58,817 nucleotides of DNA from a virus. A model generated the notes under the pieces. That model saw nothing but the letters and a program-made list of their open reading frames with translations, had not been told where the DNA came from and did not search any database. The DNA is taken from positions 1 through 58,817 of IMG/VR virus record IMGVR_UViG_3300004460_000011; one strand, given 5' to 3'. Each line of letters opens with the position of its first letter. Position 1 is the first letter of the stretch. The position numbers and the translations under genes were made by a program. Shown here piece by piece: positions 1-58,817 of this stretch.

Positions 1-863
1 TCCATATTATAATAAGTGCCTAATACATTATCAGTTGTAATGGTTCCTGTTGTAGTACTAGCCGTAGCAGCTCCAGTTGGTCCTTGTGGTCCTTGTGGCC
101 CTTGTTGACCAGTTGGTCCTTGTGGCCCTTGTTGACCAGTTGGTCCTTGTGGTCCTTGTTGACCAGTTGGTCCTTGTGGTCCTTGTGGTCCTTGTGGTCC
201 TTGTTGGCCAGCTGGTCCCTGAGGTCCTTGAGCACCACCGCCACCACCGCCACCGGTAGCACCCACATATTGAAATCCTGTTACATATAAATTAAAACCT
301 CCTGGATAATTACCACCTGAATTTGTATTAATAGCAGAAACTAAATCATTAGCTAAAAATAACAATCCCATATCATAATTCCATACCCATGCTACATAAC
401 CAGGAGTAGCATCTTGCTCTGCTGTTGTAAGAATTTCTTGTCCTCCAGCACTTGGATTACCACTCCATAATTTAATAGAATATCCTATAGATGCATTACC
501 ATTAGCTTGTGGTATAGAAGGTGGTTGAATCCAATTTTCTTCAACTCCACCAGATGGGGTGTCTAGTGTTGTATATGCAATCCATGTATTATCAGCACCT
601 GCAGTTACTCTACTTAATTGTAACGGTGATGCTGTTGTAGTTTCTCTAATATTGGTTGGGTCGGCAGCTGCATTAGATTGTGCAGTTGCTATATTAGCCG
701 CAACTGGAATAAGATTATAATTGGTTAATATTCTCGCTGGAATAACTTTAGGACTAAATGATAATTTAGACTCATACCATCTTGCCCCTGAATCAGCGTC
801 TATAACACCACCAGCCTGTACCTTAAAGGTTAACTTATTTACATCAGTTGTACTAAATCCCAT
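1..863 (-). CDS. Collagen-like tail fibre/adhesin, C-terminus cut by window edge
   Basis: An open frame starts at ATG 863-861 and runs without a stop off the left edge, giving 287 complete codons. The N-terminal ~210 residues (beginning [19 protein letters not shown]) are an unrecognised, probably beta-rich domain. A glycine run and about 17 Gly-X-Y triplets of the GPQ/GPT/GQQ kind follow, then the start of a C-terminal domain (TTTGTITTD...GTYYNMD). The same C-terminal sequence is present in the gene at the right end of the window. Collagen-like stalks in phages form trimeric fibre shafts, so a host-binding fibre is the likely role. It is the last gene of a run of fibre genes, 39 bp after its neighbour. 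No Shine-Dalgarno sequence precedes the ATG. The structural class is fairly sure; the exact role is inferred. Confidence 0.8.
74..231 (-). repeat. Collagen-like Gly-X-Y coding repeat
   Basis: Tandem 9-bp units, read on this strand as GGTCCTTGTGG variants, encode GPQ, GPT and GQQ triplets. The array is nearly the same as the one at 58601-58768 and is a likely site of assembly collapse and recombination. Confidence 0.9.
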
Positions 864-902
864 TTATATTGATTTCTTTTTATATTTATTCATCTTTATA
901 TC

Positions 903-3668
903 TTACCCTACCTCAGTTGTTCCGTTTGCATAAACTAATGTTACTATAGCGCTATCGATTCTTTGTGAAGTATCAATTAATTGTATTTCAATATAAAATC
1001 CTTCTAACGCATTAGATCCACCAAAAGTACCAGTTACTGTGTTACTCACTGTACTACCTGTTCTACATTGCCCTGAGCCATCTGCATTATCTATTGAAGT
1101 TGGAGGATCAGTAAATACTCCACTATTAAAACCTACACCATGCATTGAATGTGGAACTGCTGCAAAACCGATATTAGAAGATGTTGGTGAATTTTTCTTT
1201 CTTATATAAATTCTCATATTTGAATTTAGTAAAGAAGTAAATGCCGTTCCTCCAGTAAAAGTTCCAGTAAATGCTATTTCAAATGAAGCAATTACTAAAG
1301 CAGGATTAGCAGTTGTTTCAAATAATCTATGATATACTCCTGGATTAGTTAATGAAGTATAATCAGGGTTAGCAGTACCTAAATCTGGTTTATATCCTGA
1401 AACATTAGGTATTGTAGTATTATATCCACCACTTGGGCTATTACTTGAAGAACCATTATCTCTAAAGAATTTAAACGGTGTAACAATATTACTTCCTACA
1501 GTACATGCATTAGTAAACGGCCCGGCTGAACCAGATCCATTTGGAGTCTGTGTAGCATCTGCCAAACTTAAATTAGAATTCCATGCACTATATGCAGCAC
1601 CACCTCTTACTAATCTATATTGTTCATCTATAAAAGTTTCCCTTAATGTTGGATTACTTCCATTATTACCAGTAGTATTATAAGTATCTATTAATATAGA
1701 CTGTCCTGGTGTAGAAGTTTTTTGGGCTCCATTAGTCCAAGGGTCATACGGCCTAGCATTAATGCTTGCAGTCGAAGCTCTAAATCTCCAATTGCTATTA
1801 TTAATTGCCCAAGCAGTATATTCCCAGTCAATGTCTTGGTCATTATCTTCATCATTCCAATCTGTCCAAGTTCCTAAGTTACTACTAAATGGATAAGGTG
1901 CTTGTTGTAATGTTGGTAAATTATAATTTGGCCCTTGTGCTAATAGATTATATGTAGCACCACTACCAGATCTTCCTTGCGTATTTGCATTCCAATTATC
2001 AATTTCATTTACATTTATTGTAAATTGAGAACCGTCTACATAGTATTCTACACCACTTAAATGTTTTGTTTGAATTTGTCCAACCGTTTCTGCTATTGTC
2101 ACAGTTCCTGTTATAACTGATGAAGTTGGATTAGTATCAAAGAATACATCATTACTTTCTGCAACATATGAAGTAGAGCCTGTACCATTAGGACCAAAAT
2201 AAGGATATACATTTCCAGTATCCGTTACCGCATCAGTTTTCATTGAAATTTCAACATGAAAACGACCACCAGTATAACCAGCAGTTGCTAAAATATCGCC
2301 TATCTGTATTGTTACTGATACTGTAGCTTTAAATTTTGTAGTATCTGCTGACACAGTTCCAATAGTTACACTTATTTTAGTTGATCCACTAGTGGATGTA
2401 CCTGCTGCTGATAATGCGCCAGTAGTAAATGTATCTAATGAAGTTATACCATCAGCATCATAAACAGTTACAGTAATAGTAGCTGCATCAGGCAATGTTG
2501 TACTAGGATCACTAAATCCTGTACATACACCTGCTGTCGTAAACGTAAGATTACCATTTGCTGATGTATATGAAGGTTTATTGTTTGATGCCCATATTGC
2601 ATTAGCACCTCCACCCGTTCTATATGGAGATCCTTCGCCACCATTAGGAATACTTATTCTTGGTGATGAAGGAAATGATTGTGTATCCATTACTGCACTA
2701 CCTTGTGCATTAGTTTTATTAAAATAAGGAGCAAATGTTGGTGTTGGAATGTAAACATTTACTTGACCAGGAGTTCCACTATCTTCCGCCAATACATCAA
2801 CACCAATAAAATTCATGGTAGTATAATTTCCTATTGTTGTTCCCTCGTCTGCAACAGTAAGACTACCTCCACCTGCCGATGAAATAGTTATATTATTATT
2901 ACCATCATCTTCAAGTGTAATATTAGATCCTTCTTTTAAGAATACTGTATCAGTTGATCCAACACTAGGTACTAAATTAATACCTGCTGTTGTTGCTGTA
3001 ACTGTTGCAATTACACCTGTTACATCATCACCCGGACCATCTACAGTAAATGTATCACCTGGTGCATAATCCGCACCTGCTGCAACTACAGTTATTTGAT
3101 TTGCATCTATAACACCACCTGAAACAGTTCCTACTAATACTGTTAAGTTTCCATCACCGTTACCTGTAACTACTGTTGTTGCTAAAGTAGAGCCAGCCAC
3201 GTATAAAGTTCCTCCTGATGGATTAGTTAATGTCAATGCTGGTCCAGATTGTGAACTTGTTAAATCATAAGTATCACCTACTCCACTTGGTCCTTGTGGA
3301 CCTTGTTCACCAGTTAATCCTTGTGGACCTTGTGGACCTTGTTCACCAGTTAAACCTTGTGGTCCTTGTGGCCCTTGGGGACCTTGTGTACCACTACCTG
3401 CACCTACAAATAACCAATTATTTGCTACTGTATAGTTGGCAGCATCCTGTAAAACATAAACTCCATTATTAGCAGGTGTAGCATCATTCCATACAGTAAC
3501 AGTTAAACCATTAAATACATAAATACCACCGTCTAAAGCAGTCCATGTTGCTGTTAAAACTAAATCTGATTTAGAAGGTACAACAATCCTAGCATCTAAC
3601 GGTGCACCAACTTGTGGTTCAAAGTTATTACTGAATCCTATTCCTCCGCTTGGTCTATTTCCTGCCAT
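903..3668 (-). CDS. Large collagen-containing fibre protein
   Basis: This 921-residue protein is predicted to be a virion fibre. Residues ~1-95 ([19 protein letters not shown]...) are a module shared with the N-terminus of the next gene upstream (3678-4979): both read NFEPQ, SPLDAR or APLDAR, and TPANNGVY at equivalent positions. About 12 Gly-X-Y triplets follow ([12 protein letters not shown] pattern, ~residues 93-128). The remaining ~790 residues are Thr/Ser/Asn/Gly-rich and look like beta-structured receptor-binding or shaft domains. I recognise no named family there. The gene lies 9 bp from its upstream neighbour with no Shine-Dalgarno sequence and is probably co-transcribed with it. Confidence 0.75.
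3287..3391 (-). repeat. Collagen-like Gly-X-Y coding repeat
   Basis: About 12 Gly-X-Y triplets ([12 protein letters not shown] pattern) are encoded inside the fibre gene at 903-3668. The unit differs from the GQQ-type arrays at the contig ends. Confidence 0.85.
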
Positions 3669-3677
3669 ATTGTATTA

Positions 3678-4979
3678 TTATGATTTAAATCTATATTGCC
3701 CAGCACCTCTTGGATAACCTGCGTTATTTGTAAATCTAGTATAATTAATAATATTACCAGATCCTGTAGGTACTTCGTGTGTTGTTGCTGATGTTGTCCA
3801 ATCACTTAATGCTGAAGCCCCCCATTGGTTACTAAATGTATTAAAAAATTGTACTATATTTATTGTACTCCAACCAGCCTGTCCGCCACCTGCAATAGGA
3901 ATGTCTACTGTTTGCCTGTCAGCTGATGAAAATGATTCAGCTACTAATGATACTGTTGCATAACCTGACATACCAACTAATGATTGTTTAGTCATTGTAC
4001 TAATACTTGATGTAGTAGCAAATACGGGAAATACTCCTGTTATAGTTTTTGATATAGTACTTGTAGTTCCTGCTGATAATGCTCCAGGTGGATCAAAATC
4101 ACCACCTACACTATCTTTAGGCATTACTCCTGCATCAAATGAAACTGAATTTGTCCATGTATTTGCACCAGCTAAAATTGTATAAGCTCCTGTTGTTGCT
4201 TGGACTGGCCCTAAGCTACTTGAAGAAATAGGAGAAACTCCAGTACCATTAAAATTATATGTATTAGGTAATCCACTTCTTTTATTACTTGCAGAAGTAT
4301 ATTGCGGGTTTATAAGCCCTTGGTTAAATGTTGCATCAAGAGTTACTGGTACGTTTGCTCCAATTTCTTGAAATGACGCGCCTGGTGAAATTGATAAAGT
4401 AGCAGATGGTGCCGTTAATGCTGGATTTAATGTAGGATATAACATTTTATTCATCATTGCTTCAAAAGTTTCATTTGTAAACGTTTCCCCAGTTGGTATA
4501 TTATCAAAAGGTGAATTACCTGGAAACGGTTGAGGTGTTGGTGTAGCATTAGTATAAGAACCTAGGCCGCCTGAAATTGCAACTTCAATATTTCCTGATC
4601 CAGGCACAGCTTCTGTAACAGTAACCCCAGTTCCTGTAAAATCTATTTTTTTTACATCTGTAGTAATAGATGTTCCATCGTCTTCAATTTCAATAGCTTG
4701 GCCACTACCACCACCTACAAATTTCCAATTATTAATATCTTGGTAACCAGCAATACTTAATAATATATAGACACCATTATTAGCCGGGGTAGTATCTTCA
4801 GCAACCGCCACAGTCATACCTACATAAATATAAGAACCTCCATCATTAGCTACCCACGTGTCTGCTAAAAGCAAATCAGCTTGAGTAGGTACAATAGCTC
4901 TCGCATCAAGTGGTGAAGAAATTTGTGGTTCAAAATTTCCTGAAAAATTAAATAATCCGTTTGTTCTATTTCCTGCCAT
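3678..4979 (-). CDS. Mosaic fibre protein with shared N- and C-terminal modules
   Basis: This 433-residue protein is a hybrid of its two neighbours. Residues 1-96 match the N-terminus of the gene at 903-3668. Residues ~141-433 match the C-terminal part of the gene at 4989-6122. Shared signatures in the second module include MLYPTLNP, PQYTSAS, the MPKDS/QPKDS-GGDF motif and FATT. It lacks a collagen segment. This is the pattern expected of fibre genes evolving by domain exchange. A virion fibre or baseplate appendage role is inferred from composition and context. Confidence 0.7.
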   Translation of the reverse strand: MAGNRTNGLFNFSGNFEPQISSPLDARAIVPTQADLLLADTWVANDGGSYIYVGMTVAVAEDTTPANNGVYILLSIAGYQDINNWKFVGGGSGQAIEIEDDGTSITTDVKKIDFTGTGVTVTEAVPGSGNIEVAISGGLGSYTNATPTPQPFPGNSPFDNIPTGETFTNETFEAMMNKMLYPTLNPALTAPSATLSISPGASFQEIGANVPVTLDATFNQGLINPQYTSASNKRSGLPNTYNFNGTGVSPISSSSLGPVQATTGAYTILAGANTWTNSVSFDAGVMPKDSVGGDFDPPGALSAGTTSTISKTITGVFPVFATTSSISTMTKQSLVGMSGYATVSLVAESFSSADRQTVDIPIAGGGQAGWSTINIVQFFNTFSNQWGASALSDWTTSATTHEVPTGSGNIINYTRFTNNAGYPRGAGQYRFKS

Positions 4980-4988
4980 ATTATATTA

Positions 4989-6122
4989 TTATGTTGTAAA
5001 TTGTAATTGCCTAGCACCAATAGTATTACCATTGTGTGTATAGAGTTTATAAGCTACTGACGTACCATCAGGAGAATTTCTATTTTCATTAGTTACAGTA
5101 AATGCAGCTAAGCCATTAGGAACAACTTCAAATTGATTTGTAAATGGACTAAATTGTTTTAATCCTGTAATTGTCGACCAAGCAGCAGGTATTGATATTG
5201 CTTGCTTAGGGCCACTTGGGACTTCGGCAACCATAGATACTTGAATTGCTGAAGTCATTGATTGTAAACTCTGTGGTGAAAGTGTACCAGCAGTAGCAGT
5301 TGTTGCAAAGACACGGTATACACCTGTTATAGTTCTAGTAATAGTACTTGTTGTACCTGTTGGTAGTGGGTTACCAAAATCACCACCACTACTATCTTTT
5401 GGTTGAACACCAGCAGAATAATCAACTGATCCTGTCCAGGATTGTGATCCTAATAAAACCAAGTAATTTGAAACTGTTTGAGCGTTTGAGGTACTAGTGC
5501 TTGCAACTGTAGTAGGCAAACCTGTACCTGTATAATCATAATCTGTTGGAAGCCCACTTCTAAACGGGCTTGCTGATGTATATTGTGGACTTATAGATCC
5601 TCTATTAAGTGTTGCATTAAAATTTAATGTTCCTAATGTTGCACCAGTTTCCTGAAGACCTTGTTGAGTTAATGTAAATGTTGAAAAAGGGCTAGATAAT
5701 GATGGATTTAATGTTGGATATAACATGGCATTCATCATCTCTGTAAATGTTTGATCTGTAAATGTTGTACCTGCTGCAATATTAGCAAATGCACCAGTCC
5801 CTGGAAAGGATTGTGGCATAGCTGTTGTATTTGTATAATTACCTCCTCCACTATAAACAGGAATATTTAAAATTCCAGCACCCGATAATGTTGCAGGACC
5901 TGATGAACCTATTGTTGTTAATCCACCAAACGGTACGCCACCTTGTGCATTAATTGTTACAGTAGTACCTGATGGTGTGGTTACGGTATTAAGCGTAACA
6001 CCTGTCCCTGCTACAAGAACTGGGTTATATGTAGAGTCAATTAGATCTACTAATGAATCTTGCGTCATTAAATCTCCACTTTCAAAAAGTGCTTTTAATT
6101 GATACTTAAGTAATACGGACAT
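4989..6122 (-). CDS. Fibre-like virion protein with shared C-terminal module
   Basis: This 377-residue protein starts MSVLLKYQLKALFESGDLM, an N-terminus unlike its neighbours that may be a different attachment helix. A short glycine/threonine-rich linker leads to residues ~95-377, which are homologous by eye to residues ~141-433 of the next gene downstream (MLYPTLNP, PQYTSAS, QPKDSSGGDF). Composition is Thr/Ser/Gly-rich and Cys-free, typical of extracellular phage fibres. It is the first gene of the fibre run here. The A-rich leader has no Shine-Dalgarno sequence. Confidence 0.65.
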   Translation of the reverse strand: MSVLLKYQLKALFESGDLMTQDSLVDLIDSTYNPVLVAGTGVTLNTVTTPSGTTVTINAQGGVPFGGLTTIGSSGPATLSGAGILNIPVYSGGGNYTNTTAMPQSFPGTGAFANIAAGTTFTDQTFTEMMNAMLYPTLNPSLSSPFSTFTLTQQGLQETGATLGTLNFNATLNRGSISPQYTSASPFRSGLPTDYDYTGTGLPTTVASTSTSNAQTVSNYLVLLGSQSWTGSVDYSAGVQPKDSSGGDFGNPLPTGTTSTITRTITGVYRVFATTATAGTLSPQSLQSMTSAIQVSMVAEVPSGPKQAISIPAAWSTITGLKQFSPFTNQFEVVPNGLAAFTVTNENRNSPDGTSVAYKLYTHNGNTIGARQLQFTT

Positions 6123-6149
6123 AGCAGTTGATAGTATTTGTTTTATTTA

Positions 6150-6542
6150 TCAACCCTTCATGATATTTAAAAACTTATCAAATGATACTAGGTGCTTTTT
6201 CTTCTTTTTCTTTTTCTTCTTTTTAATAGGCTCCAATAAATCACCGCTTCCGGTTTGTTGGCTACTAAAAGAATTTGCAGAACCTGGATTCCCAGGAAGT
6301 GTAGCATTACCCATGCTCTGAACATTCATGTTCGGATTAAGGTTTACTGTACCGGACTCGTTTTCTCCTATCTTGTTAGGTATTTCTTTTTCGTCAGTTT
6401 TAACAAAATCTTCTAATGTTTTAACTGGCAATTTTGACAACTCTTTAACCTCATCTGAAACATCAGAGGATTTAAGTTCTCCTTTTTTATATTGTAATGC
6501 TAATGCAAAAAATCTTCTTTGCGCTTTTGATTGAGCTGGCAT
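6150..6542 (-). CDS. DUF3008-like small protein with poly-lysine tract
   Basis: This 130-residue protein has an N-terminus (MPAQSKAQRRFFALAL..., then LEDFVKT...IPNKI) that resembles DUF3008, a small uncharacterised family whose members start MPA-S-K-x-Q and end with a DFA-T-K-x-LP-like segment. A low-complexity middle (NMNVQSMGNATLPGNPGSAN) is followed by ten consecutive lysines at DNA 6195-6224, then HLVSFDKFLNIMKG. The basic tail suggests nucleic-acid or acidic-scaffold binding, but this is inference. It overlaps the stop of the upstream nucleotidyltransferase gene by one base, so the two are probably translationally coupled. The family match is from memory. Confidence 0.6.
   Translation of the reverse strand: MPAQSKAQRRFFALALQYKKGELKSSDVSDEVKELSKLPVKTLEDFVKTDEKEIPNKIGENESGTVNLNPNMNVQSMGNATLPGNPGSANSFSSQQTGSGDLLEPIKKKKKKKKKKHLVSFDKFLNIMKG
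6195..6224 (-). repeat. A-rich tract encoding ten lysines
   Basis: Thirty bases of mixed AAA and AAG codons encode ten lysines near the C-terminus of the DUF3008-like protein. Such tracts are prone to polymerase slippage and ribosome pausing. Confidence 0.85.
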
Positions 6543-7864
6543 TATTTAATGTTCTTTTTTAAGAATGCTGTACAAAAATTTAATAATTCTTTTCTTGCTG
6601 GAGCAATATCACTCTTTTCTGTTGCAGGGCCACTTTTCCATTCTATCCAACCTTCTACTATTTCTTCTAATCCTTCTTCAAGACCACGCATAAGTTCAAT
6701 ATACTCTTCATTAATTTTACTTTCATTATAACTAACAATATCAGAATATTTAATTTCGTGTTCTCCGCCGTCTTGATCTAATGCAAAAATCGTTTTATCT
6801 CCCCACATCGAATCATTATCATCGTTACCATTATCAAATGCATAAATAACATATTCTTGGCCGTTACCTAATTGAATCATACCATCATCTTTTTTCATGG
6901 CTTTAATTAGACTCTTTTTATTAAATTTTGCTTCATTAATTTTAAAGCTATCTAATGATTTTAAATTTTTCATATTTTCATTTTCTTTTATTGGTTGCAT
7001 TATAGTTTGTAATGGTTTATAAAATCCATGTATACTTTTAGGAGTCATTTTCTTAAAAGTCTTTTCATCATCTATCTTTAAAGCATTACGAACTTTAGAT
7101 GCTGATATATTTTCTTCACCTCTTTTTATTTCAAATCCTTTAAAGCTTGGGTCAACTCCTAAATCATCTCGATATGATTGTTTATTAATCATATTACCGT
7201 ATGCTTTCTTTCTATCAGTACCATAACCCCACATCATAGGTTCATATGTTGGTCTTGCTGCTGCAAACATTGTATCAATTGCTCCATTAGGAACTACAAA
7301 GCTTGCTTCTAAAAAAGGATATTGCTTTTTCATTTTAGCAAACATAGCTTGTTGCATATCTTCATCAAATGGCCTTTTCTCTGGATCAGCTTTACCACCT
7401 CTTACCATATAAACTACAACAGGTAAACCATTTTCTTTATACATTTTTTCAAATACTTTAACATGACCTAATGTAAAAGGTTGAAATCTACCAACAAACA
7501 TGTTTACTGGTTTTTTACCTTTTTCTTTATGAGGTACATTTAAAGCTTCATTAAGTATTGTGGTTTTATTCTTTACTCTTAATCCATAAGGAGAAAGTGA
7601 AAAAGTTTTGATTCCTGCTTGGTCTTCACTGATATTAAATAAAGTTTTATTTCTACCTAACCATCTTTTATTAGCGCTAAGCTCTGAAAGAATTTTAGAC
7701 ATTTCTTCTTCAGTAATATGACCATCTGAAATAGCATCTAAAATTACACTTCTGATTCTAGCATTTGTAGATACATTCTTAGCAGGATATGCCTCTGTAT
7801 ATCTTCTCTTTACTACAATCTTTTTTTCATTTAAGAAATTATTTAAATCATTTATGTTATCCAT
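6542..7864 (-). CDS. HIGH-motif nucleotidyltransferase (NMN adenylyltransferase-like)
   Basis: This 440-residue protein has a central domain (~119-290) with GRFQPFTLGH (residues 125-134), the HIGH-type nucleotide-binding motif of the NadM/cytidylyltransferase superfamily, and ISASKVRNAL (253-262), equivalent to the ISxTxxR motif. Enzymes of this family join a nucleotide to NMN, FMN or a phosphoalcohol with release of pyrophosphate. NMN to NAD is the best guess, but the substrate is unproven. The catalytic domain is flanked by two prohead-protease-like sites, LNE106|A107 and INE311|A312. The second sits in MKNLKSLDSFKINEA, which looks like an old N-terminal leader now fused inside the protein. 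The C-terminal ~130 residues are unrecognised. The start lies 12 bp after the upstream gene. Confidence 0.75.
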   Translation of the reverse strand: MDNINDLNNFLNEKKIVVKRRYTEAYPAKNVSTNARIRSVILDAISDGHITEEEMSKILSELSANKRWLGRNKTLFNISEDQAGIKTFSLSPYGLRVKNKTTILNEALNVPHKEKGKKPVNMFVGRFQPFTLGHVKVFEKMYKENGLPVVVYMVRGGKADPEKRPFDEDMQQAMFAKMKKQYPFLEASFVVPNGAIDTMFAAARPTYEPMMWGYGTDRKKAYGNMINKQSYRDDLGVDPSFKGFEIKRGEENISASKVRNALKIDDEKTFKKMTPKSIHGFYKPLQTIMQPIKENENMKNLKSLDSFKINEAKFNKKSLIKAMKKDDGMIQLGNGQEYVIYAFDNGNDDNDSMWGDKTIFALDQDGGEHEIKYSDIVSYNESKINEEYIELMRGLEEGLEEIVEGWIEWKSGPATEKSDIAPARKELLNFCTAFLKKNIK

Positions 7865-7875
7865 ATCTTATATAT

Positions 7876-10668
7876 TTACTTTAGTATTCTTATCCCCATA
7901 TTAGCATTAAAAGGATTACTCATACTTCCCTTTTGTTCAAATACAAATGTAGCTTTAGAAAATGGAACTGTTTTAAATTGAAACAATCCTTTCTTAACTA
8001 AAACATCTAAGTATAATTGTTTAACATCAGTTACTACTTGTGAATACTGTGTTAATTCCTTTGTATATTTTTCATTAAGTGTTTTAGTAGCCTCAACCAT
8101 TAAAGGATAAAATACTATGCCTATTCTATTTTTACCTAATGCAATATAGCCATCATATGCTGCCTTTAATTTTTTATCATTCCAAGCCATACCTGACCTT
8201 GTCCATAATGTATTTAAGAATTCTTTAAACTTACTTTCATCTAAATGTAATTCATCTAAGAAAGACACAACTGAATCTTGTGTTAATAAGTTAGGCTGAA
8301 GTTTAGATTCTGAAGTTAAATACCAATAACCTGAATTAGCTTTATCTACAATGTTTACATTACATAAATTCATTACAGTATTATAAATACCACTTCTTGC
8401 TAGCTTTGTTGGATTAGTCCATACTTTTATTACATAATTATAAAAGTCTTGTTCTTGTATTGTACTAAAATCTAATTTATCATCTAAGTACATTGAAGAT
8501 ATTCTTTGGATAATAGTATCACCACTAGGAGTACCACCTCTACCTGCTTTTGATGATATCGCATAATTATCAAAATAAAAATCTACTAGTTTTTCATTGG
8601 AATTAATTGGATATCTTATACCTTTACCAGTATCTTGTAATAAATTAAATAGCATAAAGCCACCTAATATTTCACCGTAATCATTTTGAAAATTTTGAAT
8701 TGATAATTGATCTATACCATCAAATAAAGATTCTGTAATTTTATAATTTAAGATTTGTGTTGGTGCATTTGCATATTTATTAAAATTAGTAAATTTTCCA
8801 CTATTACTACTATCTATAACTTCACGAGTTGATTGCAAAATAAACTCTTTATAATTATCAGGATATTTTGAAGCTTTAATATAAGGTTCTACTTTAGCAT
8901 ATAATGCAGCTGCGTTATGATATTCATGTTTTGGTAAACCTAATCTATCTGGAGTTAAATCTTTTCTACCTATAACTGAAGCCTCTCCAGTCTTTTTAGA
9001 AATCTTATATCTATTTGTTATAATAAAGAAATCACTAATTCCATAATCTTGACCTAGCTTATTCTTAACACCTCTTTGTATTATTATTTTATAAGCAGAA
9101 TAGTCAGATGAAATAACACCTACTGGTAAACTTTCTATTTTATAAGTATTTGGTTTAATACCAGCATGCTTAAGTAAAAAATCTTTTATAGATTTTTCTG
9201 CTGTTCCGTCGTTAGGTCCAAAGTTAGCTCTAAGTACTTCACCAGTATCTCCCTTTCTTGAAGATACACCAGTCACATCAGTTGATTTAGAATATTTCTT
9301 ATATCCATTTTTCCAAAATTCCTCTATACTTTTTTTGGTTATCTTCTTAGCTTCATTTAATATATCTACTTTAGCTAAGTTAATAAATTTATTATAGTTT
9401 AATACTTTTTCTTCAATAATCAGTTCTTCTAAATCTTTATGATTTATTTCTTCAGTAAGCTTATTATTTAAATAGTTACCAAAAGTTTTAAATTCATTTG
9501 ATGTTTGTTTATTAATAGTATCAGATATCTTATTTACTAATTTATTAAAATCTTCAATTACCGATGCTGTCATTACTGCACCTATTCGATTAGAGTTTCT
9601 TTTCTTTCTTAGCGAACCTACCATTATTTTATATAGGTTTTGTAACTTTGGGGATTTTTGTAGTATTTCTTTTGTTCTACTATTTTTAATTAAATCTAAA
9701 TTCATATTAAATTCAGGACCTTTAGCAAATTCAGCCTTTTCAATATCTAACTTTTGTAAATCAACTCCTCTTTTTGCAATATAGTCATTAAATAGATTTG
9801 ACATTAATTCCAAATACCTTTCACTTGGTATTGAAGTTAATAGTTCACCGCCTCTTAATCCTCTTTCTTCTATAAAAGCTAAGATATCTAACAAAAGTAT
9901 TTCATTAATATCAGCAGGAGCTCTTCTTAAATCAATAGGTTCTTTTTCTTTCATTAAAGCTTCAGTATAAGGATCAATCATTTTAGCCGCAAAGACTTGA
10001 TTAGTTCCTTGTTTAAAAAACTTAAAGATAATAGAATCTATAGGTTTATTTAAATCATCTTGTAAAGTAGTTTGTGTAATGGTTGGATTTAAACAAGTAA
10101 TTAAATATTTAGCAAATGAACTAGTACCAAAAATCTCTAAATGATCTTCTTTAGGTGTAGAAAGAAATTCTCTAATCTTTCTTTTTTGGTCTTCTTTTAA
10201 ATAACCACTAAATATTGGAATAAGTGGAGTTACTTGAAATGCAGATGCCCAGTCTCTTAGTACTCTAGGATCTTCTATAACTTTAGCAATTTTACCTTTT
10301 GCATTTCTAATTTGAATATGAGTAAGTATTAAACCATTCTTTGGCACATTATCATACTCAATTGCACCAGGTTGATTATTAACAAAGTATTGAAAACAAA
10401 ATCTCCAATATTCTGGCAAGTCTTCTATGTTATTAATTGTTTGTGAAAGTATGTATTGAATTGCAGGTTCATAATACATCATTAGTGTTCTATCCACTAA
10501 ATTAATAGGTTGCTTATTACTACCTTTAAAAAATTTTAATTCACTACCATGCCTTTCAAATGAGAATGATGATCCTGATAGCTTTTCAGTCACTAATAGG
10601 TAATCCTTAAATAGATCATCTACGAATTGTTGCCCTGCTTCTTTATATATGTTTGTTAACTCTTTCAT
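7876..10668 (-). CDS. Large protein with N-terminal ligase-fold nucleotidyltransferase domain
   Basis: This 930-residue protein has, at residues ~22-235, ligase-superfamily motifs: motif I E-K29-L-S-G32 (candidate adenylated lysine), a motif-IV-like DSIIFKF (~211-217) and a motif-V-like FAAKMIDP (~226-233). The family transfers AMP or GMP to nucleic acid ends through a lysine-NMP intermediate. The other ~700 residues are not recognised. Near residues 680-700 the sequence VDFYFDNYAISSKAGRGG recalls a D...K nuclease-like core, but this is weak. Internal sites LNE|A (in VDILNEAKK) and ITE|S fit prohead-protease specificity. A late-type promoter core lies 22 bp upstream and a terminator beyond it, so this gene starts its own transcription unit. 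Ligase activity is inferred. Confidence 0.65.
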   Translation of the reverse strand: MKELTNIYKEAGQQFVDDLFKDYLLVTEKLSGSSFSFERHGSELKFFKGSNKQPINLVDRTLMMYYEPAIQYILSQTINNIEDLPEYWRFCFQYFVNNQPGAIEYDNVPKNGLILTHIQIRNAKGKIAKVIEDPRVLRDWASAFQVTPLIPIFSGYLKEDQKRKIREFLSTPKEDHLEIFGTSSFAKYLITCLNPTITQTTLQDDLNKPIDSIIFKFFKQGTNQVFAAKMIDPYTEALMKEKEPIDLRRAPADINEILLLDILAFIEERGLRGGELLTSIPSERYLELMSNLFNDYIAKRGVDLQKLDIEKAEFAKGPEFNMNLDLIKNSRTKEILQKSPKLQNLYKIMVGSLRKKRNSNRIGAVMTASVIEDFNKLVNKISDTINKQTSNEFKTFGNYLNNKLTEEINHKDLEELIIEEKVLNYNKFINLAKVDILNEAKKITKKSIEEFWKNGYKKYSKSTDVTGVSSRKGDTGEVLRANFGPNDGTAEKSIKDFLLKHAGIKPNTYKIESLPVGVISSDYSAYKIIIQRGVKNKLGQDYGISDFFIITNRYKISKKTGEASVIGRKDLTPDRLGLPKHEYHNAAALYAKVEPYIKASKYPDNYKEFILQSTREVIDSSNSGKFTNFNKYANAPTQILNYKITESLFDGIDQLSIQNFQNDYGEILGGFMLFNLLQDTGKGIRYPINSNEKLVDFYFDNYAISSKAGRGGTPSGDTIIQRISSMYLDDKLDFSTIQEQDFYNYVIKVWTNPTKLARSGIYNTVMNLCNVNIVDKANSGYWYLTSESKLQPNLLTQDSVVSFLDELHLDESKFKEFLNTLWTRSGMAWNDKKLKAAYDGYIALGKNRIGIVFYPLMVEATKTLNEKYTKELTQYSQVVTDVKQLYLDVLVKKGLFQFKTVPFSKATFVFEQKGSMSNPFNANMGIRILK

Positions 10669-10690
10669 TATTAGTTTTTAGTTATACCTT

Positions 10691-10699
10691 TTATATATT
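10691..10699 (-). promoter_or_regulatory. Late-type promoter core AATATATAA
   Basis: AATATATAA lies 22 bp upstream of the ATG at 10668. It resembles the T4 late promoter core TATAAATA and recurs at similar distances upstream of many genes here. It follows directly after a terminator, which supports a real start of transcription. Confidence 0.6.
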
Positions 10700-10721
10700 A
10701 GATTTAAAGAATGTTTAAAAC

Positions 10722-10748
10722 AAAAAAGATGAGTCGTTTAACTCACCT
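10722..10748 (-). terminator. Rho-independent terminator
   Basis: On the minus strand an 8-bp stem (AGGTGAGT paired with ACTCATCT, one G-U pair) with a TAAACG loop is followed by six T residues. It lies 43 bp after the stop of the gene at 10791-11117. It is the clearest terminator in the window. Confidence 0.8.
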
Positions 10749-10790
10749 CTAATACACTTATATTATTTTCCTATTATTATTACATATTGA

Positions 10791-11117
10791 TTATGATACG
10801 TCCATATAATCTCCATAATCGCATACCATACCCTTTTTCTTTAGTTCCTTACATACCTTATCTAAATCATCAGTTTCGTAATATGCAGGTACTTGGTTTT
10901 TAATACCTATTGACTTTAATAGCTTATTAGTATCATCTAATCCAATTTTAGATCTTTTACTAACATTAGCGGTTTTAGCTACATCATATAAACTAGTACC
11001 ATAAAACCTGCCACCTTGTTCAGTATAAATAAAGTTAATGCCCTTTATCTTAAATGACTTACCACTACGGTCTTTGTAGTTTACAGCTTCATTTATAAAT
11101 TCATTAAAGTTTTTCAT
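10791..11117 (-). CDS. Small protein with T4 internal-protein-like leader
   Basis: This 108-residue protein begins MKNFNEFINEA, closely resembling the MKTYQEFIAEA leader of T4 internal head proteins I-III. In T4 that leader targets proteins to the prohead core and is cut by the gp21 protease after (I/L)xE. The site here would be INE10|A11, leaving a ~98-residue basic product. The rest (ending VCDYGDYMDVS) matches no family I know. It follows the gene at 11119-11487 with a 1-bp gap and no Shine-Dalgarno sequence, and is the last gene before a strong terminator. Packaging in the capsid is inferred from the leader only. Confidence 0.65.
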   Translation of the reverse strand: MKNFNEFINEAVNYKDRSGKSFKIKGINFIYTEQGGRFYGTSLYDVAKTANVSKRSKIGLDDTNKLLKSIGIKNQVPAYYETDDLDKVCKELKKKGMVCDYGDYMDVS

Positions 11118-11118
11118 A

Positions 11119-11487
11119 TTATGCTAATTTAGATTTACCATCCCAGACCTTTACAATATAATCTTTGCCATCTTTCTCTAAGTAGCGAGGATCTTGTTTA
11201 GTAGGTCTCATTAGCAAGCCGTGTGAGTTTGAACCTCTTCCGTGTTTACCTATGTTTTTATCATGCCCTAACCTTTTCATAAAACTAGATCCACCAGAAA
11301 AGTAAGAAGAAAAATATCCTCTGTTTGCTTTATCTGTAGGGTCCATACCTTTAATTGTTACAATCATATTTTGCAAATCTTTCCATTTAGATTTACCTTT
11401 CTTTTCGGCATAATCCAATACCATCTTTTTAATGGTGTCCATATCTTTAGCTTCATTGAGCGATTCGTAGTTGTGTAAATAGTCCAT
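11119..11487 (-). CDS. Small basic protein with prohead-cleavage-like leader
   Basis: This 122-residue protein begins MDYLHNYESLNEAKDMD and has a possible prohead-protease site at LNE12|A13. The middle contains RGYFSSYFSGGSSFMKRLGHD and the end reads DPRYLEKDGKDYIVKVWDGKSKLA. The mature part is rich in Lys and Gly. I do not recognise the family. Its leader, size and position next to another leader-bearing gene suggest an internal head protein. The leader region upstream is A-rich, with TTATATAATAAAATAAA about 20 bp before the ATG, a degenerate late-type core. Confidence 0.6.
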   Translation of the reverse strand: MDYLHNYESLNEAKDMDTIKKMVLDYAEKKGKSKWKDLQNMIVTIKGMDPTDKANRGYFSSYFSGGSSFMKRLGHDKNIGKHGRGSNSHGLLMRPTKQDPRYLEKDGKDYIVKVWDGKSKLA

Positions 11488-11566
11488 GTTGTTGTTTTAT
11501 TTTATTATATAAATATAATCAATTTTATTAGGATAAAAAAATTATTTCACTAAAAGTTATTAACAA

Positions 11567-12838
11567 TTATCTACCGTATTTAATTATACCCATTAATTGA
11601 TTAATTGCAGCAAACGTACCAGTCAGCTTATAGATCTTACCTTTATATTTAAATACAATACCTTCAGTTGGAAATATTGATTCTATACCACCAATACGAC
11701 TTAGTCTTGCAAGTTCAGCTTCAACCTTTTTAATTTGTTGTACACCGCCTGTCTTTTTAATCTTACTTGCTTGAGTTTCAATTTCTTTTCTTAGTCTTTG
11801 TGCTTCACCAGATGGATTAGCAGCTAAAAAGTTAGAAGCATTCTTCATAATGATAGAACCTAGCTCTAAAAATAAATCTTCAAAAGGTCTAATGTTTTCT
11901 TTATACTTTTTGGCAACATCTTCTTTATCAAACTTTTTAACTAGTGCAGCTTCTTTAGGCCCAACTTGTTTTGCTAAAGATCTCATGTTTAAACTCTTCT
12001 TGTCGCCGTATGCCCATCTTCTAAGTAAACCTTCTTTAACATCTTGAGATAATGTTGGAAATTCTTTATCTATTAATTCTCTCCACCACATTTCATGATA
12101 TCTTGAAACTTCATCACCGTCGTTTAAACCATATCTTTTTTCTAAAGCATTAACTTGATTAATAAACTTTTTCTTATTTGCAGTAAAATCTAAATCTCTT
12201 TGTAATTGAATTACTTTCGGAGGTATAATTTTAAATGTTTTACCAATATCAGATTTTACCTTTTGGAGTATGCTTGTTATTTCTTTGGCAGGTTTATTGT
12301 TTGTACCTATAATATTACCTTTACCGTCTGTTTCTTTTATTCCATGAAATTGTATAACATCAGTATCATAATGAATAACATTTGGATTTAATGAATAGAT
12401 TAATTCCATATTCATAAAATCTTTCCCATTCTTAAAATACTTTTCTTGATCTGCTGGGGAAAGCTTACTTAATAGCTTATCTAAATCTCTAGCAGCAAAA
12501 ATATAAGTATCTTCTACTAACTTTGATGCATGACCGGTAAACATATCAATAATACCATTAAGATCTAGCGGGTTTGCCATTTGACCTTTATTTCTGGCAA
12601 ATTTTACTTTACCATCTTGGATAGTTACAAATAAGTTTTGCCCGTCAGTCTTTTCAGTAGGATCTTCTTCAAAGTTTAACTGTCCCCTAAGACCAGCATC
12701 AACCATTGCTTTAAAATCACCAAAGGTTAAATCTTTATCATCAAATGGATGTTGCATATGACCAGCAGCACCGCCTTCAAACAAAAATGGCTGACTTTTG
12801 TCAGTCAGCCATTCTTCAAACAATTTTATATGTTTCAT
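11567..12838 (-). CDS. Ligase-fold nucleotidyltransferase with cleavable-looking leader
   Basis: This 423-residue protein carries ATP/NAD-dependent nucleic-acid-ligase motifs: motif I E-K63-T-D-G66, a motif-III-like MNMELIYS (142-149), motif IV EGIVFKYKG (392-400) and a motif-V-like YKLTG (403-407). K63 would be the adenylated lysine. Motifs I and IV are ~330 residues apart, much more than in typical ligases, because of a helical insertion (~190-385, Lys/Glu-rich). The N-terminus MKHIKLFEEW...FLFEGG has a possible prohead-protease site LFE21|G22 just before the catalytic domain. An RNA- or DNA-joining or end-modifying enzyme carried in the virion is plausible. The substrate is unknown. Confidence 0.7.
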   Translation of the reverse strand: MKHIKLFEEWLTDKSQPFLFEGGAAGHMQHPFDDKDLTFGDFKAMVDAGLRGQLNFEEDPTEKTDGQNLFVTIQDGKVKFARNKGQMANPLDLNGIIDMFTGHASKLVEDTYIFAARDLDKLLSKLSPADQEKYFKNGKDFMNMELIYSLNPNVIHYDTDVIQFHGIKETDGKGNIIGTNNKPAKEITSILQKVKSDIGKTFKIIPPKVIQLQRDLDFTANKKKFINQVNALEKRYGLNDGDEVSRYHEMWWRELIDKEFPTLSQDVKEGLLRRWAYGDKKSLNMRSLAKQVGPKEAALVKKFDKEDVAKKYKENIRPFEDLFLELGSIIMKNASNFLAANPSGEAQRLRKEIETQASKIKKTGGVQQIKKVEAELARLSRIGGIESIFPTEGIVFKYKGKIYKLTGTFAAINQLMGIIKYGR

Positions 12839-12852
12839 TTAGTTTAGTTTTA

Positions 12853-14550
12853 TTATGATCCCATAGTAGATTGTAAAGCTCCAACCATTGCTCCATAGTC
12901 TTCACCATACTTATCAATTAAACCATCAGCAGTTTCAGTTGCTTTAGTTTCATCAAAATCATCTCCAAATGCATCCTTTAACATTTTCATTGCATACTCT
13001 TTAAATTGATCAGCAGATTTAATTTCTGCCTCATGAAGTTTACCTATTTTATTAGCAGCAAGTTTTCTGAATTTTTCTGCAATTGAATCATCAGCTAATA
13101 CTTCTTCCTCTTCTTTAACTAGTGGAATTTCAATACCATCTTCAGATACATCATTTGGTGAATCAGGAATTACTTCAGTAATCTTTTGATCAGGAGTAAT
13201 TAATTCTTTACCTTTACCTTCAACAGATTTAGGTTTACCCATATCCATCATATCTCCTGCAATACCTGCAGCAGTTTCTGGTCCGTCGCCTTTAATTGCA
13301 GGAATTGCGATTCCATCATCTCCAGCTACTTCATCAGCAATTTCATCGCCTTCAACTTTAGTAATTACTTCACCTACAGCTTCTTCAACAGATTCATCTT
13401 TATCTTCATCTTCATAATCTTCCTCGCCTTTTTTGGTTTTAGACTTATCGCCTTTATTTCCACCAAGAACTACATCATCGTACTTTTCATTTGCAGATTC
13501 GTCTTTCTTATCATCTTCATCCTCATCTTCAAAATCTTCACCGTCATGTGTTTTAGATTTATCGCCTTTATTTCCACCAAGAACTACATCATCAAACTTT
13601 TCGTCAGTTTTATCTTCATCTTCAAAGTCTTCTTCGTCTTCTTTAGTTTTAGACTTATCTCCTTTGTTTCCACCAAATACAACTTTGTCATAAGCTTCAT
13701 TTACAAAAGTAGAAAAAGACATAATAGCAGATTCATTCTTTTCAGCATCTTCTTCTTCTTCTTTATCGTATTCAGCATCTTTCTTTAAAGCGTCGATTTG
13801 TTTATCATCAGATTTAACAGCTCCTTTATAATGGTCTGCTTTTTCTTTATCATCTTCAGAATCAACTTTCTTATCTCCTTTATCTTCTAGCTCATCACCT
13901 TCTTTTTCATCTTCTTTACCTTTAGCTTCGGCGCCTTCAGCAAGAGGATCAGCAGATGCCGCTACGGGAACAGCATAATCTTCTGGCTCTTCATCATCGT
14001 CATGATAAGAAATGTTTTTATTAATAGTTTCTTCTTTTTCTTTGATGAAATCTTCGAAAGCCATAATTCTTCTAGTAGCTTTTGGAGTTTCTTCTTCTTC
14101 TGAAGCAACATCTACGCCGTCTTCATCTTTAACTTCATCAGCTTCAGCAGGAACTTCCTTTGTGATTTCTTGTTCATCAGAAACTAAGTCATCCTCAACT
14201 TCTTCTTCTATTTCAGCAACTTCGGAATCAGTAGTGACAATATCTTCATCGCCTTCTTTATCTTTAGTACCTTCTAAGGATTTAGCCTTACCTTTGGCAT
14301 TCATTTCATCTTCAATATCTTCAGCTCTATCTTCTTCGATTTCATCCTCAGATATATCATTACTTTTTGCAAATGTCTTAGACATTGCTTCGAGCTTTGA
14401 AAGAAGATCTTTCTCCTTTTTTAACTCTTCTATACTGTCAAAACCAATCTTTTTGATCAATTCATCAACAGCTTCTTTTGTTACTTTTGCTGACTCAGTG
14501 ATCGGTTGATCTTTTGCAGTCATTGCAGAAAACTTTTTGATTGACTTCAT
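12853..14550 (-). CDS. Very acidic scaffold-like protein with triple repeat
   Basis: This 565-residue protein is dominated by Glu, Asp and Lys, consistent with a prohead core/scaffold or a DNA-mimicking internal protein. Residues ~287-388 hold three tandem repeats, each with VV(F/L)GGNKGDKSKT followed by an acidic run. Leader-like segments occur inside the chain: RIMAFEDFIKE (161-171) and AIMSFSTFVNEA (275-286). Protease-type sites ITE19|S20 and LHE507|A508 lie near each end. The last ~65 residues are less extreme in charge and probably folded. It precedes the leader-bearing enzyme genes, as expected for a core protein they could associate with. No family is recognised; the scaffold role is inferred. 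Confidence 0.6.
   Translation of the reverse strand: MKSIKKFSAMTAKDQPITESAKVTKEAVDELIKKIGFDSIEELKKEKDLLSKLEAMSKTFAKSNDISEDEIEEDRAEDIEDEMNAKGKAKSLEGTKDKEGDEDIVTTDSEVAEIEEEVEDDLVSDEQEITKEVPAEADEVKDEDGVDVASEEEETPKATRRIMAFEDFIKEKEETINKNISYHDDDEEPEDYAVPVAASADPLAEGAEAKGKEDEKEGDELEDKGDKKVDSEDDKEKADHYKGAVKSDDKQIDALKKDAEYDKEEEEDAEKNESAIMSFSTFVNEAYDKVVFGGNKGDKSKTKEDEEDFEDEDKTDEKFDDVVLGGNKGDKSKTHDGEDFEDEDEDDKKDESANEKYDDVVLGGNKGDKSKTKKGEEDYEDEDKDESVEEAVGEVITKVEGDEIADEVAGDDGIAIPAIKGDGPETAAGIAGDMMDMGKPKSVEGKGKELITPDQKITEVIPDSPNDVSEDGIEIPLVKEEEEVLADDSIAEKFRKLAANKIGKLHEAEIKSADQFKEYAMKMLKDAFGDDFDETKATETADGLIDKYGEDYGAMVGALQSTMGS
13387..13692 (-). repeat. Three tandem ~100-bp in-gene repeats
   Basis: Three units of about 34 codons each encode YDKVV/FDDVV/YDDVV, then (F/L)GGNKGDKSKT, then an acidic stretch. 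The units differ in the acidic part, so the duplication is not very recent. Confidence 0.85.
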
Positions 14551-14570
14551 TTTAGTTATTTTTATTTTTT

Positions 14571-14580
14571 TTATATATCC
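14571..14580 (-). promoter_or_regulatory. Late-type promoter core GGATATATAA
   Basis: GGATATATAA lies 20 bp upstream of the ATG at 14550, with an A-rich leader and no Shine-Dalgarno sequence. The core matches the motif found upstream of gp32 and the baseplate genes. Confidence 0.5.
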
Positions 14581-14598
14581 ATGTCTTAGTGAAAAGAT

Positions 14599-14613
14599 AT
14601 TCTATATTAGAAT
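14599..14613 (-). terminator. Weak AT-only hairpin at uvsW stop
   Basis: ATTCTA-ATA-TAGAAT followed by a short T-rich tract overlaps the uvsW stop codon on the minus strand. The stem has little GC, so termination would be weak. Confidence 0.3.
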
Positions 14614-16112
14614 CTTATGTTCTGAACTTCGAATGGAAACTTTTCTTCTTTATATATTGTTCGCCTAGCAATACCGTGGCGGTAGATATAATTAACCCAA
14701 TCATGGTCTTCGGCTTTATATCTAAAATCATCTATAAAATCATAGATTTTTACAACATCTTTCGATGCATGCTTTCTTAATCCTCTACCGATACTTTGTC
14801 TGATAATTACTTCAGATTTAAAACTTTCGGTAAAAAAGATATTATGTATATTTTTAATTGAAATACCTGTGGAGAAAGTACCATAAGATGCTACAATAAT
14901 AACATCATCATTCTTTTCCATTCTACTTTTAAACTCTTCTCTTATATCTACGTTAACAGAGCCGTCTACATAGTAAACCTTCTTGTCTGTTATATGCCTT
15001 AATTTATTATAGATCTTTTCACCATAAGCTATCTTATGAAATAGAACTAATGAATTAGATGTAGACTTTTTAATTACTTGACAAACAAAATCTAACCTCT
15101 TTTCACTTTGATTTATAAAGTTCTGTTCTAAACTAAATAATTTTTGTCTATCTTGTGGATTTTTAGATAAAAAAGAAAATGATTCTTTTTGTGCATCGGT
15201 TGCATAATCCATATGAAGCTGCATAACTTTACAACTAGCAATAAAACCTTCTTGTTGTAATTGGTTTGCTTTAACTTGAGTAACTAAAGGACCCATTGCA
15301 GACATTAAACTTAATCTATTAACAGTTCCTTTTTTAGGTATAGTTCCACTTAAACCAAACCTAAAATCACAATGCCAACATTTATCCATAATTTTTTGTA
15401 TAGAATTGGCTTTTGCTTTATGCGTTTCATCTACAAATACTGCATCAAATTGGCTAAAGTATTCCTCATCTTTTTTAACTAAAGACTGATAAGTACCAAT
15501 AACTAAATTGGAACTCTTTCTTATTTTTACACCTGCATATATTTGCTGAGTCTTTAATGGAACACCTACTTTATTATATTCATCAAAATCACCAGTAGCC
15601 TGTAATACTAAATTTACATTAGGGACGATCATTAATATCTTTTTCTTATTTAATTTATCCATAAGATAAGCAACTACCATAAATGATATTAATGTTTTAC
15701 CTGCAGAAGTTGCTAATTCAGCTAAGCACCTTCTGTATTTTAAAATTTTAAATGCTGCATCTATTTGATATTCTCTAGGTTTAAAATCTGGCTGCTTTTT
15801 AAAAATTTCAGTAACCCATTCTCTAAACTTATCCTCTTTAATTTCAGTATCAAATATATCGGTTATATTATTTAAAGAACATTGAAAATCATAGTCTTTA
15901 CATATATCTAAAATTTCTTTCCATAAACCTGCTGGTATTTTATTTCTTTTCACAAATGATACATTACCATCCCACACTCTCTTTTTAACTAAAGGGTGAA
16001 AGCGCCAACCTTCAATCTTTTTAGTCAAACTACTTTTTAGTTGTTCATACTCTAATTCAGTACAAGCATCAATAACCAAAAACTTTTTATTTTCCGAGAG
16101 GGATAGTTCCAT
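14607..16112 (-). CDS. uvsW: UvsW-like RNA-DNA/recombination helicase
   Basis: This 501-residue superfamily 2 helicase matches T4 UvsW in size. It has an N-terminal double-stranded-DNA-engaging region (REYQIDAA, 113-120), Walker A ATSAGKT (134-140), a DETH box (228-231), SGT (255-257) and a motif VI QSIGRGLRK in the C-terminal half. UvsW unwinds R-loops and branched DNA, helping the switch from origin- to recombination-dependent replication and regressing stalled forks. Its start overlaps the stop of the upstream UvsY-like gene by one base (TAATG), and the uvsY-uvsW pairing is also found in T4. Identification is confident. Confidence 0.92.
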   Translation of the reverse strand: MELSLSENKKFLVIDACTELEYEQLKSSLTKKIEGWRFHPLVKKRVWDGNVSFVKRNKIPAGLWKEILDICKDYDFQCSLNNITDIFDTEIKEDKFREWVTEIFKKQPDFKPREYQIDAAFKILKYRRCLAELATSAGKTLISFMVVAYLMDKLNKKKILMIVPNVNLVLQATGDFDEYNKVGVPLKTQQIYAGVKIRKSSNLVIGTYQSLVKKDEEYFSQFDAVFVDETHKAKANSIQKIMDKCWHCDFRFGLSGTIPKKGTVNRLSLMSAMGPLVTQVKANQLQQEGFIASCKVMQLHMDYATDAQKESFSFLSKNPQDRQKLFSLEQNFINQSEKRLDFVCQVIKKSTSNSLVLFHKIAYGEKIYNKLRHITDKKVYYVDGSVNVDIREEFKSRMEKNDDVIIVASYGTFSTGISIKNIHNIFFTESFKSEVIIRQSIGRGLRKHASKDVVKIYDFIDDFRYKAEDHDWVNYIYRHGIARRTIYKEEKFPFEVQNIRF

Positions 16113-16561
16113 TAGTATTCTTTATCATCCAAGCTTATTCTATTACGAATAGCAAATGCTAAGTTATCACAAGTCTTTATGCATTCTTGATAATAATCCA
16201 TGTGAGATTGTAACATTTCCATTTGTGTTCTTAAATGAGATAAGTCAGCTTTAATAAAAGCAACTTTTTCTCCACTTGTTAATTTAACATCATAGTCAAT
16301 TGAATATTCCCTATACTTAATTTTATAGTATCTGTCATATGCACCTTGTCTTTTTTGTTTTGTTGTTTTAAAGTCTGTAATTTTATCTAATAAAATTTGT
16401 CTATAAGATAACATATTTACTTGACACTCGGCCAAATTACGAACTTCTTTTAATAAACTAACTAAATGACTTATCTTTATTTTCCAATCATCTCTATCTT
16501 TAGCTAATCTTTTTGCTAATTCCTCATTAGCATCTCCTGTTGCAGTGTCATTATACTCCAT
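16112..16561 (-). CDS. uvsY: UvsY-like recombination mediator
   Basis: This 149-residue protein is close to T4 UvsY in length (137) and is immediately followed by uvsW as in T4. The segment MDYYQECIKTCDNLAFAIRNR near the C-terminus resembles the T4 UvsY end, where a helix reads CSGALDAIKSRGFAIK. UvsY loads the UvsX recombinase onto gp32-coated ssDNA. The protein is charged and helical, with no enzymatic motif, which fits. Similarity was judged by eye and is modest, so context carries much of the weight. Confidence 0.7.
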   Translation of the reverse strand: MEYNDTATGDANEELAKRLAKDRDDWKIKISHLVSLLKEVRNLAECQVNMLSYRQILLDKITDFKTTKQKRQGAYDRYYKIKYREYSIDYDVKLTSGEKVAFIKADLSHLRTQMEMLQSHMDYYQECIKTCDNLAFAIRNRISLDDKEY

Positions 16562-16783
16562 TTAAAATATACCTTTATCTTTATTAATCTTTTTATAACC
16601 CTTTACTTTAGGCTGAAACTTCTTTTTAGGTACCTCTGTAATAGAAAAATCAGTTTTTACCTTAGTTAATTCTGATTTATTAAATGTAGTAAATAATTTT
16701 AATCTCTTATTACTATTTTCTAAATCTTTATAAAAGTCATCTACTTCTTCACTCACAAAATTATTGTAATTTTTTAAACTCAT
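16562..16783 (-). CDS. Small basic protein between primase and uvsY
   Basis: This 73-residue, lysine-rich protein starts MSLKNYNNFVSEEVDDF and ends KGYKKINKDKGIF. It touches the primase gene by one base upstream and abuts uvsY downstream, so it is part of the replication/recombination operon. No family is recognised. The first residues loosely resemble the leader motif of the head-protein genes (NFVSE|E), but the residue after the glutamate does not fit prohead-protease specificity. A small replication accessory protein is possible. Confidence 0.6.
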   Translation of the reverse strand: MSLKNYNNFVSEEVDDFYKDLENSNKRLKLFTTFNKSELTKVKTDFSITEVPKKKFQPKVKGYKKINKDKGIF

Positions 16784-17856
16784 TATATAAAAATAATATC
16801 TAATGAATCCTTTGTAAAATATTTATCCAGGTCCCCTAAACAACCAGATCTATTACTGAACTCCCATTTAACTAAATCATTTAAATCTTTAACCTTTCTT
16901 GGCGGAATATTAAAATCCTTTAAAAACTTATCCCACATAAATACAGTTTGGCCACTCTTTAATTTATCAATCATTCTAGTTTTACCTTCCATATCATTAT
17001 CAAAGAAATATCTAGCCGTAGGTATTTCATTAAATTCTATTATTTGTTTTTTAACACCAGTTAATCCGATAGAATTATTCATAAACATTGCATCTATAGG
17101 GCCTTCAAATATAGAAAAGTCTCTAGCCATATCTACTGTTAAAATACCAAATAACATTGATATTTTATTTAAGTTATCTAGTTCTTCTTCTGTTACGTCT
17201 AACTTTAGTTTTAGCCTATCATAAATTCTTTCTATGTTCCATGTTTTATATTTAGGACCACCGCTACCACCTAAGTCTCTAGTTTGGAATCCTAATATTT
17301 TACCTTCAGGTGTTAGATTAAAAACATATAATTCTCTACGCCTTGGATCAAAACCAAACCTTTCAGTTTTATGATGCAGTAACCTACTCTTTAAATATGG
17401 GTATGCCTGATAAGTTAATGTGTTAATTGGATATACATTAAATCCTAAAGCTATTTCATCAAAAGTTAATGATAATTCTTTTGCTTTATCAAAAAGATAA
17501 AAATCTAAATTTTCACCTAATGAAAAGTGTTTACGGTTTTCTTTAATATAATTAATTACGTCAATCCTATCATCACCTTCAAAGTTTTGATTATGTTCAG
17601 CTAAGAAAACATCTAATGATGCATGAGCTGAACAATTGTAACAGTGAAAGTATAAATCATTCCAATAAAGATTACCTCTCTTCTTTCTAACATTATCATG
17701 TGAATCCCCACAATAAGGGCATGCAAAATTTAGCCTACCTTTACTCTCCAGTATTCTTCTTTTTTCTGGATGATTATGGTTAGTATGAAGAACTCGGACT
17801 ACCTTATCGATAATCCGAGCTTTCATTTCAGAAGATATTATTACTTCTTCTGCCAT
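16783..17856 (-). CDS. DNA primase (DnaG/T4 gp61-type)
   Basis: This 357-residue protein has an N-terminal zinc ribbon, C46PYC49 and C72YNC75, the signature of DnaG-type primases. A TOPRIM domain follows with IFEGPIDAM (E251) and FDND (D286/D288), which bind catalytic metal. It would make RNA primers for lagging-strand synthesis with a replicative helicase that is not in this window. T4 gp61 has a similar size (342). It starts 5 bp after gp32 and is likely in the same operon. Confidence 0.9.
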   Translation of the reverse strand: MAEEVIISSEMKARIIDKVVRVLHTNHNHPEKRRILESKGRLNFACPYCGDSHDNVRKKRGNLYWNDLYFHCYNCSAHASLDVFLAEHNQNFEGDDRIDVINYIKENRKHFSLGENLDFYLFDKAKELSLTFDEIALGFNVYPINTLTYQAYPYLKSRLLHHKTERFGFDPRRRELYVFNLTPEGKILGFQTRDLGGSGGPKYKTWNIERIYDRLKLKLDVTEEELDNLNKISMLFGILTVDMARDFSIFEGPIDAMFMNNSIGLTGVKKQIIEFNEIPTARYFFDNDMEGKTRMIDKLKSGQTVFMWDKFLKDFNIPPRKVKDLNDLVKWEFSNRSGCLGDLDKYFTKDSLDIIFI

Positions 17857-17861
17857 ACTTA

Positions 17862-18782
17862 TTAAAGATCTAAACCATTAATGAAATCATCAAAGTCATC
17901 TTTCTTTTCTTCACCCTTTATAGGCTCAGCTGTAGTTGTCTTTGTTTCAGTTGTTGCTTTAGTAGCAGCAGCCTCAGTTTTTATAGTATTTACTGATGCT
18001 GGTTTAGGTGCAGTTATATTTGCGATTGAATCACCCGGGGATGTAAATTGAGATAATACATTCATTACCTTTCCTCTTATTACATCATCCCATGATTTAT
18101 AACCCCATGTTGATAAATCTGGCGCAGTACCTAATAATTCTAATATTGCCTTACGGCTTTCATCACTATCATTAACAGCTTCACCATTAATTGTCATTGG
18201 AGATTTATTTCCGTGGAATTTACTGGAATCATAATTAGGAAAACCACCTTTCTTTGAAATTACTAATTCAAAATTCTTTCCTTCAAACGGATCAAATACT
18301 TGAGTAGGTTCATCAAATTGTGGATTGAGTTCTTCATCAATTTTAGTTTTGATTTTATAACCAAACTTCATAATTTTAACTTGTCCTTCTAGATCTCTGT
18401 TTTGTGGATCCTTTATGATTTGTACCAATGCATAGAATACTTCTCTACGCTTTAAACCTTCTGACATCTTTTTATCTACAGCAGATTCAGAGTTTCTTAG
18501 TTTAAAGAACATATCCTGTACTGGACATTTTTCTCCAACCGTTGAAGGGGAATCAGCGAAAAAGCCGTTTCCTTCTCTGTCTTCTAGCCAGTAGACATAT
18601 TTACGTTCGAATGGTTTTCTTGGGTTTTTAGCATTAGGTAGAAACCTAATTAAAGAACGGTAAGTTCCGTCCTGTCCTTGATCTGGTTTAGGTGTGTATA
18701 AATCGCTTCTGCCTTCAGAAGGTCTTTCACCAGTGTCTAAATCTTTTACACTTACATTAAAAATGTCGAATTCATTTGCCAT
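17862..18782 (-). CDS. 32: gp32-like single-stranded DNA-binding protein
   Basis: This 306-residue protein (T4 gp32 has 301) shows the gp32 layout: an N-terminal cooperativity segment, an OB-fold core with YRSLIRFLPN (41-50) and CPVQDMF (86-92), an Ala/Thr-rich linker, and an acidic C-terminal tail (KKDDFDDFINGLDL) for partner recruitment. T4 gp32 holds zinc with three Cys and one His near the CPV motif. Here only one Cys remains, so the zinc site is probably lost. It coats ssDNA during replication, recombination and repair. A 164-bp structured leader precedes it, and T4 gp32 represses its own translation through such a leader. Confidence 0.92.
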   Translation of the reverse strand: MANEFDIFNVSVKDLDTGERPSEGRSDLYTPKPDQGQDGTYRSLIRFLPNAKNPRKPFERKYVYWLEDREGNGFFADSPSTVGEKCPVQDMFFKLRNSESAVDKKMSEGLKRREVFYALVQIIKDPQNRDLEGQVKIMKFGYKIKTKIDEELNPQFDEPTQVFDPFEGKNFELVISKKGGFPNYDSSKFHGNKSPMTINGEAVNDSDESRKAILELLGTAPDLSTWGYKSWDDVIRGKVMNVLSQFTSPGDSIANITAPKPASVNTIKTEAAATKATTETKTTTAEPIKGEEKKDDFDDFINGLDL

Positions 18783-18930
18783 GTTAATTGCCTTTTTTTG
18801 TTATTATTAATTTATGATAACAAACCTCCGTATCTAAACGCCTTTTAATTTTTTATTGCCTATTTACTTCGCCTTGTTATCGCCTGTTAAAAGTACCAAA
18901 CTTTTTAGTACCTTTGTTTATTATATATCC
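18783..18930 (-). promoter_or_regulatory. gp32 mRNA leader with inverted repeats and AGGC repeats
   Basis: Between the promoter core at 18921-18930 and the gp32 start lies an unusually long leader. It has a hairpin (18889-18896 with 18908-18915, AAAGGTAC with GTACTTTT, 11-nt loop), a longer-range perfect 8-bp inverted repeat (GATAACAA/TTGTTATC, 18816-18823 with 18874-18881), and five AGGC elements at 18790, 18840, 18858, 18871 and 18882. The region next to the ATG is A/U-rich and unstructured, as in the T4 gp32 autoregulatory operator. The autoregulatory role is inferred. Confidence 0.55.
18921..18930 (-). promoter_or_regulatory. Late-type promoter core for gp32 operon
   Basis: GGATATATAA lies 138 bp upstream of the gp32 ATG, right after the co-chaperonin stop. 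Transcription from it would produce the long gp32 leader. Confidence 0.5.
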
Positions 18931-18946
18931 CCTAAGTCAGTTTGTT

Positions 18947-19231
18947 TCAGACTATTTGTACATTTTTATCTATTATTGCAGTTATATCTCGTTCTCTTAA
19001 ACTTAATATGGTTTTTCCTTTATATTTAATTTCTGTACCTGCTAAATCATGAAAAAGAACCTTTATTCCTATTTGAAAATCGTTATCCTCTACACCACCT
19101 CCTACACCAATAATAGTTCCTGAATACGGTGGGGCAAATTGGCCTTCTTTTTTTAATAAAATTATACTGCCTTTTCTTTCTGGTTGTTCATCTTTTTTTA
19201 AAAATATTCTATTTCCTAAAGGTTTTATCAT
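18947..19231 (-). CDS. GroES/gp31-like co-chaperonin
   Basis: This 94-residue protein is a clear GroES family member: I-K-P-L-G-N-R at the N-terminus, a mobile loop region with KGSIILL, then PPYSGTIIGVG, VLFHDLAGTEI and a final RERDITAII. It caps the host GroEL ring. T4 gp31 and other phage versions enlarge the folding chamber so that the major capsid protein can fold. It is closer in size to GroES (97) than to T4 gp31 (111). It stands alone between two short intergenic regions, with a host-type promoter core upstream. Confidence 0.9.
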   Translation of the reverse strand: MIKPLGNRIFLKKDEQPERKGSIILLKKEGQFAPPYSGTIIGVGGGVEDNDFQIGIKVLFHDLAGTEIKYKGKTILSLRERDITAIIDKNVQIV

Positions 19232-19262
19232 TTTATTTTATTTTTTTTGTGTAAAGCTGAAA

Positions 19263-19270
19263 CAAAGTTA
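19263..19270 (-). promoter_or_regulatory. Possible Bacteroidota host-type -7 element (TAACTTTG)
   Basis: TAACTTTG exactly fits TAnnTTTG, the -7 consensus of Bacteroidota housekeeping promoters, and lies 31 bp upstream of the co-chaperonin ATG. A TTTG is present further upstream, but at 28 bp rather than the usual ~19-20 bp spacing. This makes the call tentative. Confidence 0.4.
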
Positions 19271-19315
19271 ACATGTTGCAATATAATTTTTAACTATTCA
19301 AAGAAAGAAAAGTAT

Positions 19316-19975
19316 CTAGTTGTTAGCTTTTAAGGCTTTAAGTATAAAGTAAGCATCAACTATGTCATCAATAGGTTTAGGTATTTTAATGCTGAAGTCC
19401 TTTCCTTGAGTCCATTTCCAAAGTTTAGTGCTCCTTAAGTTCTTATCATTAAGGACATCATCTTGAAATGCTTTAGCCATATAATGTTTATTAGCATTTC
19501 CTTTACCAGCTAACTTCTTTACATGAGACGGTTGAAACACTGATAAATTTTCTATAGAGTACTTATCTATTAGTTTCTTTCTTAAAAATGTATTATATTG
19601 AATTATATCTATAAATGAATTACCTTTAGAGCCATATGAAAATCCTTCTAATGCAACCGCTACTTTATCACCTTCAAATAAGGTTGAAAATATATTAACC
19701 ATAAGTGAACTAATATTTCCGGCATCCTCTAACTTCTGTCTCTCTCTAGGTAAAAATTCTTTACTTGTAACTTGCCTATTATAAGGAAAACCTAATAAGG
19801 CATTATCATCAATTAATTCTTTATGTATACTGAATGCTTTAGGTATTTTTCTACCTTCTTCATCCCATATACGATTTCCGTAATTAAAAAAAGTTATAAA
19901 GTGATATTCGCCATCGGCTGTTTCAATACAGGCTCCAGGGCTATTTAATGAAAAATCAATTCCTATGTGAATCAT
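19316..19975 (-). CDS. RuvC-like Holliday junction resolvase
   Basis: This 219-residue protein has an RNase H-fold resolvase pattern: first-strand aspartate in GIDFSLNSPG (D7), glutamate in VALEGFSYGSKGN (E110), the KKLAGKGNANK segment (~153-163) and a C-terminal DDIVDAYFIL (D203, D204, D207). These match the four acidic positions of RuvC. It would cut branched DNA before packaging, the job of endonuclease VII (gp49) in T4, which is unrelated in fold. It lies 5 bp after the upstream small gene. Resolvase is the best call; another RNase H-fold nuclease is possible. Confidence 0.75.
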   Translation of the reverse strand: MIHIGIDFSLNSPGACIETADGEYHFITFFNYGNRIWDEEGRKIPKAFSIHKELIDDNALLGFPYNRQVTSKEFLPRERQKLEDAGNISSLMVNIFSTLFEGDKVAVALEGFSYGSKGNSFIDIIQYNTFLRKKLIDKYSIENLSVFQPSHVKKLAGKGNANKHYMAKAFQDDVLNDKNLRSTKLWKWTQGKDFSIKIPKPIDDIVDAYFILKALKANN

Positions 19976-19980
19976 TCTAA

Positions 19981-20337
19981 TTATATTCTCTTGCCGATAA
20001 CTGCACCTAGCGCAGCACCTACAAGACGTGAGGTTAATAAATCATAAAGAGCACCTTTAGTAACACCTAATACTTTAGCTACTGCTTTACCTATAGTTTT
20101 TCCTAGTGCAAATCCAGTAAGTCCACCAAATATGCTACCAAGCAATCCTTCATTAATTATTTCTTCTACACAATCTTCTAAATTCTTGCCTTCTTTTTGA
20201 GCTTCAAGAATTCTATCTACTGCTAAATCAATAGCAGCATCTTGCTCTTCTGTTAAATCATGAGATTCATTTAATAAATCTTCTATGTTTAAAGAATCTT
20301 CTTTATTCTCGATTAGATAATCTTTAAATGTTTTCAT
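19981..20337 (-). CDS. Small two-part protein: acidic leader plus glycine-zipper helix
   Basis: This 118-residue protein begins MKTFKDYLIEN, a variant of the T4 internal-protein leader. Residues 1-63 are acidic. Residues 64-118 are hydrophobic and basic with glycine-zipper spacing (GLLGSIFGGLTGFALGK..., VGAALGAVIGKRI), able to insert in membranes. Possible prohead-protease sites are LNE24|S25, ILE45|A46 and INE63|G64. The last falls exactly at the junction and would release the membrane-active half. An ejected membrane-interacting peptide or a holin-like protein are alternatives. A late-type promoter core lies 17 bp upstream. Confidence 0.6.
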   Translation of the reverse strand: MKTFKDYLIENKEDSLNIEDLLNESHDLTEEQDAAIDLAVDRILEAQKEGKNLEDCVEEIINEGLLGSIFGGLTGFALGKTIGKAVAKVLGVTKGALYDLLTSRLVGAALGAVIGKRI

Positions 20338-20354
20338 TAATGTTCTTTATTTGT

Positions 20355-20363
20355 TTATATATT
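20355..20363 (-). promoter_or_regulatory. Late-type promoter core AATATATAA
   Basis: AATATATAA lies 17 bp upstream of the ATG at 20337 and overlaps the stop of the upstream tube-like gene. It has the same spacing class as the other late-type cores here. Confidence 0.55.
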
Positions 20364-20916
20364 AGGTTATGTTAACAACAACATCTAAGATGTTATAACC
20401 AAACGTAATATCAAATGTTTGAAACTCTATTGTATTACTAGAGAAGTTTAAGTCTAACGCGCCTACTTCAGATATAAACATATCTTTAAGTTGGACCGTT
20501 ACAAATACAGTCCCATCAGCATCTAACATCTGTACACCAACACCTTCTGGTAAATATGGATGCTTGCCACTTAATTTATAATAATAATCAAACATTTCTA
20601 CAGCCATCCAATAATTTACATATCCATCAAATGCCTGCATTGTAACAGTCATAGTCTTATCAAATAATTGTTGCTTTGGTAAACTAGACCTAAATGCTCT
20701 TTGATTACCTGGATAGTCCACTTGCGTGACTGCATCAAAAGAAGGCCCTGGTAAATTTAAAGATTGTATTCCATAATTCCAATAATCAATAGGTTCTTTA
20801 ATTAACCCACCAGGAACTCTTGTAAGAAATGGCTTATATTTATCAGCTATTTCTTTAGGTATAAAAGTTCTAGGAAAGTCAAACTTAAATTGGTTATTTC
20901 TTGCGCTTAATATCAT
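20362..20916 (-). CDS. Tail-tube-like protein
   Basis: This 184-residue protein shows the pattern of the gp19/tail-tube fold: a central strand pair FDKTMTVTMQAFDGYVNYW, then VQMLDADGTVFVTVQLKDMF, then a C-terminal VGALDLNF...IEFQTFDITFGYN. The same order of elements is seen in T4 gp19 (163 residues). The N-terminus FKFDFPRTFIPKEI is an addition. It may be the tail tube itself or a tube-initiator/terminator protein. It lies in a run of virion genes, 11 bp from its neighbour. Confidence 0.55.
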   Translation of the reverse strand: MILSARNNQFKFDFPRTFIPKEIADKYKPFLTRVPGGLIKEPIDYWNYGIQSLNLPGPSFDAVTQVDYPGNQRAFRSSLPKQQLFDKTMTVTMQAFDGYVNYWMAVEMFDYYYKLSGKHPYLPEGVGVQMLDADGTVFVTVQLKDMFISEVGALDLNFSSNTIEFQTFDITFGYNILDVVVNIT

Positions 20917-20927
20917 AATTTATTAAT

Positions 20928-21845
20928 TTATCTTCCGCCAAACCGACTTCTAATTCTATCAAATCTATCATCAAACCTATCCTGAATTTCTGTTACTCTA
21001 TTACTACCAATTGTGTAATTTTGTAAATTCTTAGCAGCATTTTTATAAAAAGATTTTTTCTTAGATTTAGTTTGTGCAGTTTTAGCTGCTTGTTTAATAG
21101 CTCTTATTTGTTGCTTCTTTTTTATTTGTCTAATACTAAATGCTTGTGCTTCTTTGGCTCTACGATTAATTAATTCTATTTTAGTTGATTTTAAATCTTT
21201 ACTCAATTCTGCTATTTCATTTGTTAATTCTTCATTACTATTTTGCAATGCTTGTATAGTTAAGGTATCTTCTTCAGCTGAATTTACCAATTCTGAATTT
21301 TCTTTTTTAAGAGCTTGATTCTCTGCCTGTAATTTTGCTAATTCAATACTATATTCTAATCTCTGTTCTTCAATCTGTGAAGTTAATGTTGTTCTGTTGG
21401 CATCGCCTACTGCTAACCATAGGCCTTGGTATAAAACCGACTCATCCGAAATAGATCCATCAGTTGGATCAATCATTTTAGTAGAAATATAAAAATTATT
21501 ATTATCTAATGCTAATATCTTTTTACTATCCGACCTGGTTATTCTAAATAATACTTGCCCTTTAGATAAATCGACCTCAGCTACCTGTGTATGATTTTTA
21601 ATATCAATTTCATCATTAGTTCCAATAAAATTTATAAAAATATTTCCTACATTACTTAAATCAATTGGAGTATCTTCATTTTCTATTTCATCGAACAAAG
21701 TAAAAAGAAAGAAATCATCAAACGGAGATATTCTTATAGTAGCATCCCCCTGCGGTAGTGGCTGTTCATTAACTGCTAGGTTAACAAACCTTTGGTAATA
21801 TTCCTTTTGTGTCTTTGTTAAAGATATGTTAGTTTGTATTGCCAT
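20928..21845 (-). CDS. Virion protein with beta domain and long coiled coil
   Basis: This 305-residue protein has an N-terminal beta-rich domain (~1-155, starting MAIQTNISLTKTQKEYYQRF). A coiled coil spans ~158-225 (LEYSIELAKLQAENQALKKE heptads). A strongly basic C-terminus follows (KKKQQIRAIKQAAK, SKKKSFYKNA), ending RFDDRFDRIRSRFGGR. The start overlaps the upstream gene by 17 bp. No family is recognised. The architecture suggests a structural protein that anchors in the baseplate and carries a helical extension. Confidence 0.55.
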   Translation of the reverse strand: MAIQTNISLTKTQKEYYQRFVNLAVNEQPLPQGDATIRISPFDDFFLFTLFDEIENEDTPIDLSNVGNIFINFIGTNDEIDIKNHTQVAEVDLSKGQVLFRITRSDSKKILALDNNNFYISTKMIDPTDGSISDESVLYQGLWLAVGDANRTTLTSQIEEQRLEYSIELAKLQAENQALKKENSELVNSAEEDTLTIQALQNSNEELTNEIAELSKDLKSTKIELINRRAKEAQAFSIRQIKKKQQIRAIKQAAKTAQTKSKKKSFYKNAAKNLQNYTIGSNRVTEIQDRFDDRFDRIRSRFGGR

Positions 21846-23199
21846 CTTCTTCTGTTATTGTTTGTATTTTAACTGGTGATATAGCTGCTTTAACTTTTAT
21901 TCTATCCCTAAATGTAGTCACATAACTCGTTTTTACTACTAGTTTTTCAACTATTTGTTCGGATGTATCAGCATTGCTAGCACCACCTGTTCCTATAACT
22001 ATCTGTTTTCCTGTATCATTATTAATTCTGTTATAAACATTAGCCACCGTTGGCACAACTCCTAAATTAATTTGAACCATTTGTCTTCCATACTTTTGAG
22101 CATCAAACGATGTTAATTTTGCATTTTTTATTATTTGTGTGGCATTGGCTTTATTATATAATCGTAATACATAATTAATAGAAAATGATACAGCAGTATT
22201 ACCATTTTTTATAATAGGCCTAAATAAAACAGGTTCATCAAAATCCGTATCTTGTGAAATTACTTGAAAACTTGTTTGCGTAAATACAGTACCTATTTGC
22301 TCAGTTACACTAATTTCATGAAAAACTACATACTGTCCACCAGAAGAATTCAATTGAGCAATAAAATTACTAAAGGTGGATCCTGCAACTTGACCAGATA
22401 GCTCAAAATAATCTCCAGCATCTGATTGCTTTACTTCAGCATATAAGTTATCATAAATATCTCTATTTAAGATAGAAACAGAATTTATTTCTTGCATCTC
22501 ATAAAAACTATAAGCATTTTCAGTAATAGTTTGTAAAATACCAGATGCTCTTAATGTAATCGGTGGTGTACTTAAAAATCCTTGCCCTTCAGTAACTTTA
22601 TAAGCAACCCCATTAGTATCTGAAGTAGTAAATAAATTATTCATATAGAATAATGAAGGTACTCTCCACTCTATAAATGTTGCATATAATTTATCTGCAA
22701 TTAGTAAAGGTTCAGGATTAAATGTAGGTGTATCAGTTTTTAGGAAATTTATAGAAGCAAGATTTAGCATAACACTATCTCTTCTTGGTGCTAATGCTTC
22801 AAATACAATACCATCAAAATCCCCAAAACTAAAACCTGCTACAAAATGTACTCTCATCTTATCATATGCAACATCAAGTTGTGGTGTAAATGTCTGTAAG
22901 AGATTTGCACTATCAGTTAATGCAGGGCTAAAATCATTATAAGGTACCCCAATAGAGGTATCTAAATAAACATATTGTGTTTTTTCTTTATTATTTGAAA
23001 CTGCAGATATATCTCTATAATTACCCATTACAGCAGAGACACTATCTGTATTAAAGAAATAAGTTCCTTTAGTATTAGCATCTCTCATAAGCTCAATAGG
23101 ATATGTAGCAGTATTAAACGTAGTCGGTGTTGCCTGACTAGTATATACATACTCTATAAGTATTTGCTCAGATATTTGTATAAACCTTGATGATTCCAT
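21829..23199 (-). CDS. Virion structural protein, unknown family
   Basis: This 456-residue protein begins MESSRFIQISEQILIEYVY and is beta-rich, with many aromatic and Asn/Thr residues and no signal peptide or enzymatic motif. Its 3' end overlaps the next gene by 17 bp, indicating translational coupling. Position among virion genes and composition suggest a baseplate or tail-periphery component. I do not recognise homologues. Confidence 0.5.
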   Translation of the reverse strand: MESSRFIQISEQILIEYVYTSQATPTTFNTATYPIELMRDANTKGTYFFNTDSVSAVMGNYRDISAVSNNKEKTQYVYLDTSIGVPYNDFSPALTDSANLLQTFTPQLDVAYDKMRVHFVAGFSFGDFDGIVFEALAPRRDSVMLNLASINFLKTDTPTFNPEPLLIADKLYATFIEWRVPSLFYMNNLFTTSDTNGVAYKVTEGQGFLSTPPITLRASGILQTITENAYSFYEMQEINSVSILNRDIYDNLYAEVKQSDAGDYFELSGQVAGSTFSNFIAQLNSSGGQYVVFHEISVTEQIGTVFTQTSFQVISQDTDFDEPVLFRPIIKNGNTAVSFSINYVLRLYNKANATQIIKNAKLTSFDAQKYGRQMVQINLGVVPTVANVYNRINNDTGKQIVIGTGGASNADTSEQIVEKLVVKTSYVTTFRDRIKVKAAISPVKIQTITEEDGNTN

Positions 23200-23213
23200 T
23201 CTATTCTATTTAT

Positions 23214-23999
23214 TTACCATTGTAAAAGCTTTGGGTTCCACGAAATTCCTAATCCGATATATGGCCCAAAATTACCATCTCCGGTAATTCCCATTCCCAT
23301 ATTAATACCTAATCCAAAAGGTTTTCTATTTTTCATTTGTATACTTTTAAACTCAGGGCTATTTTGATCAATCATAATACCTTGTGTATTATTAAATGTT
23401 GTACCAGGATAATCAGAAGTTAACTTTATAAAAACTTCCTTAGTATTAAGATCTTGTGATAATGTAGCATCCAACCATATATTTTGTTTTAATCCTATTG
23501 TTGCAGAACCAAACATTAAACTATCAGTAAAGGTATAAGGCAAAGATACATCAATTAATCTTGAACTTTTTTCCCAGTTACTTTTAGAATCAAAACTTAA
23601 TACTGATTTAAACTCTACACCATCTTGTTTAACAACAGTGTCTTTTGTTTTAACTGGAACCTCTACTATCCTTTCTTCTACAATTGTTTTATATTTTACA
23701 ATTGTTATAGGAGGTCTGCCTTTTTCATATTCTAAACTATCTCTTAATTCTTCTAATGACAAATTAAGACCTTTTATTTCACCAACTGATTCTCCATTTT
23801 CATTTACATAATTAAGAATAGTATCATTAGCGGCTGAAAGATTATTTTGGAATCTAGTAACTTCCCCTTTTGCATATTCGGTTTCATTACACTGTCTAAC
23901 TAATAAAAATAATAACACTACGATTCCTCCCAATAAAAACATCCTAGTGTTCTTTGGGTCTGTTAGAATACCAAGAATATTTTTAATTATTAAAATCAT
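23214..23999 (-). CDS. Membrane-anchored DUF6549-like protein, spanin candidate
   Basis: This 261-residue protein has one N-terminal membrane helix (~20-34, FLLGGIVVLLFLLV) with a short cytoplasmic start, followed by RQCNETE and a coiled-coil-like stretch (~40-90). A proline-bounded linker (GRPPITIV, VEVPVKTKDT) leads to a beta-rich domain and a C-terminal PFGLGINMGMG...YIGLGISWNPKLLQW. That ending resembles a paired outer-membrane beta hairpin with a terminal aromatic, and resembles DUF6549-type proteins common in Bacteroidota phages. The layout suits a protein bridging inner and outer membranes, as a unimolecular spanin does at lysis. It overlaps the upstream small gene (ATGA). Confidence 0.5.
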   Translation of the reverse strand: MILIIKNILGILTDPKNTRMFLLGGIVVLLFLLVRQCNETEYAKGEVTRFQNNLSAANDTILNYVNENGESVGEIKGLNLSLEELRDSLEYEKGRPPITIVKYKTIVEERIVEVPVKTKDTVVKQDGVEFKSVLSFDSKSNWEKSSRLIDVSLPYTFTDSLMFGSATIGLKQNIWLDATLSQDLNTKEVFIKLTSDYPGTTFNNTQGIMIDQNSPEFKSIQMKNRKPFGLGINMGMGITGDGNFGPYIGLGISWNPKLLQW

Positions 24000-24229
24000 T
24001 TTATATACTTCATTAACTTATTAGGGGTTACTTCCGTAGCTCCATATTTTTTTGCAATTTTATCGATAAACTTTTTTTCTTTACCTTTCATTCCATCTAC
24101 TTCTTCAAAAAGACCATCTCTTTTCTTTGCTAAACTTTGGATACTCTTTTGCATCAAATCTAAGGAAAGTTGAATTTCCCTATATCTACTTACATAACTG
24201 TTAAGTTCTTTTATTTCTTTTTTTGTCAT
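23996..24229 (-). CDS. Small coiled-coil protein
   Basis: This 77-residue, lysine- and glutamate-rich protein is predicted to be mostly helical (heptads in YREIQLSLDLMQKSIQSLAK), ending KKYGATEVTPNKLMKYIK. It has no membrane helix. Its stop overlaps the start of the spanin-like gene, so the two are probably co-translated and may act together. No family is recognised. Confidence 0.55.
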   Translation of the reverse strand: MTKKEIKELNSYVSRYREIQLSLDLMQKSIQSLAKKRDGLFEEVDGMKGKEKKFIDKIAKKYGATEVTPNKLMKYIK

Positions 24230-24246
24230 TTTTATTATTTTAAATA

Positions 24247-26829
24247 TTATGTTACTGGCTGCTGTGTCCCAGTAGTAGGAAATGTAGTTCCGGAAGTAGT
24301 GTTTGCTCTGTTAACATTCCATGAACCTCCAAGGAAGCTGAAACTAGTTATATCCCATCCGTATTCTATTAAAGCAGTAGATTGATTATCCGCGGTTCCT
24401 GTTTGAGGATATCCTCTTTGGACAGCCTGCTTTGCACCATTCCATACTAGGTCTATCATAACTCTTTTTCCTACACCTAATACATCATCACCGGCAGACA
24501 TCGATAATTCTAGATCTCGCGAAGCCCCAGGTTCAGTTGTACTCCACCAACTTGTGTAAGGATTACCTAGTGCTCTTTGCATTCTCATAGTTGGAAATCT
24601 TAATGTAAAATCTCCATAATACTTCCATGTTTCTTGGTTTAGCCCTCTAGTAACTCGATACCTATAAGCTTGGTTATACATTACAACTCTTATCATCTGC
24701 CCTGGATATTGCCCTGTAGGAAAATGAAACGTATAATCCTTATCTTCTCTATTTTCAGTTTTAGTACTAGATACATTACCGTATCCAATACCAACACCAA
24801 TTTCAATATAAGGAACATTTAAATCAGCCGTTGTTGGCATATTGCCGTTTGCTGATGATGATGGTGTAGAATCAAAATTACGAGGATCCCACCCAAACTT
24901 TTGACTAATGTTAATTGGATTTGGATAGCCAGGGGCAGAGTTATTAGTACTGTTTGCCTCATTAGTTCTTTTTAATACTAATGGAACTGCAACACCTATC
25001 TTATTTTTACTTATAGTAACATAATCTTTAGTAGTAATATTGGCAACATTATCAGAAACTTTTAAAGTTAGTGAATTATCATAAGCCTCATACGGCGTTG
25101 TAATAGGATAACCTGCTGGACTTCCTTCATTACCTTGCCCAATAGTTATTTGGTGCATTGGTTCATTGGTTTGTACAGCAGTACCACCAACCCACTTTTC
25201 ATATAATGAACCTGCAACTACATCAGTTAAAGAAGAATCTCCAGTTTGTCTAAATATACTTCCACCGACAGTAAGAGTAGAATCTAAATAATTATATTGA
25301 TGTATGTTGGCGTTTGGTATTTGAATACCAGAAGGTAAGCCTTCTTTTGCCCACGTTTGATCACCTACAAATCTAGTATGAGGTTTTAGCGGTTTTGTAG
25401 GATCGTTGCTTTGGTGATAGCCATAATCTATAACTATACTAGGTTGAGCTATTGCTGTAGTGCCAGCATTTTTTACAATTAATTGACTCTTACCTTGTAT
25501 ATAAATATCCCCACCGTTTGACGTATTAGGGGCGGCGGATAAGTTTTCAATAACAATATTACCAAGAGCATTAGCTGATGATGTAGATTGTTTTATAAAT
25601 ATATTTCCATTTGGGTCATTACTCGAGGTAATAAGTTCAATATTACCTGTTAGGGTCTGCAATTTTATACCTCCACCTGAAGAAGGTACCTTTGTAGTAT
25701 CTAAAGTAATATTACCACCTGAATAAGCAGTTATATTTTCAAGAGCACTAGACACAAAATTAATAGGCCCTGCTTTTACTTGAAATGTTCCAGCTAAACC
25801 AGGAGGAGTAGGAATTACATCTACAAAAGGAAACCCAGTACCTTGCTCTAGTACGGCTGATGCAGTTGCACCTTCAGTAGTAACCATAAACTTATTTCCT
25901 GATGACGATCCTAATCCTACTTTTATTTCTACATTAGAATCATTACCTAAGCCATACCCAACTGATGATATACCGCTATTTAATGAAATAGATTTTCCAG
26001 CGTTAAATTCCTGCGATCTTTCGTTTGTAAGAAGTTCTAACCCAACTAAATCTAATTGAAGAGAAGGGCTCGTAGGTGGTTTCTCTCCACCTAAAATTAA
26101 TCTATCATCTGTCCCTATCTTTATATAACTCAAGGAACCAATATTTAGTTGCTCAAACTTATCAGCAGGAGTAGCCGCACCACCGTGAAACATTATACCT
26201 TTAGTAGCAGTATCTCTTTGGTGTAAAAAAAGAGAAACTGTTGGGCTATTAGTTTGTTCTGCTATAACATTAGGAATTATGTATGCATTTGTTAATGGAA
26301 TTGATGAATCTATGTCATCAGTAATAGTAACAGCACCACCTATCATAATAGAAGGAACGCCTTCATTAGTAGTATTTGCACCGTTTGCAATTCCTGTATT
26401 ACTATCAAAACCAATAGGTCCTTGATATTTTGTATTTTCAGCATTAATAGGAGAACCGTATGCTAATGCAAAACCTCCACCTGCACCTTGTGCACCGGTT
26501 GCACCCTTTAAATCAATATTTGTTTGAATCCAAGTCGTTCCATTATATTCCCAAACATCGCCATTAAAATCTAAATAATAATCTCCAGATAATAAAGTAG
26601 GAGATACTATAATAGTATTAGGATTAGTTGCAGAAATAGAACTAGGATCATCATACCATGTACTTCCTTTAGGTCCTCTCCCACCAACAGGACCTATAGG
26701 TCCTTGTGGTCCAATTGGCCCGGATGGCCCTCCACCATTAAGTAACAATTGATCAAAATTAAAATTTGTTTTATCGACCAGTTGTGAAATAGTATCTGAT
26801 GCTATTATTTCTTGTATAGTGATTGGCAT
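24247..26829 (-). CDS. Large fibre protein with short collagen-like neck
   Basis: This 860-residue protein begins MPITIQEIIASDTISQLVDKTNFNFDQLL, similar to the N-terminus of the virion gene at 37924-38568 and a likely baseplate-attachment motif. A collagen-like neck follows (~residues 34-56: GPSGPIGPQGPIGPVG, GPKG), then a long Ser/Thr/Asn/Gly-rich beta region with many ITxxx/GNI repeats typical of beta-helical fibres, and an aromatic-rich C-terminal domain. It is probably a trimeric host-recognition fibre. It is 10 bp from the 1665-residue gene upstream. Confidence 0.7.
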   Translation of the reverse strand: MPITIQEIIASDTISQLVDKTNFNFDQLLLNGGGPSGPIGPQGPIGPVGGRGPKGSTWYDDPSSISATNPNTIIVSPTLLSGDYYLDFNGDVWEYNGTTWIQTNIDLKGATGAQGAGGGFALAYGSPINAENTKYQGPIGFDSNTGIANGANTTNEGVPSIMIGGAVTITDDIDSSIPLTNAYIIPNVIAEQTNSPTVSLFLHQRDTATKGIMFHGGAATPADKFEQLNIGSLSYIKIGTDDRLILGGEKPPTSPSLQLDLVGLELLTNERSQEFNAGKSISLNSGISSVGYGLGNDSNVEIKVGLGSSSGNKFMVTTEGATASAVLEQGTGFPFVDVIPTPPGLAGTFQVKAGPINFVSSALENITAYSGGNITLDTTKVPSSGGGIKLQTLTGNIELITSSNDPNGNIFIKQSTSSANALGNIVIENLSAAPNTSNGGDIYIQGKSQLIVKNAGTTAIAQPSIVIDYGYHQSNDPTKPLKPHTRFVGDQTWAKEGLPSGIQIPNANIHQYNYLDSTLTVGGSIFRQTGDSSLTDVVAGSLYEKWVGGTAVQTNEPMHQITIGQGNEGSPAGYPITTPYEAYDNSLTLKVSDNVANITTKDYVTISKNKIGVAVPLVLKRTNEANSTNNSAPGYPNPINISQKFGWDPRNFDSTPSSSANGNMPTTADLNVPYIEIGVGIGYGNVSSTKTENREDKDYTFHFPTGQYPGQMIRVVMYNQAYRYRVTRGLNQETWKYYGDFTLRFPTMRMQRALGNPYTSWWSTTEPGASRDLELSMSAGDDVLGVGKRVMIDLVWNGAKQAVQRGYPQTGTADNQSTALIEYGWDITSFSFLGGSWNVNRANTTSGTTFPTTGTQQPVT
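26665..26735 (-). repeat. Short collagen-like coding repeat
   Basis: About seven Gly-X-Y triplets (GPSGPIGPQGPIGPV pattern) are encoded near the start of the fibre gene at 24247-26829. Confidence 0.75.
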
Positions 26830-26838
26830 TTCTTTTTA

Positions 26839-29800
26839 TTATTTTTTAACTATAGTTATACTAAACCCATACGATTCAGTAAAACCTGTTCTTTTATTAT
26901 ATATTAGCTTTAAATCAAATGGATTTGTGTTTAGGGTTTTTGATGCAGAATTTTCATTAAGAGTTAACCCATTGCTAATTTTTTGTACATTACTTAATTC
27001 GGCTGTAGTATAAGTATCCCCACCTTTTGTTCTGCTAGCCAAAGTATAAAAATCTACCTTTTCTATTTTATAAAGCTTTAATATATTTTCTCTTATGTAT
27101 TCATTAACATCATCATCTAAAGTTTCTAAATCACCCCAACCATATAATTCATTAACATATTTTTGAAACTGTTCCTTAATAGGAGTAAATAAATATTCCA
27201 TTAATCTCTTTTCATTAAACAAATAAAATGTAACAAATGGAGATGATGGTTTTTTCTTAATTCTTCTTATTTGCCTAACACCTTCTGATTTAATTATTCT
27301 TTTATTAATTGTTACTGATGCCTGGTCTTGGTACATAAAAGTACCATTAACTAAACTAGGCTGCTTAATTGCTCCTTTAACAAAAGGGCTAGGTTCAAAA
27401 GTTTCTAAAATAATTGTTTCTGGAACCTTAAGATATTTAGATCCAAAAAATGATTTTTTTTCAAGCATAGACCTAGTACCTATGATAGGTTCTATTTGAG
27501 ATTTATCAATACTTTTTATAAAATATGAAGGCTCCCAATTAGAAGAAAATATATAAAAATCTTTATAATCAATTCCTATTTCATTAATTAAAGGGTATAA
27601 GCTAGGAAACGCACTTTCTCTTGATAATTCTAAAACAGTAGATGGGTCTTGTTCATTTACTTTATGATAATAAAAATTAGGGATTTGTCCAAAATTAGTA
27701 TCTGCACTATTAAACTGAGTATTTTTATATTTACATAATTCTAATACTTTTAATTTATAAACAGAGTCATCTGGTAAAGCAGAAGCTGTAATACCACTAA
27801 AATCTAAATTCATATAAGGATCTCTAAAAGAAAGTAAAGGTAAAGCATAAGGCTCATAATAACCAGCATGTCTTGCAATTGGTGTAATCCTTGGAGTTTT
27901 TTGTAAAGATAAATCATATCCAACAACATCAGTTAAATTAAAAGCAGTTGGTTTAGCAGGGTCAGGTAACACTCCAACATAAATAGATTTTAATATATCA
28001 GCCTGTGCACGCAATTCTATACCAAAAGTTTGAGCTAAAGACCCGTCTTTATTTTTAACTTGTGTACCGTCACTTGCAATAGTTTCATATAAAATAGTAG
28101 GATTACCTTTATTTACAGCATCAAAGATTTCACCAAAGGTTGCTCTATTTAATACACTCTCATATTGATTTATACCACCATTGCCAATTAGGTAAGTAGC
28201 TTGTCTCATTAAATTAATATTAGGTGAAGAATTAGGTAAAGTAAAAGGGTTACCATTTTTAGTGAACACTGAAGCTAAAAATGAATCATTACCCGTAATA
28301 GTTGATATACCATCAATTACAAAATTGTCACCACTGACTTGAAATTTTATTTGCCCATAAGTACCATTTTCTAATATTCTAATATCTTCTAAGAATTTAG
28401 GAAATACACCATTGTTATCAGGAATACCTTTTACTGTAAATATATTATTTACTGGTCCTGTTGTAGTTAAAAGATTAATAGCGCCTCTTAATACGGTAGA
28501 ATTATATTTAGGGGTTTGTGGCGGTCCTGGATCATACACAACAGAGCAATCAGGATTAACTCTAAAATTACTAGTAAGAGAGTATAAACTAGTTCTATCA
28601 ATAATAGATTTTGTATCATCATTAATACACTTATTAGCGTAAGAAATAGAAATTAACATTACTACAGTTTTCCATTTTTCATTCTTAATAAATTTTACTT
28701 GCAAATCTGGTTTGTTTGGAAGATTAGGAACTAGCATAACTGAAAACCTATAATCATTAAACTCACCACTTGGTACGTATGATAATGATCTAGCATTAAA
28801 ATCAGGTTTCTCTGTAAACTTTGCTTTAGGCTTTGCTATAATTCTAACCCCACGTAAAAATGTTTCGGAAAAATTCTTTGCATCCCCACCATTAAATCTA
28901 CCATATCTTAATTGTCTATCTATTTCAGTAATACCTCCTGTGGTAAATCTTTGTGCAATAAAGTAATCATCAAAATAATTTTTATTAACATTTTGAAATG
29001 TACCTGGTACAAATATTTGGCCAGTTGCTGGGTTAGCCTCCGTATTATCAGTAGGTGCAGTATCAAAATAACTCCATGATTCTTCTATTGCTGACTTCCC
29101 AAAATATTCTGGAAATTCAGAAAGATAATACCATTCTTGACTATATCCACTTGCAGTAGGTATCTTATCCCATTTAGACGGCCCAAAATTATTTAAACCA
29201 AAGGCTTCATTTACGTTTAATCTATATGGGTGATTTCTTACATCCTTACCACCATTAACCCATGCCCATTTATTAATATAAGGTGCAATCCTAGATGCAG
29301 ATGCTTGTGATGTTAAAAAGTTTTCTTCTAATCGGATATATTCACTTTTAATATATTCATCATCAGGGTTTTGGTCTTCCGCATCATTAAATAAACCAAT
29401 TAAATTATAGAAACCACCATTATCATAAAATTCTCTAATTTCAGGATTACCGCTAACTCCTGTATATTGTAAAGGAATTAAATTTGGAACAGTTTGATTA
29501 TAATGGTTTTCCTCATATATTAACTCGCCTTCTTGGCTATATAAATTACTATGAAAATCAAAATCAAAATCCTTAACATCAAAGAATGAAAATCTACCAA
29601 AAGAAGGTTTATAATCAGAATATAAAGCAACTTGATTAGACCTAGTTACCATTATTTGATTATCATTACAAGTTATAACTGCATATTTATCAATATCTGT
29701 ATATCCTATAATTTCATTTAATCCATTATAAATAGGTTCTTCTGTATATGGTACCCAATCTCCAATTTGTGTATAGTCACCAGTTGTTTGTACAAAATTA

Positions 29801-31836
29801 CCTTTAATGAATCTATCTTGGTCACCTAGTGTTACTTTTAATAAAGCATTATTTGTATCATTTCCACCTACAAAATTCTTATTAGGATCTGTGACAGTAG
29901 TTGCAGGATATGTAGTGGTTAAATCAAATAATTCGGGATAATTAATATCCATTTTAAAATTAAGTCTATTAAACCTAGTACCACCAAATCTAGATTTAAT
30001 ATAAACAGTATCCTTATTGAATGTTGCTGTAAAAAATCTTTTATTTTCACTTATGCCTTTATTTATGGCAGATGTCATAGACTGTACAACCTCTTCTATA
30101 CTACCAAACGGATTAAAGAAATTTTGTACTGATTTACCCGGTACTGTAGCAACACTAGAATCTGCAATAACTTCACCTGTAAAATCGAAGCCATCATAAA
30201 ATTTAATTCTAACACCAGTAGGTATTTGTTCTACTCTAGGCATAGGGGAAGTAAATGTTAAAAAATCTCCCTCATTTAAATCTACTGATTGTGTAAGTAC
30301 TACAGTAGCTGTTACTGGGGTAGTTGGTGTAGCCGAAAGCCCGTTATAATTATAAACCACAGAAGTTACTTGCGTATTAAGAGGTATTACACTATTTTGA
30401 TTACTAGCATTTTCCAATGTACTTCCTACAATTATATTACCGCTTGGGTTATACAAAACAATAGGAACACCAGAACCATAATTATTTGTAGTATTAGCCG
30501 TTGCAGTTCCGTTTGATAAAGCGTTCCCACTAATTCCGCCAGTTAATTTAATATACATTTGAGCCAACCCTTCATGTTCTATTATACTCGCATTAGCAAA
30601 AGTATCTGGTTCTTGGTATCCTGCAAATAATGATATATCTACTTTAGTATCAAATAATCTTATTTGATCTTTACCCCAAATAGACCCTTTTTTAATTGTG
30701 TGAAAATCATCTTCTTTATCCTTAACATAAAATATAGACTCAACACTGTCTACTCTAGCAGGTGTAGGCAATCCTGTTATTGTTTCAGTTTTTGTAGGAT
30801 CTAAAAATAATAAAATACCTTGTTCATTTGTAATTTCAAACGGTGTATTTAAATATTGAGAAACTTCTGTTATAGTTTTTATCTTAGGTAATTGAGACTT
30901 TTCGGTATTTTTATAAAATGCTTCGCCAGATATATCAAACTTTCCTTCTTCAACCTCATTAACATACATACCAAAATATCTATTGATTGAATAGTCATTA
31001 GCAGTTGGATCATCAAATAAAAATTCTAAATTTAATAAGTTTGCTAATAAGATTCCATTATTTTCAAAACCTTGTGTAAATAAATACTCATCTTGAATAA
31101 TTGTAGAATCTAAAGTTACTAGATCTTTATATGCAAAATTACCTGAACTTGAAAAACCTCCACTTTTATAAGATATTCCATTCCATAAAATAGGCTCGTC
31201 TTTTCTCCAAGTCATAGTAAGTGGAACTTCGGGAAAGTTTTCTTGGTTTCTATAATTTCTTATGTATGAACCAAGAGGAGTACCTTCAGACAGATCAAAG
31301 GTTTTTATAGCTGTACAATTTTCTAATACTTGCTTAGTAAAATTAATAGATGTTTGTGCACTGTCGGTGCCTTCATTTTCTGAAGTTGCATTTAAATTGT
31401 TTACAGCAGCCGGGTCATCTAATCTAAAAATTACAAAAGAATTAGGAATTTGTTGATTTAACCAAAGAGGAGCTAATGTACCTAAACTTTCAGGATAGCT
31501 TTCAGATGCTATAGATCTTGTTCCTGCACAATAAAACATTTCATATTGATTACCGTATTTAGATAACACGGCATCATCTTCATATTCCTGAAATATTTCA
31601 TATGCAGATTCAGCAGGGAATTTACCAAAATTAAAAAACTTAAAAACATCTTGATCATAGGTACTAGTACCGTCTACTTTAAATGCTTTAAACTTTTGAG
31701 AAGATAGTCTTGTATTAGCACTAAACGATTCTAAGTAAATATCGGTACCATCCGACACTACTTTAACATTACCTGTTAATTTAGGATTAGTTCTAACTAA
31801 ACTATATGATGCTTTATCTAGGAGTGCTCTAGCCAT
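26839..31836 (-). CDS. Giant virion structural protein (1665 residues)
   Basis: This is the longest gene in the window. It starts MARALLDKASYSLVRTNPKL, with TGNVKVVSDG and LSSQKFKAFKV shortly after, a pattern I associate with large structural proteins of uncultured Bacteroidota phages. It is beta-rich with many Tyr/Phe/Asn, has no signal peptide and no catalytic motif, and its last ~60 residues are polar. Position between the baseplate wedge and fibre genes suggests a baseplate-peripheral or fibre-connector protein. A perfect TTATCTTT/AAAGATAA inverted repeat spans the start region. Function is inferred from size and context only. Confidence 0.55.
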   Translation of the reverse strand: MARALLDKASYSLVRTNPKLTGNVKVVSDGTDIYLESFSANTRLSSQKFKAFKVDGTSTYDQDVFKFFNFGKFPAESAYEIFQEYEDDAVLSKYGNQYEMFYCAGTRSIASESYPESLGTLAPLWLNQQIPNSFVIFRLDDPAAVNNLNATSENEGTDSAQTSINFTKQVLENCTAIKTFDLSEGTPLGSYIRNYRNQENFPEVPLTMTWRKDEPILWNGISYKSGGFSSSGNFAYKDLVTLDSTIIQDEYLFTQGFENNGILLANLLNLEFLFDDPTANDYSINRYFGMYVNEVEEGKFDISGEAFYKNTEKSQLPKIKTITEVSQYLNTPFEITNEQGILLFLDPTKTETITGLPTPARVDSVESIFYVKDKEDDFHTIKKGSIWGKDQIRLFDTKVDISLFAGYQEPDTFANASIIEHEGLAQMYIKLTGGISGNALSNGTATANTTNNYGSGVPIVLYNPSGNIIVGSTLENASNQNSVIPLNTQVTSVVYNYNGLSATPTTPVTATVVLTQSVDLNEGDFLTFTSPMPRVEQIPTGVRIKFYDGFDFTGEVIADSSVATVPGKSVQNFFNPFGSIEEVVQSMTSAINKGISENKRFFTATFNKDTVYIKSRFGGTRFNRLNFKMDINYPELFDLTTTYPATTVTDPNKNFVGGNDTNNALLKVTLGDQDRFIKGNFVQTTGDYTQIGDWVPYTEEPIYNGLNEIIGYTDIDKYAVITCNDNQIMVTRSNQVALYSDYKPSFGRFSFFDVKDFDFDFHSNLYSQEGELIYEENHYNQTVPNLIPLQYTGVSGNPEIREFYDNGGFYNLIGLFNDAEDQNPDDEYIKSEYIRLEENFLTSQASASRIAPYINKWAWVNGGKDVRNHPYRLNVNEAFGLNNFGPSKWDKIPTASGYSQEWYYLSEFPEYFGKSAIEESWSYFDTAPTDNTEANPATGQIFVPGTFQNVNKNYFDDYFIAQRFTTGGITEIDRQLRYGRFNGGDAKNFSETFLRGVRIIAKPKAKFTEKPDFNARSLSYVPSGEFNDYRFSVMLVPNLPNKPDLQVKFIKNEKWKTVVMLISISYANKCINDDTKSIIDRTSLYSLTSNFRVNPDCSVVYDPGPPQTPKYNSTVLRGAINLLTTTGPVNNIFTVKGIPDNNGVFPKFLEDIRILENGTYGQIKFQVSGDNFVIDGISTITGNDSFLASVFTKNGNPFTLPNSSPNINLMRQATYLIGNGGINQYESVLNRATFGEIFDAVNKGNPTILYETIASDGTQVKNKDGSLAQTFGIELRAQADILKSIYVGVLPDPAKPTAFNLTDVVGYDLSLQKTPRITPIARHAGYYEPYALPLLSFRDPYMNLDFSGITASALPDDSVYKLKVLELCKYKNTQFNSADTNFGQIPNFYYHKVNEQDPSTVLELSRESAFPSLYPLINEIGIDYKDFYIFSSNWEPSYFIKSIDKSQIEPIIGTRSMLEKKSFFGSKYLKVPETIILETFEPSPFVKGAIKQPSLVNGTFMYQDQASVTINKRIIKSEGVRQIRRIKKKPSSPFVTFYLFNEKRLMEYLFTPIKEQFQKYVNELYGWGDLETLDDDVNEYIRENILKLYKIEKVDFYTLASRTKGGDTYTTAELSNVQKISNGLTLNENSASKTLNTNPFDLKLIYNKRTGFTESYGFSITIVKK

Positions 31837-31894
31837 TTATCTTTCACTTTTTTTATTTATTCACCAAAGATAAAGTTAAAATAAACTAAGACTG

Positions 31895-34800
31895 TTACTG
31901 AGTTAATGGCCCTTGCCCTCCGTCAACGTTAGTAAGAGAAAATTGTCTAGAAACTCTTGTTTGGTTTATCGAAGGTCTTAATCCTGCTACAACTTTCTCC
32001 AAATCATTTAATCCTTTAGACACTGTTGCTTTAGGGAATACATCTATACTTAATCTATCAGATCTATACTTAGCAGAAATTTCAATATCAAATTGAGAAA
32101 CATCAGCATTATTAGGATAAATATCAAAACCTATTCTTTTAGCATAAGTAAGATTAACAGTAGATCCTGAAGAATCACCTCCAATATTTCCTAAGCCACT
32201 TCCTGAAATAGTTCCAAAGTAATCAGTCATTCTATATTGAAAAACTAAAGGTACACTAATAGCATTCTGTTGTCCAAATGCAACAACCTCTCTAGATTGT
32301 GTTGCATCACCAGGAACTTGTATATTTTGATGATTATCAGAAGACATAAAAAGATAAGACCCACATGATTGTTTACCTAAAGTATATTGGTCAAAACCAT
32401 CAAATGAATTTTTAGCATTTCTACTATAACCACCTGTAATATAACCTGCTGCTGCAGGATCCCAAAGATTAGCCAAAGCAGGTGTAGTCAACGAAGGGCT
32501 AGCCTCGAACGGTTGACCCGTATCAAAACTAGGACTTAGTGTTGCAGTTAAAGCAATTAAATCTGTAAGATTTTCATTTAAATAAATTCCTTGTTGTTTA
32601 CCATATTTTGAAGTTGTAGTTAATGGTGCAAATTTACCTTGTCTAAATAATACAGCACCGGTTCCATTACCTGCTATGGTAGTACAATCAATACCTGCAC
32701 CTGGTGTAGCTGGTAATGTATTACTATCATTTGTTAGTGCAATGTAAGCATCACGATAGGCAGTATAATTAGTTAAAAATGGATGGGCAATTGATACCGT
32801 TACTACATTATCCCCACTTGGGTATGTTGCTGTAGTTGTAGGTAATCCTGCACTAGTAAATCCACCGCCCCAAATAAATTCAGTTGTTGGGCTACCTGTA
32901 GTTGTAGAGGTGGCCGAATTATAAAAATTCTCCGCAGTATCTAAATTAATAGTATACTGTGGTGCAGGGTTAGTATTAATATAACTATAAAAATTGTTCT
33001 CAGATGAAACATCAGAAAATCTACTATAAATAAATTGATTTTTATTTTGTGTAGATTGGTATGGGGGTAAAGAAACCGTTTGGCCATATTGTGTTGTAGA
33101 TGTAACATCAGGGTTTGTTAATAATATAGCAGTAAGATCATACTTTCTAATAGTATTATAATCTACATCATCTCCTCGGTACGTAGCCCTATCATCAGAC
33201 TGATTGGTTGCACTATTATCTAACCAGGAATAAGTTGCTGGTAAAATAGTAGAACCACTATCTATTGCTCCAGTATTTACGGCATAAGATGCGGGGTCTT
33301 CAGATTGTCTAACCATTCTTGTTCTACTACCTGAAACTCTAGCAATTAATTGTAATGGTGTTTGTGAAGTATTTGCAATATTAATAAAATATGTTTTAGA
33401 AATCACAGCTCCTCTAGGATCATCTAAACCATCAACCTCTTGTGAATAAAACCCAGCAAATATTTTAGTAACTGCATTCCTTCTTAATTTATAAGTATTA
33501 CCACCATCATCAACTAGAGTAGTATTCATTTCACCTTGAGCATTATTTAATATTTCAGCAAATAAATCCAATTGGTTTTGCATCTCGTTTAATTTAGTAA
33601 ATAAATCAATCGGCGTTTGGTTTTCTGATAAAAAACCAGATGCAATAACTGGAGATGAATGAGCAAAATATGTTTCATTAGCAGTAAAAGAACTACTTAA
33701 GTGAGTAGGTAATCCGATAGACTCTAAATTTTCATTTAATGCAACTAATGCTAAGTCTTCTTGATTTTGTGCTAAGATAGCTTCAATAGCACTATCTGAA
33801 CTTAAGTCTGCTGGAAATTCTACTCTAATTGCAGTGCTATATTCACTCTCTAATGGATTTGATGGCCAACCTGCTTCTGAGATTGACTTAACTTGTATTT
33901 CTACCTGTTCACCCTTTCTAATTGGAATATCTAATTGGTTAATATTAACTGAATCTGCATTATCATCATCAATAGCAGCCCATTCATATAAACCAGTTAT
34001 ATTATTTTTTGTTCTAGGTCTTAGCACACTGTCTACTATTACATAATTAGAAAATGCACCTTGGCTTGTACCGCTCCCATCAGTATAAGTAAATTGATTA
34101 ACAGGATTAGCTGCACCATCAGCAGAAAGATATCTATAACGATACTTAAATTTTATTATATCTTGAACTCCTGTTTCTGGCGCCGATTTTTCTTCAGGCA
34201 TTGACCAAAATCCTCGAACTCTATATTTAGGAGTTATACTGTTTACTGAATTATCAGAAGCGGAAGCATCAATTTCAGTTACTACAGATGCATATAATTT
34301 GGATTGAGATGCCCTCTCTGTGATTAAACCTTGTAAAGCATTTTTATCAGCATCTCTTTCAACTTCAGTAGTATAATTAGTTGTTTGTATCTTTGTTCTA
34401 CTTTGTGAAATTGCAACATCTAATTCTGATAATGTAGCTTGTATAGTACTCTTTTGGTTATTTAAATCTTTAAGTTGGACAATGGCATCCGAATTACTTA
34501 CTTGCCCATTTATAAGAGATACTGTAAAATCATCAGATGATAACACTGGAGTATTAGGAGTTAATCCTTCTCTACTAGTTGGAATTTTATCTTGTGCAAA
34601 TGATAATAAATATCTCCCAAAGTCAACTGCGCTTTGTTGATAATAATCAGCTAAACTTTGTTGGTTTCCGCTTTGGTCAATTGTATTTAAATCGTTTGTA
34701 TAAAATCCACTACCTGGAGAATAATTAACTGCGGGTATTTTAGAATCTGGGTCTATCGGTTTAATAAAGGTTACGCACCTTTCATTAAATCCTACCGTAA

Positions 34801-35758
34801 CATCAACTTCTAATAAATTATTTAAAGAAGAACCTATTTTTAAAACATCAGCACCAATACTTATTGTTCTAGAACCTTCTTGCAATCTTACAGTAACAGA
34901 ATTTGTACTAGAATCAATTTGGGTAACTGTGTATCTCGTATCAATAGGTGTAGATACAACCTCTAGACTATCTCCTACTTTTAATTGAACAGTATCTGCA
35001 AAATCAGCTTCTGAATCAGTATAGAATATTTTGTTAAGTTTATATAATTTTTGAACAGTAGTTTCTTCTACACCATTTATAGTTTCTGTAACACTTTCTT
35101 CACCAATTCTAATTACACTGAATTTTCCTGAATATCTTTTCTCTCTTGGTGGTAAATCTACCACTGCTTCATCTAAAACATATGATATGTTTTTTTCTAC
35201 AATCTCCTGTAAAAAAGTATCATAATCTATGTTAGGATTTCCATTATAAGAAGAATCAAAAAAGTTAATTTTAGATTGAGAATTAGTATCTAAAATATAT
35301 CTTTGTATAATTGCCCTTTCAGTATCAATAGGAGCCTGTCCTGTAATATCAAAAGAAACATATAATAAAGGATTAATTAATTCTTCAAAAAACCAATTAG
35401 GTTTTATGTTAAATTCTGTAACAGAATTTAAAGAAGTTAGATCTAATGCCTCTGTTGGTAGTTTGGCTAATACTAATTTTCTAAAAGTTCCATCAGGTAA
35501 TCTTATAGAACTATCAGCATCATTAAAATTAGTTAAAGTATTAATATTAGTATTTAATCTATCAACAGAATTTTTAAGAAAACCAAAACTCGGAATAGTA
35601 AGCCTAGCATTAGTACCATCATTATTTTGAATATTAACAGTTACAGAATCCCGGCTTGAGGTAATAGCTTGATTAACTTTCTCAAAGCTTTCTAATGAAT
35701 TATTAAAAAGTCTTAAAAGCTCTGGTAGTAAAGTTTGTATTGAATTATTTTCAGCCAT
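31895..35758 (-). CDS. Giant virion structural protein (1287 residues)
   Basis: The N-terminus MAENNSIQTLLPELLRLFNN is helical. A large beta-rich body follows, interrupted by a helical segment (~430-495, with SDAIVQLKDLNNQKSTIQAT) and a second helical region (~645-745, EAILAQNQEDLALVALNENL; LFTKLNEMQNQLDLFAEILN). The C-terminal part is Ser/Thr/Gly-rich. There is no enzymatic motif. It sits between two other very large virion genes and is likely a baseplate or tail-fibre-network component. No T4 counterpart is recognised. Confidence 0.5.
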   Translation of the reverse strand: MAENNSIQTLLPELLRLFNNSLESFEKVNQAITSSRDSVTVNIQNNDGTNARLTIPSFGFLKNSVDRLNTNINTLTNFNDADSSIRLPDGTFRKLVLAKLPTEALDLTSLNSVTEFNIKPNWFFEELINPLLYVSFDITGQAPIDTERAIIQRYILDTNSQSKINFFDSSYNGNPNIDYDTFLQEIVEKNISYVLDEAVVDLPPREKRYSGKFSVIRIGEESVTETINGVEETTVQKLYKLNKIFYTDSEADFADTVQLKVGDSLEVVSTPIDTRYTVTQIDSSTNSVTVRLQEGSRTISIGADVLKIGSSLNNLLEVDVTVGFNERCVTFIKPIDPDSKIPAVNYSPGSGFYTNDLNTIDQSGNQQSLADYYQQSAVDFGRYLLSFAQDKIPTSREGLTPNTPVLSSDDFTVSLINGQVSNSDAIVQLKDLNNQKSTIQATLSELDVAISQSRTKIQTTNYTTEVERDADKNALQGLITERASQSKLYASVVTEIDASASDNSVNSITPKYRVRGFWSMPEEKSAPETGVQDIIKFKYRYRYLSADGAANPVNQFTYTDGSGTSQGAFSNYVIVDSVLRPRTKNNITGLYEWAAIDDDNADSVNINQLDIPIRKGEQVEIQVKSISEAGWPSNPLESEYSTAIRVEFPADLSSDSAIEAILAQNQEDLALVALNENLESIGLPTHLSSSFTANETYFAHSSPVIASGFLSENQTPIDLFTKLNEMQNQLDLFAEILNNAQGEMNTTLVDDGGNTYKLRRNAVTKIFAGFYSQEVDGLDDPRGAVISKTYFINIANTSQTPLQLIARVSGSRTRMVRQSEDPASYAVNTGAIDSGSTILPATYSWLDNSATNQSDDRATYRGDDVDYNTIRKYDLTAILLTNPDVTSTTQYGQTVSLPPYQSTQNKNQFIYSRFSDVSSENNFYSYINTNPAPQYTINLDTAENFYNSATSTTTGSPTTEFIWGGGFTSAGLPTTTATYPSGDNVVTVSIAHPFLTNYTAYRDAYIALTNDSNTLPATPGAGIDCTTIAGNGTGAVLFRQGKFAPLTTTSKYGKQQGIYLNENLTDLIALTATLSPSFDTGQPFEASPSLTTPALANLWDPAAAGYITGGYSRNAKNSFDGFDQYTLGKQSCGSYLFMSSDNHQNIQVPGDATQSREVVAFGQQNAISVPLVFQYRMTDYFGTISGSGLGNIGGDSSGSTVNLTYAKRIGFDIYPNNADVSQFDIEISAKYRSDRLSIDVFPKATVSKGLNDLEKVVAGLRPSINQTRVSRQFSLTNVDGGQGPLTQ

Positions 35759-35780
35759 TTTTGGTTTTACTTTTTATTAT

Positions 35781-37901
35781 TTATTTAATACAGTCATACG
35801 TAAAATTTAGAACACCTTGCTCTGTACAAATTATATCAATGATAGGAATATTACTAATTACTGAATTAGGAATAGTAACTGCTAATTTGCCAAACGAGCC
35901 TGTATTCAGTCTACTTGGTGAATCAGTATATATTTTTATATCTCTTGAACTCATTAAGGGAACATTATTAAATGTTAATCGTACCACTTGGCCAGTTGTC
36001 CATTGAATATTAGTATCATCGATGTATATACTTAAATCACCAGCAGCTTCATTTATTGTATCTAATCTTAGCATATTGGTATAAGTTCTTAACTCAGTGA
36101 CTACTTGCGGAGCAACTACATTTAAATTCAAAGGATTGGTTAATGTTATTTGTACACCACCATCGTCTAAAGGAACCATAAAATTATATGCCTGTACATT
36201 ATTAGATATTTGAATCTGATTAGGTGTATTAGTATCAACTGTTATTCCTCTTCCTTGTCTAACAACATCTGTATTATATTGTAATGTAGTAGCAACCTCA
36301 CCATTAGCCAATGCTTGGATTTCATCAGAATTCTTAGCAATTAAATCTAATAATGTAGTACTACTTGCAAAAGCTAACGATGCGTTATCAATTTGTGTTT
36401 GTAAATTATTAATTTGTGATTGTAAAAATGCTGATGTGCTAACTGAATTTAAAGAATTTTCTACTGAATTTAATCTGGTTTGTATATCTGTTAATTCTAG
36501 TTGTTGAGTTTGGAATATTTGAGCAGATGCTTGTAGCTGTGCAGATGCATCTGAAAATAATCCCATAGAAAAAGTATTATAATCATTCACTATTGTATCA
36601 ATACCTGCAGTTCCAGGTGAAGCATCAAATCTTAAATTAATTTTAAATCCATAACTATTACCGTTTTGGCCAGTTACAAGATTAGGTTTATATTTTGGGT
36701 ATCTTTGAATATAACCACCGTCAGTTGTAGGTGTTATATTATCTAAGATTAAAATACCATATAAGTTAGTTTTTGTTTTAGAAGAATCGCTTAAGTCTAC
36801 CATATCATAATAAACTAAGACTGAATTAAATTCAAAGGATTCTGCTAAATCAGTTCCATTAAATTGAGGTATAGTACTTATTGTACCATCTTGTACAATT
36901 TGTTGGTAATCATTAGGATTAAAATCTACACTAATACCATCTAATTGGCTTCTTACATATGCAGAGCCTGAATAACCTGATGGATTATTGTAATCAGCAG
37001 GATATTTTCTAATGTCAGCATTTAATGCGCTAGTAAATGTAGTAGGTTCTGTAAAATAAGCATCAGCTGCATTAACACTTGTAGCAGGACCTAATCCCAT
37101 CCAATCAGCATCAGGATCAGTATAACCCGCAGGGCCGGCTCCTTGTAACTGTTGATCATAATCATAATAAGCAAATATATCTAATCCTTGCGGATGAACA
37201 GTTGCACTGTTCCTCCCCATGATATACTCATCTTTTCCTTGTATTTTTAAAGACGGTTGGTAATTCGTATCAGATATAGAATCAAAGAGTATTGTAGGTG
37301 TTCTACCAACCTCAGTGGGCACATTAATGTATAATTCTGTATAAGCCTCTCCTGCTTTATCAACATTGTTAACAATATCTATTTCACCAATATATCTAAC
37401 AACCCTTCTATACTGTCTTGTTCCACTAGTTACTTCATCTTCTTCAACAAATCTAGGTGTTGTTATACTACTGGCTTTTTCTAATACAGTAGCTTCTCGA
37501 AATCGCATAGCACCAGTTTCCTTTAACCATTTAAAAAATACTCTTTCACTTACAGATAAGTTTGTAGTATTATCATAATTAACATCACTAATAATAAGTT
37601 CTTCTAAGTTCAGCGCGTAATTTTGAAGACTTTCAGTAAAGTTAACATTAGGATCACCTTTTAATCCACCATTCCAAATTGATCCATCAATAGTATCAAA
37701 TTGCATATAATTTTGGTATTGGCTAAATGTTGTGGGATCTAATCTATCCATATCTGGTAGATTAAGAAGCACAAACTTAGAAAAGACTAATTTTAACTCA
37801 TCATTATTTAGAGTTCTAGATAAGTCTTTAGCAGATGAAGAAAACGTGTAAAATGTTCCTCCGTCTGCTTGCGGTGTTCTAATTAAGGGCGTTGTTGCCA
37901 T
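35781..37901 (-). CDS. Large virion protein with internal coiled coil
   Basis: This 706-residue protein begins MATTPLIRTPQADGGTFYTF. Residues ~1-450 are a mixed, aromatic-rich domain. Residues ~460-535 form a coiled coil (SAQLQASAQIFQTQQLELTD, VENSLNSVSTSAFLQSQINN). The C-terminal ~150 residues are beta-rich (QIQISNNVQAYNFMVPLDDG). This head-stalk-tip plan is typical of trimeric baseplate or fibre proteins. It lies 22 bp upstream of the 1287-residue gene with an A-rich, SD-less leader. Exact role unknown. Confidence 0.5.
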   Translation of the reverse strand: MATTPLIRTPQADGGTFYTFSSSAKDLSRTLNNDELKLVFSKFVLLNLPDMDRLDPTTFSQYQNYMQFDTIDGSIWNGGLKGDPNVNFTESLQNYALNLEELIISDVNYDNTTNLSVSERVFFKWLKETGAMRFREATVLEKASSITTPRFVEEDEVTSGTRQYRRVVRYIGEIDIVNNVDKAGEAYTELYINVPTEVGRTPTILFDSISDTNYQPSLKIQGKDEYIMGRNSATVHPQGLDIFAYYDYDQQLQGAGPAGYTDPDADWMGLGPATSVNAADAYFTEPTTFTSALNADIRKYPADYNNPSGYSGSAYVRSQLDGISVDFNPNDYQQIVQDGTISTIPQFNGTDLAESFEFNSVLVYYDMVDLSDSSKTKTNLYGILILDNITPTTDGGYIQRYPKYKPNLVTGQNGNSYGFKINLRFDASPGTAGIDTIVNDYNTFSMGLFSDASAQLQASAQIFQTQQLELTDIQTRLNSVENSLNSVSTSAFLQSQINNLQTQIDNASLAFASSTTLLDLIAKNSDEIQALANGEVATTLQYNTDVVRQGRGITVDTNTPNQIQISNNVQAYNFMVPLDDGGVQITLTNPLNLNVVAPQVVTELRTYTNMLRLDTINEAAGDLSIYIDDTNIQWTTGQVVRLTFNNVPLMSSRDIKIYTDSPSRLNTGSFGKLAVTIPNSVISNIPIIDIICTEQGVLNFTYDCIK

Positions 37902-37923
37902 GAATATTTTATTTCTTTAATTG

Positions 37924-38568
37924 TTATGCTATTGTATATCCGTTTCCTCCAATAATAAACCAAATAGGTAAACCTGATCCATTGTCAATTGCTAAAAGAT
38001 GTACACTCTGTCCTACTTTATTTAATGTTATTGTATCATTAGTTCCAGTTGTTACTATGTTATTATTATAAGGAGTAATTACTACATTACCACTTCCTTC
38101 ACTACACATGAAGAAAATTTCTTGCCCAATACTTCCATTAAATAATTGTAAATTTAAATTAGAAGTAATATCTGTATTACCACACCTATTTATAGTATAA
38201 GCGGGTATTGCAGTACTAGTTCCAACACTGATAGCCATTCCTGACCCAGCAGTAGTATCATTAAGAGATGTTGGGTTTGTATCATTTTTGAATACGCCGC
38301 CACCTGTCATGTTTAAATTTCCAGTCATCTTAACATTTGTTAAGATATCAAAAGTACTAGAATTAATATCTAAAAGAATAGTGCTTAAACCTACTCTCAA
38401 TGCTTCTGTAGATACATTATTTAAATTAGTGATAGTACCTGCAGCTGGTGCAAAATATACCTCCATTGCATTAATTTCACTAGCAAGAACATTAAAGTTA
38501 TCGTTAATTACTAACCTTGATCCTGATAAAGAATCGGTTCCTAAAATTTCTGTTACGCTGATTGCCAT
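37924..38568 (-). CDS. Small fibre-like virion protein
   Basis: This 214-residue protein has an N-terminus (MAISVTEILGTDSLSGSRLV, then NDNFNVLASEIN) that resembles the attachment segment of the collagen-necked fibre at 24247-26829 (SDTIS...TNFNFDQLL). The body is Thr/Asn/Ser-rich with short beta repeats (NLNMTGGG, NNNIVTTGTNDTITLNK), and the C-terminus ends PIWFIIGGNGYTIA. It is probably a small trimeric fibre or baseplate pin. It ends 22 bp before the next gene. Confidence 0.55.
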   Translation of the reverse strand: MAISVTEILGTDSLSGSRLVINDNFNVLASEINAMEVYFAPAAGTITNLNNVSTEALRVGLSTILLDINSSTFDILTNVKMTGNLNMTGGGVFKNDTNPTSLNDTTAGSGMAISVGTSTAIPAYTINRCGNTDITSNLNLQLFNGSIGQEIFFMCSEGSGNVVITPYNNNIVTTGTNDTITLNKVGQSVHLLAIDNGSGLPIWFIIGGNGYTIA

Positions 38569-38569
38569 T

Positions 38570-41500
38570 TTATTTTGTTTGTTTTATATTTAAGATATTT
38601 CTACCTTTTTTATATTTATTCCCATTCGTATCCGTAAGTTCTAATGTTATCATATACTTTCCTGGGTCTTTAAAAAGATATGTTAGATACTTGCTTTCAA
38701 AATATATATCCGCCACTGATGAGTTAGTAGTATTAGAGATAGTCCATCTAGGCGCTTCTTTACCTGCTATTCTACATTTATCATAGACAAACATTGCCCA
38801 TGTCATCGGTGGTAATACTTTACCGTCATTAATAAACTTAGCAGTTCCCCATGTAGGATTACTAGTTATACTTTGGCTTGATTTATAGATTCTACTTGCA
38901 CAACCTTGAGATCCAGTAGCATTTGCGCAAATCCTTTGCCCATCTACATCTACAAAATCTACAGATTTAAAATCACCAAATTTACCATAATATCTGGATA
39001 CTGCTTGTATAAACATTTGATTATTTGATGAATCTAAAACAAGGTTATATATGTATTTATTAATAATAGAATTTGTGCTAACATTTAATTGATCAGCAGC
39101 ATCTTCCAATGTTAAAACTGTATTGTCAAAATATTCGATACCTTCTTGGTTTTTTTCATCAATTATTTTTAAATAAGTATTAGGTGCTATTTCACTAAAC
39201 TGAAAAAATGCAGGAGTATCTCCTGTTGTAGCTGTCATATCCCACCACAAATGATATGTATTATCCCAATCACAAGATTTAGTATTTAAATTTTGCCACT
39301 GATACGGTCCACTAAAACTAGCCTTTCCGTTGCTTTGATAATTTAATAACTGAAAGTCAGTTGATGTTCCGATACCGAAGGTGTTTAAAATAGCATTAAC
39401 TCTGTCAAGAGATTCATATAAACTTGGGGTTTCTTCATCCCATGTAGTAGTAGGGCTTATTGGAACATCCCATAAAGATCCATAATTCTTCCAGGTATAA
39501 ATTCCTTCACTACTCCAAGTATAAAATTTCTTTTGTGATTGATACCAACCTGAATATTCTACTTCTCTACCTTCAACACAAATAGCACTATTTTTAACGC
39601 TTGATGAAATATTATTATATAAATCAAATAATTTCATTTCAACATTATAATTTCCAACATAAGGTAAAGTTATAGGTAAAGTTCCATATTTACCAACCGA
39701 TCCTCTTACATTAAAATAATAAGCTGGGGAAATGTCAGACGCATCTTTATAAATAGTCCATTCTATTTCTGTAAAATTACCAGACTCTATACCATCCCAG
39801 GTAAATAAAGTTTCTCCAGGTAATTGTATTTCTGTAAATTGTCCACCGCTTGCAGCATTGGCTAAAGTTACACTAGGTACAAATCTATTAACATCATTAC
39901 CATAACACCTAATGCATGGTCCTATATCATTTGTAACCTGAAACCAATCAAACCACAACCAAGGATCCGTTTGTAAATTTTTTAATGCAACTACTTGATT
40001 AAATAAAGATGTAGTTACTGTTTGTAAAGTATCTCCGTTAACAACGGTATGGCTTACGCTAGTGTTTGTAGCAGGATCGCTTAATTTATAAACATCTCCT
40101 AAATCTAAGCAGCCTTGTACATTAAAATCAAAAGTAAAGAAATCATTAGCATTTGTTACTTGGTCCCATGTACTATCAATATTATTCCATGTTATATTAT
40201 TAAAACTATCATTTGTTAATGTTACCAAAGCCCCTACCTTAATCCCTGGTTGATCAGGTAAATACTGAGAAGAATATCCTGGTTTATATAATGATTGGTT
40301 TTTAGTTAAATTAGGTGCATATCTAGAAAAGTAAGCTGCATATACGCCAGCCACGTCTTGAACAGAAACATTGCCACCATTTTGTAAAGCACCTAGTACA
40401 CTGTTTACATCTGGCCCAATTGGTGCCGGAGGTAAAATTTCACCTGGAGTATATGGACCTACAATCATATTTTGCCCAACTGCAGTTGTTCCTGCTGTTA
40501 AAGGTGCAACATAAGCATTACAGTATGCAACAATAGCATCACCAACAACAGCAGCTTTTTCCAAACAAAATTTATCAAATTGTCTAAGATCTTCTATATA
40601 GGTACAATTACTAGGGGCTACTTTAAAATCGGTATTAATGCCTGCTTTAATTGTATTAGTATCATTTCTACTTATTGTATTAGTTACCTCCAATAAGCCG
40701 AAGAAATCAGCCTCTGCTGTAATTCCTTTAATGTGAGCATTAAGTGGAAGATATTCATTTTCTAATTTTCTTTTTAACCCAAATAATTTAATTAAAATTT
40801 CTTCAATAGTAAAATCCTGTAATTCTTCAGTTATTGGCAAATCTTCATCAGTAAATTTATTTGGTACAATCCTATTAATTCTATAAATAAGACTAAACAT
40901 ACTGGTCTTCCTAAAGTTTTTATTTGGTAATGTTATTTTTTTGTCATCAAATTGAACAGTAGGCGAAAATAAATCAACAGTATTACTTTGAATATACTTT
41001 CCAAACTGTGGCGAATTGGCATTTACATTTTTCCAAAATTCTTTTAATTTTAAATTATCATAACCAAAAAACTTTATAGCATTTATTAAACCTTTGTAGG
41101 AGCCTATAAAAGGGTATATGTTATTACCCTCCATCATAATTTCTTTACGCTTAAGATTAATTTCTACGTAATCAGGTAATGCTTCCTTTAAATTAGTATC
41201 TCTAAAGACATCACTATCAGAAGCAATAACGCTATACCCCATATTTTGAGTCATAACTCTTAATCTCTCATCTTCTTCAATGCTCTCTGCGTAAACAGTA
41301 AATTCTGCCACAACAGTATTGGTGCATTCATCAGTAATAATTAATTTTCTCTTATAAGTATTTTCAAAAGGCGAGGAAAATGTAATATTTATTTGTAAAG
41401 CTTCTGATCTAATTTTATTAGTAACAATAAAACCATCAGGATCTATTGTTTGATTTTCATCATAGCCTAATGGTGCAATTAAATCATCTACCTTTATCAA

Positions 41501-41854
41501 AGGAGGCCCATCAGGTTCTTGAACTAACGCAGATTGTGTACCAGTATTAAAGTCTTCATTAAATTGAAAAAGAAATATTTCATTAGGCTGTGTAGTTTCC
41601 CAATTTACCACCCAGTCACAATTATCTCCAGTTGATTGCTCGGCTAAACCATGTGGGTAACCAAACATAAAAGTATTACTAGTCTTGTCTTTCATTTTTT
41701 GTAAAATGAATAACTGACCTACTTCAAATAAATCTATTGAAACCTGTGGAAGAAAAATGTCACCAGTCCACTTGTCAGTAGTACTGTCATAATCCATATT
41801 GTAATTCTTCCCATGTTTATCAAAGAAATATAAATGTTTCCAATTGTTAACCAC
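38570..41854 (-). CDS. gp7-like baseplate wedge protein with Ig/PKD-like domains
   Basis: This 1094-residue protein has, at ~residues 210-390, a region resembling gp7/phage tail protein I (NIYPFIGSYKGLINAIKFFG, EEILIKLFGLKRKLENEYLP), typical of wedge proteins. The remainder contains Ig/PKD-like beta sandwiches, including one at the C-terminus (LFKDPGKYMITLELTDTNGN). T4 gp7 is 1032 residues and likewise follows gp6. The start shown is GTG at 41852-41854; an AAAGGA element lies only 2 bp upstream, so the true start is uncertain and an in-frame ATG is at residue 20. Homology to gp7 is by pattern and order only. Confidence 0.55.
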   Translation of the reverse strand: MVNNWKHLYFFDKHGKNYNMDYDSTTDKWTGDIFLPQVSIDLFEVGQLFILQKMKDKTSNTFMFGYPHGLAEQSTGDNCDWVVNWETTQPNEIFLFQFNEDFNTGTQSALVQEPDGPPLIKVDDLIAPLGYDENQTIDPDGFIVTNKIRSEALQINITFSSPFENTYKRKLIITDECTNTVVAEFTVYAESIEEDERLRVMTQNMGYSVIASDSDVFRDTNLKEALPDYVEINLKRKEIMMEGNNIYPFIGSYKGLINAIKFFGYDNLKLKEFWKNVNANSPQFGKYIQSNTVDLFSPTVQFDDKKITLPNKNFRKTSMFSLIYRINRIVPNKFTDEDLPITEELQDFTIEEILIKLFGLKRKLENEYLPLNAHIKGITAEADFFGLLEVTNTISRNDTNTIKAGINTDFKVAPSNCTYIEDLRQFDKFCLEKAAVVGDAIVAYCNAYVAPLTAGTTAVGQNMIVGPYTPGEILPPAPIGPDVNSVLGALQNGGNVSVQDVAGVYAAYFSRYAPNLTKNQSLYKPGYSSQYLPDQPGIKVGALVTLTNDSFNNITWNNIDSTWDQVTNANDFFTFDFNVQGCLDLGDVYKLSDPATNTSVSHTVVNGDTLQTVTTSLFNQVVALKNLQTDPWLWFDWFQVTNDIGPCIRCYGNDVNRFVPSVTLANAASGGQFTEIQLPGETLFTWDGIESGNFTEIEWTIYKDASDISPAYYFNVRGSVGKYGTLPITLPYVGNYNVEMKLFDLYNNISSSVKNSAICVEGREVEYSGWYQSQKKFYTWSSEGIYTWKNYGSLWDVPISPTTTWDEETPSLYESLDRVNAILNTFGIGTSTDFQLLNYQSNGKASFSGPYQWQNLNTKSCDWDNTYHLWWDMTATTGDTPAFFQFSEIAPNTYLKIIDEKNQEGIEYFDNTVLTLEDAADQLNVSTNSIINKYIYNLVLDSSNNQMFIQAVSRYYGKFGDFKSVDFVDVDGQRICANATGSQGCASRIYKSSQSITSNPTWGTAKFINDGKVLPPMTWAMFVYDKCRIAGKEAPRWTISNTTNSSVADIYFESKYLTYLFKDPGKYMITLELTDTNGNKYKKGRNILNIKQTK

Positions 41855-41860
41855 TATCCT

Positions 41861-42130
41861 TTAATTTATTTTTTGATACCACTTAGGAACTGCAAAATTA
41901 TAATAAATCCTTAAATATTTAACTTTATTAACATAAAATACCATAATAGGGTTTAGGTAATCTTCTAAGAATGTTTTAAGATGTCTATTTCTAAACATAT
42001 AATTGGATAAGGTTTTGTTTAACAATGTTTTTGAATAATCATACCCAGTATTTTTTAATTCCCAACCTTCTTCATATGTAGCCCTATATAAACTAGGGAA
42101 TCCTGTTCTATTATTTTTAACTGTTGCCAT
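41861..42130 (-). CDS. Small protein between wedge genes
   Basis: This 89-residue protein (MATVKNNRTGFPSLYRATYE...) is rich in Tyr, Asn and Lys. It has one of the few convincing Shine-Dalgarno sequences here: AAAGGAG eight bases before the ATG, although that sequence also encodes the end of the gp6-like protein. Located between the gp6-like and gp7-like genes, it is probably a minor baseplate component. No family is recognised. Confidence 0.55.
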   Translation of the reverse strand: MATVKNNRTGFPSLYRATYEEGWELKNTGYDYSKTLLNKTLSNYMFRNRHLKTFLEDYLNPIMVFYVNKVKYLRIYYNFAVPKWYQKIN

Positions 42131-42131
42131 C

Positions 42132-43988
42132 TTATTCTCCTTTTAATGTTTTAAGTGGTGCTTTACTTTCTAACCTACCTGTATTTAATCCTGCAGAGTT
42201 AGCTCCCGTTGCAATTGTAGTTCCTCTGTTTCTTTTAGTTTGGTTATATTTTTCTTGTTGTATTTTATTATAAAGATTATCTACAATAGCTTCTTTATAG
42301 AATACATTAAGAGAACTGATTTTATTAGCTTCTGGAATTGGTTCATAGTATGTACCATTTCTATCTTTCCACCCACCACGAATAATTGCTAAATCATCAT
42401 TTTCAATTATAACATCACCAAAACTATCTAATCCTAATTGTGGATCCTCGCCTTTCTTTAATACAATTTTTTTATTTTCTATTAATACCTTTTGGTCTGT
42501 CACAGGATCTGTTCCATAAACAGGTATAAAATAAAAACCATCTCTTATTGCGGTTTCATTTCTTTCAGATATAAAAAATACATTTACAGAATCAATACCT
42601 TCTACGTTTTCAATAATTGAAATAATATCAGATCTTGGAATTCTATCTCTTCTGTTTACATTTAAGAAATATTCATCTAAATTTTTTCTTATTTCAATTC
42701 TTATACCATCCTTATCATAATTATCAAACCATCTTATTACAATGTTAAGTGCATACTTTCTAATGATTGGATCTACAATTCTAGTTTCAGCGGTTACAAC
42801 CTGCCTACCGCTCTTGTTTAATATTTCATAAGTCATTTCCTTTTCCTGCGCAGACATAGTAAATTCTACCTCAGGTACACTAAAGTAATCTAAATCACTT
42901 GTTAATTTTTTCTTTACATCTGGTATTAAGAAAAGGTAAATAATGTTATCATCATCTAAGTATTCATCATTTTTAGTATTGTAAGCATCTATGAAAGACC
43001 AAAAGTCATACTTACTTAAATAGTAAATATAATTGTTAGGATTTGCTAATACAAATGAATTACTTTGATAAGGCGCAATTAATCTAGTAAATTGAGGATC
43101 TTCGGAATCAGATCCAAACATAGGATTTCTTGTAATATTCATTGCAAGAATCTCATTTAAATCTACCTGCTCGCCTGATGTGTCTGTACCGGGATCTATA
43201 AATTTTATATCTAACTGCTTTCCTCCTATATTACCAGCAACACCTCTAGTCTTTACGTAAGTGCATCTAATACGAGAACCTAATGCAGGCGGTTGGCCAA
43301 ATTGATTATTTCCAAAAAATAAACTCAATCCGCCATTTACGCTAGTTTTTACCATAACAGATTTCTCTCCGTTATTCATATCATATAAGGAATTTTCAAT
43401 CTTCCATTTTTCTCCGTCAACAAAAACTTCAACTAAGTGCTGATCTGTAGGTTCTTTGGTAGAAAGGTTATAACTTTGTAAAGGATTACCAGATCCTGTA
43501 AAACTCTGCTCATCTTTTTCACCTTGGATAACTTCAACATTAACAAAGGTTTTTGTAGTTTTATCTAATCTAATAAAATCACTATTGAATCTTAAAAAAT
43601 ATTTTAATCCATTTTGCCCTATCTCAAATGTAGCACCATTCATAATTTGTACATAATCACCTTTAAGCAGCGTAGATGCACTTGTGTTTAATCGTAATCC
43701 AATTATACCTCTTGCAGATATACCTCGCGTAGGATCATGCCCAGTCAATCTAGATAAACCATATATAGATTCAATATTTCTTGCCCGAGAAATATTCATT
43801 TCTGTTGCGACAGCCTCTATGTAAAAGAAAATCATTTCACCTAAATTGGAAACTACTGTCAAAATTTGTCCAAATGGTGAGGCAGGTGTAAATGTTTCTA
43901 CAGCCTGATCATAAGTACGCTGAAGATACTCAAAAGAATCTTCAAACAACTCAGTAGCCTTTAATCTTGTTTTACTAAAAAATGACAT
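42132..43988 (-). CDS. gp6-like baseplate wedge protein (baseplate J family)
   Basis: This 618-residue protein (T4 gp6 has 660) opens with a helical segment (FEDSFEYLQRTYDQAVETFT, FGQILTVVSNLGEMIFFYIE) and an ARNIESIYGLSRLTGHDPTR motif, the classic start of baseplate J/gp6 proteins. Beta domains follow, with RRDRIPRSDIISIIENVEGI typical of the C-terminal region (~440-470). gp6 forms the ring of the wedge that drives sheath contraction. It lies directly downstream of the gp25-like gene, the standard arrangement in contractile tails. Confidence 0.85.
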   Translation of the reverse strand: MSFFSKTRLKATELFEDSFEYLQRTYDQAVETFTPASPFGQILTVVSNLGEMIFFYIEAVATEMNISRARNIESIYGLSRLTGHDPTRGISARGIIGLRLNTSASTLLKGDYVQIMNGATFEIGQNGLKYFLRFNSDFIRLDKTTKTFVNVEVIQGEKDEQSFTGSGNPLQSYNLSTKEPTDQHLVEVFVDGEKWKIENSLYDMNNGEKSVMVKTSVNGGLSLFFGNNQFGQPPALGSRIRCTYVKTRGVAGNIGGKQLDIKFIDPGTDTSGEQVDLNEILAMNITRNPMFGSDSEDPQFTRLIAPYQSNSFVLANPNNYIYYLSKYDFWSFIDAYNTKNDEYLDDDNIIYLFLIPDVKKKLTSDLDYFSVPEVEFTMSAQEKEMTYEILNKSGRQVVTAETRIVDPIIRKYALNIVIRWFDNYDKDGIRIEIRKNLDEYFLNVNRRDRIPRSDIISIIENVEGIDSVNVFFISERNETAIRDGFYFIPVYGTDPVTDQKVLIENKKIVLKKGEDPQLGLDSFGDVIIENDDLAIIRGGWKDRNGTYYEPIPEANKISSLNVFYKEAIVDNLYNKIQQEKYNQTKRNRGTTIATGANSAGLNTGRLESKAPLKTLKGE

Positions 43989-44001
43989 TTACTTTATTAT
44001 T

Positions 44002-44364
44002 TTAAAAAAGAGCACCTATAACTCTCTGTTCATTTACAAAAATATCAACCAATGCACCATCTCTTTCAAGTGTAGAAAAGAAACTTACTTTTGTATTTAC
44101 ATCAAACCCTGCAAAATCTGGTAAACAGTATGCAGTGATTTGGCTGTTAATATTATTTTGTATAGTGTTTTCGTTTAATACTAAAGAAAATATTAATTCA
44201 TCTAAATTACAACCTATACTAGGAGCACCTAAAACTTCTCCTTTTCTAGTAAATAAACAATTTTCTATCTTAATAATTAATTGAGATAGAGAATCACTAA
44301 CTTCCAGTGTAGCATCATTATATTTAGGAGCCTCTACATCTCTACTATAAATATCTCTAATCAT
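44002..44364 (-). CDS. gp25-like baseplate wedge protein
   Basis: This 120-residue protein (T4 gp25 has 132) shows the gp25/gpW family pattern: an N-terminal helix (SDSLSQLIIKIENCLFTRKGE), a conserved GAPSIGCNLDELIF segment, a second helix and a beta hairpin ending LVDIFVNEQRVIGALF. gp25 anchors the first sheath ring to the wedge. The start is supported by the late-type promoter core 20 bp upstream. Confidence 0.88.
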   Translation of the reverse strand: MIRDIYSRDVEAPKYNDATLEVSDSLSQLIIKIENCLFTRKGEVLGAPSIGCNLDELIFSLVLNENTIQNNINSQITAYCLPDFAGFDVNTKVSFFSTLERDGALVDIFVNEQRVIGALF

Positions 44365-44384
44365 TTAAGAACACTAATTTTTTA

Positions 44385-44393
44385 TTATATATT
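44385..44393 (-). promoter_or_regulatory. Late-type promoter core AATATATAA
   Basis: AATATATAA lies 20 bp upstream of the gp25-like ATG in a 61-bp intergenic region and would drive the wedge operon. Confidence 0.6.
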
Positions 44394-44425
44394 CTCTTTT
44401 AATTTAATAGCTTTCAGATTATAAA

Positions 44426-45289
44426 TTACCCCGTGAAAAAGTAATCAACACCTTCATCCCCTTTTATTTCTTCTACTACCCTATCAACCTCTTCTCGGCC
44501 TTCAGATGAAATCATATCATAATTAATTGTAATGTTACCTGGAAGATTAAATGAGAAGGTTCCTAAAATTCTGGATAGTTGTATTTTAGCCATTCCAATA
44601 ACATATCTTTGAAATGCTTCATCTTCAAATAATGCACAATCACTAATAGTTGAAAATATTTCAAATATAACTGCATTCTTAGGAAGCTCGCCTTGGAATC
44701 TAAACTTTTTAGTTAGCCTATTAAATGTATATGATATTTGTGGTAATAAAACTTGTCTTGCATTATCCATGAATAATGAATTAACAACATAGTACATTAA
44801 ATTTTCACTGCCTATACCTGCACCGTAAACATCGTCATATATAAACTTGTCAATTGAAAAATCTACATCATCTGCATTAAAGCTCATTTGACCAAATCCA
44901 CCATCTTCACCACTGAATCCACCTATCTCAAATACATCATTCACTGAATAAACCCTAGATGGCATTTGAACAATACCTCGAGGATTAGAAATTTGATTTT
45001 TATTAGTTATAGTTTCGTTAGCCTGGCCAGTTCCATGTGGCACTCCTTGATTAAAAGTACTTTTCTTTAATGCACCAGCAGGTAAAGCAATATACATTTG
45101 TTCTACACTATCTTCATATATTTTATAAAAATATTTTTTTGCTCTTTGTATAATATTGTTTAATTCTTTCTTAGGAACAGTAAACGGTATTTGGCATGCA
45201 ATAGTAAGATCATCATTAATTAATTTTATTAATGCATCTAAGCATGCAGCTTCATCAGGATCATTACAATAAGTATTCTTATTAGCCAT
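44426..45289 (-). CDS. Virion structural protein, possibly neck or baseplate
   Basis: This 287-residue protein has an N-terminal helical part (DPDEAACLDALIKLINDDLT, IIQRAKKYFYKIYEDSVEQM), a middle with Gly-rich segments, and a C-terminal part with LSRILGTFSFNLPGNITINY then SSEGREEVDRVVEEIKGDEG. That last pattern (a helix, an LPG turn, an acidic helix) occurs in structural proteins of several myoviruses. I cannot assign a T4 gene. It precedes gp25 with a 61-bp gap holding a promoter core. Confidence 0.5.
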   Translation of the reverse strand: MANKNTYCNDPDEAACLDALIKLINDDLTIACQIPFTVPKKELNNIIQRAKKYFYKIYEDSVEQMYIALPAGALKKSTFNQGVPHGTGQANETITNKNQISNPRGIVQMPSRVYSVNDVFEIGGFSGEDGGFGQMSFNADDVDFSIDKFIYDDVYGAGIGSENLMYYVVNSLFMDNARQVLLPQISYTFNRLTKKFRFQGELPKNAVIFEIFSTISDCALFEDEAFQRYVIGMAKIQLSRILGTFSFNLPGNITINYDMISSEGREEVDRVVEEIKGDEGVDYFFTG

Positions 45290-45295
45290 CTTATT

Positions 45296-46588
45296 TTATA
45301 TTTTTTCTATTTCAATTATTTCGGTATTTTCAAACTTTGCTAATTTAGTAGCTCTACCTTTTCTAAAAATACCACCTTCCATTTCGCCACTAAATACTCC
45401 TTTAGGCCCAAAGACATAAGAATCTTTACACATTACATTTTTACTTACATAAGAATCTTCTATCTTACAATCAGCAGCATCAGTTGCACCAAACAAGTTA
45501 CTCTCAAATAAAGATGAATTTATAAGTTCTGAACTAAAGATATCACAATTTAAAATATTACCTTGGATTTTACAATCTACAATATCAATTCCTTTTATTT
45601 CAAAGCATTGCATTAATTCAGCATTTTTCAATTGCATTTTTCCAGTATCAGCATCATAATTAATTAAACCTTCTTTTAGTCCTGCTAAAGTTAAAAGTTT
45701 AAAAATCTCCTCCCTCATTTTAGGATAAAAAGTTTCTACAATTTGATCATACGTTTGTAGGTCAACCATTAATTTTATCCTTGGGAATCTTTTCTTAAAC
45801 GCTTGGTAATCTTTATATGATTCCACTATACCACTATGCTTTTCTAAAACAGCATCTAATTGTTTAAGGTCATTATTGGTATATTGAGGATACATTAAAG
45901 TTTCATATAATGATACAACAAAATGTTCAGTTAAATCCATTATAGTATTATACTTCTTTTCATAATCTTTTCCGCCAAGATATCTAAATTCAATATAATT
46001 TTTAGGTAACTTGGAAAAGTTTACACCATAATACTTTTCAGATACAAACATGTAATTTTTCCATAAGATTTTTTCTGGGGAAGGTTGAGTCATTCCACTT
46101 AAAGGAACAATAAATTTTATTGACTTAGCATAAACAGAATCTTTTCTGTTAGGAAATGCTTCATAAATTTTATTCTCATTAAAATTTAATACAAATTTTC
46201 CAATATCTAAACTTGATACATTTGTAGGAGTTCCTAATTTCTTTCCATCAAATGCTACATTAACATGAATACTACATCGCTCATTAGTGAATCCATTTTC
46301 ACGAATCCACTTTAGAGTTTTTGCAATAATAAGTTTTGATTCAACAAACGGCATTGGCCCAGTGACCAATTCAATCATGCCAGTTCCACCTGAATTATCA
46401 GGCTCTAATTTAAATACTTCATCGGAAGGTGTAAATTCACTATGAGCCTTTTCTTCTATTTGTATTCTTTTATTTAAAACATTAGAAAGACTTCTTTTAA
46501 CCTCGTCTAACCCTTCATTAGCAAAGAATTCAAATTCTAATCCAATCTTGGATGCATATATGGCATTTAATTGTTCGTTAGTGTACAT
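45296..46588 (-). CDS. Predicted amidoligase with C-terminal beta-solenoid
   Basis: This 430-residue protein carries the motifs of glutamine-synthetase-fold amidoligases (PF12224 type): G16LEFE20, an E73-LVTGP strand, C-SIH108VN110V, and E200FR202 followed by YLGG. Such enzymes use ATP to join carboxyl and amino groups and are linked to peptide tagging, cell-wall or metabolite modification. Residues ~326-415 form short repeats with Cys/Ile/Ser periodicity (DCKIQGNILNCDIFSSELIN) like pentapeptide-repeat or beta-solenoid folds, ending GGIFRKGRATKL. The gene sits inside the baseplate cluster, after the S1-like gene. Its ATG is preceded by AGGA, which is buried in a hairpin with a promoter core in the loop. 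Substrate unknown. Confidence 0.72.
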   Translation of the reverse strand: MYTNEQLNAIYASKIGLEFEFFANEGLDEVKRSLSNVLNKRIQIEEKAHSEFTPSDEVFKLEPDNSGGTGMIELVTGPMPFVESKLIIAKTLKWIRENGFTNERCSIHVNVAFDGKKLGTPTNVSSLDIGKFVLNFNENKIYEAFPNRKDSVYAKSIKFIVPLSGMTQPSPEKILWKNYMFVSEKYYGVNFSKLPKNYIEFRYLGGKDYEKKYNTIMDLTEHFVVSLYETLMYPQYTNNDLKQLDAVLEKHSGIVESYKDYQAFKKRFPRIKLMVDLQTYDQIVETFYPKMREEIFKLLTLAGLKEGLINYDADTGKMQLKNAELMQCFEIKGIDIVDCKIQGNILNCDIFSSELINSSLFESNLFGATDAADCKIEDSYVSKNVMCKDSYVFGPKGVFSGEMEGGIFRKGRATKLAKFENTEIIEIEKI

Positions 46589-46592
46589 GTAG

Positions 46593-46624
46593 TTCCTGAT
46601 TTGTTTATATATTCAAACCAGGAA
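46593..46624 (-). promoter_or_regulatory. Hairpin with RBS in the 3' arm and promoter core in the loop
   Basis: Minus-strand TTCCTGGTTTG (46624-46614) pairs with CAAATCAGGAA (46603-46593): 11 base pairs including one G-U, with a 10-nt loop AATATATAAA. The 3' arm contains AGGA, five bases before the amidoligase ATG. Read-through transcripts from the S1-like gene would hide this site. Transcripts started at the loop promoter would lack the 5' arm and leave it free. Confidence 0.65.
46605..46613 (-). promoter_or_regulatory. Late-type promoter core AATATATAA in hairpin loop
   Basis: AATATATAA lies 16 bp upstream of the amidoligase ATG, inside the loop of the inverted repeat at 46593-46624. Confidence 0.55.
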
Positions 46625-46628
46625 TAGG

Positions 46629-47771
46629 TTATGCTATGTTCATGGTAATCTTGCGATCACTAACATTCACACTTCCAATTTTTACATTTATAGAATCACC
46701 TTTAGATAGATCGGTTCCCTTTAATTTAGACTTATGAATTAAACCACTAATACCTTTTTCTAATTCAACAAATGCACCGTATGAAGTTATTTTAGTTACC
46801 TTACCTTCAGATATCATCATAGGTTTATATTTATCATTAACGCCATCCCATAGATCAATCTTAGGACCTAATTGGCTTAATATAATTTTTCTATCTGATA
46901 TAACTTCTTTAGCCCAGAATGTTATTTCATCACCAGGTTTAATACTTCTATCATCCAATGCTTTTTGAAATTCTTCACTTAATTCAGCCTTAGGAATTAA
47001 TCCTGTTAAGCATTCATCAAATTCAGCAAATACACCAAACTTAGTAGTACCTGTTACAAAGCCTATTCTAGGTTCTTTAATAGTCTCATTTAATTTTTCA
47101 ATTGTTGAAGGAATCATTGTTCTTAAATATTCTCTATGGGATACTACAACCGTATCCTTTTCCCTAGAGAATGTTATTGGCATAACAATTATTTCTTTAC
47201 CAACAATAGCACTAAAATCATGTAATTTATTTAAACCTCCTAATGAACCTGGCATAAAACATTTAATGCCTGCAACATCTACCCAATATCCACCATGAAT
47301 TAATTCTTTAACTTTAGCAGTAAAACCAATTGTTGAATTTCCAATAGCCTCTTTAATTTCTCTTAGCTTAACTTCTTTTATAGCATCTGAAATAGAAGCT
47401 ATGACATCACCAGTTTTTGGGTTGGTTTTTATCTTAATGTCAATTTCCATACCAACCTCTAATTGTTCAACAATATAATCAGGTTCTTTTGATAGAGTAC
47501 AATACGCTGTATATTTAGACTGAATGTCAATAAGAGCTCTTTCTCTATCTTTAGATATAAAAGAAACTTCACCTCTTGTAGTGTAAGCTATATTGTCTTC
47601 TATTAATTGAGTTTTTTGTAGAGTGGAATCGTGAAGATTATACATAGAAAGTGCATCAGCAGCATATGCTTCATTTGCCATTAATTTTGTACCTTCTGGA
47701 ACTTGAACTTTTATTTTCTTTGTATCAAATGGATCATCACTTAATTGAATGGTGATTTCTTGCTCGGTCAT
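46629..47771 (-). CDS. Ribosomal protein S1-like protein with four S1 domains
   Basis: This 380-residue protein has four S1 (OB-fold RNA-binding) domains at about 64-130, 148-215, 233-300 and 317-380. The last is canonical (GKVTKITSYGAFVELEKGIS, GLIHKSKL). Bacterial S1 has up to six such domains; the first two bind the ribosome and the rest grip mRNA leaders. The first ~60 residues (TIQLSDDPFDTKKIKVQVPE) are extra. A phage S1 could favour A/U-rich, SD-less phage leaders, or protect or remodel RNA. It lies among baseplate genes between a small gene and the amidoligase, with its own late-type core upstream. Fold assignment is firm; role is inferred. Confidence 0.85.
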   Translation of the reverse strand: MTEQEITIQLSDDPFDTKKIKVQVPEGTKLMANEAYAADALSMYNLHDSTLQKTQLIEDNIAYTTRGEVSFISKDRERALIDIQSKYTAYCTLSKEPDYIVEQLEVGMEIDIKIKTNPKTGDVIASISDAIKEVKLREIKEAIGNSTIGFTAKVKELIHGGYWVDVAGIKCFMPGSLGGLNKLHDFSAIVGKEIIVMPITFSREKDTVVVSHREYLRTMIPSTIEKLNETIKEPRIGFVTGTTKFGVFAEFDECLTGLIPKAELSEEFQKALDDRSIKPGDEITFWAKEVISDRKIILSQLGPKIDLWDGVNDKYKPMMISEGKVTKITSYGAFVELEKGISGLIHKSKLKGTDLSKGDSINVKIGSVNVSDRKITMNIA

Positions 47772-47801
47772 TTTTTTATTTTTAAGAGTGGTTATTATAG
47801 A

Positions 47802-47810
47802 TTATATATT
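47802..47810 (-). promoter_or_regulatory. Late-type promoter core AATATATAA
   Basis: AATATATAA lies 30 bp upstream of the S1-like ATG in an 86-bp intergenic region. A short TAGAT/ATCTA inverted repeat flanks it. Confidence 0.5.
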
Positions 47811-47857
47811 TTGTACATCTAATATTAGTTATACTTATAAATTAGTAGATTGTTTCA

Positions 47858-48136
47858 TTAAGTGATTTTACCAGTACCTGTACCTGCTTGGGCAACAGCG
47901 GATCCTGCAGTAACCACAGCAGTAGTTACTAATCCAGTCAGTATGAAAGCATTTATTGCTTTACTTGCTTCTGCTGCAAATGCTTTTCCTCCAGCATCTC
48001 TTATGACTGCTGCTGATGTAGTAACTGCTACATCAGAAGTATTCTTTGCTGCTTTGTCATCCATAGCTTTCATTCCTTTCTCAAAAGCTTTTTCTAATGC
48101 TAATTGTAATGGTCCTATTCCTGCTGATAATGGCAT
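47858..48136 (-). CDS. Small Ala-rich protein with hydrophobic C-terminal helix
   Basis: This 92-residue protein (MPLSAGIGPLQLALEKAFEK...) has an amphipathic, charged first half and an Ala/Val/Gly-rich second half (AFILTGLVTTAVVTAGSAVA) that could be a membrane or buried helix. A similar-length frame exists on the opposite strand, but this strand has the promoter core, the neighbours and the better composition. It directly follows the gp5-like spike gene. It may be a virion or membrane-interacting protein; no family is recognised. Confidence 0.55.
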   Translation of the reverse strand: MPLSAGIGPLQLALEKAFEKGMKAMDDKAAKNTSDVAVTTSAAVIRDAGGKAFAAEASKAINAFILTGLVTTAVVTAGSAVAQAGTGTGKIT

Positions 48137-48158
48137 AATTTATTATTTAATTTATAGT

Positions 48159-48167
48159 TTATATATT
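48159..48167 (-). promoter_or_regulatory. Late-type promoter core AATATATAA
   Basis: AATATATAA lies 22 bp upstream of the ATG at 48136 and overlaps the stop of the gp5-like gene. Confidence 0.5.
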
Positions 48168-49063
48168 TAAAGAGTTTTTACTTGCTTTTGGCTTAATTCA
48201 GCAGGTGTCATTGGTTTTATAGGCGGGCTTGTTGGTACTCCTTTATTTCCAATATGATTATGACTATTAAATAATGACATAAATTTGTTCCCTAATACTA
48301 ATGGTTCACTTGCACCTTCTCCTAATTCTATTGATGATGCATGATTAACAATAGTATTTTTACAATTGATTATTGCATCTTCACAATTAATTTCTGTATT
48401 AGCTCCACTGTTAATTGTAACTTGAGCAGAATGTGTAAAAGTTAAATTACCATCATTAAGCATTACGATAGTATCACCGTTAGCATTTATTATTTCAACA
48501 GAGTTATCAGGTTTTATATTTACAGTAGTTGGACCTTCAGTTGTAGTGTAGTCCATCATTAGCCCTTTTTCTTCTGTAAAGAAAACTTTAATATGTTCCC
48601 CTTCTCTTTCATTAGTTACTTCAGATACACCGTCTTGTAATTCTCCAGTTAAACCAAATGCAGTGTCATAAATTAATACATGAGAATTTTGGTATGAAGG
48701 TTCTACTTCAGCTTTAGTTTCGTCTGAAGGATAAATGTTTTCATGATAAATAGGTTGGTAAAAATTTCCATTATCAAAAGTAAGTCTAACGATAGAACCC
48801 AACTTAGGAATTTCAAATTTACCACTTCCTGTATTACTTCCACCATACATTAATTGATGAGGTCTTGACCACGGTAACGCAGCAGTTGGAATCTTATATG
48901 CACTTTCAGGATCTTCGGGATCTACGCGATCATCCATTTTGCCATATACTCTTATCTTACATCTCCCTTCAAAGATATCATCATTAGTATCTTCAACAAT
49001 ACCAACCCACTGTGTAGATCTTAAATCATCAGAATTAAAATTTTTTGGATTAACTTTTCCCAT
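48167..49063 (-). CDS. gp5/gpV-like baseplate spike protein
   Basis: This 298-residue protein has an N-terminal OB-fold typical of gp5/VgrG/gpV spikes (WVGIVEDTNDDIFEGRCKIR, VYG, then LPKLGSIVRLTF-like KFEIPKLGSIVRLTFDNGNF). A C-terminal beta-helix with short repeats follows (TINSGANTEINCEDAIINCK), ending in a region with HNHIGNKG. The spike punctures the outer membrane at contraction. T4 gp5 (575 residues) has a lysozyme domain between these parts; that domain is absent here. It shares a one-base overlap with the upstream tube-like gene and follows the hub genes as expected. Confidence 0.82.
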   Translation of the reverse strand: MGKVNPKNFNSDDLRSTQWVGIVEDTNDDIFEGRCKIRVYGKMDDRVDPEDPESAYKIPTAALPWSRPHQLMYGGSNTGSGKFEIPKLGSIVRLTFDNGNFYQPIYHENIYPSDETKAEVEPSYQNSHVLIYDTAFGLTGELQDGVSEVTNEREGEHIKVFFTEEKGLMMDYTTTEGPTTVNIKPDNSVEIINANGDTIVMLNDGNLTFTHSAQVTINSGANTEINCEDAIINCKNTIVNHASSIELGEGASEPLVLGNKFMSLFNSHNHIGNKGVPTSPPIKPMTPAELSQKQVKTL

Positions 49064-50499
49064 TAGTCAAATATATTTTCGTCAGTTATAGTAGAATTAG
49101 GAGGAGGTCCTGATGGGCCAAACGCATTAAGAGAAGTTAAACCTCCTAATGTATTAGCAGATGGATCAAATACTTGATCAGAACCACTTAATGTATTATT
49201 TGGTGGATTGGGTGCGCCTAGTGGACTATCACCGATATTTCTTACAGCAGACTCATTACCAAATGTAGGTAATTCTCCACCTTGTATAGCAGCACCTACT
49301 GCTGCGTTAATTAATCCTTGTGGATTTGAAATGGCCCCAAGTAGTTCATTCCTTAAACCGAATACATTTCCTAAAGTAAGACCTTGTATTGCACTTGACA
49401 CAGTTCTACCAACTGCATTAATTGCGCCTTCAGCTGCATTAGCTAGTTGATCTTTTCCAAACTGTTTAAGCTTATCTTTAAATGATGGGTCTGTATTAGA
49501 TGGAATTTTACTTGCATCTAATTTACTATTATAGCCAGAAAATTGAGAAACATTTTCCATTAAACCATAATTCCATTTAATTTGTGTAGTAGCTATATCT
49601 CCGCCATTATTAGTTACACCCTCAAAAACATTTCCGCTTGCACCAGGATCCCACATACATTCAGTAAATTTAAAACCAACCTGAGATGTGTTTTCATTTA
49701 CAAGTTTTTTGGTATCATCCGAATCCTTTGATGGGTTTAGTGCGCCTAACCAATTTCTTACTGTTTTAAATTTTCTAATTTCTTGTACATAAACATACAC
49801 ATCAAATCTTAATAAGTTTTGTGGCACAATAAATCTTTTGTATCTTGTATCATATACAGCCATTTTATATAAACTAAATAATGCTGTAAGTTTTAAATCT
49901 ATTGCCTCTAAACAACCTATAGTAATCCCTTCTTCACCAGTTGTACCAGTATAAGGATCGGTACTAAACGTTGTAGATTTTTGCCAAGCCTCTAATAATC
50001 CTTGTATAGTTTGAAAATAATATGGCCTAGTTTTATTAATTTCTTGAATACCTTGAATAAATGCTTTTAAGTATTCTACTCTGTTTGTTTCTCCAATTTT
50101 TGCTAAATAAGCAACTGCTGACGGTGTTGATGGATAACTACCAGCTCCAGATGGTGGTGTAGATGATGTTCCTCCTAAACCTGAAACGGCAACATCACCG
50201 TTAGCTGTTGGCTTTGGGTTTTGTTCAGGTGGTGTAATACCAGTATTTGCAACAACAGCACCATTAAATAAAGGAGATGAAATATCAAACATTAAACTAA
50301 ATCCAAGATAAGTAGGATCATCTAATGATGTTACCCCATTGCTTCCAGAGCCGTATGCAGTTGTCGGGTTAGCAACAAACTTTTTAGCAAACTCATAACT
50401 TTGTGGAAAACTCCCACTTCCTAGATAGGAACCGAATGGTCCAGCTAATTGAGCCAATGCCTGACTACCTGCGGGGTTTGCTAAATCTATTAAAGGCAT
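49063..50499 (-). CDS. Tail-tube-fold baseplate protein
   Basis: This 478-residue protein has a central region (~230-330) with LLRFDVYVYVQEIRKFKTVR, VGFKFTECMWDPGAS and DIATTQIKWNYGLMENVSQF, matching the strand order of tail-tube-like proteins that join hub to tube (gp48/gp54 class in T4). The N-terminal ~130 residues are Gly/Ser/Pro-rich. The C-terminus (~345-478) is Ala/Gly-rich and low in complexity. It lies between the gp27-like hub and the gp5-like spike. The tube-cap or initiator role is inferred. Confidence 0.55.
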   Translation of the reverse strand: MPLIDLANPAGSQALAQLAGPFGSYLGSGSFPQSYEFAKKFVANPTTAYGSGSNGVTSLDDPTYLGFSLMFDISSPLFNGAVVANTGITPPEQNPKPTANGDVAVSGLGGTSSTPPSGAGSYPSTPSAVAYLAKIGETNRVEYLKAFIQGIQEINKTRPYYFQTIQGLLEAWQKSTTFSTDPYTGTTGEEGITIGCLEAIDLKLTALFSLYKMAVYDTRYKRFIVPQNLLRFDVYVYVQEIRKFKTVRNWLGALNPSKDSDDTKKLVNENTSQVGFKFTECMWDPGASGNVFEGVTNNGGDIATTQIKWNYGLMENVSQFSGYNSKLDASKIPSNTDPSFKDKLKQFGKDQLANAAEGAINAVGRTVSSAIQGLTLGNVFGLRNELLGAISNPQGLINAAVGAAIQGGELPTFGNESAVRNIGDSPLGAPNPPNNTLSGSDQVFDPSANTLGGLTSLNAFGPSGPPPNSTITDENIFD

Positions 50500-50522
50500 A
50501 TTGTTTTATTTTTTTATATTTA

Positions 50523-52007
50523 TTATGTCGTTGGAGTAAACTCTCGACGTTGTAATTTTAATCTCATTCTAACAGGACCAGGTTTAGTTAAAATCCATTC
50601 AACACCAGATATAACATAAAAGCCAGTTAAATATTCATTAACTATACCATTTTCCGAATTAGGATCATTTTCATCCGGATCACCTGTTCTAGTTTGAGGG
50701 GCTTCATCCCCTTCTATGTCATCATTAGATGGTGCTAATAAAGCATTCTTTATTGGGCTAGCAAATTCTAAAATTTGAACATATATTCTACTATATCTAA
50801 CTAAAGCAGGATTAACTGTATCTAATTCTATAACCATTCCCATTTTATTAATCTCAGCGTTATTTTGATAATTCTGAACTGTAGCATATTGAAATTCAGG
50901 ATGAACATTATCGCCCTGTGTACCTAGATATTTGTATTTAACTTGATCATTTCTAGGGCCTTCCACTTCTCCACCTACTATTCTACCTTTTGTAGCAGGT
51001 ATCATTCCTGGTGTATCGTTTGTTAAAGGATCTACAAATTCACTAACCCATTCTTTTGCTTCAAGATCCCAGTATTGAGTGTATCGTTTATAACCGTTTG
51101 CTTTACTAATAGCCCCACTCTTGTTTACTAATTCATGTTTAGATACATACCTTGCACCACCTTGCATCTGAATCATATTACTTAAATAGTTAGGAAATTC
51201 ATCCTCTTGTCCTTCTGATCCTTCAGCACCTATAGTATCTCCAGCATTTTGGCTAAATGTTTGGCTAGCTTCAATTGCACCTTCTTGACTAAATAATCTA
51301 TTTACATCAACCATTGTTAAATAATAATAAGGATCAATATAAGAAGTAAAAAATGTTTCGTCGCTTAAGTAACTATTTGCAACAATGTCTTGTATCCACG
51401 TTTCTGTAGTATCATTAGGATTTGTCCATGTCATAGTATCAGCAGTCTCTTCAACATTAGACGCATACCCTAATTGTAATCTTTCAGCTATATTTAATAG
51501 TGCATCCCAGCTTGTAACTTCTTCTTCATATTCAACATTTTCTGTAAAAAGATTAGGGACAAACATTCTACCCATTATTAAATATTCACTTGCACTTGCA
51601 CCGCCACCGCCGCCAACAGGTTTACAATCAACTATAGTAAAATCTATTCTTATTGGTTTAAACGTAGTTTCATCACCTTGTGATCTAATGTTAACTTGTA
51701 TTAAATCTCCATCCTTAGGATAAAATCTTGAAGTAAAGAATCCATCAACATCAGCAAATTGTATTTTAATAATTGGATAAAAAGCATCATTCTTTAAAGA
51801 AAATAGATTTAACCTATCCATTTGGACATCATATCCATTTACCCTAATATCTGGTACTACCTGAGAAAATTTAGAAGGTTTTTCTTTTAGTGTTGAATCA
51901 TCAGAATTTTCTGACCCACTTTCAACATCCAATATTTCCATTGGATCTAATTCTATAGCGGGTTCTATAACCGTTAATATATTTCTTTCAACTATACTAT
52001 CAGACAT
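50523..52007 (-). CDS. gp27/gpD-like baseplate hub protein
   Basis: This 494-residue protein fits the hub family (T4 gp27, P2 gpD): a first beta domain with GYDVQMDRLNLFSLKNDAFY and FYPKDGDLIQVNIR, then a second domain with SWDALLNIAERLQLGYASNV, WTNPNDTTETWIQDI and SYIDPYYYLTMVDVN. A C-terminal GFYVISGVEWILTKPGPVRM strand set follows. The hub trimer links the spike to the tail tube. Four glycines in a row (~133-136) mark a loop. It is followed by tube-like and gp5-like genes, which supports the call. Confidence 0.7.
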   Translation of the reverse strand: MSDSIVERNILTVIEPAIELDPMEILDVESGSENSDDSTLKEKPSKFSQVVPDIRVNGYDVQMDRLNLFSLKNDAFYPIIKIQFADVDGFFTSRFYPKDGDLIQVNIRSQGDETTFKPIRIDFTIVDCKPVGGGGGASASEYLIMGRMFVPNLFTENVEYEEEVTSWDALLNIAERLQLGYASNVEETADTMTWTNPNDTTETWIQDIVANSYLSDETFFTSYIDPYYYLTMVDVNRLFSQEGAIEASQTFSQNAGDTIGAEGSEGQEDEFPNYLSNMIQMQGGARYVSKHELVNKSGAISKANGYKRYTQYWDLEAKEWVSEFVDPLTNDTPGMIPATKGRIVGGEVEGPRNDQVKYKYLGTQGDNVHPEFQYATVQNYQNNAEINKMGMVIELDTVNPALVRYSRIYVQILEFASPIKNALLAPSNDDIEGDEAPQTRTGDPDENDPNSENGIVNEYLTGFYVISGVEWILTKPGPVRMRLKLQRREFTPTT

Positions 52008-52010
52008 ATC

Positions 52011-52556
52011 TTATGATTCAGTATTTGTACTATTTCTTGTCGGTAGATTTGCCCCTAATTTAATTTTACCTCCTTCATATACTTTAGCATCTTGTCCTTG
52101 CTGTAGCATATTTGGTGGAATAGGTGACTTTACTCCATTCTTTTTTGTTTTAGCTTTTTGTATTAATCTTTGGATTCGTGATTGATCTTTTTCACTCTGT
52201 CTTCCAGTATCAACATACTGAGCCAATGAAGCACTTGGTCGTTCTGCGGGATTTGGTCTCTTATAAACTAAATCTAATTGTTCTAATTTAGGTATTGCCA
52301 AAACATCACCTTCTTGAATAGTAAAAGGATTAAAGATATTATTAACAACACATATTGCATCTAAATAAGCATCCGTTCCATAATACATCTGAGAAATTTT
52401 ATCTATACGGCCTATCTGGTCTTGCTGAACGTAATGTAAAGCCTTAACACCAAGTTCTCTTTTATATTTAAAGGAAGGTGCAGTTAAATCAAAATATTGT
52501 TGGCCTGTTTTTTCATCAGACAATTTATTTTTTAATGTAAGAGATTTAATGTTCAT
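52011..52556 (-). CDS. LysM-domain baseplate protein (gp53-like)
   Basis: This 181-residue protein has a LysM-like module at ~42-90: DQIGRIDKISQMYYGTDAYL, then CVVNNIFNPFTIQEGDVLAI and P. The order (helix, YYG turn, helix, N-x-F, GD-x-L-x-IP) is typical of LysM domains in T4 gp53 and other baseplate proteins, where they stabilise the wedge-hub contact rather than bind peptidoglycan. A basic linker (RLIQKAKTKKNGVK) follows. It sits immediately upstream of the hub gene. Confidence 0.72.
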   Translation of the reverse strand: MNIKSLTLKNKLSDEKTGQQYFDLTAPSFKYKRELGVKALHYVQQDQIGRIDKISQMYYGTDAYLDAICVVNNIFNPFTIQEGDVLAIPKLEQLDLVYKRPNPAERPSASLAQYVDTGRQSEKDQSRIQRLIQKAKTKKNGVKSPIPPNMLQQGQDAKVYEGGKIKLGANLPTRNSTNTES

Positions 52557-52570
52557 ATTTATTTATTCTT

Positions 52571-54382
52571 TTATGAGTCAATTAGCATTTGTGTTAAGTT
52601 ACTAACATATGCACCTGTTGTTGGATCTTGGCTAGCACTACCATTCTTAAGAGATGAAACTTCAGAACTATTGTTTTTAATATTAGAGATTAATTCATTA
52701 TTGAATGAATCAGCTGATGGTTGATTTGTAGATGGTTGTAAACTACTTGTTCCTACGTCTGGTATAACACCATACATTGAAACTTCTTTACCAGCTAAAT
52801 TAAGTACATCTTCAACACCTTGAGCTGATGCATATATTCTACCTTGGCCTGCATTAAACATATTTTCTATATCTCCTTTATCTCTTGGCTTACCGTGCTT
52901 TAAATCAATTTCAAATTTAGCCTCCATAGGAAAATCATCATAACCTAAACCTTGTCCTAATGTCATAGTAGCATTATCACAAATCATATTACCCATCATT
53001 ACAATTGGATTTAATGGATTACCGACAGTTAAATGCCAGTCACCGGTAGGTTCTCCGCTAATAAAAGCCTTCGTTGCAGATGTACCTGTAGCACCACCTA
53101 CTTGCTTACCTAAAAAGTTACCAAGCATATTACCTAATAAATTTTTACCAACTTTCTTTAAACCATCAACTATACTATTAGCATCAAAATTTCCACTAGA
53201 ATCTCCAAATAATCCTTTCATACCAGTCTCTACATCATTAACTACACTTCCCATATAACCAGAAAAATTACCATCTCTTAACATACTAATGTCTCCGAAT
53301 TGGCTAGCAACAAATCCACTACTTCCATAATACCTATGCCCTCCTCCAAAAAATTGAGCATTATTAGTAGTCATGGTTAACATATTACTTATAATATCAA
53401 TCATTGCTATTTTAGGATTAACATAACTTAATGATTTAAGTTCATATTCAAAAGTTAGCTTCATATCATTTGTAAACTTTAATCCACGTTTACGAACCAT
53501 AGTACTATCTACAACGTTTACTGGTCCTAATACAAAATTAGCATAAGTAGTTCCTAACCTATCAGCAGTAGAGCTACCTGCTCCGTTTTGAGCTCTAAAC
53601 TTAGAACCTGCGGTTTGTCCTTTTGCTGAGTCAGCAACTGCTCTACCTATTCCTCCAATTTTATTGTAAAAAGGTTGTTGTGTGTAACCGCCACCTGATG
53701 AACCAGTATCCACTGATTCAAAATCAGCTGTTATTGCTTCATAATTTAAACCAAATGACATCTTTAAAAGTTCTTCTAAACTATTACCAGCAGTTTCTCC
53801 TAAATATGTTATTGCCGTTACACCAGCAACTTGTGTGGCATCGGCTACAGTTCCTTCTTTATCCTTAACTTTATATTGATAAATGTTGTCAGAAATTGCA
53901 GTTGGAAATCTCCTAAGCGTAATTAAATGATTTACTGGAATTTTCTTGTAATATTTAGAATATAAAAAATCTGATGGCTTATAACCTATTTTAGGATAGT
54001 GTTCATCAAAGTAATTTATGATCTTTGGTAATGAAACATTAGTAGCTTCCGCCCCACCCATTAATTCATTAACAGGTTTATCAATATACTTATCCTGTTG
54101 AGCTGTTTGTAAATTTCCATAAAATCCTTGGAAATTAAACAGAGCATACTTATTAGCAATAGAACTTGCAATTGGTGATGTAGACATGCCATTAGCCACG
54201 GTTGCTGCATCAGCCAACGCAGAATTAACATAAAAGTTTTGGCTATATAAATCAGCAACACCTTTTGCAAAACCTGAAGCTTGGCCACCAAATGGGCCTA
54301 CTAAATTGGTATTTGCAGTATTCTCCTGAGGATACATTGCATCATTGAGTGATTCAATTTTATTACTGAAATTAAAAGCCAT
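52571..54382 (-). CDS. Large tube-fold/baseplate protein
   Basis: This 603-residue protein has two halves that look tube-like. Around residues 290-340 are VRKRGLKFTNDMKLTFEYEL and NPKIAMIDIISNML. Around 445-520 are DWHLTVGNPLNPIVMMGNMI, then FPMEAKFEIDLKHGKPRDKG and DIENMFNAGQGRIY. The N-terminal ~90 residues are Ala/Asn-rich, and a Gly-rich region separates the halves. It is the first gene of the hub cluster, driven by a late-type core. A baseplate-tail-tube connector is the likely role; I cannot give a T4 gene number. Confidence 0.55.
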   Translation of the reverse strand: MAFNFSNKIESLNDAMYPQENTANTNLVGPFGGQASGFAKGVADLYSQNFYVNSALADAATVANGMSTSPIASSIANKYALFNFQGFYGNLQTAQQDKYIDKPVNELMGGAEATNVSLPKIINYFDEHYPKIGYKPSDFLYSKYYKKIPVNHLITLRRFPTAISDNIYQYKVKDKEGTVADATQVAGVTAITYLGETAGNSLEELLKMSFGLNYEAITADFESVDTGSSGGGYTQQPFYNKIGGIGRAVADSAKGQTAGSKFRAQNGAGSSTADRLGTTYANFVLGPVNVVDSTMVRKRGLKFTNDMKLTFEYELKSLSYVNPKIAMIDIISNMLTMTTNNAQFFGGGHRYYGSSGFVASQFGDISMLRDGNFSGYMGSVVNDVETGMKGLFGDSSGNFDANSIVDGLKKVGKNLLGNMLGNFLGKQVGGATGTSATKAFISGEPTGDWHLTVGNPLNPIVMMGNMICDNATMTLGQGLGYDDFPMEAKFEIDLKHGKPRDKGDIENMFNAGQGRIYASAQGVEDVLNLAGKEVSMYGVIPDVGTSSLQPSTNQPSADSFNNELISNIKNNSSEVSSLKNGSASQDPTTGAYVSNLTQMLIDS

Positions 54383-54399
54383 AGATGAAGGTTATTTTA

Positions 54400-54408
54400 T
54401 TATATATT
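54400..54408 (-). promoter_or_regulatory. Late-type promoter core AATATATAA
   Basis: AATATATAA lies 17 bp upstream of the ATG at 54382 and overlaps the end of the gene upstream. It would start the hub operon. Confidence 0.6.
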
Positions 54409-54971
54409 TAACTTAAGCTGTTGAGGTACTTATTAATATCTATGTTACCTTTTTTAAATTTATCAGCCCAGCCTTTTTTATATCTGGCATCAAATTCTCT
54501 TACACTATCTATAGAGAGTGGCCCTTTAAAAAATGGCCTAGATGATATATCCCTAATCTCTTTTAAGTTTTTAGAAATCATATATAGTTGAACCTTTTCA
54601 AATAATTCAGATAATCCAACCTTTGTTTTGGTACACATAACTGATTCTATAACTACATAAAATCTTTCTCTATCTTTTTCATTTAACCTATCTTCTAAAA
54701 CTTTAGCAGTTTTAAAGTCTTCGGCTTTAAGAATCATTTTCCTTGCACGATTTTCAAACATATGTCTAAAGTTCATATCAAAAAAATGCTGTTTAAGAAA
54801 TCTCATATTATCATAAAACTTAATAATACGAATTTGATAAAGAGGATTTACTGGATCCCATTTGGAATCTAAGATTTTACCTTTAACCGGTAAAAGTATG
54901 TTAGGATTAGTATGAGATGCTAAAAGGCAATATACATTTTGTCCTTTATTAAATATCCTATGTGTTTTCAT
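54408..54971 (-). CDS. Unknown protein with small-barrel N-terminus
   Basis: This 187-residue basic protein starts MKTHRIFNKGQNVYCLLASH, and ILLPVKGKILDSKWDPVNPL follows, which reads like an SH3/KOW-type small barrel. The middle is helical and charged (FENRARKMILKAEDFKTAKV), and the end is KGWADKFKKGNIDINKYLNS. It overlaps the upstream gene by 4 bp (ATGA). No family is recognised. It lies just before the hub operon and could be a tail assembly factor. Confidence 0.55.
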   Translation of the reverse strand: MKTHRIFNKGQNVYCLLASHTNPNILLPVKGKILDSKWDPVNPLYQIRIIKFYDNMRFLKQHFFDMNFRHMFENRARKMILKAEDFKTAKVLEDRLNEKDRERFYVVIESVMCTKTKVGLSELFEKVQLYMISKNLKEIRDISSRPFFKGPLSIDSVREFDARYKKGWADKFKKGNIDINKYLNSLS

Positions 54972-55360
54972 TCAAATTCTATTATGTCATCGAATAACTC
55001 AGCAGTGCCGTTGACAGTAATATCAGGTGAATGATAAATTTTATAAGTAATAGGTTTGTTTGATAATGATTCTACATAAGACTGTATGCCGCCAACTGTT
55101 TCTTTATTAAGATTTCCTAAAACATAAAATATTGTTGTAGAAATATTACGACCTATCGCATTTTGTAATTGTCTCATTAAATAAGATGATACTACTGCAT
55201 CAGATGGTTCATATTGATAAAAATCGTTTTTTGTAAGTTTATTAAATATATCCATATAATTTATACACTCAATGCTCCTAGGAACATTACCTAAAAATGT
55301 TTTAACACGTAATGCATCATTAGAGTATATGAAATTAAATTCTATATGTTCTTCTTCCAT
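54968..55360 (-). CDS. Unknown small acidic protein
   Basis: This 130-residue protein (MEEEHIEFNFIYSNDALRVK...) has alternating strands and helices (SYLMRQLQNAIGRNISTTIF, YVLGNLNKETVGGIQSYVES). The FYVLGNLNKETV segment recalls a Rossmann-like sheet, but no P-loop is present. It overlaps both neighbours (4 bp downstream, 19 bp upstream), so translation is coupled. No function is assigned. Confidence 0.5.
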   Translation of the reverse strand: MEEEHIEFNFIYSNDALRVKTFLGNVPRSIECINYMDIFNKLTKNDFYQYEPSDAVVSSYLMRQLQNAIGRNISTTIFYVLGNLNKETVGGIQSYVESLSNKPITYKIYHSPDITVNGTAELFDDIIEFE

Positions 55361-55674
55361 TCTTCTAGTTCCTTAAGCTCACTCTTAAGTCTTTTTATTT
55401 TAAATTCAATATCTTTATCAGTAGGTTCATAGTGAGTACCCCATTGTGTATTAATATCTAATACTGTTTTATCAAATTTACTACCAAGCTCTAAGCCAAG
55501 ATCATCGCATAAATCAAAAAAGAATCTTTTTACATAACTGTATTGATTCTTATCATTTTCATTTGATTCATAAACATCAGTAGAAGTAAAATGTTCTCTA
55601 CCTCCTCCATGATTATCATCAATGACTTTTTTAATTACACCATTTCTAGCAGGTTCTAAAACTATCTTAATCAT
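55342..55674 (-). CDS. Unknown small protein
   Basis: This 110-residue protein begins MIKIVLEPARNGVIKKVIDD, includes NHGGGREHFTSTDVYES and LCDDLGLELGSKFDKTVLDI, and ends in a charged coiled-coil-like helix (KIKRLKSELKELEEWKKNI). It abuts the upstream gene and overlaps the downstream one by 19 bp. The family is not recognised. The tight packing suggests a small complex with its neighbours. Confidence 0.5.
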   Translation of the reverse strand: MIKIVLEPARNGVIKKVIDDNHGGGREHFTSTDVYESNENDKNQYSYVKRFFFDLCDDLGLELGSKFDKTVLDINTQWGTHYEPTDKDIEFKIKRLKSELKELEEWKKNI

Positions 55675-56061
55675 TTATGATTTTCTATTATATAATTTAG
55701 ATGCTAATTCTTTGATTGTTTTTCTTGCAACCTTTTTATCAGAATGCCATGTAGATTTATCTTTAATCATAATAAGAGAATATGCTTCCCTTAATTTTTC
55801 TATTTCTTTATCTGTATAACCTTCTTCTTTCCATCTACTTATATGAATATTTTCAGCAGCCTCTAATGCAGCATAGATAGATTTTTCAGCAGCTTCAGTA
55901 TTAGCTTCATGTATTTCTTTGCCTTTTTCTCTAGTTTGTTTACAGATTTCCAACCATTCTTTAAATGATAATTTACTTTTCATTTTTAGAATTCCTTGAT
56001 GTTTCATAGCCAATCTTCTTTGGCGACGGTTAGGTATAGTTTGATTTGCAGTCTCGCTCAT
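55675..56061 (-). CDS. Unknown basic helical protein
   Basis: This 128-residue protein has a basic N-terminus (NRRQRRLAMKHQGILKMKSK) followed by charged helices (FKEWLEICKQTREKGKEIHE, EEGYTDKEIEKLREAYSLIM) and a Lys-rich end. It could bind nucleic acid or act as an assembly chaperone. It has a late-type promoter core 13 bp upstream and is first in a run of four overlapping or abutting small genes. Confidence 0.5.
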   Translation of the reverse strand: MSETANQTIPNRRQRRLAMKHQGILKMKSKLSFKEWLEICKQTREKGKEIHEANTEAAEKSIYAALEAAENIHISRWKEEGYTDKEIEKLREAYSLIMIKDKSTWHSDKKVARKTIKELASKLYNRKS

Positions 56062-56074
56062 ATGATTAATTTTA

Positions 56075-56083
56075 TTATATATT
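56075..56083 (-). promoter_or_regulatory. Late-type promoter core AATATATAA
   Basis: AATATATAA lies 13 bp upstream of the ATG at 56061. The spacing is the shortest of the set, so the leader would be very short. Confidence 0.45.
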
Positions 56084-56100
56084 ACTAGTTATAAAGTGTG

Positions 56101-56628
56101 CTATTCACCTTTGTACTTACTCTCGATTAATGATTGTACACTGTTATGTAAACAGTCTAATATTTCATCTTTAGATAATTGATCTAAAATAAATGATTGT
56201 AATTGTTCATTAACTTCTTTTTTATCAAATGATGTACTCATTATTTCATACACACCTTTTGTTGGAATGTTTACAGGAAATTCTAAAAGAAGTTTTACTT
56301 TATTATTTTTCTTTTGTTTATTAAATAAAACTCGAATAGGAGAAATTGCAACTTCTTGTAAGTTTTTAGGTGAAGCCGATACATTTAATGGATCATTGTT
56401 AGACATTTGTGGTTTTACAAATTCACCAGCTATATCAGAATCTAATTGTTGTAGAAATTCATTTTGTAAATCTTTTGATAATCTACCACCTTCATTAAAG
56501 TTTATCCACTTATCGTCGATATTCTTAATAGTAACTACATCACCAGATTTTTCTCCTTTAATCCATTGGTAATATTTAAGCTCCGGTACTTCTTCTTGTG
56601 GAGTTTCCTTAATGTTATCTTTTTGCAT
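56101..56628 (-). CDS. Unknown protein, possible tail assembly factor
   Basis: This 175-residue protein begins MQKDNIKETPQEEVPELKYY. It has an N-terminal part with KSGDVVTIKNIDDKWINFNE (small beta domain) and a C-terminal part with ISPIRVLFNKQKKNNKVKLL, LEFPVNIPTKGVYEIMSTSF and a final acidic helix. The second part resembles a chaperone-like alpha/beta domain. I do not recognise the family. It lies between fibre genes and the small-gene run. Confidence 0.45.
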   Translation of the reverse strand: MQKDNIKETPQEEVPELKYYQWIKGEKSGDVVTIKNIDDKWINFNEGGRLSKDLQNEFLQQLDSDIAGEFVKPQMSNNDPLNVSASPKNLQEVAISPIRVLFNKQKKNNKVKLLLEFPVNIPTKGVYEIMSTSFDKKEVNEQLQSFILDQLSKDEILDCLHNSVQSLIESKYKGE

Positions 56629-56680
56629 TTGTTGTCTATTTATTATTATACATTAAATATAATAATTGTTTAAGAATCTA

Positions 56681-56974
56681 TTATGTACAGTTACCATCAA
56701 TATCTTGATTACATATTGTATCAGGATCTTCTTCTGTATATGGATTCCATGTTAGAGCAGGTTGACTAACAGCAACTAATCCATTATTAAAAGCTTCAAA
56801 GGTTGAAAATGTATTTATATTAGCAGCAGCGTATTTAGTATAGGCTTCTCTTGTCCCTGCCCTTCCTGATCTATTAACACCTACAAGAAATGCTGCAACA
56901 TATGAAGTTTTTTTAGAATCTTCATATACAATATAATAATCGTCTCCAGTTGGTGTTATATCTGTTGCTGCCAT
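56681..56974 (-). CDS. Small virion-associated protein, unknown
   Basis: This 97-residue protein (MAATDITPTGDDYYIVYEDS...) has a beta-like first half, a helical middle (EAYTKYAAANINTFSTFEAF) and an acidic end with two cysteines (DPDTICNQDIDGNCT). It follows the BspA-like gene by 15 bp and may be a small fibre accessory protein. No family is recognised. Confidence 0.45.
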   Translation of the reverse strand: MAATDITPTGDDYYIVYEDSKKTSYVAAFLVGVNRSGRAGTREAYTKYAAANINTFSTFEAFNNGLVAVSQPALTWNPYTEEDPDTICNQDIDGNCT

Positions 56975-56989
56975 AATTTATTATTTTTT

Positions 56990-58303
56990 TTAAATTCCCC
57001 CACCGTCATTAAGTGTTCCCCATTTATTAGCAAGACTCGTACGTGCAGATACTGCTGAAGGATTTGCTAAGGAATATTGACTATTACCAAAATCTACAGT
57101 ACCACCTGGCCAAGATGGGAAACTATAAGCAGCATCCCATGCAATTAATAACGCATCATAATTAGCAGTAGATAATTTAAAAGTAGTAGATGGGCCAGTC
57201 ATTGGTGAGGTACCAACTGTGCTTACATTCCATGCATTTACATTCCAATTTCCTATAGGTTGATCAAACGCAGTAGCATCTGTAAACATATCTCTCATAT
57301 CCACAACTCCTGAAGTATCCCAACCGCTAATATTTTGATTAAAATTAGGACAATCCTTAAACATTTCTCTCATAGTAGTAACTGATGATGTATCCCAACT
57401 CGATATATTGTCATTAAAGATTGCACAGCCGTCAAACATAAAATCCATATTCAGAACTTTTGATGTATTCCAAGAATTCATAGTTCCAGTATTGTTATTA
57501 TCAAAGTTGGCACAATTCCTAAACATTGATTTCATAGAGGGAATAGTAGATACCTTTGCACCTATATTAGTAAATATCTTAGGATTAATAACAGAGCAAT
57601 TATTAAACGTTCTTTCGAATTGTGAAACATTACCTACATCCCAATTACTCAAATCAATAGGTGCACCCCCATTAGATCCAGATTGGAGTTTAGAACAACC
57701 CGAAAACATTATTTGCATTGCACTCAATCTACTTACATCCCAATTTGCAATATTATTAATTGTAGTAAGACTAGTACAACCACTAAATGTAGCTCTTCCT
57801 CCACGGCTATTCAAATTAATATTATTAGGATGTCCAGGAAACCAGGGAGTATCAGGGGCTGATATTATTGATAAGTTTACACATGATCTAAACACTTGCC
57901 CGGATGAATTTTGCTTGCCAGCTGTTAGTTTTAAATCACCCCATCTTGTTATCTCTAATAATTTGTTACCGTCAGCTTTACCAGTATTTTGTGACTGCTC
58001 CCAGAAATTAAATCCTGCAATATTACCTTCTGCTGAAATTGTATATGTACCAGGTGTTGAATAAGTATGCAAACACGCTGTAGCATAATTAGAGGAATTA
58101 ACATTAGAAGTTTGACCATCACCCCAGTCTATAGTAAAATTAATAGTATAGCCTAAATTATCTGTACCATCTGTAATGGGAAAATAAAATTGATTAGTTG
58201 CAGATGGTGTCGTGAAACCATATTGAGTCTGGGTAGCAGTATTAACTCTCATTTGAAAACTACCTTTACCTGAACCTCGTCTACCTGATAAAATCTTTCT
58301 CAT
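56990..58303 (-). CDS. BspA/DUF285-repeat adhesin with N-terminal PKD-like domain
   Basis: This 437-residue protein has a PKD-like domain at ~40-105 (FTIDWGDGQTSNVNSSNYAT, HTYSTPGTYTISAEG). The WGDG and HTY-x-x-PGTY motifs are diagnostic. From ~140 to ~360 there are BspA-type leucine-rich (DUF285) repeats, with recurring FxxCxxFNxNIxxWDTSxVxxM units such as MFKDCPNFNQNISGWDTSGV. These repeats are common in Bacteroidota and mycoplasma surface proteins and mediate adhesion. It has no signal peptide, which fits a virion protein. It is probably a receptor-binding tail appendage, following the collagen-like fibre by 4 bp. Confidence 0.8.
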   Translation of the reverse strand: MRKILSGRRGSGKGSFQMRVNTATQTQYGFTTPSATNQFYFPITDGTDNLGYTINFTIDWGDGQTSNVNSSNYATACLHTYSTPGTYTISAEGNIAGFNFWEQSQNTGKADGNKLLEITRWGDLKLTAGKQNSSGQVFRSCVNLSIISAPDTPWFPGHPNNINLNSRGGRATFSGCTSLTTINNIANWDVSRLSAMQIMFSGCSKLQSGSNGGAPIDLSNWDVGNVSQFERTFNNCSVINPKIFTNIGAKVSTIPSMKSMFRNCANFDNNNTGTMNSWNTSKVLNMDFMFDGCAIFNDNISSWDTSSVTTMREMFKDCPNFNQNISGWDTSGVVDMRDMFTDATAFDQPIGNWNVNAWNVSTVGTSPMTGPSTTFKLSTANYDALLIAWDAAYSFPSWPGGTVDFGNSQYSLANPSAVSARTSLANKWGTLNDGGGI

Positions 58304-58307
58304 ATGT

Positions 58308-58768
58308 TTATGGTGCTATTTGTTCAAACCAATATTCATTACGATGTCCGTTATATTGTACAGTTAAATACATATTAGTATTAGTTATAAAATCATCTCC
58401 TTTAATTCCAACTGCCAAACTTACACTTGGTGATGAGGCCGTGTTAGTTAATATTCTAGCAAAACCACCTATTACACTTGATGCCGGACTTATAGTATAA
58501 GATGTAGCACTAGCAGCGGGGGCACCATCCATATTATAATAAGTACCTATTACATTATCAGTTGTAATTGTTCCTGTTGTAGTACTAGCCGTAGCAACTC
58601 CAGTTGGTCCTTGTGGTCCTTGTGGCCCTTGTTGCCCTGTTGGTCCCTGTGGTCCTTGAGGTCCTTGTTGACCAGTTGGTCCTTGTGGTCCTTGTTGACC
58701 AGTTGGTCCCTGTTGTCCTTGAGGTCCTTGTTGACCAGTTGGTCCTTGTGGTCCTTGTTGACCAGTTG
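58308..58768 (-). CDS. Collagen-like tail fibre, N-terminus missing (adapter junction)
   Basis: The frame is open into the adapter at the contig end, so its apparent start ([12 protein letters not shown]) is translated adapter and must be discarded. Genuine sequence starts at ~58768 with Gly-X-Y triplets ([13 protein letters not shown]...). A ~95-residue C-terminal domain follows ([20 protein letters not shown] ... [13 protein letters not shown]), probably the trimeric tip. The C-terminal start is nearly identical to the truncated gene at 1-863. True length is unknown. Confidence 0.8.
58601..58768 (-). repeat. Collagen-like Gly-X-Y coding repeat at contig end
   Basis: Tandem 9-bp-based units encode GPQ, GPT and GQQ triplets. 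They end abruptly at the adapter and are paralogous to 74-231. Confidence 0.9.
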
Positions 58769-58817
58769 AGATCGGAAGAGCACCCGTCTGAACTCCAGTC
58801 ACCGTTGTATATCGTAT
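58769..58817 (+). other. Illumina adapter and index read-through (artefact)
   Basis: From 58769 the sequence AGATCGGAAGAGCACCCGTC, continuing TGAACTCCAGTCAC to 58802, matches the TruSeq adapter with one mismatch (A to C). The next eight bases fit an index (CGTTGTAT), and the last seven, ATCGTAT, look like the following adapter segment with a small deletion. This is not phage DNA. Confidence 0.97.

Follow-up and report, generated by a model that had tools for sequence, protein, structure and literature searches.

A hairpin with a promoter-like motif in its loop at the start of a putative amidoligase gene in a T4-like phage

The amidoligase start and its surroundings

The DNA analysed here, which we call the window, is a virus record of 58.8 kb that carries T4-type genes, among them those for single-strand binding protein, UvsY, helicase, primase, tail tube and baseplate proteins. 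On its minus strand a gene for an S1-domain protein stands directly upstream of one for a putative amidoligase, and the short interval between them contains the hairpin that is our subject. The features referred to below, in the order in which minus-strand RNA would read them, are:

47802-47810, minus strand: AATATATAA ahead of the S1 gene, without a hairpin (motif scan and stem search)
46629-47771, minus strand: S1-domain RNA-binding protein, source of the proposed read-through RNA (Pfam S1, E 5.5e-21)
46593-46624, minus strand: hairpin with 11-bp stem and 10-nt loop, on RNA reading through from the S1 gene (letters, folding and arms of relatives)
46614-46624, minus strand: 5' arm, TTCCTGGTTTG, missing from RNA begun in or after the loop
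46604-46613, minus strand: loop, AATATATAAA, holding AATATATAA at 46605-46613 (motif placement statistics)
46593-46603, minus strand: 3' arm, CAAATCAGGAA, spanning -15 to -5 of the start, with an A-rich box (-14 to -11) and AGGA inside it
45296-46588, minus strand: putative GS-like amidoligase of 430 aa, its C-terminal part of pentapeptide type (Pfam in relatives, Foldseek)
44385-44393, minus strand: AATATATAA ahead of a gene-25 homologue, whose start ranks second in the window for structure

The amidoligase assignment draws on matches to Pfam Amidoligase_2 in relatives (of 15 family members, 7 reach E<=1, the best at 6e-5; the window protein itself has none) together with an AlphaFold model of pLDDT 90, for which Foldseek ranks glutamine synthetases highest in the PDB, at E 4e-5 and with low TM-scores of about 0.3.

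Read along the minus strand, the S1 stop codon TAA (46631-46629) is followed by CCTA, TTCCTGGTTTG, AATATATAAA, CAAATCAGGAA, CTAC and the amidoligase ATG (46588), four bases thus separating the S1 stop from the 5' arm and another four the 3' arm from the ATG. An 11-bp inverted repeat with one G-U pair and a promoter-like motif in its loop had been proposed here from the sequence alone; re-reading of the letters finds it exactly as claimed, and places AGGA within the 3' arm at 46597-46594, five bases 5' of the ATG, again as proposed.

Folded alone, the hairpin has a free energy of -12.3 kcal/mol; in three fragments its folding z ranges from -3.3 to -4.2, none of 200 shuffles being equally stable, while RNA beginning at the loop forms no structure (0 kcal/mol). 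Random flanks drawn from the same genome give a stem of at least 11 bp around the motif with a frequency of 7e-4 per site, or 5.5e-5 if at least four G-C pairs are required, and the remaining 10 of the 11 AATATATAA sites on the minus strand have stems of only 1 to 4 bp; the earlier reading had called such a match unlikely by chance. Mean unpaired probability at -16 to +3 is lower at the amidoligase start than at any other of the 49 starts in the window, 0.31 against a median of 0.63. No T-run follows the hairpin 3' in the window sequence. We regard the existence of the hairpin in the window as confirmed.

Pairing around the motif in relatives

The relatives comprise 268 loci, many of them repeat entries of a contig already present, and these reduce to 58 distinct upstreams. 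(From an earlier locus set 60 of 62 loci are displayed, L029 and L046 having no start; L027 and L035 offer only 30 nt of upstream sequence.) AATATATAA is present in 52 of the 58, and lies 16 nt from the start in 41 of these 52; the stem around it is at least 8 bp long in 42, at least 9 bp in 37 and shorter than 8 bp in 10. At every one of the 15 loci measured the 3' arm covers the start region.

Arms pair better with their own partners than with those swapped in from other clusters: the mean scores are 9.38 and 5.44 (p 5e-5) in 17 amidoligase clusters, and p is again 5e-5 in 19 clusters, values to be read knowing that cluster tests presume more independence than related phages possess. The same signal is absent at the S1 gene (p 0.12, 28 clusters) and at a 92-aa gene (p 0.63, 4 clusters). 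With the first member of each cluster scored, stems of at least 9 bp occur in 8 of 13 amidoligase clusters versus 1 of 72 clusters of other motif-bearing genes (Fisher 2e-7), one of those 72, L187 (stem 6), being an amidoligase relative overlooked by the search pattern.

The arms themselves vary widely. In the near clade a block of the 5' arm, CCTG[GA]TT, is kept between variable flanks; in L110, L109 and L108 the arms are partly unlike those of the window and still pair around the motif, over 13, 15 and 9 bp respectively; and in the most divergent cases, L112 (9-bp stem, TTG start) and L235 (15-bp stem, burying the ATG itself), they share no sequence with the window and pair nonetheless. These comparisons support the view that complementarity has been maintained while the arm sequences changed. 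Column-wise covariation gives a less uniform picture: in the near clade it does not beat shuffles (130/500 for score), and in a wider alignment it is mixed, with 7/500 for cells paired, 45/500 for score and 395/500 for pairs changed on both sides. A strand test of RNA versus DNA symmetry counted 6 G-U and 7 A-C contexts. The covariation in relatives that the sequence-only reading had proposed as a check shows when arms are swapped, but not in column-wise counts within the near clade.

That reading had also named an observation that would tell against it, a promoter kept without its arms. This is the situation in one clade (L038, L044, L047, L049-L051 and L062), where the promoter is retained without a good stem, but not across the family. 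L114 likewise lacks a masking stem; a script found in it a terminator-like hairpin with a T-run (6741-6768) just ahead of the amidoligase promoter, which in this one case would render a masking stem needless. Six of the 58 upstreams have no AATATATAA: four of them, the more distant amidoligase relatives L192, L195, L196 and L207, fold start-region hairpins of -11 to -15 kcal/mol, L198 takes another shape (-12.2 kcal/mol), and L206 reaches -4.5 kcal/mol. Five more distant amidoligase relatives from huge phages (L125-L129) show no AATATATAA placed as in the window.

The loop motif as a probable promoter

At 8 of its 11 coding-strand sites AATATATAA lies 5-35 nt ahead of a start, as against 70 of 433 sites for 83 anagrams (binomial 5e-5), and AATATATAAACAAAT is unchanged across 22 distinct upstreams. 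Such placement supports the conclusion that AATATATAA behaves as a promoter-like motif. A 181-kb relative, one of the 10 records searched, encodes a gp55-type sigma ORF (phrog_234, E 3.8e-14); none was found in the other nine, all shorter fragments, nor among 38 proteins of the window, itself a fragment, scanned with PHROGs. The gp45 clamp profile phrog_223 matched in none of 6 records, in a search whose positive control also gave no match, and phrog_12791 in none of 10, where a working positive control was lacking. Variant late promoters, and the absence of a -35 element, are described for T4 (PMC2988020). From the placement of AATATATAA ahead of starts, the gp55-type ORF in a relative and the T4 variants we infer, with good reason, that it is a gp55-type late promoter. 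The late promoter core that had been read into the loop thus stands as regards its promoter-like placement and the sigma gene of a relative, but the T4 consensus TATAAATA does not apply to it.

Two other candidates were set aside. As a promoter of the window phage TATAAATA itself is unsuitable: it occurs at 12 sites where shuffles lead us to expect 18.8, and neither of its 2 coding-strand sites is ahead of a gene. Nor is any weight placed on the strand bias that AATATATAAW shows in 10 relatives, the backward control pattern being a nearly identical motif.

The motif recurs in other leaders. Ahead of the gene-25 homologue, in the window (44364-44393, minus strand) as well as in L339, L109, L147 and L235, it lies within a weaker hairpin; in L339, CATAGAGAAT pairs with ATTCTCTATG over the ATG. 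Own and swapped arms at this gene differ with p 0.013 in 20 clusters and p 0.25 in 4 clusters, and a weaker version of the device may thus be present there. A 118-aa gene has a near-identical leader (AATATATAAACAAATAAAGAACATTA, window 20337-20363) without the 5' arm.

Translation starts and the probable host

AGGA had been taken for the ribosome-binding site that the hairpin sequesters. SD-like tetramers, however, are not enriched near starts: they occur at -20 to -4 in 12.8% of the 47 window genes versus 14.9% farther upstream, and at 595 starts of relatives in 13.4% versus 12.6%, base-shuffled leaders being lower in both sets (6.4% for the window, 7.3% for relatives). What marks the starts is a peak of A, 0.61-0.71, at -14 to -11. 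Starts of Flavobacterium johnsoniae are described as having an adenine excess at these same positions, no SD, and initiation tuned by structure (PMC6847099), and ribosomes of Bacteroidia as not reading the SD (PMC9976891); for Bacteroidetes, binding of the A-rich box by bS1 has been put forward as a speculation (PMC6847099). The likeness to F. johnsoniae is in the A excess and the missing SD; the trait described there is host-wide, whereas the hairpin here is specific to this one gene.

Five of eight relatives carry a gene for ribosomal protein bS21 (G001:114138-114287, G002, G005, G007 and G011), a second translation factor beside the S1 gene; bS21 genes are reported also in phages assigned to Bacteroidetes hosts (PMC9723584). 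The A excess, the lack of general SD use and the bS21 genes together make a host among the Bacteroidota likely.

Since SD sequences are not enriched in these phages and their starts carry the A signature, AGGA probably does not serve as the working ribosome-binding site, and the earlier identification of it as such is not supported by these figures, nor by L235 and L112, where the start codon is masked without any AGGA. The masked element is most aptly described as the entire initiation region, of which the A-rich box, AGGA or the start codon is covered according to clade.

Proposed masking of the start on read-through RNA

The hairpin, the motif and the retention of pairing despite change in the arms are established by computation. 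They suggest the following scheme. RNA reading through from the S1 gene, or from farther upstream, would fold the 32-nt hairpin, burying -15 to -5 of the amidoligase start, and so would yield little protein. A phage promoter recognised through the motif in the loop would start RNA a few bases further on, near or inside the 3' arm; lacking the 5' arm, this RNA could form no hairpin and would be translated. Amidoligase would thereby be made from its own promoter and not from read-through. We infer that the motif acts as a gp55-type late promoter, and likewise where the RNA begins and how translation is affected. That the element is a leader of the T4 gene e type, in which a hairpin masks the start on read-through RNA and RNA from the loop promoter is translated, is in our judgement rather probable: the hairpin, the motif in its loop, the maintained pairing, the geometry of gene e and the gp55-type gene in a relative all favour it. 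Comparative support is solid for the hairpin and moderate for the mechanism, and the sequence-only interpretation is upheld in part.

The RNA that is silenced may itself be late, for the upstream S1 gene has the same motif ahead of it (47810). Strictly late production of amidoligase, as had been expected, is for this reason no more than a suggestion.

The main rival is translational coupling to S1, which we consider unlikely, if clearly better placed than the others. By this account the hairpin shuts amidoligase off until ribosomes finishing S1 open it, and the loop promoter is a second source of message. Beginning 4 nt past the S1 stop, the window hairpin could indeed be opened by terminating ribosomes; S1 is the usual upstream long ORF (18 of 21 loci inspected; in L114 it is 241 nt away), and the 5' arm starts 2 to 6 nt past its stop in 7 of 15 loci and within the S1 end in L112. 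Over the 15 loci, however, the distance from stop to arm ranges from -7 to 29 nt, and the 15-bp stem of L109 persists 29 nt beyond the stop. With the stop distance so variable and the motif-to-start spacing so constant, it is the promoter geometry that selection fixes, and not a coupling distance.

A DNA operator, in which a protein on two half sites blocks the promoter between them, would account for the symmetrical flanking of the motif and has a reported parallel in the autorepression of I-TevI at its own late promoter (PMC2988022). We think it improbable: a single protein would not easily allow the wholly different arms of L112 and L235, in each of the 15 measured loci it is the translation start that the 3' arm covers, and 71 of 72 other-gene motif clusters do without a stem of at least 9 bp. 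Less probable still is some other function for the RNA stem, in processing, say, or in shielding the 3' end of the S1 message, that leaves amidoligase translation unaffected; in many loci the stem does follow the S1 stop immediately, but the next start is masked in every locus measured, the motif is centred in the loop and no T-run comes after the stem. Chance pairing kept by common descent, with which the near-clade covariation counts and the kinship of the clusters would agree, is very unlikely in view of the swapped-arm result, its negative controls at neighbouring genes and the pairing of unlike arms such as those of L112 and L235.

To the gene e-type leader that we prefer may be added a more elaborate version, which we offer as a long shot: that phages infecting SD-less Bacteroidota have remodelled the gene e device to mask an A-rich box at two or more late genes (those of the amidoligase and the gene-25 homologue), the phage S1 protein, encoded directly upstream, opening the hairpin, so that its level would gate amidoligase synthesis on read-through RNA.

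Comparison with T4 leaders

In T4 gene e a hairpin silences early RNA and late RNA is translated, and in the leaders of soc, 49, I-TevI, I-TevII, segB and Aeh1 mobE a helix is described as hiding the SD or the AUG on the longer transcripts, and their late RNA as having no 5' arm (PMC3014915, PMC2988022). Our stem script, applied to T4 gene e, returned an 11-bp stem with TATAAATA as an 8-nt loop. In soc it placed only 5 bp around the promoter, and within 70 nt upstream of gene 49 it met no TATAAATA; gene e is for these reasons the nearer model. The arrangement of e, soc and I-TevI to which the sequence-only reading had likened this locus accordingly holds for the geometry of gene e, but the stem search did not extend it to soc.

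Searches of the literature on amidoligases in phages and on late promoters, which reached few subscription journals, returned nothing on this element. A classic device of T4, where it serves genes of lysis, capsid decoration and homing endonucleases, would now be found at an enzyme gene, and extended to T4-like phages whose hosts probably belong to another bacterial phylum, a group with another promoter motif and probably an SD-blind host. The divergent arms of relatives are natural variants with which the silencing of an SD-less start by a hairpin could be tested directly.

The resemblance to gene e (PMC3014915) lies in an 11-bp stem whose loop holds a late promoter motif, an initiation site in the 3' arm and a start codon just past it. 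The differences are that T4 combines TATAAATA with a strong SD, whereas the window phage has AATATATAA and makes no general use of the SD, and that the element described here has upstream of it an S1 gene with the same motif, serves a GS-like product, and probably works in another host.

Follow-up and report, generated by a model that had tools for sequence, protein, structure and literature searches.

Ribosomal protein S1 encoded by phages is already on record. Al-Shayeb et al. (2020) described rpS1 in huge phages whose genomes lack Shine–Dalgarno (SD) sequences and suggested that it acts in translation initiation; S1 is listed there beside S21 (PMC7162821). Chen et al. (2022, PMC9723584) described a related system, the bS21 carried by freshwater Bacteroidetes phages. 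These phages express bS21 and their structural genes late, and the aromatic residue 54 of Bacteroidia bS21 assists occlusion of the anti-SD sequence. The main text of that study makes no mention of bS1 or rpS1. Furthermore, ribosomes are known to incorporate a phage bS21 (PMC6375957). The Microcystis jumbo phage PhiMa05 (a cyanophage, 2026, PMC13157829) also carries a bS1, which its authors infer to have been acquired, with other ribosomal proteins, from a Vampirovibrio-like host.

On the bacterial side, Escherichia coli remains viable with an S1 that lacks domains 5 and 6, whose capacity to form 30S initiation complexes is close to that of the full-length protein; domains 1–3 constitute the minimal active core (PMC3858243). 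Initiation on an SD-less mRNA rose twofold in vitro when Flavobacterium johnsoniae bS1 was added (PMC9976891). A phage family with its own S1 provides a natural experiment on how Bacteroidota ribosomes choose SD-less mRNAs.

The stretch of DNA analysed here (the window) comprises positions 1 to 58,817 of IMG/VR record IMGVR_UViG_3300004460_000011 and is a fragment of a phage genome. A preliminary description had regarded its multi-domain S1 as notable in itself. This novelty does not hold, as phage S1, its correlation with missing SD sequences and the hypothesis itself were all published in 2020 (PMC7162821), and at least 568 viral contigs carry relatives. What is added here is the size of an aquatic clade, the core status and fixed place of S1 within it, a residue test, a comparison with the gp6 tree and a pairing with bS21. 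The gene and its domains are as follows:

46629..47771, minus strand: phage S1 gene with bS1 domains D1–D4 (380 aa; colinear homology and AlphaFold2 model)
47391..47591, minus strand: OB domain 1, residues 61–127 (AlphaFold2 model; colinear with E. coli D1)
47136..47333, minus strand: OB domain 2, residues 147–212, with the FMPGS motif (34% identity to Bacteroidota D2)
46872..47081, minus strand: OB domain 3, residues 231–300 (Pfam S1, 34.5 bits)
46632..46820, minus strand: OB domain 4, residues 318–380, with the canonical S1 motif YGAFVELEKGISGLIHKS (Pfam S1, 47.5 bits)

The reading frame starts with ATG and is intact, with no internal stop. Pfam scores an S1 domain for D3 and D4 only, D1 and D2 lying under the detection limit of this search. 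With phmmer, the protein aligns to residues 21–324 of E. coli bS1 (E 4e-29), and the S1 family profile gives one colinear alignment over residues 10–346, i.e. D1–D4 (166 bits, E 1.4e-47). On the S1 domains of PNPase, RNase R, Tex and GSP13 the same profile scores 28–39 bits (about 29 for PNPase and Tex). Among the NCBIfam models, the best S1 models reach 72–145 bits on the window protein, against 38 for the PNPase model. The preliminary description had left room for S1 domains of the PNPase/RNase type; these scores and the colinearity rule out an origin from PNPase, an RNase or Tex. The protein stays under the curated rpsA cut-off (126 versus 577 bits), whose model spans six domains, and genuine Bacteroidota rpsA can score under this cut-off too.

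An AlphaFold2 model computed with 25 relatives as input shows four OB-type strand sets (mean pLDDT 80.8). Its pTM of 0.50 is as expected because the domains are flexibly linked. The closest PDB match of the model is bS1 in a 30S mRNA delivery complex (E 8.4e-23). The four OB-fold S1 domains proposed at the outset are thus borne out by the colinearity with D1–D4 in both searches and by the four modelled folds. Judged by homology, phage S1 is a true bS1 relative which has kept D1–D4. It shares with Bacteroidota bS1 (rpsA) the colinear D1–D4, the anchoring lysine and the FxPGS motif of D2, whereas it differs in the absence of D5–D6, in an identity of 20–37% by domain, in the lost histidine of D3 and in a shorter D4 loop. 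Between the window S1 and its close relatives, dN/dS amounts to 0.06–0.15 (simple NG86 method) and synonymous changes prevail; by this measure, purifying selection acts on the gene. A four-domain S1 under such selection shows that these bS1 domains are worth keeping to a virus, and they match the core defined by deletion in E. coli.

Both an N-terminal helix (Phe5, Phe9) and Lys43, which enters the zinc pocket of uS2, anchor bS1 to uS2. In OB2, Lys117, Phe120 and Phe130 make up a pocket close to the SD region (PMC10123108). Two corresponding features are found in the window:

47514..47516, minus strand: codon of Lys86, equivalent by alignment to E. coli bS1 Lys43 (role of Lys43 from PMC10123108)
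47598..47663, minus strand: two predicted helices ahead of OB1 (codons 37–58; AlphaFold2 helices 37–43 and 49–58), where bS1 has its uS2-binding N-terminal helix

In the alignment, the Lys43 column holds lysine in all 32 non-Lak phage S1 and in 31 of 31 Bacteroidota sequences. The Phe130 equivalent (F172 in the window) is Phe across all phage S1 tested and the Phe120 equivalent is aromatic throughout (Tyr or Phe); the Lys117 position is mostly occupied by His. Phe79 is lost in phage S1, and Bacteroidota bS1 is without it as well. The Phe5 and Phe9 columns vary and have no certain phage equivalents; the neighbouring Tyr44 is almost invariant. In D3, the histidine of GL(I/L)H is replaced by proline in the window's clade, whereas the larger phages retain it. 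YGAF and GLIHKS are retained in D4. Lak S1 has no anchor lysine and no recognisable D4, and carries an insertion around D1. Its N-terminal FDW resembles Bacteroidia bS1, a short likeness that gives no more than a hint of a link between the two.

The gene lies within a conserved block:

38570..54382, minus strand: baseplate/tail block defined by gene order, holding S1 and homologues of gp6, gp25, gp53, the gp5 hub and others

The baseplate gene order around S1 is identical in 17 IMG/VR loci (51–92% S1 identity) and in LR756500. In all of these, the neighbours of S1 are the gp5-like hub on one side and the gene at 45296–46588 on the other. The latter (minus strand) adjoins S1 both in LR756500 and in the loci of the clade; its N-terminus looks amidoligase-like by eye, while its product has no Pfam match and matches weakly a PHROG of unknown function. 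Eighty contigs were found through the baseplate gene, and S1 is present in all 66 that reach its position. By this distribution S1 is a core gene of the window's clade. Bacterial contamination of the window contig is ruled out, as phage baseplate genes flank S1 in the clade loci examined. When the LR756500 baseplate protein was used as a query on viral contigs, a single record matched, which was identical to the query.

A first scan of IMG/VR returned 58 close S1 relatives, and a profile scan extended this number to at least 568 contigs. Annotated phage records contain two sets of true relatives: the LR records, from uncultured phages of 462–735 kb, and the Lak phages. The LR records are presumably the genomes in which Al-Shayeb et al. 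found rpS1. LR756500 (462 kb) encodes an S1 with 43% identity to that of the window in the same gene order; LR756501, LR756502, LR756504, LR745206 and Lak fall into one clade with it, and SD sequences are lacking in both groups of genomes. In contrast to the huge-phage rpS1, the window's clade is aquatic, comprises hundreds of contigs and has S1 fixed in the baseplate block. No S1 was detectable in the cultured phages pT24, MaF61 and PAU, though a related baseplate protein is present. The phage profile also matches 291 of 296 Bacteroidota genomes at no more than 176 bits, consistent with host rpsA, whereas phage proteins score 312–615. Several INPHARED 'phage' matches (Acinetobacter, Listeria, Enterococcus, faecal clones) appear to be of bacterial origin and were excluded from the count; the Acinetobacter match sits in a chromosomal cmk-rpsA-himD block. 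MT836417, MT835643, CAKLQH020000011 and OR847547 are phage-labelled INPHARED records that apparently represent bacterial chromosomal rpsA regions.

The S1 tree was computed on 335 columns from 34 phage S1, 31 Bacteroidota bS1 and further bacterial bS1. All 34 phage proteins, including those of the LR phages and Lak, form a single clade (100/100) outside all sampled bacterial bS1, and this support is unchanged after removal of a long outgroup row and Lak. In the free tree phage S1 is not nested within Bacteroidota bS1. AU tests do not reject a placement of phage S1 with Bacteroidota (p 0.44) or with Bacteroidia (p 0.61). The phylogeny proposed earlier as a check against host S1 thus unites the window protein with huge-phage S1 but leaves a Bacteroidota origin neither recovered nor rejected. 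A very long stem (2.4 changes per column in the 335-column tree, 2.4 to 4.0 overall) leads to the phage clade, so a recent acquisition from the host is unsupported; because of this length, the function of S1 may have shifted. The tree of the gp6 baseplate homologue agrees with the S1 tree in its main groups (the window clade with LR756500; the four 634–735 kb phages together). The branching order of LR756501 and LR756504 differs between the two trees, and gp6 puts MaF61, which has no S1, amid the S1 carriers with a very long branch. These trees are most simply read as mainly vertical descent of S1.

Upstream of 45 window ORFs, an SD motif is found in 4.4% of cases, compared with 5.8% in shuffled leaders. 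In a 181-kb relative the values are 1.8% of 170 ORFs and 4.9%. Adenine occupies mostly 53–78% of leader positions between −17 and −10. The A-rich leaders, mostly without SD, that had been noticed initially are therefore confirmed, SD motifs occurring at or below the shuffled level in both sequences. They fit the correlation published for S1-carrying huge phages (PMC7162821). According to PMC6847099, such SD-less leaders are also general in Bacteroidota; for this reason, they do not alone prove a role of S1. A further element precedes the S1 gene:

47795..47810, minus strand: conserved AATATATAATCTATAA element about 25–40 nt before the S1 start, retained in most of 18 relatives while the flanks diverge

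TATATAAT is found as well 20–27 nt ahead of five other same-strand ORFs. From its position and conservation, AATATATAATCTATAA may serve either as a promoter or as an autoregulatory leader. For the T4 late promoter TATAAATA, no enrichment was seen on the coding strand.

A bS21 gene is present in 13 of 32 S1-bearing contigs, always on the same strand and 18–36 kb upstream of S1. G005 and G006, which are closely related to the window, have it 25–26 kb away. The window stops 11 kb upstream of S1, short of the expected distance, and most contigs without bS21 also end short of 18–36 kb. G007 and G340 have no bS21 within 27–28 kb upstream of S1, so the pairing may not be universal. Position 54 of the phage bS21, which is of Bacteroidia type, is Tyr (Phe in one). 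These phages resemble those of Chen et al. in a similar GC content (31–34%), in their predicted hosts and in the aromatic residue 54. They differ in that bS21 lies opposite in strand to the structural genes in the phages of Chen et al. but on the strand of S1 and the baseplate block in the window's relatives. The marine phage of the window probably infects Bacteroidota, an assignment best supported by the Bacteroidia aromatic residue in its relatives' bS21. No description of an S1–bS21 pairing was found in the open-access literature. This family has phage versions of the proteins for both sites that flank the mRNA exit channel: bS1 and, in many relatives, bS21.

Which role could such a protein play? 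The activity of E. coli S1 without D5–D6 and the F. johnsoniae result suggest that a D1–D4 protein with the uS2 lysine could be a working bS1. We consider it somewhat probable that phage S1 acts as a minimal bS1 which joins host 30S subunits and favours initiation on phage mRNAs. It would be produced with the late structural genes, and D1 would dock at the bS1 site of the host 30S subunit, Lys86 reaching into uS2. Host bS1 would be displaced, and the OB2–OB4 surface would catch the A-rich, SD-less phage leaders, thereby raising their initiation over that of host mRNAs. In the relatives, phage bS21 would sit at the adjacent site, the mRNA exit channel; the window's own genome would carry bS21 too. 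In favour of this reading are the colinearity with D1–D4, the conserved equivalents of Lys43, Phe120 and Phe130, the leaders, the core status of S1 and its purifying selection, the bS21 of relatives, the known incorporation of a phage bS21 into ribosomes and the late expression of bS21 and structural genes in Bacteroidetes phages. Against it speak the uncertain Phe5/Phe9 equivalents, the histidine missing from D3, the long stem of the phage clade, the loss of the anchor lysine and of a recognisable D4 in Lak, and the two contigs in which no bS21 was found. More tentatively, bS1 and Bacteroidia-type bS21 may form a matched kit that remakes the mRNA exit channel of the 30S subunit from phage components, giving a dedicated class of ribosomes for SD-less late phage mRNAs.

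Other roles have to be weighed against this one. Al-Shayeb et al. allow action 'on or off the ribosome' (PMC7162821), and the PhiMa05 report lists three extraribosomal uses of host S1 by phages, namely T4 RegB, Q-beta replicase and lambda Beta (PMC13157829). Phage S1 could accordingly be an RNA chaperone, an mRNA-stability factor or a cofactor of phage RNA/DNA enzymes, which would suit the canonical RNA-binding motif being best kept in D4 and the doubtful equivalence of Phe5/Phe9. We regard such a function off the ribosome as rather unlikely, given that all non-Lak members keep the anchoring lysine and D1–D2 and that co-carriage of bS21 points to the 30S exit channel.

A protein that reaches the ribosome need not assist the phage: the truncation to D1–D4 and the strong divergence from host bS1 could allow phage S1 to occupy the bS1 site without serving host mRNAs well, so that it would lower host translation as a competitor without aiding phage initiation. 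This appears improbable, since the E. coli protein without D5–D6 is almost fully active (PMC3858243) and a gene placed among structural genes would presumably be expressed late for host shut-off. The constant place in the baseplate block, seen in the 17 IMG/VR loci and LR756500, would instead fit a virion or baseplate-assembly protein. In the 634–735 kb phages and Lak, however, S1 and the gp6 baseplate gene are far apart, therefore the role of S1 need not depend on the baseplate; the bS1-type sequence and the retained uS2 lysine likewise make a structural role very improbable. The minimal bS1 acting on host 30S subunits is the reading we prefer.

Several other features of the window deserve mention. 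The ORF at 58308–58802 (minus strand), at the contig end, has a 12-residue start that resembles a translated sequencing adapter. A 565-aa acidic, repeat-rich protein of unknown function is encoded at 12853–14550 (minus strand), and the product of 6150–6542 (minus strand) contains about eleven consecutive lysines. Lastly, a GroES-type co-chaperonin (Cpn10, 52.7 bits) is encoded at 18947–19231 (minus strand), near gp32-like and UvsW-like genes.
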